A stretch of DNA of 33,560 bases from an uncultured Holophagaceae bacterium (lineage in GTDB: Bacteria > Acidobacteriota > Holophagae > Holophagales > Holophagaceae), in contig CAIWKE010000014.1 in assembly GCA_903913215.1 (NCBI GenBank), positions 1 through 33,560 of the forward strand, read 5' to 3'. This document shows positions 1 through 33,560 of this stretch, one piece after another (the first letter of the stretch is position 1; the number at the start of each line of letters is the position of its first letter). The notes below the pieces were generated by a model. The model did no database searches and was not told the origin of the DNA. It saw only the letters and a program-made list of their open reading frames with translations. Position numbers and translations under genes: made by a program.

Positions 1-3000
1 AAGTACGTGGACGCGATCTCCAAGGGCGCGATCCCGGCGAAGATCACCGACAGCTACAACGGCGACTTCAACACCATCAAGAACAACCTCAACCAGTGCA
101 TCGACGCGGTGAACCTGCTCGTGGCCGACGCCGGCGTGCTGGCGAAGGCGGCGGTCGAGGGGCGGCTGGCGACGCGGGCGGACGCGAGCAAGCACCAGGG
201 CGACTACCGGAAGATCGTACAGGGCGTGAATGACTGCCTGGATGCCGTCATCGGCCCCCTCAATGTGGCCGCCGGCTATGTGGACCGCATCTCCAAGGGC
301 GACATCCCCCCCAAGATCACCGACAAATACAACGGCGACTTCAACGAGATCAAGAACAACCTCAACCAGTGCGTGGATGCCGTCAATGCTCTAGTGGCCG
401 ACGCCGCCATGCTCGCCACTGCCGCCGTGGACGGCAAGCTGGCCACCCGCGCCGACGCCACCAAGCACCAGGGTGACTTCCGCAAGATCGTGCAGGGCGT
501 GGACGACTGCCTCGACGCCGTCATCGGGCCCCTCAACGTGGCCGCCGGCTATGTGGACCGCATCTCCAAGGGCGACATTCCCCCCAAGATCACCGACAAA
601 TACAACGGCGATTTCAACGAGATCAAGAACAACCTCAACCAGTGTGTGGATGCCGTGAACGCCCTGGTGGCGGACGCCGCCATGCTCGCCACTGCCGCCG
701 TGGACGGCAAGCTGGCCACCCGCGCCGATGCCACCAAGCACCAGGGTGACTTCCGCAAGATCGTGCAGGGCGTGGACGACTGCCTCGACGCCGTCATCGG
801 GCCCCTCAACGTCACCGCTGACTACGTGGACAAGATCTCGAAGGGCGTCATTCCTCCGATCATCACTGACAACTACAACGGCGACTTCAACATCATCAAG
901 ACCAATCTCAACAACATGGTCAAGATGATGAGCGACCTGCTCGCCCAGACCGACATCATCATCCAGGGCGCCGCCAACGGGGAGCTCGACAAGCGCGCCA
1001 ACGCCGACATGTTCGTGGGCGGCTGGAACCAGCTGGTCACGGGCGTCAACCAGGCCATTACCAACATCGTCGATCCCATGAACGTCACCGCCGACTACGT
1101 GGACAAGGTGGCCAAGGGCATCATCCCGCCCACCATCACCACCGAGTACAAGGGCCAGTACAACGTCATCAAGGTCAATCTCAACAACATGGTCAAGATG
1201 ATGAGCGACCTGCTCGCCCAGACCGACATCATCATCCAGGGTGCCGCCAACGGAGAGCTCGACAAGCGCGCCAACGCCGACATGTTCGTGGGCGGCTGGA
1301 ACCAGCTGGTCAAGGGCGTCAACCAGGCCATCACCAACATTGTCGATCCCATGAACGTCACCGCCGACTACGTGGACAAGGTGGCCAAGGGTGTCATCCC
1401 CCCCACCATCACCACTGAATACAAGGGCCAGTACAACGTCATCAAGGGCAACCTCAACAACATGGTCGCCATGATGACGGAACTGCTGTCGGAAACCGAT
1501 GGGTTGGTGCAGGCTGCCGTCGGCGGTCGTCTCTCGACCCGCGCCACTGCCTCGAAGTTCGTGGGCGGCTGGTTCCAGCTGGTGGACGGGGTCAACAAGA
1601 CCCTCGACGCGGTCATTGGCCCGCTCAACGTGTCAGCCGGTTATGTGGACCGCATCTCCAAGGGTGACATCCCGCCCAAGATCACGGACATCTACAACGG
1701 CGACTTCAATGAGATCAAGAACAACCTGAACCAGTGCATCGATGCCATGAATGCCCTGGTCGGTGACGCCGGCATGCTCGCCACGGCGGGTGTGGAAGGC
1801 AAGCTCAAGACGCGGGCCGACGCCACCCGGCACCAGGGTGATTTCCGCAAGGTCGTGCAGGGCGTGAACGACACCCTCGACGCGGTCATCGGGCCTTTGA
1901 ATGTGGCTGCCGGCTACATCGACCTCATCGGCAAGGGCGAGGTGCCCGCGAAGATCACCGATACCTACAACGGCGACTTCAACACCATCAAGAACAACAT
2001 CAACGCCTGTGTCGACGGGCTCCAGGGCCTGGTCGAAGCCAACAATGTCATCCAGTTGATGTCGCAGAATGATTTCACATCTGCGATCAGGGGCAACTAC
2101 CAGGGCGTCTTCGCCGAGCTGGGCAAGGCCATCAACGAAACAATCAAGCAGATGCGCGAAGCCTTGATCCAGGTCCAGGATGGGGCCGTTTCCATCGCCT
2201 CGGCTTCCGGCGAGATCGCCATGGGCAATCAGGACCTGAGCAGCCGGACGGAAGAGCAGGCCGCCAACCTGGAAGAGACCGCCAGTGGCCTCGAACAGAT
2301 CACCAGCAATGTGAACCTGACCGCCGAAAATGCCCAATCGGCCAACCAGGAGGCCGTCAAGGCCCGCCAGGTGGCCCAGGACGGTGGCACCGCCGTCGCC
2401 CAGGTCATCGCCGCGATGGAGTCCATCAACCAGAGTTCCGCCAAGATCAATGAGATCATCGGCGTCGTGGACGAGATCGCCTTCCAGACCAACCTGTTGG
2501 CCCTCAATGCCGCAGTGGAAGCCGCCCGGGCCGGAGAACAGGGTCGCGGCTTCGCCGTAGTCGCCGCCGAAGTCCGCAACTTGGCCAAGCGCAGTGCCGA
2601 CGCCGCCAAGGAGATCAAAGTCCTCATTCGCGAGAGTGTGGCCAAGTCCGTGGACGGCAGCAAGGTGGCCGCCCATGCCGGCGAAACCATTCAGGAAGTG
2701 GTGTCCAATGTCCAGCGCGTCACGGCACTGGTGGGCGAGATCGCCAACGCCACCCAGGAGCAGAGCACAGGCCTCATCGAACTGAACAAGGCCGTGGTCC
2801 AGATGGACGAAGTCACGCAGCAGAATGCGGCCCTGGTGGAACAAGCGGCAGCCGCCGCAGATACCCTCGACAGTCAGGCCCACACCCTGGCCGAGGTCGT
2901 CTCACGCTTCAAGACCGGTGCAGAAACCCGTCGCACTGAAGTCGCACGGACGGCGCCCCATGCCATTCACCCAGGGGCTGCCAAGAAGACGCTCTCAACC

Positions 3001-3141
3001 CGCAAGATGGTGGCACCACCCACCCCGACCAGGAGCACCAGGAACACCAGAGGCACAACGGCTATGCCTGAGCTCGCCTCCGCCAAGCCCCCGGTCCAGA
3101 CTCCCAAGGGCACTGATGACGGCGAGTGGGAATCCTTCTAG
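1..3141 (+). CDS. Methyl-accepting chemotaxis protein with a poly-HAMP array (5' partial)
   Basis: Chemoreceptor that would signal through CheA/CheW. The frame is open to the first base, so the N-terminus (probably membrane anchor and sensor) lies outside the window. Visible part: about 700 residues of tandem HAMP-like units in alternating pairs, one half of the type [17 protein letters not shown] and the other of the type [14 protein letters not shown]. Eight pairs are seen, each 91 residues. A cytoplasmic signalling domain follows: methylation-helix sequence near residue 735 and the conserved hairpin tip ([20 protein letters not shown]) near residue 823, counting from codon 7. The C-terminus ends in EWESF after a flexible Pro/Thr-rich linker, resembling the CheR/CheB-docking pentapeptide (xWxxF). 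cheW lies 97 bases downstream on the same strand. Family call is firm; ligand and topology cannot be judged. Confidence 0.95.
7..2190 (+). repeat. Tandem 273-bp repeats encoding paired HAMP-like units
   Basis: Eight in-frame copies with a 273-bp period begin near 7, 280, 553, 826, 1099, 1372, 1645 and 1918. Copies at 280 and 553 are almost identical at the DNA level, as are much of those at 1099 and 1372, pointing to recent internal duplication or gene conversion. The last copy is diverged in its second half, where it joins the signalling domain. The array starts before the window. Confidence 0.9.
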
Positions 3142-3203
3142 GCGAGGCTGAACCAGCCCACCCCGAACCCACCCCAGCTTTTTCTCATCCACTGCATGAC
3201 ATC

Positions 3204-3225
3204 CCGGCCTGCTCAGGCAGGCCGG
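3204..3225 (+). promoter_or_regulatory. Hairpin in the cheW leader, next to the Shine-Dalgarno
   Basis: A perfect 9-bp stem (CCGGCCTGC / GCAGGCCGG) closes a TCAG loop. The GGGGAGGAG ribosome site starts within the last two bases of the 3' arm and lies about 6 bases before the ATG at 3239. There is no T-run after it, so it is not a canonical terminator. It may attenuate or protect the message; this is inference. Confidence 0.4.
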
Positions 3226-3238
3226 GGAGGAGTCTCCC

Positions 3239-3739
3239 ATGGTCGCCGCCGAGGCCAGTTCCCAGGCCATTCAGCAGGTTCTCTGCTTCGCCCTCGCCGG
3301 CGAAGCCTATGCCCTACCCATCCTGAAGGTCCGGGAGATCCAGGCCCAGGCCACCATTACCCGCATTCCCAAGGCCCCGCCTTACATGCCGGGCGTGATC
3401 AACCTGCGCGGTGCCATCGTGCCGATCCTGGAGCTTCGCCATCGCTTCGCCCTTGGCGAAGCCCCTGAGGACACCCGCCCGGTCATCATCATCGTCGAGG
3501 TCCAGGGCCGTACCCTGGGCATCCGGGTCGATTCCGTGTCCGATGTGCTGGACCTGGATTCCGCCGCCATCCGCCCCGCTCCGGAGCTGGGCACGCAAAG
3601 TGGCATGGGCCGCGAATTCATCGCGGGCCTGGCCACCCTGCCCCAGGACACCGGGGCTGATGCCATGCTGATCCTCCTGGATCTGGACCAGCTGCTTTCC
3701 GATTCCGAATTGAGCGCCCTGGAGAGCGCAGGAGCCTGA
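3239..3739 (+). CDS. cheW: Chemotaxis adaptor protein CheW
   Basis: Cytoplasmic scaffold that couples chemoreceptors to the CheA kinase. The 166-residue product is one CheW domain of usual length. It has the typical N-terminal strand (VLCFALAGEAYALPI), the LKVREI segment, and the family hallmark MPGVINLRGAIVPILELR near residue 50, followed by VDSVSDVL. The ATG at 3239 is preceded by a strong GGAGGAG site. It lies just downstream of the poly-HAMP receptor on the same strand and is followed by a strong terminator, so receptor and adaptor probably form one short unit. No CheA, CheR, CheB or CheY is nearby, so the pair must plug into a pathway encoded elsewhere. It could be a dedicated adaptor for this receptor; that is inference. 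Confidence 0.93.
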   Translation: MVAAEASSQAIQQVLCFALAGEAYALPILKVREIQAQATITRIPKAPPYMPGVINLRGAIVPILELRHRFALGEAPEDTRPVIIIVEVQGRTLGIRVDSVSDVLDLDSAAIRPAPELGTQSGMGREFIAGLATLPQDTGADAMLILLDLDQLLSDSELSALESAGA

Positions 3740-3756
3740 GCAAAAACTGACAAAGG

Positions 3757-3785
3757 AAAACCCCACGTGATCGCGTGGGGTTTTT
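3757..3785. terminator. Bidirectional rho-independent terminator
   Basis: A GC-rich stem (CCCCACG / CGTGGGG, 3761-3767 and 3774-3780) with a 6-base loop is flanked by AAAA before and TTTTT after. It sits between the convergent cheW and amidotransferase-like genes and would work on both strands. Confidence 0.9.
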
Positions 3786-3796
3786 CTTTGCTGGTC

Positions 3797-4939
3797 CTAG
3801 TTGCCGCGACTCGCCACCAGGCACTTGCCGAACCAGGTCCAGATGCCTTTGTTGAATTCCAGGCTGGTGGGCGTCCCTGCGAGGATGGCGTTGTAGCTGG
3901 TGAGGGGGTCGCCGGGCTTCTGGCGAAAGCGGGGTTCCGTGTCCCACAGCATCGGGTGCTCCGTGTGGAACTGGATGCCCAGCACGTTGGGATAGCGCGT
4001 GTGTTCAATGCCCTCCACCACCTTACCGTCCCGGGAGGTGGCGATGGTCTTCCAGCCGCGACCCAGCTTGGCCAGGGACTGGTGGTGGGAGCTGAGGACG
4101 CGGGGATGGTCCGTGCTCTTGAAGCCCATGGCCTCGGTGAACTTCCCCTTGGGCTTCAGCAGCAGGGTGTGGAAGTTGTAGGGCATGAGCTTGTCCATGG
4201 GGTAGAGGCGCTTGTAGGGATTGTTGTGCCACTGCTCGGGACCGAGGGCGATGACGTCCTCCACGCTCTGCTTCCGGTAGGTGCCGCTCCAAATGTCCTG
4301 CTGGAGACTGCCGCCCGTGCCCACGTTCAGGCTCTGGAAGCCCAGGCAGATGCCCAGGATGGGGAAGCCCGGCCGGGCCTCCAGCAGACCCTTGGCCGCG
4401 GGTGCCTGGGAACCGCCCAGCAGCTGGAAGATGGCAGACAGCTCCAGGTAGTTGCGGAAGGGATCCTCCACCTCCGAGAGCAGGTTGGTCTTCTGACCGA
4501 AGAGGGCCGCGGGAATGTCCGAGCCGCCGAAGAAGATCACGCCATCCGCCTGCTTCAGGATGGCTTCAATGTCCGGGGTGCAGGCATTCCTCTGGTAGAC
4601 CTCGGCTTCGCTGATGGGTGCGACGACGGTGTGGAACTGGATCCAGTCCAGGTGGTTGTCCGCCACGAACTTCCGGGAGATCTCGAAGTCCTCCTTCTGG
4701 CGCGCGTGGAAGACGCCCACTACCCGGAGGCCTGGCACCGCGAGGATGCCCTTCTCCCGCAGGGCCACGAGGCCCTTGAGGTTGTAGACGATGGGGTTGA
4801 AGACCACCAGGCGCACACCGTCCCCGGCTGGGCGGGACTGGTCCAGGAAGCGCTCCGGGGCCTGGGCGAGAAGGCTCAGGCCGAGCAACCATCCCAGCGC
4901 GAGGGCCTTGACGAGATTCGAGAGGAGGGGTCGGCGCAT
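3797..4939 (-). CDS. Exported class I glutamine amidotransferase-like hydrolase (peptidase C26 type)
   Basis: 380 residues. The N-terminus (RRPLLSNLVKALALGWLLGLSLLAQA) is a Sec-type signal peptide, so the enzyme should act outside the cytoplasm. The body is a class I glutamine amidotransferase fold. The nucleophile elbow GICLGFQSLN places Cys198, and FHTEHPM gives the His325/Glu327 partners; the FFGGSD segment near 140 fits the oxyanion-side loop. No synthetase domain is attached, so a gamma-glutamyl hydrolase activity (C26, PuuD-like) is more likely than amide transfer. It is the last gene of a minus-strand run, 2 bases after the epimerase. In that context it could cut a gamma-glutamyl bond in murein peptides or convert their products. 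Substrate is unknown; the fold is confident. Confidence 0.8.
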   Translation of the reverse strand: MRRPLLSNLVKALALGWLLGLSLLAQAPERFLDQSRPAGDGVRLVVFNPIVYNLKGLVALREKGILAVPGLRVVGVFHARQKEDFEISRKFVADNHLDWIQFHTVVAPISEAEVYQRNACTPDIEAILKQADGVIFFGGSDIPAALFGQKTNLLSEVEDPFRNYLELSAIFQLLGGSQAPAAKGLLEARPGFPILGICLGFQSLNVGTGGSLQQDIWSGTYRKQSVEDVIALGPEQWHNNPYKRLYPMDKLMPYNFHTLLLKPKGKFTEAMGFKSTDHPRVLSSHHQSLAKLGRGWKTIATSRDGKVVEGIEHTRYPNVLGIQFHTEHPMLWDTEPRFRQKPGDPLTSYNAILAGTPTSLEFNKGIWTWFGKCLVASRGN

Positions 4940-4941
4940 CG

Positions 4942-6063
4942 TCAGGACCTCAGGCGCAGACCCAGGCCCGGGGCCTGGGGCAGGATGAGCTTGCCCTTGG
5001 CCACGGTGACCCCGAGGTAGGGATCGTTGCCGATGAGCAGGGCGCCGTCCAGGTCCGCGTAGTCCGCCAAGGGGGACAGGTGGGCCGCGGCGGTGATGGT
5101 GCAGGAACTCGACACCATGCAGCCCAGCATGGTCTTCATCCCCAGGGCCTTCGCGACCGTGAGCTGGCGGATGGCCTCCAGGATGCCCCCGGACTTGTCC
5201 AGCTTCACCACCACGCCGTCATAGGCCTCGCGCAGCTTGGGGATCTCGTGGGAGGAGTGGCAGGCCTCGTCGGCGAAGATGGGCATGTGCACATGGGCGC
5301 GGATCCACTTGGTCTCTTCGAACATGTGGGCCGGCAAGGGCTGCTCGATGAACTGCACGCCCTGGGTCTCCAGCCAGTTGATCTTTCGGGCGGCCTCCTC
5401 TTTGCTGGTCCAGCCCTCATTGGCATCCACGCGAATGGTCTTCTTCGTTACGCTGCGCACGGCTTCGAGGGTGGCCTCATCCGTGGCCAGCCCCACTTTC
5501 ACCTTCAGCACGGAGAAGTCCTCAGCCTCCTTCACCTTCTGGCGCGTGATCTCGGGCGTATCGATGCCGATGGACATGTTCGTCTCCGCGGCGTCGGCAG
5601 GGTCCAGGCCAAAGTGGCGGTAGAGCGGCACGCCCAACTTCTTGCAGGTCCAGTCGAAGAGGGCCAGGTCCACGGCGGCCACGGCGGCCCGCTGGCCCGG
5701 CAGGCGGCGGTCCAGCTCGGCAATGAGCTTGTTGAAGTGCCAGGGATCCGTACCCGTGATGAGAGACTCCACGCCAGTCAGGGCCTTCTGGCCGCCCAGG
5801 GCGCTCTGGTTGTAGCGGACAATGCCCGCGCCTTCGCCGTAGCCGGTGATGCCGTCCCGCGTGAAGCGCACGTGCAAGCTGTCCCGGTAGGCGCTGGAGG
5901 ACATGGTGGTGGTCCAGGTATGGCGCAGTTCCAGCCGCTTCACTTCCGTGGTGAAGGTGGTCACGCCCCGGGGCGCGGCGCCGGGTGCGGCCCCTTCTCC
6001 CCGCAGCATAGCTGTGCCCGCCGTGGCCGCAGCCAGGGCCTGGAGGAGTTCCCGTCGCTTCAT
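4942..6063 (-). CDS. Dipeptide epimerase, enolase superfamily, with Tat-like leader
   Basis: 373 residues of the mandelate racemase/muconate lactonizing branch of the enolase superfamily, best matching L-Ala-D/L-Glu dipeptide epimerases (YcjG/YkfB), which convert murein-derived L-Ala-D-Glu to L-Ala-L-Glu. Active-site elements visible: KVK (Lys187/Lys189), metal ligands in VDANEGW (Asp213), IEQPL (Glu240) and ADEA (Asp265), and the opposite-face lysine in KLDKSGG (287/290). The N-terminus has a twin arginine (KRRELLQAL) followed by an Ala-rich hydrophobic stretch, which looks like a Tat signal; characterised family members are cytoplasmic. The start overlaps the NlpC/P60 gene by 4 bases (ATGA), so translation is probably coupled. 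Other dipeptide or acid-sugar substrates cannot be excluded, but the neighbours favour murein peptides. Confidence 0.87.
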   Translation of the reverse strand: MKRRELLQALAAATAGTAMLRGEGAAPGAAPRGVTTFTTEVKRLELRHTWTTTMSSSAYRDSLHVRFTRDGITGYGEGAGIVRYNQSALGGQKALTGVESLITGTDPWHFNKLIAELDRRLPGQRAAVAAVDLALFDWTCKKLGVPLYRHFGLDPADAAETNMSIGIDTPEITRQKVKEAEDFSVLKVKVGLATDEATLEAVRSVTKKTIRVDANEGWTSKEEAARKINWLETQGVQFIEQPLPAHMFEETKWIRAHVHMPIFADEACHSSHEIPKLREAYDGVVVKLDKSGGILEAIRQLTVAKALGMKTMLGCMVSSSCTITAAAHLSPLADYADLDGALLIGNDPYLGVTVAKGKLILPQAPGLGLRLRS

Positions 6064-6944
6064 TTCAGCCTCCGCATGGCCACCAGCAGCTTGGTCCAGG
6101 TGGGATCCCCGAGTTCGGAGACCTGGACGCCGGGGTGGTCCTTGGGTGTGTCGTGGATGAAGGTGCCCTGGCCCAGATACATCCCGGTGTGGGTGATATG
6201 AGCGGCATCCTTGCCGAAGAAGAGGAGGTCGCCGGGCTGCAGCTCAGCGCGGCTGGCCACCGAGCTGAGGCCCGTCCACTCCGCCTGGATATTGGCGTCC
6301 CGGGGCATGATCTTCCCCCGACGACGGACGATGGCCTGCGTGAAGCCCGAGCAGTCAAAGCCCTGGGTGGAGTTGCCGCCCCAGGTGTAGGTGATGCCCA
6401 GGAAGCGCTTCGCCAGGGCCAGGGAGGCCTCGATGCTGAGGGGCTTGGCATCGCTGCGCACATCGCCCCACTGGACCCAGGCCTGGCGCTGGTCCGGCAA
6501 GCGCACTTCCAGCCAGCGCGCATCGTCCTTGCCACGATTCAGGCGCTCCAGACGGGCGCCGTAGGGGGCCATGAGCAGGGATGCATGCTTGGTCACGTCG
6601 GGTTCCAGGTAGACATTCGCACCCAGAGCTTCCACCTCGATGCTGCGGCTGGGTTCGGAAGGGTACTGCTCCGCGCCAGCCAGTTCGCGCAGAACTGCGA
6701 GTTGAGCCCAGCCCGGATAGTCGTCATCGCCCTTCACCCGGACCCAGCCCTCCCGGCGCTCTACCTCGATCAGGCGCGCGCCCAGCAGAGCCTGTGAGAC
6801 CACATCCGCGTCCTCCCGAGGTCCCGAGTGGAAGTTGATGACGGGCCGCAGCACTACGAAGGCCGCAGGTTCCTTGGCCCACAGCGATCCGCCGAGAGCC
6901 AGCAGCAGCGCAGCTAGGAGGAAACGGAATCGGAACAAGCGCAT
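6060..6944 (-). CDS. Exported SH3-NlpC/P60 murein endopeptidase (YkfC-like)
   Basis: 294 residues with a Sec signal peptide (RLFRFRFLLAALLLALGGSLWA), two bacterial SH3-like modules (roughly 30-165) and a C-terminal NlpC/P60 cysteine peptidase domain. The nucleophile lies in GFDCSGFTQAIV, the catalytic His in the HITHTGMYLG segment, and a third polar residue in FIHDT. This SH3-SH3-NlpC/P60 order matches gamma-D-glutamyl-diamino-acid endopeptidases such as YkfC, which cut murein tripeptides to L-Ala-D-Glu plus the diamino acid. That product is the substrate of the epimerase encoded immediately downstream with a 4-base overlap, so the pairing is functionally coherent. The serine hydrolase gene lies 42 bases upstream on the same strand. 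Acting outside the cytoplasm is inferred from the leader. Confidence 0.9.
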   Translation of the reverse strand: MRLFRFRFLLAALLLALGGSLWAKEPAAFVVLRPVINFHSGPREDADVVSQALLGARLIEVERREGWVRVKGDDDYPGWAQLAVLRELAGAEQYPSEPSRSIEVEALGANVYLEPDVTKHASLLMAPYGARLERLNRGKDDARWLEVRLPDQRQAWVQWGDVRSDAKPLSIEASLALAKRFLGITYTWGGNSTQGFDCSGFTQAIVRRRGKIMPRDANIQAEWTGLSSVASRAELQPGDLLFFGKDAAHITHTGMYLGQGTFIHDTPKDHPGVQVSELGDPTWTKLLVAMRRLK

Positions 6945-6986
6945 GCGGGGTGCCTCGGCTGGGGAAACCTCATGGTCGCAGAAGGC

Positions 6987-7913
6987 TCAGTGAACTAGAA
7001 GCGGACCGAAGACCCGGCCTTCGGGCGAGGTGGCAGCGGCCATTTCAAAACAGGCAGCGGCGCGGCGCGCCATGCGGGCAATGGCCGCTTCGGCCTGGCG
7101 CTCATCCCGCAGGTGGGAGCTCATGAAGGCGAGGACGAAGGGACGGCCCTTCACGAAGATGATGCCCACATCGTTGCGCACCCCAGCCAGGGTGCCGGGT
7201 TTGTTGGCCACTTCAAGATCTTCCGGCAGCAGCCGCGTAAGGAAGCCGTCCTTGGGCGTGACCAGCAGGCGCAGCAGATCTGCGCGGGAGGCCCCGCTCA
7301 CCACTTTCCCACGGTGGATGAGGGTCAGCAGCTCGCCCAGATCCCGGGGGCTGCTGAGGTTCTCGCGGCCCGCCTGGGCCGCAGGAAGGTCCATCATCTT
7401 CCGGCGCAGATGAGTCTTTTCCAGGCCAAGGCCACGCAGGGTGGTGTTCACTTGCTCCACGCCCACCCGGTCCATGAGCAGGTTGGCAGCGCTGTTGTCG
7501 CTGACCACCACCATGAAGAGGGCCAGATCCCGCAGGCTGAGCTTCGTGCCCGGCGCGAGGTTGCCCAGGACGGCGCTCCCCTCCACCAGATCACGGGACT
7601 GCACCTCACAGACGTCCGTCAGGCGAAGCCGCCCCGCCTCCGCCTGCCGGTACAGCTCCAGCAGGATGGCCACCTTGATGGTGCTGGCCGTGGGGAAAAC
7701 CTCGTCGCCGCGCAGGGAGAAAGTCTCAGGCGAATCGAGGCCCTGGATGAAGATGCCCACGCGGCCATCGACCTCATTGGCCATGCGCGTGAGGTCCTCA
7801 GTCATGCGCGTCCAGAGGGCAGCAGGCATGGCGGGGGCAGCCTTGGGACCAGGCTGGGCGACCAGGCCCGCCGCCACGAGACAGGGGAGCAGGACATGGG
7901 CCGGACGTAGCAT
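6987..7913 (-). CDS. Exported class A beta-lactamase-like serine hydrolase lacking the usual Glu166
   Basis: 308 residues. The ATG at 7913 gives a signal peptide (LRPAHVLLPCLVAAGLVAQ); the open frame continues upstream to 8771 only because it is antisense to ddpX. The penicillin-recognising fold is clear: STIK with Ser77/Lys80 and SDN at 138-140. Two class A landmarks are altered. The omega-loop Glu motif is replaced by RRKMMD (170-175), and the KTG triad is KPG (238-240). Family members of this kind are often annotated as beta-lactamase, but without the deacylating Glu it may be a slow penicillin binder, a DD-peptidase or an esterase. It is first in the run leading to the endopeptidase, epimerase and amidotransferase-like genes. 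The fold is certain; beta-lactam hydrolysis is doubtful. Confidence 0.88.
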   Translation of the reverse strand: MLRPAHVLLPCLVAAGLVAQPGPKAAPAMPAALWTRMTEDLTRMANEVDGRVGIFIQGLDSPETFSLRGDEVFPTASTIKVAILLELYRQAEAGRLRLTDVCEVQSRDLVEGSAVLGNLAPGTKLSLRDLALFMVVVSDNSAANLLMDRVGVEQVNTTLRGLGLEKTHLRRKMMDLPAAQAGRENLSSPRDLGELLTLIHRGKVVSGASRADLLRLLVTPKDGFLTRLLPEDLEVANKPGTLAGVRNDVGIIFVKGRPFVLAFMSSHLRDERQAEAAIARMARRAAACFEMAAATSPEGRVFGPLLVH

Positions 7914-7988
7914 GGGTGCCTCCGCTCTCCACGGTATCAGTCCTGCCCCAGCCATCTGCGGACCCACGTTAAGCTGGGCCCATCCGAG

Positions 7989-8693
7989 ATGCCCATGCCC
8001 CTGCTCCGCTCCCTGCGCTCCCTCCTCCTGGTCGCCGCCCTGCCCCTGGGGGCCCAGAGCGCCGACTTGCCGAGGATCATCGCTCAGGCCCGGGCCGCCG
8101 CACCGCCGGTCCTGCCCCAGCCCCGCCGCGCCCCCGACCTGGTGGACGTCACCCGTCTGGATCCCAGCCTCCGCCTGGACCTCCGCTACGCCACCGCGGA
8201 CAACTTCCTGCATGCCCAGGTCTACACGCAGGCGAAGGCCTTCCTGCAACGCCCCGCCGCCGAGGCCCTGGTGCGCGTGAACCGGGATCTGAAGGCCCGG
8301 GGCTACGTGCTCCGCATCCACGATGCCTACCGCCCCTGGTGGGTCACCAAAGTCTTCTGGGACGCCACGCCCCCTGCCAGCCGCGCCTATGTGGCAGATC
8401 CAGCCAGGGGCTCCATCCACAACCGGGGTTGCGCCGTGGATCTTGATCTCGTCAACCTGGCGGACGGCCAACCCGTCTCCATGCCCGGCGACTACGACGA
8501 GATGTCCGAGCGTTCCCACCTGGACTACCAGGGCGGGCCCGCCGAGGCGCGGCAGCACAGGGACTTGCTTCGGACCGCCATGGAGGCCCAGGGCTTCAAG
8601 GCTCTGGCCGAGGAGTGGTGGCACTACGACCATGCCTCCAGTCCTGAGTATGGCGTGCTGAACCTGGCCTTCGAGGCCATCGGCGGGCATTGA
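7989..8693 (+). CDS. ddpX: Exported D-alanyl-D-alanine dipeptidase (VanX/DdpX family)
   Basis: 234 residues. A signal peptide (LLRSLRSLLLVAALPLGAQS) precedes a zinc M15D dipeptidase domain. The zinc motif SxHxxGxAxD is visible as SIHNRGCAVD (His144, Asp151), and ExWH as EEWWH, which supplies the catalytic Glu (209) and third zinc ligand (His212). VanX-type enzymes hydrolyse D-Ala-D-Ala; DdpX homologues feed on D-Ala released from murein. The gene is transcribed away from the serine hydrolase run, with 75 bases between the starts. There are no vanH/vanA-type ligase or vanRS genes nearby, so a nutritional or cell-wall-turnover role is more likely than vancomycin resistance. An in-frame ATG at 7995 is an alternative start. 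Confidence 0.9.
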   Translation: MPMPLLRSLRSLLLVAALPLGAQSADLPRIIAQARAAAPPVLPQPRRAPDLVDVTRLDPSLRLDLRYATADNFLHAQVYTQAKAFLQRPAAEALVRVNRDLKARGYVLRIHDAYRPWWVTKVFWDATPPASRAYVADPARGSIHNRGCAVDLDLVNLADGQPVSMPGDYDEMSERSHLDYQGGPAEARQHRDLLRTAMEAQGFKALAEEWWHYDHASSPEYGVLNLAFEAIGGH

Positions 8694-8861
8694 ACCCAGG
8701 CGACAAGTCACCCACCTCACGCTTCGTCGCGGTCCAAAAACAACTGTTTCATTCTGAGGCACCGGCGACATAAGGGCCTGTAACGGAATGGTAATAAAAT
8801 GCTCTGATTATTCCGCAACAACCCCTAAGGTTGAGAGATCCCCTCTGCTTCGGAGCTGCCC

Positions 8862-10223
8862 GTGTCCATCCGCCATTTCGGTCTCGCCCTCCTGCTTGTA
8901 CCCGCGCTGCAGGCCCAGGTCACCACGACCACCCTGCACGACGCCCTCCTGGCTGCCCGAGCCGATCGGGCCGGGGAGCCTGCCGTAGCCGCGGCCTTCC
9001 AGCAACTGGCCAAGGAGCACGGGACGCCCCTCTACATCTACGACCAGCGCTATATCCAGGGGCAGGCGGCGGCCCTGCGCTCGGCCTTCGCGCCCCGCTT
9101 CCCCAAGCTGCGCATCCTCTACGCCCTCAAGGCCAACACCAACCCCGCAGTGATCGGCCTGCTCCGCGCCGAGGGCATTGGCGCCGAGGTGGTCTCCCAG
9201 GGCGAGATCGAGACCGCGCTCAAGGTGGGTTACCAGGGCACCGAGATCATGTTCACCTCGTCCTCCAAGAACCCAGCGGAGATCCGGCGCGCCATCGAAC
9301 TGGGCACCGTGCTGAATGTGGACTCCATGGATGAGTTGGGGCAGGTCCAGGCCGAGGCTCACCGCCAGCTGAAGCAGGCCCGCATCTCCTTCCGGGTGAA
9401 CCCCGGCGTGGATCCCCACACCATCCACCAGATCAACACCGGCATCGCCGAGTCAAAGTTTGGCCTCCACCTCCAGGGCGGGCTGGCCTTCAAGGCCTAC
9501 GCGGCCGCCAAGGCCATGCCGGAGATCCGCATTGAAGGCGTCCACTGCCACATCGGCTCCCAGATCACGGAAACCGAGGGCTACACCCTCACGGCCACCA
9601 AGATGATGACCTTCGTGAAAGAGTTGAAAGAGAAGCTGGGCCTCAAGCTGGACTTTGTGGACCTGGGCGGCGGCCTGGGCATCCCCTACACGGACGGGCA
9701 GACCCTCATGTCTCCGGAGGACCTCGCCAAGGCCCTGGAGCCTGTGTGGAAGGCCGGCGTGGCCACCCTGGGCTATGAGCCCACCCTGTGGCTGGAGCCG
9801 GGCCGCTTCTTCGTGGGCGGCTCGGGCTTCCTGCTGACCCGCGTGAACACCGTGAAGGAGACGCCCATCAAGACCTTCGTGAACGTGGATGCGGGCTTCA
9901 ACACCCTCATGCGCCCGGTCATGTACCAGGCCTACCACCGTGTCCGTGTCATCGGCAGGACCCAGGACGTGCAGAAGGTGGATATCGCCGGGGATGTTTG
10001 CGAAACCGGCGACATTCTTGCAGAAGCGCGACTGCTGCCCAAGGCCAAGGCCGGAGACCTGGTGGTGATCCTCGACGCCGGGGCCTACGGCTTCTCCATG
10101 GCCAGCGAGTACAACGCACGGCCCCTGCCTGAAGAGGTTCTGGTGGAGGGCAATGCCGTACGGGTCATCCGCCGCCGCGCGGACTTCCCGGAGCTCTTCC
10201 GCACCGCCACCAGCGCGAAGTAG
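8862..10223 (+). CDS. lysA: Diaminopimelate decarboxylase homologue with a signal peptide
   Basis: 453 residues of the fold-type III PLP decarboxylase family. LysA marks are present: the PLP lysine in YALKAN (Lys90), the HCHIGSQ segment near 228, GGGLGIPY near 269, EPGR near 312, CETGD near 380, and the GAYGFSM..YNARPLPEE block near 408. LysA converts meso-DAP to L-lysine, normally in the cytoplasm. Here the GTG at 8862, with a GGAG site 6 bases upstream, adds about 19 residues (MSIRHFGLALLLVPALQAQ) that read as a Sec signal. No later ATG precedes the conserved domain in a way that removes it. It is followed 2 bases later by an AmiD-like amidase. It could act on DAP freed from murein in the periplasm; a different decarboxylase or racemase specificity is possible. 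Confidence 0.88.
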   Translation: MSIRHFGLALLLVPALQAQVTTTTLHDALLAARADRAGEPAVAAAFQQLAKEHGTPLYIYDQRYIQGQAAALRSAFAPRFPKLRILYALKANTNPAVIGLLRAEGIGAEVVSQGEIETALKVGYQGTEIMFTSSSKNPAEIRRAIELGTVLNVDSMDELGQVQAEAHRQLKQARISFRVNPGVDPHTIHQINTGIAESKFGLHLQGGLAFKAYAAAKAMPEIRIEGVHCHIGSQITETEGYTLTATKMMTFVKELKEKLGLKLDFVDLGGGLGIPYTDGQTLMSPEDLAKALEPVWKAGVATLGYEPTLWLEPGRFFVGGSGFLLTRVNTVKETPIKTFVNVDAGFNTLMRPVMYQAYHRVRVIGRTQDVQKVDIAGDVCETGDILAEARLLPKAKAGDLVVILDAGAYGFSMASEYNARPLPEEVLVEGNAVRVIRRRADFPELFRTATSAK

Positions 10224-10225
10224 TC

Positions 10226-10993
10226 ATGGGGAGCACCCGCCATCAACGCCTCACCGGCCTGGCCCTCGCAGCCTTGCTGCTGGGGGGTCTCGCCTGCCAT
10301 CCCCCACGCAATCCCATGGCCGAGTGGCTGCCATCGCCCAATCACAACGCCCGGCGGCCTCAGCTGATCGTGATCCATCACACAGCCGAAAAGTCCTTCG
10401 ACATCTCCCTGAAGGTGCTCCAGACGCAGAACAGCGGTGGCCCGGTCAGCTCCCACTACCTCATCGGCCGAGATGGGCGCCTGGCCCAGCTGGTCTCCGA
10501 TGACCACCGCGCCTACCACGCGGGGGGCGGCACCTGGGGCCCCTATCGGGATTTGAACTCCCTCTCCATCGGCATCGAGCTGGACAATACCGGCTTCGAG
10601 CCCTTCGCCGACGCCCAGATCGACCGGCTCCTGCTGCTGCTGGAGGACATCACCAAGCGCTTCAATATTCCCCGTACCCAGGTGGTCGCCCACGCGGACG
10701 TGGACCCTATCCGCAAGCAGGACCCCAGCGGCTTCTTCCCCTGGCAGCGCCTCGCCGATAAGGGCTTCGGCCTCTGGCCCGACCCGGTCCTCGCAGATCC
10801 CCCGCCCGCCTTCGATGGCTGGGCGGTGCTGCGCCTCATCGGCTATTCCCTGAAAGACCCAGCCGCCACCCTGCGCGCCTTCCACCTCCACTACCACCAC
10901 ACCGAAACCACCGACCTCGACGAGCAGGACCGCAAGATCCTGTTCAACCTCCAGACGAAAGTGCTGGCTGAGGGAAGAGCGAAAAGCAACTGA
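10226..10993 (+). CDS. N-acetylmuramoyl-L-alanine amidase, AmiD-like lipoprotein
   Basis: 255 residues. Zinc amidase_2 domain that would cleave the MurNAc-L-Ala bond of murein or anhydromuropeptides. Seen: VIHHTA (zinc His51), SSHYLIGRDG, the YHAGGG loop, SIGIELDN, and the VVAHADVDPIRKQDPS block carrying the second His and the Asp ligand. This arrangement and the C-terminal helical extension resemble AmiD. The leader (LTGLALAALLLGGLAC) ends at Cys24, so it is probably a lipoprotein, although the residue at -3 is not the usual Leu. It starts 2 bases after the lysA homologue and should be co-transcribed. It is convergent with the next gene, with no clear terminator between them. Confidence 0.9.
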   Translation: MGSTRHQRLTGLALAALLLGGLACHPPRNPMAEWLPSPNHNARRPQLIVIHHTAEKSFDISLKVLQTQNSGGPVSSHYLIGRDGRLAQLVSDDHRAYHAGGGTWGPYRDLNSLSIGIELDNTGFEPFADAQIDRLLLLLEDITKRFNIPRTQVVAHADVDPIRKQDPSGFFPWQRLADKGFGLWPDPVLADPPPAFDGWAVLRLIGYSLKDPAATLRAFHLHYHHTETTDLDEQDRKILFNLQTKVLAEGRAKSN

Positions 10994-11011
10994 TCCACCA
11001 CGGGGTCTGAA

Positions 11012-12151
11012 CTACTCGCTCCGAGGCATCAGGATCGTGTCGCGCCGCACCTTGAGGCCGATGGCCTTGGCGCTGAGGGTGCCGATCACTGGATAGAGCT
11101 CCTTGGTCTGGCCCTTGCCGTCCGGGTGCAGGCGGTTGGTGAGCAGGATGAAGAAGCTGTCTGTGGCGGGATCCAGCCACAGGGCCGTACCCGTGAAGCC
11201 CGTGTGACCGAAGGAGCCCAGCCCGAAGAGGCTGCCCCGCACCCGACTGAAGGCGGAGTCCAGGTCCCAGCCCAGACCCCGGCGATCCCGCACCGTGGGC
11301 GGGGTCTGCACGGTGCGCATGAGGGCCAGGGTCTCCGGTTTGAGCAGAGGACCACCCCGGAGCATGAAGCGCGCGTAGCGGGCCAGGTCGGCCGCTGTGC
11401 TGAAGAGGCCCGCGTGCCCCGCCACGCCACCCATGCGTCGGCTCGTCGGATCGTGGACCACGCCGCGCAGGGGCTGACCCCGTTCGTTGCGCTCCGTGGG
11501 GGCGATGCGCTCTAGGTGCTGGAGGTCCGGCAGGAAACGCGTGTCGGTCATACCCAGGGGGGTGAATACTTCCTGTTCAGCAAATACATTCAGGGGCCTG
11601 CCGCTGAGGCGGTGGACAATCTCCCCCAGCAGGATGAAGTTCACATCGCTGTATCGGAACAGCCGTCCTGGAGGCGGATTCGGTTGGCAGGCGCAGGCCC
11701 GCTGGATTCCCTCCTCGTAGCCGCGCCAGTCCGGGTGGGCCGAGTCCGCCGGGAGGCTGGCGGGCAGGCCCGAGGTGTGGGTGAGCAGGTGACGGACCGT
11801 GATGCCCGGCTGGCGGAACTCCGGCAGGTAGGCCTGGACTGGGGCTTCCAGGCGCAGCTGACCCCGCTCCAGCAGGAGCAGGACCGAGGGCAGGGTGGCC
11901 ACCACCTTGGTGAGGGAAGCCACATCAAACAACGTGTCCTCGGTCATGGGCTCGCGGTTGGGTTCCAGGCTGCGCTGGCCCTGGGCCCAGTGCCGTACCT
12001 CCGGGCCATGCTCCAGCCAGTACACGGCCCCGGGGATGTTCTTTTGCGCCATGGCGCCATCCAGCGCCGCCCGCACCTCAGCCAGTCCTTGGACATCGAA
12101 AGCCTGGGCGCTGAGGAGGGCCGCAGAGAACAGTAGGAGGAGGATCCGCAT
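11012..12151 (-). CDS. Exported class C beta-lactamase-like serine hydrolase
   Basis: 379 residues. Signal peptide (RILLLLFSAALLSAQA) followed by a beta-lactamase/PF00144 domain. Nucleophile motif SLTK (Ser79/Lys82), the HTSGLP segment near 125, a YSD in the position of the Tyr-x-Asn element (Tyr167), and HTG near 316 in place of KTG. This family includes AmpC, DD-peptidases (AmpH, YfeW) and esterases; HTG rather than KTG and the general sequence fit the peptidase/esterase side. With its neighbours, a role in trimming cell-wall peptides is reasonable, but substrate is not shown. It closes the block of exported cell-wall enzymes and is transcribed toward the amidase gene. Confidence 0.87.
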   Translation of the reverse strand: MRILLLLFSAALLSAQAFDVQGLAEVRAALDGAMAQKNIPGAVYWLEHGPEVRHWAQGQRSLEPNREPMTEDTLFDVASLTKVVATLPSVLLLLERGQLRLEAPVQAYLPEFRQPGITVRHLLTHTSGLPASLPADSAHPDWRGYEEGIQRACACQPNPPPGRLFRYSDVNFILLGEIVHRLSGRPLNVFAEQEVFTPLGMTDTRFLPDLQHLERIAPTERNERGQPLRGVVHDPTSRRMGGVAGHAGLFSTAADLARYARFMLRGGPLLKPETLALMRTVQTPPTVRDRRGLGWDLDSAFSRVRGSLFGLGSFGHTGFTGTALWLDPATDSFFILLTNRLHPDGKGQTKELYPVIGTLSAKAIGLKVRRDTILMPRSE

Positions 12152-12228
12152 GCCTCAGGCTAGAACAACTTCACCAAATGCCAAGAACTGAGGTTGGATT
12201 GCAACCACAAAAGAAAAAGCAGTTTTAA

Positions 12229-12297
12229 CCACAAAGAACACAAAGAAAAGCTCATGGAGCTGCAGGGTCGCATTTGTGACCTTTGTGTTCTTTGTGG
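12229..12297. repeat. Inverted repeat of the CACAAAG type (REP-like)
   Basis: Two perfect 17-bp arms, CCACAAAGAACACAAAG at 12229-12245 and its complement at 12281-12297, are separated by 35 bases. A degenerate partial copy (ACCACAAAAG) lies just before, near 12204. The arms are much more AT-rich than the surroundings. From general knowledge, similar CACAAAG-rich dispersed elements occur in intergenic spacers of many bacteria and yield spurious protein predictions. It sits in the 255-base spacer between topB and the class C-like hydrolase. Confidence 0.75.
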
Positions 12298-12347
12298 CTA
12301 CTTCCTTTTAAAGCCTAGGATTCGCGACGGCCCTTCGCGGGCTTTGG

Positions 12348-12392
12348 ACAATCATCCAGTCAGAACGCGAACCCGTTCATTTGCATGATTGT
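12348..12392. other. Nested inverted repeat downstream of topB
   Basis: Arms ACAATCAT (12348-12355) and ATGATTGT (12385-12392) enclose a shorter GAACG/CGTTC stem. It lies 14 bases after the topB stop (minus strand). It has no T-run, so it may be a processing or rho-dependent end signal, or part of the neighbouring repeat element. Confidence 0.35.
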
Positions 12393-12406
12393 TCAAATGT
12401 GGTCAA

Positions 12407-14401
12407 TCAGGCCTTCACCACCGCCTGGGTGAGGTTGCACTCGGAACAGCGGTGGAAGAACTCGCCGCGGCGGGTGCTGGGGATGATGCGCATGGGCTTG
12501 GTGCAGGTGGGACAGGGAATGCCGTGGGCCTGGGGGGCCGGGGCATCCTGCAACTCGGCCACCACCCCAGACACGAAGCCCCGGATGTCGGCCATGAAGG
12601 TGCCGCGGCTTTCCTCTCCGCGGCGCATGCGCTCCAGGCGCGCCTCCCAGCTGCCAGTCAGCTCGGCGCTTCGCAAGGCCTCGGCAGGCAGGCCCTGGAT
12701 GAGCCGGATGCCCTTATCGGTCGGCAGCAGGATGTTGCGCTTGCGCTCGATGTAGGCCCGCTTGATGAGGGTCTCGATCATGTTGGCGCGGGTGGCGGGG
12801 GTGCCCAGGCCGCAGTCGCGCATGGCGCCGCGCAAGGCTTCGTCGTCCAACTCTTTGCCCGCCCCCTGCATGGCCGAGAGCAGGTCGCCCTCGCTCATGC
12901 GCTTGGGCGGTGTGGTCTTGCCCTCCTTGGGGTGCAGGGACGCCGTCTCCACGGCTTCGCCCTTTTTGACCGCGGGCAGGCCGCCCTCCACCTCGTCGTC
13001 GGCCTCCTCTTCGGCCTCGGCGGGATCGGTGACCTTCTCCACTTTCTTGCGACGGTGGGGAGGATCCACCGCGGACCAGCCCTCCTCCTTCACCACCGTG
13101 CCGTTGGTCTTGAAGGTCTCGGCCTCAACCTCCGTGATGATGGTGGTCTTGGCCTCCACACGGTCCGGGAAGTAGGCGCCCAGGAAGCGACGGGCGATGA
13201 GCTCGTAGATGCGCAACTCGTCGCCGGCCAAGCCCCGTGCGGGCTTTTCCGTGGGCACCAGGGCCGCGTGGTCCTCCACTTCCTTGTCGTTCACGAAGCG
13301 CTTGTCCAGCTTCACTGGCCAGCGCTTGCGCAGCTCATCCAGGAAGGGTTGCAGCTCCGTGAGTTGCCCCTGGGCTAGAGCTTTAATCCAGCCCGGCGCC
13401 TTGAGGGCATCCGCCTCGGTGAGGTGGCGGCTGTTGGTGCGGGGATACGAGATCAGCTGCTTCTCGTAGAGGGTCTGGGCCAGCCCCAGGGTGCCTTCGG
13501 CGGTGAAGCCGAAACGCTTGTTGGCCTCTTTCTGAAGGGCCGTGAGGTCGTAGAGCAGCTCGGGCTTCTTTTTTTCGGTGCGACCCGTGGCACTGCGGAT
13601 CTTCCCGGGCTTGTCCTTCAGCTTCGCAGCCAGCTCCAGGGCCTCAGCCTCCGTGGCGAAGCGCTCCGTGACCTGATCGCCCAGTTCCTTGAACCAGCGG
13701 CCCTCGTAGTTTCCGTTGGGGTGGGCAAAGCGGGCCCGCAGGGTCCAGAAGGACTGGGGCCTGAAGTCTCGGATCTCCAGTTCCCGGCGCACCAGCAGAG
13801 CCAGGGTGGGCGTCTGCACCCGGCCCACGCTCCAGACGCCGTCCTCGGCCCCAGCCCGACGCATGCGCAGAGTCTGGGCGCGGGTGGCATTAATGCCGAC
13901 CAACCAGTCCGCCTCCTGGCGGCTGCGGGCGGCCTCCCGCAGGCCCTCGTAGGCTGCGCCGGGCTTCATCTGACCGTAGGCCGCCTGGATGGCTTCCGGC
14001 GTCAGGCTGGAGGTCCAGAAGCGCAGCACGGGCTTATGACAGTCGGCCAGGCGGTAGACCAGATCAAAGATGAGCTCCCCTTCCCGTCCGGCGTCCGTAG
14101 CGTTCACCACCTCGGTGATATCGGCCCGGTTCAGCAGGCGGGCCACCACGTCGAACTGCTCTTTCGTCTGGGGGATGGCGGCGTAGCGAAAGGGCTCCGG
14201 GAAGATGGGCAGCCGGTCCCAGCGCCAGGCCTTCCAGGCGGGGTCATAGCCCTCGGGATTGAGGGCCTCCACAAGATGCCCGACACACCAAGTCACCACG
14301 AGGCCGTTGCCTTCGATCAGGCTGCGGCCCCGACCAGGCAGGCCCAGAGCCTCCGCTAGAGCGCGGCCCATGCTGGGTTTCTCGGCGATGATCAGGCGCA
14401 G
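12407..14401 (-). CDS. topB: DNA topoisomerase III (type IA)
   Basis: 664 residues if started at the CTG at 14401. Type IA topoisomerases relax or decatenate DNA through a 5'-phosphotyrosine link. The first ATG (14371) would remove the invariant TOPRIM start; reading from the CTG gives (M)RLIIAEKPSMGR, the expected N-terminus with catalytic Glu7. Also seen: the TOPRIM acidic motif in NATDAGREGE, WSVGRVQTPTLALL, and the active tyrosine in LISYPRTNSR (Tyr319). The C-terminus has a four-Cys zinc ribbon (CPTC..CSEC). A charged Glu/Asp-rich insert lies near residues 460-480. A TGGAG site 6 bases upstream of the CTG supports that start. It follows the HTH gene by 19 bases, so the two are probably co-transcribed. 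No relaxase or conjugation genes are nearby, so it looks chromosomal. Confidence 0.93.
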   Translation of the reverse strand: MRLIIAEKPSMGRALAEALGLPGRGRSLIEGNGLVVTWCVGHLVEALNPEGYDPAWKAWRWDRLPIFPEPFRYAAIPQTKEQFDVVARLLNRADITEVVNATDAGREGELIFDLVYRLADCHKPVLRFWTSSLTPEAIQAAYGQMKPGAAYEGLREAARSRQEADWLVGINATRAQTLRMRRAGAEDGVWSVGRVQTPTLALLVRRELEIRDFRPQSFWTLRARFAHPNGNYEGRWFKELGDQVTERFATEAEALELAAKLKDKPGKIRSATGRTEKKKPELLYDLTALQKEANKRFGFTAEGTLGLAQTLYEKQLISYPRTNSRHLTEADALKAPGWIKALAQGQLTELQPFLDELRKRWPVKLDKRFVNDKEVEDHAALVPTEKPARGLAGDELRIYELIARRFLGAYFPDRVEAKTTIITEVEAETFKTNGTVVKEEGWSAVDPPHRRKKVEKVTDPAEAEEEADDEVEGGLPAVKKGEAVETASLHPKEGKTTPPKRMSEGDLLSAMQGAGKELDDEALRGAMRDCGLGTPATRANMIETLIKRAYIERKRNILLPTDKGIRLIQGLPAEALRSAELTGSWEARLERMRRGEESRGTFMADIRGFVSGVVAELQDAPAPQAHGIPCPTCTKPMRIIPSTRRGEFFHRCSECNLTQAVVKA

Positions 14402-14407
14402 GGTGCG

Positions 14408-14413
14408 CTCCAG
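14408..14413 (-). promoter_or_regulatory. Shine-Dalgarno supporting a CTG start for topB
   Basis: CTGGAG on the minus strand ends 6 bases before the CTG at 14401. No ATG, GTG or TTG lies between the upstream gene's stop (14421) and the conserved first motif, so this site decides the start. Confidence 0.6.
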
Positions 14414-14420
14414 GGACGGC

Positions 14421-14864
14421 CTAGGCTTGAGCCTTCAGCTTCTCCAACTCGGCCTTGACCTTCCGTTTGCCCAGGGTGCGCAAGTTGGCGATGGCAGCCA
14501 GCTGCTGCTTCCGAGGCTTGGCTTTGCCGGCCTCCCAGTTGTAAACAGTCTGGGCCGAAACCCCCAGGAGGGCCCCCATATCCGCGGCCGTGAGGCCCAG
14601 GCGGGAGCGGTGGGTGGCCAAGCCCTTGGCGCTGAAGCGGGTGCGGGTGGGCGCTTCCTCTCCAGCGGCCTCGGCGCCCTTGGCGGCGGGCCTGCCAGCT
14701 AAACGGGCGACCTGCTTCTCCAGAGTGGCCACGCGCTTCTTGAGGCTCGACAGGTCAGTCCGGTACTGGGCCGAAGCCTTCTTGAGCCCTTCCACTTCGC
14801 CGCGCACTTCTTTCCGAGCAAGGCGAGCGATCTCCTCCTTCAGGACGGATGCAATATTCGGCAT
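14421..14864 (-). CDS. Small coiled-coil/HTH (XRE-type) DNA-binding protein
   Basis: 147 residues with no signal peptide. The N-terminal part (about 5-58) is charged and heptad-like (EEIARLARKEVRGEVEGLKK.., SLKKRVATLEKQVARLAG), suggesting a coiled-coil dimerisation segment. An Ala/Gly linker leads to an XRE-type helix-turn-helix near 85-125 (GLTAADMGALLGVSAQTVYNWEAG), followed by a Lys-rich tail. It resembles small HTH proteins of unknown role in several proteobacteria and acidobacteria. A GGGAG site stands 8 bases before the ATG. It is directly upstream of topB. It could regulate its own operon or act as a chromatin-associated factor; neither is shown. Confidence 0.8.
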   Translation of the reverse strand: MPNIASVLKEEIARLARKEVRGEVEGLKKASAQYRTDLSSLKKRVATLEKQVARLAGRPAAKGAEAAGEEAPTRTRFSAKGLATHRSRLGLTAADMGALLGVSAQTVYNWEAGKAKPRKQQLAAIANLRTLGKRKVKAELEKLKAQA

Positions 14865-14977
14865 ATAACGTCTCCCATAAGAGTCTCTTTTGTGATCCTC
14901 TCAAATTCATAATAGGCCAATTTGATTGATTTTTCGCTTATTCCCAAGGCCACAGCGATCTCCAGGGGCCTGGACTC

Positions 14978-17900
14978 TTAAATTTCCAGGGGCTTGGCTT
15001 GGATCCGGTTACGGCCGGCGTGCTTGGCCTCGTAGAGGGCCTCATCGGCGCGGGCCAGAAGGCGATCCCCAGTGTCCCCTGGCTGGAAGGAGGCCACCCC
15101 GAAGCTGCAGGTCTTGGGGCCCACCACGGGGAAGTGCTCCGCCGCGATGGATTGCCGCAGTTTTTCGGCCAGCAGACAGGCCTGCTCCAGGTCCGTCTCC
15201 GGCAGGATCAGCAGGAATTCCTCGCCTCCCCAGCGCCCCAGGGTGTCGGACTTGCGGACGTTCTCCCGGAGGATCCCCGCGATCCTCACCAGCACTGCGT
15301 CCCCGATGAGGTGGCCATGGCTGTCGTTCACCTGCTTGAAGTGGTCGATATCCATAAGGCTCACAGAGAACTTCGACCGATAACGGGTGGCGCGGACGAC
15401 TTCCTCGGAGAGGACCGCATCCAGCTTTACCCGATTGCAAATCTGGGTGAGCCGGTCTGTGGAGGAGAGCCGAGTCAGCTCCAGGTTCGCCTGCTGCAGA
15501 TCCTCAAGGGAGGTGGCCAGGTCGCGGGACTGCTGCTCGATGATGCGGGTCCGGTCCAGAACGGCCTGCCCCAGGGCCACGGTGCGCTCCTTCAGAATGC
15601 GGGTGCGGAGGCGCAGAATTCCAAGCAGTCCCCCCAGGGCCGCCAGGACATAGAGCAGGAAGGCCAGGGGGTGGAACCAGGGGGCGGATGCCACCTGGAA
15701 GGGGAATTCCACAGGGCCCGAAACCCGGCCGTCGAAGGTGCGGGCCCAGATCCGCAGCACGTAGCGGCCTGCGGGAAGGGTCGTGAATTCCCGCCAGGCT
15801 TCTGGATGCCAGGGGCGGGGCTCGGCTTCCAAGCCCAGGAGCTGCGTCTGATAGCGAGTGTCCTCCTTCCGGTGGAACACAGGCAGGGAGAATTCGAAGC
15901 GGAGGTGGTGGTCCCGGAAGCTCAGGCGCTGACCCTGGACCAGGTTCCGCTCCGGGTCAGCGACACTGACCCGCTCCAGCACCGGCAGGGGCGGCAGGGG
16001 CGGGAAGGTCTCCTGGGCGGGATCCAGCACCGCGGCTCCCCGGGAAGTGCCGATCCAGACCCGGCCCTGGGCGTCCACCAGGGAGGCCCCCAGGTTGCCA
16101 TTCTGGCTGGGCAGACCGTCGCCCAGGGTGAAGGAATCCAGGCCATCGGGCCGAGGCACGCCCCCCGCCCAGTTCAGGTGGATTCGGGTGACGCCAGTGG
16201 AGGTGGACAGGTAGAGCCGCCCCCGGCGGTCCTCCTCAATGCGCTGGATGTAGTTGCTGGCTAGGCCCGGCAGGTTGTCCCGGGTGAAGGCGTCCCAGCG
16301 CGAGGGGGTGGCCAGGGCCAGGCGGGCCAGGCCACCGCCCAGGGTGCCGGCCCAGAGCCAGCGCTGGCCCTTGGGCCCCGTGGACACATGCAGGGCGTAC
16401 ACTGTGCCGTTGGGCAGCCCCGCATCCAGGCCGAAGGTGGTCCAGATGCCCCGCTCCAGTCGGGCCACACCGCCGCCCCGGGTACCAACCCAGAGGACCG
16501 GCTCGCCGTCCGATCCGGTCACTGAGCAGAGCGATGAGATGTAATCCTGGGGCAGGCCATCCTTGCGCGTGAGCAGGTGCCAGCGGCCCTGTTCGAAACA
16601 GCCCAGCCCATGGGTCGTACCCACCCAGAGGGCGCGCCCCCGCTGCCGGGTGTAGGTCTCGTACAGGCAGATCACCATGCCCTCGGGCAGAACTCCCTGC
16701 CCATTTTCGTGGTGCCACCCACCAGCGTCCTTGTGGGCCAACCCCTTGAGCGTGGCCACCCAGAGTTCCTTGCCGGAGACCAGGATGGAGATGATGTAGT
16801 CGCTGGGCAGCGCCGCAGATGGGACGCGTTCCAGAGGGCGGCCGGGCCGGTAGCAGACCAGGCCGTTGGAGGTGCCCACCCAGAAGCCCGCCCGGTCGAG
16901 GGGATCCGTGCGCTCGGCAAAGCAGGTCACCTCCAGATCCGGCAGCCCAAAGGCCTCGTCCAGCGTGCGCCACCCTCCCAGGTCGAGGCTGGCCACGCCC
17001 CCACCGCGCGTGCCCACCCAGAGCGTGGGCTTACCTTCGGGCACGGGCAGCACGCTGAGTACGCCCGCGGTATTGAAGCCCTGGCCCTTGCCCAGGGATT
17101 GCCAGCGGCCATCCCGGTACCACCAGAGGCCCATGTTCAGGGTGCCCACCCATACTGTGGTCCGCCCCGAGGGCTCCCGCGTGGAACACAGGCTCGAGGT
17201 GGGAAAGCGGGCCGGGAATTCCTTCCCCACTCGGAAATAGGTCCAGTTGCGTCCGTCAAAGCGAGCCAGACCAAGGGCCCAGATGGACACCCACATGCTG
17301 CGGCTACCATCGGCCTCTTCCACCTCCATGACATCGTTGGCATCCCCGCCCAGGAAGCCATCCTTGACACCCAGGGCACGCCAGCGCTCGCCTTCCAGCA
17401 CACAGAGCCCCCTTTCGGTGGCGGCCCAGACCCGTACGGAACCATTTGGCTCGTGGATCTCGCGGATCTTCCAGACGGTCCCGGCGGGCAGGCCCTCCTG
17501 GGGACCCCAGGCCCGCCACTGGCCCTCCTTGAAGGCTGCGATGCCCCGGTCTCCGGTGCCAACCCAGCGGGTGAGGTGGCCCTGGGCATCCTGGGTTTCC
17601 GCCAGCGAGAACACGTGGTCCGAGGGCAGTTCATGGCCGCCTCGGAAGTGCGTCCAGAGGCCTTCCTGGAGGCGCCACACGCCACCGTCCTGGGTGCCGA
17701 ACCAAAGGCTGCCATCCTTGGAGGCCAGGATGCTGCGGATGTATTGGGATGCGCTCTCCTGGGGCATCCGCACGGAGACCCAGCCGTGCCCTGTGTAGTA
17801 GGCCGCGCCGTCCACCGACCCCGCCCAGAGCCGCCCCTTGGAGTCCCGGGCGAAGCAGTACACGGTGCCGCTGGGCAGCCCGTCCTCCATGCCGTAGATG

Positions 17901-17998
17901 CGCAGTGCTGGCCGCGCAATCTCGAAGGGCGCCTCGGCCCGCAGGCCGCAATGGGCCAGCAGGAGCAGACAAAGGGCCCGTAGGAATTGGCGGATCAT
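14978..17998 (-). CDS. Membrane diguanylate cyclase with a 14-repeat periplasmic propeller sensor
   Basis: 1006 residues. Signal peptide (MIRQFLRALCLLLLAHCGLRA), then about 640 residues of two-component-regulator propeller repeats. I count 14 copies of the LWVGT..GGGVARL strand pattern, enough for two seven-bladed propellers. A Y_Y_Y-like beta domain (about 690-765) follows, then one membrane helix (about 775-796), a coiled-coil linker (about 800-845) and a C-terminal GGDEF domain (about 845-1003). The active site is intact as GGEEF at 924, and an RxxD product-inhibition site (RKSD) sits five residues before it. It should make cyclic di-GMP in response to an extracytoplasmic signal. The sensor layout is that of hybrid two-component systems, with a GGDEF output in place of kinase and regulator. 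It is divergent from a PilZ effector gene. Ligand unknown. Confidence 0.95.
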   Translation of the reverse strand: MIRQFLRALCLLLLAHCGLRAEAPFEIARPALRIYGMEDGLPSGTVYCFARDSKGRLWAGSVDGAAYYTGHGWVSVRMPQESASQYIRSILASKDGSLWFGTQDGGVWRLQEGLWTHFRGGHELPSDHVFSLAETQDAQGHLTRWVGTGDRGIAAFKEGQWRAWGPQEGLPAGTVWKIREIHEPNGSVRVWAATERGLCVLEGERWRALGVKDGFLGGDANDVMEVEEADGSRSMWVSIWALGLARFDGRNWTYFRVGKEFPARFPTSSLCSTREPSGRTTVWVGTLNMGLWWYRDGRWQSLGKGQGFNTAGVLSVLPVPEGKPTLWVGTRGGGVASLDLGGWRTLDEAFGLPDLEVTCFAERTDPLDRAGFWVGTSNGLVCYRPGRPLERVPSAALPSDYIISILVSGKELWVATLKGLAHKDAGGWHHENGQGVLPEGMVICLYETYTRQRGRALWVGTTHGLGCFEQGRWHLLTRKDGLPQDYISSLCSVTGSDGEPVLWVGTRGGGVARLERGIWTTFGLDAGLPNGTVYALHVSTGPKGQRWLWAGTLGGGLARLALATPSRWDAFTRDNLPGLASNYIQRIEEDRRGRLYLSTSTGVTRIHLNWAGGVPRPDGLDSFTLGDGLPSQNGNLGASLVDAQGRVWIGTSRGAAVLDPAQETFPPLPPLPVLERVSVADPERNLVQGQRLSFRDHHLRFEFSLPVFHRKEDTRYQTQLLGLEAEPRPWHPEAWREFTTLPAGRYVLRIWARTFDGRVSGPVEFPFQVASAPWFHPLAFLLYVLAALGGLLGILRLRTRILKERTVALGQAVLDRTRIIEQQSRDLATSLEDLQQANLELTRLSSTDRLTQICNRVKLDAVLSEEVVRATRYRSKFSVSLMDIDHFKQVNDSHGHLIGDAVLVRIAGILRENVRKSDTLGRWGGEEFLLILPETDLEQACLLAEKLRQSIAAEHFPVVGPKTCSFGVASFQPGDTGDRLLARADEALYEAKHAGRNRIQAKPLEI

Positions 17999-18180
17999 GA
18001 GCTTCCATCAGCAAGAGCTTCATTACTGTTTCGGTGCCCCACCCCCGGGCCCTGAGATTTGCGTCAGTACGGGGCGCTTCCTGCCTCGTGCATCCAGAGG
18101 AACAGACCTGCTGTTCGGCATCGAGACTGGGCGAATGCTGCAGGGCAGAGCGGCAGAGATCACGGGTCGTCGTCACTGTC

Positions 18181-18206
18181 TATGCACCCACCAGGATGGG
18201 TGCATA
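18181..18206. promoter_or_regulatory. Perfect 10-bp inverted repeat upstream of the PilZ gene
   Basis: TATGCACCCA (18181-18190) and TGGGTGCATA (18197-18206) flank a 6-base spacer, 51 bases before the PilZ start. There is no T-run. It lies in the 259-base divergent spacer between the diguanylate cyclase and PilZ genes (17999-18257), which otherwise shows nothing I can name. It could be an operator for a dimeric regulator or an mRNA hairpin. Confidence 0.45.
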
Positions 18207-18257
18207 CACTGAAGTTGAATTCCTCCGTTTCATCCAGGCAATGGAGCGCAGTCGCGC

Positions 18258-18632
18258 ATGTCGAATCAACCCGATCAAAGGAAGTATCCCCGCCTCAGCA
18301 TCAGCGGGCAGACCTACGAGGTCCGCTTCCAGATCCAGGGCAGTGCGATCCTCGACACCCGCCTGGTCAACCTCAGCGCCGGTGGCTGCGGCCTGGAAGT
18401 GCAGATCGCACAGGCCCGCAGCCTGGAGGTCGGCATGGTGCTGGAGGAGCTCTTCCTGGATCATCCGGACTTGCCGCTGGTGCCCCTCTCGGCGGTGATC
18501 CTGCGCATCCTTGGCAAGGTGCCCGGCAAGACCAGCGGCTACATCTTGCTGGGCGTGGAATTCGAGGCCCTCACACCCTTTCTGCGCGAACTCATCGCGG
18601 TGCACGTGGACACCCAGCTGGGTGGATCATGA
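18258..18632 (+). CDS. PilZ-domain cyclic-di-GMP-binding protein
   Basis: 124 residues, cytoplasmic, a single PilZ domain. Both ligand motifs are visible: RxxxR as RKYPR (residues 8-12) and (D/N)xSxxG as NLSAGG near 38-43. Single-domain PilZ proteins bind cyclic di-GMP and pass the signal to a partner. The last codons overlap the next gene by 4 bases (ATGA), so it is translationally coupled to a HEAT-repeat protein, a natural candidate for that partner. Its promoter region is shared with the divergent GGDEF gene. The PilZ call is firm; the partner is inferred from coupling. Confidence 0.9.
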   Translation: MSNQPDQRKYPRLSISGQTYEVRFQIQGSAILDTRLVNLSAGGCGLEVQIAQARSLEVGMVLEELFLDHPDLPLVPLSAVILRILGKVPGKTSGYILLGVEFEALTPFLRELIAVHVDTQLGGS

Positions 18633-20560
18633 GGCACGCCGCCTTCGACATGTTTCTGGACCGCCTGGACCCCAGCCAACGCCAGGATCAGCTGGCCTTC
18701 TTCCGTGTATTGGCTGCCACGGGCCCCGAGGGGCTGAGCGAAGTGGGCAGCCGGATCCAGCGTGTCTCCTGTCCCCTGGCCCTGCGACAACTGGCCCTGG
18801 AGTTCAGCTACTACTACCCTTGGCCTGAATGGGTCCCCCTGGTGGATCGCCTCCTCAAGCACGAGAAGGAGCTGGCCCTCTTCGAGACCGGGGTGCGGGC
18901 CCTGGGTCGCATGCGGGCACCGGAATCGCTGGAGGCCCTGCGCTCCCTGTCCCTGAGCCGGGCCACGCCAGGCTTCCGGGAGATCCTGGCCCAGGTGCTC
19001 CAGGAAACAGATCCAGCCGAGGCCTTCGAGCACCACTTCTCGCGGCTATTGAAGGGCAGCGCCCAACCAGAGGAGGCCAACGAAGGCGCCCACCAGCTGG
19101 CCGGACTGCTGAACGCGGAGAGCCTCGAGCCCCTCAAGGCCTGCGTCAGCCACCCGGATCCCATGGTATTCCGTCATGCCCTGCGCCTGATTTGCCAGAT
19201 CCCTTCGGCGGCAACCGCAGAGTACCTGCTGGACTGCTTCGAGAGCACTCATCGCGACGCCCTCGACAACCGCGAGGCCCGGTTGCTGCTGAACGGGGCC
19301 CGTGCCCTGCCCCACCCTGAAGTCCAGGCTAAGGCCCTCCAGGCCCTCTCGGCCCGCTGGCTGGCGAAGGCGCCCGAGGCCCTGGCCCTCCTGGAATCCG
19401 GCCAGGCGGCGGCGCAGAAACAGGGGATTGAAGCCTTGCGTGCCAGCGCCACCGGACTGTTGGACACCTTCCTCCTCGACACCTACCAGGCAGCCCTGGT
19501 GGAGAAGCCTACCCACCTGGCCAAGTTCCTCACCCAAGCCGGCGACGAGGCCCAGCAGCGCACCCGCCGCATCGACTTCGTGCTGGACATCAGCGCTCAG
19601 GGCCTGGCCAGCCTGGCGCAGGCGGGTCACATCGATGGCGATCGGGTGCGCCCCGCCCTCGCGGCTTCCCTGCGCGAAAGCACCGGCAATGCGGGCGTGG
19701 CCTCAGCCCTGGCCCGCCTCCTGCCACCTGGGGACGAAGCCTTGCTGGAGTTGCTGGTGACCCAGGCGGAGGGGGTCCTGCGCAGCGCCGCCGTGGAAGT
19801 ATTGGGCCAGCGCCGGGAGCCAGCGTTCCTTCCCGCCTTCCTGCGCCTGCGCCGGGATCCCATCGCCGAAATCGCCGACCGGAGCCTCTGGCATCTCGGC
19901 CAGCTGCCGGATGCGGAAGGCAATGCCCGCCGCTTCCTGGCCAATCCAGATCCCGATGAACTGCAGGTGGGGCTGCGCTTCGTGGCCATGCACCGGCTGC
20001 TGGCCCTTGTGCCAGACCTGCTGGCCCTGGCGGAACAGGAGAGCCGGGAGGCGGTGCTCACGGCCACGCTGCACACACTGGGCGAGCTGGGAGCCCCCGA
20101 GTCCCTGGAGCCCCTGCTGGCCCTGCTGCACTCCGGCCAGGGGCCCCGGATCCAGGTGGCCCTCGGCGAAGCCATCCGCGGCCTGGGGAGCCCTGCCGCA
20201 GCCCTGGCCCTGGCCTCGAAAGCCCAGGAACTGCGCTCCCCGGCCCTTCACACCCAGGCCGTGGAAGCCTTCGCCAAGGCCCACGGGGATCCGGCCAACC
20301 CCCTTCCGGCAAGCAGCTGCCCGATCTTCCTGCAGGCCCTGCGGACCGGCTGGTCCGATCGCCAACCCTGGGCCCTGCGCCGCCGTCTGGCCGACGCCCT
20401 GCTCCTGCTCCAGGCCGAGGATTCAGAGATCTTCACCGAAGCCATCGCCCTCATCCAGACCACCCTCGCCGAGAAGCGGAACCCCGGCGCCGTGGCGACC
20501 GAGGACCTCGCCCACCTGAACAGCTGCGCCCGCGCCCTGGCCCGGAAGACCGGCGCCTGA
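18629..20560 (+). CDS. HEAT-repeat protein coupled to the PilZ gene
   Basis: 643 residues, no signal peptide, no catalytic domain recognised. The sequence is almost wholly alpha-helical with many Leu/Ala-rich helix pairs typical of HEAT repeats, for example AVEVLGQRREPAFLPAFLRLRRD and TLHTLGELGAPESLEPLLALLH. Such proteins are scaffolds. The open frame extends back to 18059, but that stretch overlaps the PilZ gene and has different character. The ATG at 18629 overlaps the PilZ stop and gives the natural start. Coupling suggests the PilZ protein binds this scaffold, perhaps for motility, secretion or polysaccharide export. Its function is not known from sequence. Confidence 0.82.
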   Translation: MRHAAFDMFLDRLDPSQRQDQLAFFRVLAATGPEGLSEVGSRIQRVSCPLALRQLALEFSYYYPWPEWVPLVDRLLKHEKELALFETGVRALGRMRAPESLEALRSLSLSRATPGFREILAQVLQETDPAEAFEHHFSRLLKGSAQPEEANEGAHQLAGLLNAESLEPLKACVSHPDPMVFRHALRLICQIPSAATAEYLLDCFESTHRDALDNREARLLLNGARALPHPEVQAKALQALSARWLAKAPEALALLESGQAAAQKQGIEALRASATGLLDTFLLDTYQAALVEKPTHLAKFLTQAGDEAQQRTRRIDFVLDISAQGLASLAQAGHIDGDRVRPALAASLRESTGNAGVASALARLLPPGDEALLELLVTQAEGVLRSAAVEVLGQRREPAFLPAFLRLRRDPIAEIADRSLWHLGQLPDAEGNARRFLANPDPDELQVGLRFVAMHRLLALVPDLLALAEQESREAVLTATLHTLGELGAPESLEPLLALLHSGQGPRIQVALGEAIRGLGSPAAALALASKAQELRSPALHTQAVEAFAKAHGDPANPLPASSCPIFLQALRTGWSDRQPWALRRRLADALLLLQAEDSEIFTEAIALIQTTLAEKRNPGAVATEDLAHLNSCARALARKTGA

Positions 20561-20588
20561 ACCCGAGTTGCGCTGAGCAGGGGAAGCT

Positions 20589-21056
20589 TCAGCCCTCCTG
20601 CAGCTCCTTGCGAATCTGTTCCGCCACCCTGGGCACGGCGGCGGCGACCTCGGCGCTCAGGCCGAAGTGGATCTCCTGGGGGAACCGAATGGAGATGGCG
20701 TAGAGCACCACCTCCGGCGTCTCACCAAGGAGGTAGAACGTGTCCAGCAGGTCCCGGAGGCCGATGTCGTGGGCTGAGAGGCTGGGCGGGAAGTCCGACG
20801 AGAACCGCGGCACCAGGCGCTGGAGGGTGCCCGGTGCCGCGCCGTCCGCCGTGGCATCTACAAGGATCATGCGGCGGGACTCGCGCATGGGTTCTAGCAG
20901 CACCATGCTGCCGGTGCCGCCATCCAGGAGGTCCACGCCCTCAGGGGCGCCGCCATGGTCCCGGAGGTAATCGACCACGGCCACGCCCACCCCCTCATCG
21001 CCGAGGAGGATATTGCCGATGCCGAGGACAAGGATGGCCTTGCGGTCAGTGGTCAA
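20589..21056 (-). CDS. hyaD: [NiFe] hydrogenase maturation protease (HyaD/HupD family)
   Basis: 155 residues from the TTG at 21056. Endopeptidase that removes the C-terminal tail of the hydrogenase large subunit after nickel insertion. Nickel-sensing residues are in GIGNILLGDEGVG (Glu), LVDATADG (Asp) and LSAHDIGLRD (His). An ATG at 21110 would add 18 residues lying inside the cytochrome b gene and without family character. The TTG gives MTTDRKAILVLGIGN, a more typical start, with an 11-base overlap of the upstream stop. It is the last gene of the hydrogenase operon; its substrate is the adjacent large subunit with its retained 15-residue tail. Start choice is moderately sure, function very sure. 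Confidence 0.9.
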   Translation of the reverse strand: MTTDRKAILVLGIGNILLGDEGVGVAVVDYLRDHGGAPEGVDLLDGGTGSMVLLEPMRESRRMILVDATADGAAPGTLQRLVPRFSSDFPPSLSAHDIGLRDLLDTFYLLGETPEVVLYAISIRFPQEIHFGLSAEVAAAVPRVAEQIRKELQEG

Positions 21057-21729
21057 GCAGGTCTTCCCGCTCGAATTTCCAGCCGCCCACCATGGATGAG
21101 GTGGTACCACGGCCTTCCACGTAATCGTGGTAGAAGACCAGGTAGACGTGCACCAGGGTGAAGAGGACGTAGAACCAGAGCATGGCGTGGTGCCACTGGC
21201 GGACCACCATTTCGCTGCCCATGAGAGGCACCACCCAGGCCGCCAGCTTCCCCAGGATCGAGCGGCTCATGGGCCCATAGAGGGCGAAGCCCGTCAGAGC
21301 CTGGAAGAAGAAGATGAAGGTGGTGACGAAATAGATGAGCCCCGCCAGACGGTTATGGCCGATATGGATGAGCCCTTTCACCCGGGTCTGGAGGATGTCG
21401 ATCTTGAGCACCTCCACAATCTCCTCGAAGGCCGCCTTCGTCGTGGGAATGAAGGTGTCCCAACGGGCGTAGCGGTTGCCCACGAAGCCCCAATAGGTGC
21501 GGAAGATCATGTTGAAGAGGAAGACGTAGCCGGCGGTGAAGTGGATGAACCGCACGGTGCCGAACCAGTATTGGAAAGAGGCCTCCTGGGTGTAGGACAC
21601 GGAGAAGGGCTTCCCGATGAGCAGGCCCGTGACGCCCAGGGTTACGATGGCCAAGGCGTTGAGCCAGTGGAAAGCCCGGACCGGCAGCTCCCAGACGTAG
21701 ATGCGGCGATAGGCTTGAGGCGATGGCAT
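21046..21729 (-). CDS. hyaC: Ni/Fe-hydrogenase b-type cytochrome subunit
   Basis: 227 residues. Integral membrane di-heme cytochrome b that anchors the hydrogenase and passes electrons from H2 to the quinone pool. Four hydrophobic helices are visible (AFHWLNALAIVTLGVTGLLIG; FIHFTAGYVFLFNMIF; GLIYFVTTFIFFFQALTGFALYG; HHAMLWFYVLFTLVHVYLVFYH). Candidate heme histidines are in VRAFHW, RFIHF, RQWHH and HVYLVFYH. The N-terminus RIYVWELPVRAFHW is a family hallmark. It starts 11 bases after the large subunit stop, with a GGGGAG site, and overlaps the protease gene. Confidence 0.95.
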   Translation of the reverse strand: MPSPQAYRRIYVWELPVRAFHWLNALAIVTLGVTGLLIGKPFSVSYTQEASFQYWFGTVRFIHFTAGYVFLFNMIFRTYWGFVGNRYARWDTFIPTTKAAFEEIVEVLKIDILQTRVKGLIHIGHNRLAGLIYFVTTFIFFFQALTGFALYGPMSRSILGKLAAWVVPLMGSEMVVRQWHHAMLWFYVLFTLVHVYLVFYHDYVEGRGTTSSMVGGWKFEREDLLDH

Positions 21730-21740
21730 GGCAGCTCCCC

Positions 21741-23459
21741 TCAGCTGAACTGGACCTGGTGGACCTGCTTGCCGTCGGGATCATAGAGGTGCACCGCGCA
21801 GGCGAGGCAGGGATCGAAGGAGTGGATGGTCCGCAGGACCTCCACGGGCTGCTCCACGTTGGCAACGGGGGTGCCGATGAGGGCCTCCTCGTAGGCGGAG
21901 CGCTGGCCCTTGGTGTCCCGGGGCGAGGCGTTCCAGGTGCTTGGGACCACCAGTTGGTAGTTGTCGATGACCCGATCCTTGATGCTCACCCAATGAGCCA
22001 GGGCCCCCCGGGGCGCTTCCGTCATGCCCACGCCCTCGGCGGTGGCGGGCCAGGTGTCCGGCTCCCAGTGGACGGGGTTGAAGGTCTTGGTGTCGCCGTT
22101 CTTCAGGTTGGTGATGAGGTCGTCATAGAAGCCCTTCATCCAGTGGGCCACCACCTGGGTCTCCACGCCCCGGCCCGCAGTGCGGCCCAGGGTTGAGAAG
22201 AGGGCCGTGATGGGCACGTCGAGCTTCTTCAGCACCACGCCCACCAGCTCCTTCACGTCGGTGTTGCCTTTGGCGTAGGCCACCAGCATGCGGGAGAGGG
22301 GGCCCACTTCCATGGGATGGTCCTTCCAGCGCGGCGTCTTCAGCCAGGAGTATTTGCCCTCCACGTTCAGATGGTCGTACGGAGGCTTGGGGCCGGTGTA
22401 GTTGAACTCGGTCTCGCCCTTGAAGGGGTGCAGCCCCACGCCGTCGCCGCCGCTGTACTGGTACCAGGAGTGGCTGATGTATTCCTTGATCTCGTTGGCG
22501 TCCTTGCCGCTCACCTCATGGATCTCATTGAGGTTCCGGTTCAGGATGGCGCCCCGGGGCAGCAGGAAGGAGGAGGGGTCGTTGTAGCCCTTGGTGGGCA
22601 GGTCGCCGTAGGCCAGGTAGTTTTGGAGACCACCACCGATGGCTGCCCAGTCCTTGTAGAAGCTGGCGATGGCCAGCAGATCGGGGATGTAGACCTGCTC
22701 CACGAAGGTGATGGCCTCCTTGATGAGGCTGCCCACGTGGTTGAGCCGCTCGGTGTTGATGGCGTTCAGCTCCTCCAGGTTGAAGGAGCAGGGCACGCCG
22801 CCCACCAGGTAGTTGGGGTGGGGGTTCTTGCCGCCGAAAATAGCGTGGATCTTCACGATTTCCTTCTGCCACTCCAGGGCATCCAGGTAGTGGGACACCG
22901 CCAACAGGTTCACTTCCGGGGGCAGCTTGTAGGCCTTGTGGCTCCAGTATCCGTTGGCGAAGATCCCCAACTGCCCGCTTTCCACGAAGCCCTTGAGCCG
23001 CTTCTGCACGGCGGCAAAATGGCCGGGGTTGGACTTGGGCCAGGGGGACAGGGACTGGGCCAGCTTCGAGGTGGCCACAGGATCGGCCTTCAGCATGCTG
23101 ACCACGTCCACCCAGTCGAGGGCATGCAGGTGGTAGAAGTGCACCACGTGATCCTGCACATACTGGGCGCAGAACATGAGGTTCCGCACCAGCTCGGCGT
23201 TTTTGGGCACGGCGATGCCCAGGGCATCCTCCACGCTGCGGCAGCTGGCCAGGGCGTGCACCGTGGTGCAGACGCCGCAGACCCGCTCCGTGAAAGCCCA
23301 GGCGTCCCGGGGGTCACGGCCCTTGAGAATCTTCTCGATGCCCCGGACCATGGTGCCGGCGCTGAAGGCATCCGTGACAACGCCGTTCTCCACCACCGCC
23401 TCGATGCGGAGGTGACCTTCGATGCGGGTGACGGGATCAATGACGATGCGGTTGCTCAT
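21741..23459 (-). CDS. hyaB: [NiFe] hydrogenase large subunit (group 1 uptake type)
   Basis: 572 residues. Catalytic subunit carrying the NiFe(CN)2CO centre. Nickel ligands are the N-terminal RVCGVCTTVH motif (Cys61, Cys64) and the C-terminal DPCLACAVH motif (Cys551, Cys554). A 15-residue tail follows His557 and is the cleavage target of the maturation protease, so the precursor form is encoded. The N-terminus (NRIVIDPVTRIEGHLRIE) is standard. It starts in a TGATG overlap with the small subunit stop, so the pair is translationally coupled. Lacking its own signal peptide, it would be carried out of the cytoplasm by the Tat signal on the small subunit. Confidence 0.97.
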   Translation of the reverse strand: MSNRIVIDPVTRIEGHLRIEAVVENGVVTDAFSAGTMVRGIEKILKGRDPRDAWAFTERVCGVCTTVHALASCRSVEDALGIAVPKNAELVRNLMFCAQYVQDHVVHFYHLHALDWVDVVSMLKADPVATSKLAQSLSPWPKSNPGHFAAVQKRLKGFVESGQLGIFANGYWSHKAYKLPPEVNLLAVSHYLDALEWQKEIVKIHAIFGGKNPHPNYLVGGVPCSFNLEELNAINTERLNHVGSLIKEAITFVEQVYIPDLLAIASFYKDWAAIGGGLQNYLAYGDLPTKGYNDPSSFLLPRGAILNRNLNEIHEVSGKDANEIKEYISHSWYQYSGGDGVGLHPFKGETEFNYTGPKPPYDHLNVEGKYSWLKTPRWKDHPMEVGPLSRMLVAYAKGNTDVKELVGVVLKKLDVPITALFSTLGRTAGRGVETQVVAHWMKGFYDDLITNLKNGDTKTFNPVHWEPDTWPATAEGVGMTEAPRGALAHWVSIKDRVIDNYQLVVPSTWNASPRDTKGQRSAYEEALIGTPVANVEQPVEVLRTIHSFDPCLACAVHLYDPDGKQVHQVQFS

Positions 23460-24577
23460 CAGTCCACCTTCTCGCTCTTGGGCGTGTTCTTGACGTCCTC
23501 GGCCACCTGGTCATGGATCACCTGGCGCTTGCGGATGTTCGTGGAGATCGCGTGGGCTGCCACACCCACCGCGGTGGCGGCGCCCAGGGCCAGGCCCACG
23601 GAATCCGCAGTGGACTCGATGCCGAAGCCCGGGAAGGCAGGCAGGTGCCGGTAGAAGGGCCCGTTGTCCCAGAAGCCACTCTCGCTGCAGCCCAGACAGC
23701 CATGGCCGGACTGGATCGGGTAGCTGGTCCCACCGTTCCACTTGGTGAGGGCACAGGCGTTGTAGGTGAGCGGTCCGCGGCAGCCCATCTTGTAGAGGCA
23801 GTAGCCCTTCCGGGCATGCTCATCGTCGAAGGATTCCACGAAGAGGCCGGCGTCATAGTAGGGCCGCCGATAGCAGGTGTCGTGGACGCGGCGGGAGTAG
23901 AACTCCTTGGGCCTTCCCTGGGCGTCCAGTTCCGGCGCCCGACCGAACATCAGGAGGTGCGTCACCAGCGCCACCATGACATCCGCGATGGGCGGACAGC
24001 CGGGCACATTGATGACGGGCTTGCCCACCAGCTTCTGAATGGGCGTGGCCCCGGTGGGATTGGGCTTGGCCGCCTGCACACAGCCATAGGAGGCGCAATT
24101 GCCCCAGGCCACGATGGCGGCGGCGCCAGCCGCGGCTTCCTGCAACAGATCTTCGGCCGTACGACCCCCGATGGTGCAGTAGACGCCATGCTCGCCGGTG
24201 GGCACGGAGCCCTCCACCAGCAGGATGTATTTCCCGGCGTAGGCCTTCATGGTATCGGCCTTGCACTTCTCCGCCTGATGGCCGGCCGCCGCCTGCAGCG
24301 TCTCGCTGTAGTCCAGGGAGATGGCATCCAGCAGCACATCCGCCACGATGGGATGGGAGGCCCGGATGAAGGACTCACTGCAGCAGGTGCACTCCTGGAA
24401 GTGCAACCACACGATCGGGGGTCGGGCCTTCTTCTCGAAGGCCTTGGCCACCTCCGCCGAGGCATCGGGGCCCAGTCCCGCCGCAGCCGCGGCGAAGGTG
24501 CAGAACTGCAGGAAATCCCGCCGATCGTAGCCCTTGTCCTGCATCACCTTCCACAGGGTTGGTTGCCCACCTAACAT
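23459..24577 (-). CDS. hyaA: [NiFe] hydrogenase small subunit with six-Cys proximal site
   Basis: 372 residues. Electron-transfer subunit with three Fe-S clusters. A Tat signal is clear (YDRRDFLQFCTFAAAAAGL), and a hydrophobic C-terminal helix (near 335-355) anchors it to the membrane beside the cytochrome b. The proximal site reads ECTCCSESF (Cys63, Cys65, Cys66), GNCASYGCVQ (Cys161, Cys166) and PGCPP (Cys194). Cys65 and Cys166 are extra relative to standard enzymes, which have Gly there. These two are the hallmark of the [4Fe-3S] cluster of O2-tolerant membrane-bound hydrogenases such as E. coli Hyd-1 and Ralstonia MBH. An AAGGAGG site stands just before the ATG at 24577. First gene of the operon. 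Confidence 0.96.
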   Translation of the reverse strand: MLGGQPTLWKVMQDKGYDRRDFLQFCTFAAAAAGLGPDASAEVAKAFEKKARPPIVWLHFQECTCCSESFIRASHPIVADVLLDAISLDYSETLQAAAGHQAEKCKADTMKAYAGKYILLVEGSVPTGEHGVYCTIGGRTAEDLLQEAAAGAAAIVAWGNCASYGCVQAAKPNPTGATPIQKLVGKPVINVPGCPPIADVMVALVTHLLMFGRAPELDAQGRPKEFYSRRVHDTCYRRPYYDAGLFVESFDDEHARKGYCLYKMGCRGPLTYNACALTKWNGGTSYPIQSGHGCLGCSESGFWDNGPFYRHLPAFPGFGIESTADSVGLALGAATAVGVAAHAISTNIRKRQVIHDQVAEDVKNTPKSEKVD

Positions 24578-24651
24578 GCTCCCTCCTTGGCTACTCGAGC
24601 CTTGGTTGAGACTGCGTCTTAAAAAAGACTAATGGGGTGTTTATTAAAACT

Positions 24652-24679
24652 AGCCTAGGAGCCCCTGTTCTCTTGTCAA
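24652..24679 (-). promoter_or_regulatory. Possible promoter of the hydrogenase structural operon, overlapped by a palindrome
   Basis: On the minus strand a consensus TTGACA (24679-24674) is followed after 16 bases by TAGGCT (24657-24652), a weak -10 matching 3 of 6 bases. The -35 lies inside a 13-bp palindrome (CTCTTG T CAAGAG, 24670-24682). It would leave a leader of about 70 bases before hyaA. The region is unusually AT-rich for the window. Confidence 0.25.
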
Positions 24680-24779
24680 GAGCTGCAAAATTTCGACAAG
24701 TGAACACGATGCCAAGGTCATTTTCGGCTTCCCCTGAGCCAAGCCCCCCAGGGCCACGCTCCCAGGCTATGCTCTGCCC

Positions 24780-25559
24780 ATGTTCCTGCCCCTCTACCTC
24801 GGCGTGCTGCACGCCATGGAGCCTGACCACGTCGCGGTGGTGACCGGTGTGTCCCTGAGCGGCGAGCGGCGCGGTGCCTGGAAGGTGGGCTTGGCCTTTG
24901 GCGTGTCGCACATGCTGGCCGTGGCGTTGCTGGCCGTGGGTGCCACCTTCCTGGGGCGGACCTTCCTGGGGGATGGTTTCTTTGTCTGGATGGACCGCCT
25001 GGCCTGGACCCTGGTGCTGATGCTGGGCTTCTGGAACCTCGCTGCCGCCACAGGCCTGCGTGCCATCTCGCTGCACAGCCACGCCCACCACCACGGTCCC
25101 CTCACCCACGCCCACCCGCATCCCCACGCCCGCGGTGCGGGGCGCCTACCCACCCACCGGGTCCACCGGCCCCGGCCCACCCAGGTCGCCACCCGCCTCG
25201 GCAGCCGCGCCACCATCCTCCAACCCCTGGCCCAGCGCCCTGCGCGCCAGCACACCCGTGGCGCCTCGACCCACAGCTTCCACCACTCCGCCGCGTGGCT
25301 GGGCGCCTTCTTCGGCTTGGGCGGCGTGCGGGGCTTCACGACCCTCATGCGGAACGCAGGCATCAGCGGGCAGCTCCAGTTCCTGGAGGCCCTCCTGCTC
25401 TTCGGCCTGGGCATCACGGTGATGTTCACCCTGCTCAGCGCCGCGTCCGGCTGGCTGGTCGCCCGCCTGGGCACCCAGCTGTCCTTCCGCCGCAGCCTCT
25501 ATGCCCTCTCCGGCCTGGGCAACGTGGCTGTGGGCCTCTACCTCCTGCTCCACACCTAG
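24780..25559 (+). CDS. NicO/RcnA-like nickel permease with His-rich loop
   Basis: 259 residues, integral membrane. The first helix carries HAMEPDHV, the HX4DH metal-recognition motif of nickel/cobalt permeases, and a second helix carries SHMLAV. Hydrophobic segments lie near 1-20, 38-60, 68-90, 170-190, 200-225 and 240-257. Between the third and fourth lies a loop rich in His (HSHAHHHGPLTHAHPHPHA..) and then in Arg/Pro, likely to bind nickel. Its place at the head of the hyp genes suggests it supplies nickel for hydrogenase assembly, though RcnA relatives are exporters. No strong ribosome site is visible before the ATG, and a stop at 24735 limits upstream starts. Direction of transport is not determined. 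Confidence 0.8.
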   Translation: MFLPLYLGVLHAMEPDHVAVVTGVSLSGERRGAWKVGLAFGVSHMLAVALLAVGATFLGRTFLGDGFFVWMDRLAWTLVLMLGFWNLAAATGLRAISLHSHAHHHGPLTHAHPHPHARGAGRLPTHRVHRPRPTQVATRLGSRATILQPLAQRPARQHTRGASTHSFHHSAAWLGAFFGLGGVRGFTTLMRNAGISGQLQFLEALLLFGLGITVMFTLLSAASGWLVARLGTQLSFRRSLYALSGLGNVAVGLYLLLHT

Positions 25560-25570
25560 GGGGCGGTCCA

Positions 25571-25912
25571 GTGCACGAGATGAGCCTCATGGCCAGCATG
25601 CTGGACATCATCCAGGACCAGGCCCGCGCCGAGGGGTTCCAGCGGGTCACACGGGTCATTCTGGAAGTCGGCAAGCTGGCGGGCGTGGATGCCGAGGCCC
25701 TGCGCTTCGCCTTCGATGTAAGCACCGAGGATTCCGTGGCCCAGGGGGCCGAACTGCTCATCGAAGAACCCGAGGGCCGCGCCCGCTGTCCCGCATGTGG
25801 GCGAGAGGCCACGGTCCAGGCCTTCTACGATCCCTGCGCCGCCTGCGGGCAGATGCCCCAGGAACTCATCGCGGGGCGCGAACTGCGGGTGGTGGCCCTG
25901 GACGTGGATTAG
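25571..25912 (+). CDS. hypA: Hydrogenase nickel insertion protein HypA
   Basis: 113 residues, standard length. Cytoplasmic metallochaperone that, with HypB, delivers nickel to the large subunit. The GTG at 25571 gives the obligatory MHEMSL start, whose His2 is a nickel ligand. The zinc site is formed by CPAC and CAAC pairs in the second half. It starts 11 bases after the permease stop; the frame is open further upstream, but that stretch lies inside the permease gene and is not part of HypA. Confidence 0.95.
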
Positions 25913-26003
25913 GGCACATTCCGCTTGCGTCTCCGCCCATCCTCGCCAGTATTCTTCTCATCCCCAACTCTTCTCACCTGCCCAGCCGGACCCCGGAGTC
26001 GCC

Positions 26004-26720
26004 ATGTGCACCACCTGTGGTTGCGAGGATCACACCCACACCCACCCTGAACCTGGCGGGCGCCGGCGGGTCTCAATGGAAAAGAACCTCCTGGCCAAGA
26101 ACGATGCCTTTGCCACCCGGAACCGCAGCTACTTCGAAGCACGAGGGATCCTGGCCCTGAACCTCGTCTCCAGTCCTGGCTCTGGCAAGACGAGCCTCCT
26201 GGTAGCCACCCTGGAGCGGCTGGGCAGCGCCCACCCGGCGGTGGTGGTGGAGGGTGACCAGCAGACCAGTCGCGATGCGGACCGCATCCGCGCTGCCGGA
26301 GCCCCGGCACTCCAGATCAACACGGGCAAGGGCTGCCATCTGGATGCCCACAGTGTGGAGCACGCGATCCTCGAACTGGCGCCGCCGCCGGGAGCCCTGG
26401 TCTTCATCGAGAACGTGGGCAACCTGGTCTGCCCCGCCCCGTTCGACCTCGGCGAGGCCCACAAGGTGGTGATCCTCTCAGTCACAGAAGGCGAGGACAA
26501 GCCCCTCAAATACCCGGACATGTTCGCCGCCGCGGACCTCATGCTGCTGAACAAGGTGGACCTCCTGCCCCACGTGGACTTCGATGAGGCCGCCTGCCTG
26601 GGCTATGCCCTCCAAGTCAATCCGCGCCTGGAGGTCCTGCGCACCAGCGCCCGCAGTGGCGAGGGCCTGCAGGCCTGGATCGATTGGCTCCTGGCGCGAA
26701 GCGCGGCCCTGGCCCGCTGA
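26004..26720 (+). CDS. hypB: Hydrogenase nickel incorporation GTPase HypB
   Basis: 238 residues. GTPase that supports nickel insertion. The ATG at 26004, after CGGAGTCGCC, gives the N-terminal MCTTCGC high-affinity nickel motif (Cys2, Cys5, Cys7) and a short His stretch (HTHTH). The P-loop is [10 protein letters not shown] near 56-65; [15 protein letters not shown] and [11 protein letters not shown] are HypB hallmarks that include the dimer-interface metal site, and NKVDLL is the guanine-specificity motif. It follows hypA by 91 bases and precedes hypF by 4. Confidence 0.96.
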
Positions 26721-26724
26721 TCCC

Positions 26725-28968
26725 GTGCCCCGCCTCCGCATCCAGGTCCAAGGCGTTGTGCAGGGTGTCGGCTTCCGTCCCTTTGTGTACCGGCTGGCCC
26801 GGGAGCTTCGCCTGGGCGGCTGGGTGCAGAACCGCCCCGAGGGCATCCGCATCGAGGTGCAGGGACCGGCCTCAGCCCAGGAGGATTTCCTGCACCGGCT
26901 CCTCAGCGAGGCCCCCCGGGCTGCGGCCATCACCGCCATCCGCAGCGAAGTCCTGCCCGAAGTCGAAGCGGCCCCCTTCGAAATCCTGACCAGCGAAAGC
27001 CGCGGGGACCGCCTGCCCAGCATTCCAGCAGACCTGGCCATCTGCCCCGACTGCGAGCGGGAGATCCTGGATCCCAAGGCCCGCCGCTTCCGCTACCCCT
27101 TCACCAACTGCACCGCCTGCGGGCCCCGCTACTCCATCATCGCGGCCCTGCCCTATGACCGGCCCCGCACGGCCATGGCGGCCTTCCCCCTCTGCCCAGA
27201 GTGCCGCCGGGAATTCGAGAACCCCCGAGACCGGCGCTTCCATGCTCAGCCCGTGGCCTGCCCCCGCTGTGGACCCAGGCTGGGCTTCAGCGGTCCCGGG
27301 GGTGAGCTGGAGGCCGAAGCTGGGGAGGCCCTGGCGGCCGGAGTGGCTCTCTTGCAACGGGGCGGCATCCTGGCCCTCAAGGGGTTGGGTGGTTTCCAGT
27401 TCCTGGTGGACGCGGGCTCGCAGCCAGCGGTGCAGTGGCTCAGGGATCGCAAGGGCCGGGCCGAGAAACCCTTCGCCGTCATGTTCCCGGACCGCGCCGC
27501 CCTGGGGGCCGCCTGCGAGGTGGACGCCGCCGCCCTGGTCGTGCTCGAAGGCCCCGCCGCCCCCATCCTGCTGCTACCCAGGCGCGAAGGCGCCGCCATA
27601 GCGCCGGCCGTGGCGCCGGAGAACCCGGACCTGGGCGCCTTCCTGCCCTCCACGCCGCTGCACCGGCTCCTGCTGGACAGCTTCGGCGGCCCCCTGGTCT
27701 GCACCAGCGGGAACCGCTCCGAGGAGCCCATGGTCATCGGCAATGCCGAGGCCCTGGCCCGGCTGGGCGATATCGCTGATGGCTTCCTGCATCACGATCG
27801 TCCGGTGCTGCGCCCCCTCGACGACTCCGTGGGCCGCATGGAAGGAGGCGTCCTGCGCCTGCTGCGCCGGGCCCGGGGCTTCGCTCCCCTGCCCCTGGCC
27901 CTGGAGGGCCCCTCGGTGCTGGCCCTGGGCGGCCACACCAAGGGCAGCGTCACCCTCCTGGCTGGAGGGCAGGCCGTGGTGAGCCAGCACCTGGGAGATC
28001 TGGACAGCCCCCAGGGCCTGGCCCTGCTGGACAGTACCGTGGCGGACCTTTTGGCCTTCCTGGAGGCGAACCCCCAACGCATCGCCTGCGACCTGCACCC
28101 CGACTACGGCAGCACCCACGCAGCCGCGGCCCTGGCACGGCGCCTGACCCTGCCCCTGAGCCGGGTCCAACATCACCACGCCCACGTGGCCGCCGTGATG
28201 GCTGAGCACGGCCTGGACGGTCCAGTGCTGGGCCTGGCCTGGGACGGCTCCGGCTGGGGCCCTGATGGCACCGTGTGGGGCGGCGAGGCCCTGGTGGTGG
28301 ATGGGAGCGGCTTCCGCCGGGTGGGGCACCTGCGCCCCTTCCCCCTGCCCGGCGGCGAGCGGGCCGTGCGCGAGCCCCGCCGCTCGGCCCTGGGTCTCTG
28401 CCTGGCCTGCCTCGGGACCGTCGGCCCCGCCGCCGACGCCTTCACCCTCGACGAGGTGGCCCTCCTCAGCCAGATGGTCGCACGCAGCCTCAACACCCCG
28501 CTCACCTCCAGCATCGGCCGCCTCTTTGACGCCGTGGCCAGCCTGGTGGGCCTGCGTAGCCGCTCTGACTTCGAGGGCCAGGCGGCCATGGCCCTTGAGT
28601 TCCAGGCCCGACGCGGACGTGGCGCCGGCACCTACCCGATCCTTCTGCGCAGCGGGCAGGCCGATCCCACGCTGCTGCTGGAGGCCCTCGCAGAGGATCT
28701 GCGCCGGGGCGCAGCGCCCTCGGCCATGGCCTTCCGCTTCCACGCGGCGCTGGCGGACCTGGCCCTGGCCTTCGCCCAGGCCGCCGGCCTGGAGCAGGTC
28801 GTGCTCTCGGGCGGCTGCTTCCAGAACCAGCTGCTCTCGGAACTCTGTGAGGCCCGCCTGGGCCAGGGCGGCTTCCAGGTCTTCCGCCCCGCCCTCTATC
28901 CTGCCAACGACGGCGCCCTCTCTCTCGGCCAGGCCTGGGTGGCCTCTCGTCTTTTCATGGAGCGCTGA
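26725..28968 (+). CDS. hypF: Carbamoyltransferase HypF
   Basis: 747 residues. Makes the carbamoyl group from carbamoyl phosphate and ATP and passes it to HypE, the source of the two cyanide ligands. Domains in order: acylphosphatase-like (about 1-90, GVVQGVGFRPFVYRLA), two zinc-finger pairs (CPDC..CTAC and CPEC..CPRC, about 105-185), a YrdC-like domain (about 200-375, including KGLGGFQFLVDA and TSGNRSEEPM), and a Kae1-like domain to the end with HHHAHVAAVMAEHG. The start is taken as the GTG at 26725, 4 bases after hypB, because PRLRIQVQGVVQGVG begins the domain directly. No ribosome site is obvious, so translation is probably coupled to hypB. Confidence 0.95.
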   Translation: MPRLRIQVQGVVQGVGFRPFVYRLARELRLGGWVQNRPEGIRIEVQGPASAQEDFLHRLLSEAPRAAAITAIRSEVLPEVEAAPFEILTSESRGDRLPSIPADLAICPDCEREILDPKARRFRYPFTNCTACGPRYSIIAALPYDRPRTAMAAFPLCPECRREFENPRDRRFHAQPVACPRCGPRLGFSGPGGELEAEAGEALAAGVALLQRGGILALKGLGGFQFLVDAGSQPAVQWLRDRKGRAEKPFAVMFPDRAALGAACEVDAAALVVLEGPAAPILLLPRREGAAIAPAVAPENPDLGAFLPSTPLHRLLLDSFGGPLVCTSGNRSEEPMVIGNAEALARLGDIADGFLHHDRPVLRPLDDSVGRMEGGVLRLLRRARGFAPLPLALEGPSVLALGGHTKGSVTLLAGGQAVVSQHLGDLDSPQGLALLDSTVADLLAFLEANPQRIACDLHPDYGSTHAAAALARRLTLPLSRVQHHHAHVAAVMAEHGLDGPVLGLAWDGSGWGPDGTVWGGEALVVDGSGFRRVGHLRPFPLPGGERAVREPRRSALGLCLACLGTVGPAADAFTLDEVALLSQMVARSLNTPLTSSIGRLFDAVASLVGLRSRSDFEGQAAMALEFQARRGRGAGTYPILLRSGQADPTLLLEALAEDLRRGAAPSAMAFRFHAALADLALAFAQAAGLEQVVLSGGCFQNQLLSELCEARLGQGGFQVFRPALYPANDGALSLGQAWVASRLFMER

Positions 28969-28969
28969 T

Positions 28970-29209
28970 ATGTGCCTTGGCGTACCTGGACGCATCCTGG
29001 ACCTGGGGGAAGCCCCCCTCCACTTCGGCCACGTGGCCTTCGGTGAGGTGGTGAAACAGGTCAGCCTGGCCCTGGTGCCCGACGCTCAGCCGGGCGACTA
29101 CGTGATCGTCCACGCGGGCACCGCCCTGGAGGTGATCGACGAGGCCGCCGCGGCCCGCACCTGGGAAGCCCTGGCGCAGCTGCGGCCCTTCGGGGAGGAG
29201 ACCCCATGA
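28970..29209 (+). CDS. hypC: Hydrogenase assembly chaperone HypC
   Basis: 79 residues. Small chaperone that binds HypD and the large-subunit precursor during Fe(CN)2CO assembly. It begins with the invariant MCLGVPGRI, whose Cys2 is essential, and contains the expected [23 protein letters not shown] barrel. It starts 1 base after the hypF stop and overlaps hypD by 4 bases. A HybG paralogue would look alike; one copy is seen here. Confidence 0.95.
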
Positions 29210-30300
29210 GGTTCCTGGACGAATACCGGGAAGCCGAGGCGGTCCAGCCCCTGGTGGCGGCCATCCAGCAGCGCGTGACCCGGCCCTGGACCCTCATGGA
29301 GGTCTGCGGCGGCCAGACCCACAGCATCATGCGCTTCGGCATCGACCGCCTGCTGCCTGCGAAGCTCCGCCTCATCCACGGCCCCGGCTGTCCGGTCTGC
29401 GTGACCCCCGTGGCCTTCATCGACAAGGCCCTGGCCATCGCCGCCCAGCCCGGCGTGGTGTTCTGTTCCTTCGGCGACATGCTGCGGGTGCCCGGCTCCG
29501 CGGAGGACCTGCTGCGCGTGAAGTCCCGGGGCGGCGATGTGCGCATCGTCTACTCAGCCCTGGACGCGGTGCAGCTGGCCGCACGCCTGCCCGACCGGGA
29601 AGTGGTGTTCTTCGCCGTGGGCTTCGAGACCACAGCCCCGGCCAACGCCCTGGCAGTGCGGGAGGCGCGGCGCCTGGGCCTGGCCAACTTCAGCCTGCTG
29701 GTCAGTCACGTGCGGGTGCCCCCAGCCCTGGAGCTGCTGCTGGCCTCTGGCCGGGCCCAGGTGGACGCCTTCCTGGCCGCGGGCCATGTCTGCGCAATCA
29801 TGGGCACCGAGGAATACCTCCCCCTCACGGCCCGCCACCACGTGCCCATCGTGGTCACCGGCTTCGAGCCCGTGGACCTGCTGCGGGGCATTCTGGACTG
29901 CGTCACCCAGCTGGAGGAGGGCCGCGCCGAGGTGAGCAACGCCTACGAGCGGGTGGTGGTCCCCCGCGGCAATGCCGTGGCCCAGACCCTGCTGGCCGAG
30001 GTCTTTCAGGTGGTGGACCGCTGCTGGCGGGGCCTGGGCCTCATCCCGCGCAGTGGCTTCGCCCTGCGGGAGGAATTCGCGGACCTGGACGCCGAGCTCC
30101 GCTTCGACGTGGCGGAGATTGGCGGCGCGGAGTCGCCGGACTGTCGCAGTGGCGAGGTGCTGCAGGGGCTGCTCTGGCCCACGGACTGCCCGGCCTTCGG
30201 CACCACCTGCACTCCCGAACATCCCCTGGGCGCCACCATGGTGAGCACCGAAGGAGCCTGCGCCGCCCACTACCGCTACCGCCGTCCGGGAGAAGCCTGA
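29206..30300 (+). CDS. hypD: Hydrogenase formation protein HypD
   Basis: 364 residues. Fe-S scaffold on which the Fe(CN)2CO unit is built with HypC. Visible: [16 protein letters not shown], the [11 protein letters not shown] motif with its two cysteines, and [10 protein letters not shown]. The C-terminal cluster-binding part carries several spaced cysteines ([37 protein letters not shown] is the segment ending near 355). The start overlaps the hypC stop (ATGA), so the two partners are translationally coupled. No domain is missing. Confidence 0.96.
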
Positions 30301-31343
30301 TGCCCGAGTTCAACCTGCAGTGCCCGGTACCCCTGCCCCTGGAAACGGTCCAGATGGCCCACGGTGGCGGCGGCCGGGTCATGCGCAATCTGCTTGAGTC
30401 CCTGCTGCTGCCCGCCTTCGCCAACCCGGCCCTGGAGGCCCGCCACGATGCAGCCCTGCTGGAGCTGGGCGGGGCCCGCCTGGCCTTCACCACAGACAGC
30501 TTCGTGGTGACCCCCCGCAGCTTTCCCGGCGGTGACATCGGTGAGCTGGCCGTCTACGGCACCGTGAACGACCTGGCCTGCGGCGGCGCCCTGCCCCGCT
30601 TCCTCAGCTGTGCCCTCATCCTGGAAGAAGGCCTGCCCCTGGCGGAGCTGGCGAACCTGGTGACCTCCATGCAGCAGGCTGCCACCCGCTGCGGCGTGAC
30701 CATTGTTACTGGAGACACCAAGGTGGTGGACCGGGGCCGCGGCGATGGACTCTACATCAACACCACGGGGCTTGGCCTTGTGCCCGAAGGCCGAGTGCTG
30801 GGCCCCCGCCAGGTGCGCCCCGGCGACGCCATCCTGGTCTCGGGCGACCTCGGTCGCCACGGCGTGGCGGTGCTCTCCGTACGCGAGGGCCTGGCCTTCG
30901 AGACGCCCATCCTCAGCGACTGCGCCCCGATTCACCACCTGGCCGAGGCCCTCTGGACTGCGGGCATCTCGGTCCATTGCCTGCGAGACCCCACCCGGGG
31001 CGGCCTGGGCGCCGTGCTCAACGAGATCGGCCTGGACGGGGGCCTGAGCCTGGAGGTGCGGGAGCAGGATATTCCTGTGGTCCCGGCAGTGGCCGCTGCT
31101 TGCGAGTTGCTGGGCCTGGACCCGCTCCAGGTGGCCTGCGAGGGGCGCCTGGTCGCCTTCGTGCCCGGAACCCAGGCCGAGGCCGCCCTGGCGGCCCTGC
31201 ACCAGCTCCCGGAAGGCCGGGGTGCGGCGATCATCGGGCGGGTCCTCGACGCTGGCACGGTCCCGGTGACCCTCCGCACGCGCCTGGGCACAGAGCGCAT
31301 CCTGGACCTGCCCTCAGGGGAGCAGCTGCCCCGCATCTGCTAG
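30300..31343 (+). CDS. hypE: Carbamoyl dehydratase HypE
   Basis: 347 residues. ATP-dependent enzyme that turns the carbamoyl group on its C-terminal cysteine into a thiocyanate for cyanide transfer. The C-terminus ends in PRIC, so the acceptor Cys is present as the last residue. N-terminal MAHGGGGRVM and the FTTDSFVV, GTVNDLACGGA and TGDTKVVDRG motifs are those of the PurM-like fold. It starts in a TGATG overlap with hypD and is the last gene of the hyp run. The convergent aldo/keto reductase ends 4 bases away, with no terminator visible. Confidence 0.96.
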   Translation: MPEFNLQCPVPLPLETVQMAHGGGGRVMRNLLESLLLPAFANPALEARHDAALLELGGARLAFTTDSFVVTPRSFPGGDIGELAVYGTVNDLACGGALPRFLSCALILEEGLPLAELANLVTSMQQAATRCGVTIVTGDTKVVDRGRGDGLYINTTGLGLVPEGRVLGPRQVRPGDAILVSGDLGRHGVAVLSVREGLAFETPILSDCAPIHHLAEALWTAGISVHCLRDPTRGGLGAVLNEIGLDGGLSLEVREQDIPVVPAVAAACELLGLDPLQVACEGRLVAFVPGTQAEAALAALHQLPEGRGAAIIGRVLDAGTVPVTLRTRLGTERILDLPSGEQLPRIC

Positions 31344-31347
31344 GAAC

Positions 31348-32385
<1,038 letters not shown>

Positions 32386-33033
32386 TCATCCCCAGGTGGC
32401 GGTCCGTCGCTGCCTCAGGAGGCCGCCGAAGTCCAGGTCCGGCCGGATCACAACGGCAGGCACCAGGTCTTCCCGCCGGACCTTCTTGTGCAGGACGTAG
32501 TGCTGGAAGGCCCGCTCGCCCTCGATGCCCGGCAGGGTGACCAGGTTCATGGTGGTCTCCACGTCCCCCAGAGCGCGATGCGCGGTGCCCCGCGGGGAGC
32601 CGAAGAAATGGCTTAGACCCTGTAACGACGTGGTGCGGAGACCGGAGTAGAGCCGCTGCCAGGGAATGCCGCGGCAGGTGCAACCCCAGGCCAGGTCCGG
32701 TGCTTCAGGCACCACCTGGGCCACGAAGCCCTTGTCGAAGCCGCTGTTGTGGGCCAGGCAGATGTCGGCCGCATTCAACAGCGCCGAGCAGGCCGCAGCC
32801 TCGATGCGCCGTCCCCGCACCATGGCGTCCGTGATGCCGTGAACAGCCTGGGCCCCGGCGGGCATGGGGCAGCCGGGATCCTGCAGGGCCTCGTACTGGT
32901 CCAGGCGACGCAGGATGCGCCCCGTGTCCCAGTCCACCTCCGCCAGCACAATGGCGATCTCGATGATCCGATCCGTGCGGGAAGAGAGTCCCGTGGTCTC
33001 GGTATCGACGTAGGCGACGCGCAGGCTGGGCAT
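32386..33033 (-). CDS. DnaQ-like 3'-5' exonuclease (DEDDh)
   Basis: 215 residues, a single exonuclease domain. The DEDDh residues are visible: VDTETTGL (Asp10, Glu12), HNSGFDKGF (Asp) and HRALGDVETT (His, Asp). Spacing resembles the proofreading epsilon subunit and related stand-alone exonucleases. The C-terminal 40 residues continue past the domain (LHKKVRREDLVPAVVIRPDLDFG..) without a polymerase-binding motif I recognise. A GGAG site stands about 7 bases before the ATG. It may act in repair or RNA/DNA trimming. It lies just inside the end of an insertion sequence, so its promoter may be affected by the insertion. Confidence 0.87.
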   Translation of the reverse strand: MPSLRVAYVDTETTGLSSRTDRIIEIAIVLAEVDWDTGRILRRLDQYEALQDPGCPMPAGAQAVHGITDAMVRGRRIEAAACSALLNAADICLAHNSGFDKGFVAQVVPEAPDLAWGCTCRGIPWQRLYSGLRTTSLQGLSHFFGSPRGTAHRALGDVETTMNLVTLPGIEGERAFQHYVLHKKVRREDLVPAVVIRPDLDFGGLLRQRRTATWG

Positions 33034-33069
33034 GAGGTTCTCCAGGCCCAGTATGGCGGGGTTGGACTA

Positions 33070-33560
33070 GGGCTTTTTTTCGGTTCATCCGGGAATTCCG
33101 GGGAAGGCTGAGCGGACTTTGAGGAAGAAGTAGGCATCGTCCCGGTAGCCGTAGCCAATGCGCTTGATGAGCTTGATCTTGTTGTTCACGCCTTCGATCA
33201 GGCTGGTGTGGATGGGAAAGTCACAGTGAGCCAGGATGCCGTCGATCCTCTTACCGAGGTTCTTCGCGAAGCTGATGAGTGGGGGTATGCCGCTTTCCCT
33301 GGCCCGATCCAACCAGCCTTCCCAGGCCCTTCGCGCCCAGCCTGTCCGCTTGTAGTCCCATAGCTGCTTGAGGTCATCCTTCAGCAGGTAGACGGTCATC
33401 AGGGCCTGATTCGCTTCGAGTAGCTCGTTCAGCCGGACCTTGGCTTTCTCGTCAGGGAGATTCTCCCAATTCCGAAGCAGGAGCCACTTGGCACCCTTCA
33501 CGACCTTCCGGGTGGCCTTGTCATGCCTGAGTCGATTCGCCTCATCCACCCGGACCCGGT
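33070..33560. mobile_element. End of an ISL3-family insertion sequence (runs off the window)
   Basis: The ISL3-type transposase gene stops at 33085. A GGGCTTTTTTT tract begins at 33070 and probably lies near the terminal repeat, but the other end is outside the window, so neither the inverted repeat nor a target duplication can be checked. The left boundary given here is approximate. Confidence 0.5.
33085..33560 (-). CDS. ISL3-family transposase, C-terminal part (partial)
   Basis: The frame is open to the window edge, so the N-terminal zinc-finger and most of the DDE domain lie outside; about 158 codons are visible. The VDEANRLRH start of the visible part, WLLLRNWENL, and the closing EGVNNKIKLIKRIGYGYRD.YFFLKV are typical of the DDE_Tnp_ISL3 C-terminal half, where that Glu should be the last catalytic acid. 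The GTG at 33549 is only an internal valine, not a start. The gene reads toward the exonuclease and shares its strand. The visible part has no frameshift or stop, so the copy may be intact. Confidence 0.88.
   Translation of the reverse strand, partial: RVRVDEANRLRHDKATRKVVKGAKWLLLRNWENLPDEKAKVRLNELLEANQALMTVYLLKDDLKQLWDYKRTGWARRAWEGWLDRARESGIPPLISFAKNLGKRIDGILAHCDFPIHTSLIEGVNNKIKLIKRIGYGYRDDAYFFLKVRSAFPGIPG

Follow-up and report, generated by a model that had tools for sequence, protein, structure and literature searches.

A conserved gene set for the apparent breakdown of cell-wall peptides outside the inner membrane in a bacterium of the Geothrix group

The window, the whole 33,560-nucleotide stretch of DNA analysed here, comes from a bacterium of the Geothrix group and contains a block of eight genes at positions 3797 to 12151. 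A sequence-only reading had assigned these genes to families of exported murein enzymes, and the assignments hold. Open reading frames and profile searches recover the genes where that reading placed them, each scores above the Pfam gathering threshold for its principal family, LysA passes TIGR01048 and the catalytic motifs are kept. The features are as follows.

3797..4939, minus strand: C26, a Peptidase_C26 / class-I amidotransferase-fold hydrolase (380 aa; PF07722, 89 bits)
4942..6063, minus strand: EPIM, a dipeptide-epimerase-like enolase-superfamily enzyme (373 aa; PF13378/PF02746)
6060..6944, minus strand: NLPC, an SH3 + NlpC/P60 endopeptidase (294 aa; PF00877, PF08239)
6987..7913, minus strand: BLA_A, a class-A beta-lactamase-fold serine hydrolase (308 aa; PF13354, 213 bits)
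7989..8693, plus strand: DDPX, an M15 D-Ala-D-Ala dipeptidase (234 aa; PF01427)
8852..8864, plus strand: GGAG ribosome-binding site (8852-8855) and GTG start (8862) of LYSA (from the sequence)
8862..10223, plus strand: LYSA, diaminopimelate decarboxylase with a GTG start (453 aa; TIGR01048, 452 bits)
10226..10993, plus strand: AMI2, an Amidase_2 (AmpD-like) lipoprotein (255 aa; PF01510, 110 bits)
11012..12151, minus strand: BLA_C, a class-C beta-lactamase-fold serine hydrolase (379 aa; PF00144, 238 bits)

The NLPC and EPIM genes overlap by 4 bases, and AMI2 starts 2 bases downstream of LYSA. By a simple rule of our own (a positive n-region and an uncharged hydrophobic stretch; not SignalP), a leader-like N-terminus is present in 8/8 block genes, against 4 of the 31 other genes in the window and a stretch of contig C16. 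This agrees with the earlier claim of a Sec, Tat or lipoprotein leader on every gene, the lipobox of AMI2 being read by eye. The four other positives, named partly by eye, are a topoisomerase and an aldo-keto reductase, both presumably false, and two membrane proteins; the rule also overlooks two control genes that look exported by eye. Our prediction of export leans chiefly on conservation of the leaders across orthologues and on the single usual start codon of the window's LysA.

With 452.2 bits on TIGR01048 (lysA; cut-off 297.9), the window's LysA is by family a diaminopimelate (DAP) decarboxylase, with predicted activity on meso-DAP. Its nearest solved structures are DAP decarboxylases (E 3e-82), and K90, H228, R315, R351, Y355, C380-E381 and Y409 are present, covering the PLP lysine, His, EPGR, RP..Y, Cys-Glu and Tyr motifs that we take to be the catalytic set. 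The N-terminus, MSIRHFGLALLLVPALQAQ, has the n-, h- and c-regions of a Sec-like leader under our rule. We rejected a start-codon artefact as the source of this leader, since the GTG at 8862, ahead of it, is the sole ATG, GTG or TTG within the first 70 codons, and since the leader and a GGAG 5-6 bases upstream of the start are kept in 14/14 close orthologues, counting the window's gene and with start codons of our own choosing. Mean pairwise identity among the 14 is 0.64 over residues 1-20 versus 0.83 beyond residue 45, the pattern expected of a loosely constrained leader. A further possible start lies at residues 3-43 in 11 of them, seven of which have a GGAG or GAGG match ahead of one at residues 28-43; these orthologues may therefore be made in a leaderless form.

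EPIM begins with a Tat-type leader (MKRRELLQ...) whose twin arginines are conserved in the orthologues inspected (KRRELL, KRRELF, NRRELL or NRRELF); with TatC encoded in the genome (162 bits), it has the sequence features of a candidate Tat substrate. Residues K187/K189, D213, E240, D265, K287 and the DxD at 337-339 are present, presumably the enolase-superfamily metal ligands and lysines with the DxD at the last strand, and the closest solved structure is 3iji (E 1e-73). The best NCBIfam match is DgcA at 218 bits, below its cut-off of 400; the L-Ala-D/L-Glu epimerase model PRK15129 gives 141 bits (below 343) and the Thermotoga type 127 (below 500). The earlier designation of L-Ala-D/L-Glu epimerase is thus borne out as far as the superfamily residues go, but with the equivalog cut-offs missed we call the enzyme dipeptide-epimerase-like, its substrate putative. 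A leader-bearing glutamate-racemase homologue, encoded within the cluster in relatives, lies on another contig (C16) in the window's genome. It has DSG, ACNTA and CTH motifs with D53, C124 and C291, a set that with both its cysteines we take to be the glutamate racemase signature, and scores 75.5 bits on TIGR00067, below the cut-off of 146.65. The 19 best PDB fold matches of a model of one orthologue (L040; mean pLDDT only 57.7) are glutamate racemases, and in one relative (G008) the gene is cut short. Its presence in the same set makes the case stronger than the one originally put forward.

Sec-like leaders were also called on NLPC (C198/H252/H264 present), BLA_A (STIK, SDN, E184 and KPG), DDPX (H144, D151, H212, E208/E209 and R115) and BLA_C (SLTK, YSD and HTG). 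DDPX scores 157 bits on PRK10178 (cut-off 176) and is longer in relatives, where a YkuD match in L034 is marginal (23.8 bits, cut-off 23.4) and the other copies were judged by length only. AMI2, which the rule labels Sec, has the lipobox LACH, with ASACH and LSACH in orthologues. C26 retains C198, H325 and E327, which we take to be the family's catalytic motif; of the 10 genus genomes carrying the set, 7 have it. The rule labels it Tat solely on account of two arginines, at residues 2-3; this RR is absent from the orthologues inspected, so we rejected C26 as a Tat substrate and read its leader as Sec, a Sec-like leader being present in all six orthologues inspected. C26 orthologues are 63-71% identical.

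Gene calls in relatives come from our own caller, with approximate start choices (it missed the true start of the window's AMI2), and neighbours lacking Pfam or NCBIfam support were named by eye or by gene order. The set clusters in these genomes with its order largely kept, and the leaders on the epimerase and LysA are conserved across orthologues, by prediction; these were two points on which the sequence-only reading could have failed. The retained order led us to reject a chance neighbourhood. The genes of the block are inherited together: EPIM and the leader-bearing racemase homologue occur in an identical 10 of 37 genus genomes (Fisher p 3e-9, uncorrected for kinship), and LysA in nine of these, the contig of the tenth stopping before the LysA position. 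The remaining 27 genomes are without the set, which is therefore dispensable. Geothrix oryzisoli SG189 carries the cluster, and in another relative (G026) nearly the entire set is contiguous, with an MFS gene at one end and BLA_C at the other.

The block is joined in relatives to a murein-sugar locus, which in the window's genome lies on a different contig. Profile searches identify there an AmpG-like carrier, MurQ, NagA, and NagB-II-like and NagK-like genes, whose sugar enzymes look cytoplasmic, behind the AmpG-like carrier. Alanine racemase has no leader, either where joined to the cluster in relatives or in the window's genome (C2), and its step also looks cytoplasmic. In one other genus the cluster includes a sodium/solute symporter. 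Among the eight block genes there is no L-Ala-L-Glu dipeptidase and no amino-acid importer. An extracytoplasmic salvage pathway, as first suggested, is therefore partly supported, by leaders and clustering; its completeness and the uptake of free amino acids do not follow from the block.

Murein recycling is usually a matter of cutting outside, importing, and converting inside. In E. coli it involves AmpG, AmpD, LdcA, MpaA, YcjG, MurQ and NagZ, the epimerase and later peptide steps being cytoplasmic after import. The window set resembles this system in its amidase, peptide trimming and putative L-Ala-D/L-Glu epimerase chemistry, with an AmpG-like carrier, MurQ and NagA in the linked half, but adds LysA and a glutamate-racemase homologue and has predicted Tat and Sec leaders on its epimerase and LysA. 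The canonical placement of the epimerase and DAP steps in the cytoplasm is thus not what we predict here. In Bacillus subtilis YkfABC, an epimerase gene lies beside that of an NlpC/P60 gamma-D-Glu-diamino-acid endopeptidase, as in the window; to our knowledge the operon has no LysA, glutamate racemase or C26. The window set adds LysA, C26 and the linked racemase, and its epimerase bears a leader whereas YkfB is cytoplasmic. PcgL, DdpX and VanX are M15 D-Ala-D-Ala dipeptidases with zinc and catalytic residues, PcgL being exported. DDPX matches them in these residues and PcgL in its leader, but sits within a putative catabolic cluster and has the longer, marginally YkuD-matching copies in relatives.

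LysA and the racemases Alr, BsrV and BsrF are PLP enzymes of fold type III. Two reports describe broad-spectrum racemases of the periplasm, P. putida Alr, BsrV and BsrF, exported by an N-terminal signal (PMC6034422, PMC12502697); Alr has a targeting sequence, and its racemase activity was measured in the periplasmic fraction (PMC6034422). On those descriptions, a PLP-type enzyme with an N-terminal export signal is common ground with the window's LysA, which by family (TIGR01048) is a decarboxylase whereas these are racemases. The literature searched, with few subscription journals covered, yielded no paper on an exported LysA or an exported glutamate racemase.

Taking gene content, leaders, intact motifs, conserved clustering and co-inheritance together, we propose a model in which the block handles the peptide part of murein catabolism, with its enzymes working outside the inner membrane, and we give this model a probability of about two in three. 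We infer its compartment, substrates, order of steps and uptake as follows. Lipoprotein amidases would remove stem peptides from murein fragments, and the NlpC/P60 enzyme and the dipeptidase would trim these to L-Ala-D-Glu, DAP and D-Ala. Tat-exported EPIM and the exported glutamate-racemase homologue could then convert D-Glu centres to L, and Sec-exported LysA could turn meso-DAP into L-lysine. The L-amino acids and small peptides would enter the cell, and the sugars would follow through the AmpG-like carrier, with MurQ, NagA and the NagK-like kinase completing sugar breakdown inside. C26, BLA_A and BLA_C fall outside these steps, which counts against the scheme.

It is conceivable, if unlikely, that ordinary periplasmic wall-remodelling genes merely neighbour a biosynthetic lysA. 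The N-terminal extension of LysA would then be no working signal, and the enzyme would remain cytoplasmic, supplying lysine for growth. Three LysA homologues were found in the genome (the window's, C20 and C12), and in a scan of the first two the window's passes TIGR01048 and C20 does not (241 bits against 297.9). C20 lies nearest BtrK, and on this and its score we rejected it as a certain LysA; it has Cys-Thr where the window's LysA has Cys-Glu. A search of 24 of the 37 genus genomes found no LysW, so the aminoadipate route to lysine seems absent. These results would suit a cytoplasmic enzyme, as would the leaderless copies among close LysA relatives. However, leader and GGAG persist in all 14 orthologues, the window's gene has no other usual start, and related LysAs bear other leaders, including Tat. 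The gene is also co-inherited with the epimerase and the leader-bearing racemase, and is missing from 27 of 37 congeners, with a contig ending short in one more, which argues that it is not the lysine gene of the genus; 34 of the 37 have the C20 homologue. It is tempting to speculate, though we hold it somewhat less probable still, that the cell has no true DAP decarboxylase other than the window's LysA, which would make lysine outside the inner membrane from DAP of the cell's own or neighbours' walls for import, with C20 serving another role.

The same enzymes might instead serve turnover of the cell's own wall in the periplasm, with the racemase and LysA removing or converting D-Glu and DAP, for example to prevent misincorporation or signalling, and not for feeding. 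The absence of an amino-acid importer among the eight genes is in keeping with this, as are the known exported racemases acting on D-amino acids in the periplasm (PMC6034422, PMC12502697). The AmpG-like, MurQ, NagA, NagB-II-like and NagK-like genes, linked in relatives and co-occurring here, point rather to catabolism, as does the symporter in the cluster of the other genus, and we regard own-wall turnover as quite improbable. Least probable, in our view, is a set of beta-lactam-response genes, in which two beta-lactamase-fold enzymes accompany murein enzymes. BLA_A does have SxxK, SDN and a Glu, but its 141.7 bits (rounded, 142) on the class-A beta-lactamase model fall below the cut-off of 200. 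By our gene calls the blocks of G008, G026, G030 and G035 lack BLA_A, with no match in L034 or L035, and LysA, the epimerase and the racemase would be left unexplained.

If the murein-catabolism model is correct, an epimerase, a glutamate racemase and a PLP-dependent DAP decarboxylase have been moved across the membrane, and wall peptides would largely become common L-amino acids before uptake, so that neither DAP nor wall peptides would need a carrier of their own. The decarboxylase would join the PLP enzymes known to work in the periplasm. The conserved set appears to dismantle wall peptides outside the inner membrane, including DAP conversion to lysine and the flipping of D-glutamate, steps usually described inside the cell. 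Leader-bearing members of the "LysA" family occur in four phyla (taxa per sequence records, leaders by eye), and family-based annotation would call them biosynthetic.

Leader-like N-termini are also found on LysA relatives from Riflebacteria, two other Acidobacteria and one planctomycete, and Tat leaders on those from Bacteriovoracaceae, where no murein cluster surrounds the gene (gene starts judged by eye). In our LysA tree, the window's clade carries a leader on 14 of 15 rows (labels by eye), L013, L014, L015, L048 and L123 being the weaker cases in the tree (L014 was omitted from one count). For L051 the core was trimmed at a default position, and L016, L050, L056, L058, L060, L062 and near copies were left out. 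Two close relatives, G144 (65% identical) and G103 (64% identical), have leaderless LysAs, so predicted export varies within the clade. DOLJORAL78 has a LysA 43% identical to the window's beside M14 and VanY peptidase genes, but without a leader, and this group is plausibly a cytoplasmic counterpart of the window system. The leader-bearing LysA of L044 and that of L047 each have as neighbour a Tat-leader S66 L,D-carboxypeptidase; in L047 there are, in addition, GH3 and NamZ genes some kilobases further on and a BLA_C homologue fused to NamZ. The leaderless LysA of G144 has in its vicinity an S66-like gene that, as judged by eye, carries a Tat leader.

The assembly is 3.9 Mb in size, the window spans all of contig C14 (33,560 bases), and a genome-collection scan gave Geothrix and other Holophagaceae as the nearest named relatives. 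Flanked by genes for CheW and a topoisomerase are the eight genes that the sequence-only reading had proposed as a complete extracytoplasmic murein-peptide salvage pathway. They are laid out as follows, together with a linked locus on C16, another contig of this genome.

Genes of the block (window 3797-12151) and of the C16 locus
Block, minus strand: C26-type hydrolase (C26), dipeptide-epimerase-like protein (EPIM), NlpC/P60 protein (NLPC), class-A beta-lactamase-fold hydrolase (BLA_A); gaps of 2, -4 and 42 bases
Block, plus strand: M15 D-Ala-D-Ala dipeptidase (DDPX), diaminopimelate decarboxylase (LysA), Amidase_2 lipoprotein (AMI2); gaps of 168 and 2 bases
Block: class-C beta-lactamase-fold hydrolase (BLA_C), converging on AMI2
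C16: NagA, 242 bits (cut-off 226)
C16: MurQ, 358 bits (cut-off 168)
C16: NagB-II-like SIS protein, 260 bits (below 430)
C16: AmpG-family carrier, 175 bits (below 350)
C16: HGSNAT/DUF5009 membrane protein
C16: GHL10 protein with leader
C16, 55,240-58,413 (L100 7241-10414): kinase, PG-binding amidase lipoprotein and leader-bearing glutamate-racemase homologue; contiguous with the block in relatives

All eight block proteins exceed Pfam gathering scores, which upholds the families first named for them, and each carries what we take to be the catalytic motifs of its family. LysA alone passes an NCBIfam curated cut-off (452 against 297.9 bits); among the matches listed, none of the other seven does, so that their exact substrates are putative. 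From gene content, motifs, leaders and linkage, all directly observed, we read the system as murein salvage with LysA and a glutamate racemase putatively placed outside the membrane; compartment, the substrate of each enzyme, step order and uptake are what we infer. The chemistry is already known, and in the open-access literature searched we found no description of either enzyme outside the membrane. Exported racemases (PMC6034422, PMC12502697) offer a precedent for a PLP enzyme working there.

The sequence-only reading had placed a leader on every block gene, and our own crude rule agrees (8/8), being positive also for 3/3 related C16 genes and 4/31 others; we call it crude because two genes whose products seem exported on inspection by eye, one for a hydrogenase small subunit and one for a sensor, escaped it. 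Conservation among orthologues is the better evidence for predicted export, and here the leaders of LysA and the epimerase hold up. The EPIM RR motif recurs in the orthologues displayed, and TatC is encoded in the genome. In window LysA a GTG, with GGAG six bases upstream, is the sole ATG/GTG/TTG within the first 70 codons, which strengthens the case for its predicted leader. With starts that we chose among in-frame candidates, all 14 close LysA orthologues, the window's included, begin with a leader of the type (M)SLRRLSLALLLPLALQAQ at a GTG or ATG that has GGAG 5-6 bases ahead of it. Their identity rises from 0.64 in residues 1-20 to 0.80 in residues 21-45 and 0.83 thereafter. Eleven of the 14 have an additional possible start within residues 3-43, seven of these with a GGAG/GAGG match ahead of a start at residues 28-43, which counts against the leader there.

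In relatives the block is continued by genes for a BadF-type kinase, another amidase lipoprotein and a glutamate-racemase-family protein with a leader. The corresponding C16 genes, which stand behind the NagA, MurQ, SIS, carrier, membrane-protein and GHL10 genes, belong with the block despite their separate contig. Genome G026 has a single run, its genes named by likeness to those scanned: MFS gene, membrane protein, GHL10, kinase, amidase, racemase, EPIM, NLPC, Alr, DDPX, LYSA, AMI2 and BLA_C, without C26 or BLA_A. The C16 racemase homologue retains FDSGFGG, ACNTAS and CTHYP; its TIGR00067 score, 75.5 bits, falls short of the 146.65 cut-off. The model of an orthologue (L040) is weak (mean pLDDT 57.7, pTM 0.62), and its 19 best PDB matches are glutamate-racemase chains. 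Since a separate candidate for ordinary MurI, a weak match, lies on contig C32, the C16 protein looks like an extra family member, predicted to be exported.

Clustering in related genomes, which the sequence-only reading had proposed as a test, is borne out, with gene order mostly preserved and rearrangements in L034 and G199. EPIM orthologues (identity at least 76%; the count omits the weaker enolase relatives of G015, G023 and G031) occur in 10/37 genus genomes. The same ten carry the leader-bearing racemase homologue, short weak matches elsewhere, presumably ordinary MurI, being left uncounted (Fisher p 3e-9 across the 37, kinship ignored). The G008 copy is cut short: at about 14749-15132 of L102, flanked by C26 and the amidase, its gene has some 128 codons. 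LysA is present in nine of the ten; in the tenth, G035, the contig stops within DDPX, adjoining the expected LysA place. C26 occurs in 7/10, and BLA_A, as called, is missing from the block in G008, G026, G030 and G035. The DDPX gene of L034 (7290-8711, with a marginal YkuD match) and other relatives is about double the length of the window copy, which, unlike these, stops after the dipeptidase.

G199, the record of L042 from another genus of the family, groups EPIM, DDPX, LYSA, AMI2 and C26 with a sodium/solute symporter and a different leader-bearing glutamate-racemase homologue of 493 aa, a second kind of such protein (L119 17628-19109). In two other Acidobacteria (L044, L047), LysA relatives with leader-like N-termini adjoin an S66 L,D-carboxypeptidase that bears a Tat leader (NRRGFLG and SRRRFLG, respectively). 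Some kilobases away, L047 has GH3 and a BLA_C-NamZ fusion (17628-19799, BLA_C domain joined to NamZ exo-muramidase by Pfam); a long BLA_C gene at L043 12599-14878 is likened to it by length only.

Leaders on LysA reach further. Within a 30-locus survey from the genome-collection scan, leader-like N-termini appear, besides L044 and L047, on the LysA relatives of Riflebacteria L046, of its tree neighbour L045 (from an unclassified bacterium) and, as a weaker case, of planctomycete L048; those of Bacteriovoracaceae have Tat leaders (SRRSFFEI, NRRSFFEI, NRRKFFQI). The relatives displayed from archaea (L053/L054), Chloroflexota (L055) and Bacillota (L059) show none. In a 33-row tree made with the leaders excluded, the window clade (15 rows, support 100/99) has 14 leader-bearing members and one leaderless (G144); its sister group of eight has three Tat, three Sec-like and two leaderless, and well-supported branches require at least three changes of the Sec label. 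Among the 297 phylum genomes sampled, ten have a match at E 1e-90 or better, those of G103, G144 and G193 appearing leaderless. G144 offers a natural contrast to predicted exported LysA: at L120 4635-10916 its leaderless close LysA relative has in its vicinity an S66-like gene, recognized by eye, whose product carries a Tat leader. The Bacteriovoracaceae homologues of L051, L052 and L061 (about 9839-11245) keep a conserved place in surroundings that look housekeeping, not like a murein cluster.

A second LysA-like protein, on contig C20, occurs in 34/37 genus genomes. The Glu of its Cys-Glu motif is missing, and BtrK is the solved structure closest to it. The gene for this LysA/BtrK-like decarboxylase (C20:76709-77830, L003) adjoins an aminotransferase, and a search of 24 genus genomes for LysW was negative. 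The protein may be a divergent LysA; if it is not, most of the genus would obtain lysine in some other way or from outside. Were lysine to come from outside, exported LysA would be a source of it, a role that we consider improbable.

Within the murein-salvage reading, D-Ala would probably be converted inside the cell, as the alanine racemases of the relatives' cluster and of this genome are leaderless. The pathway cannot be called complete as first proposed, an L-Ala-L-Glu dipeptidase being absent from the eight genes; C26 is a purely conjectural candidate.

Elsewhere in the window, a nickel-iron hydrogenase and maturation genes were recognized by eye at 20589-31343, the small subunit (23459-24544) with a Tat-type leader. 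At 7-3141 lies a chemoreceptor-like protein with, by eye, many near-identical repeats ahead of its signalling domain.
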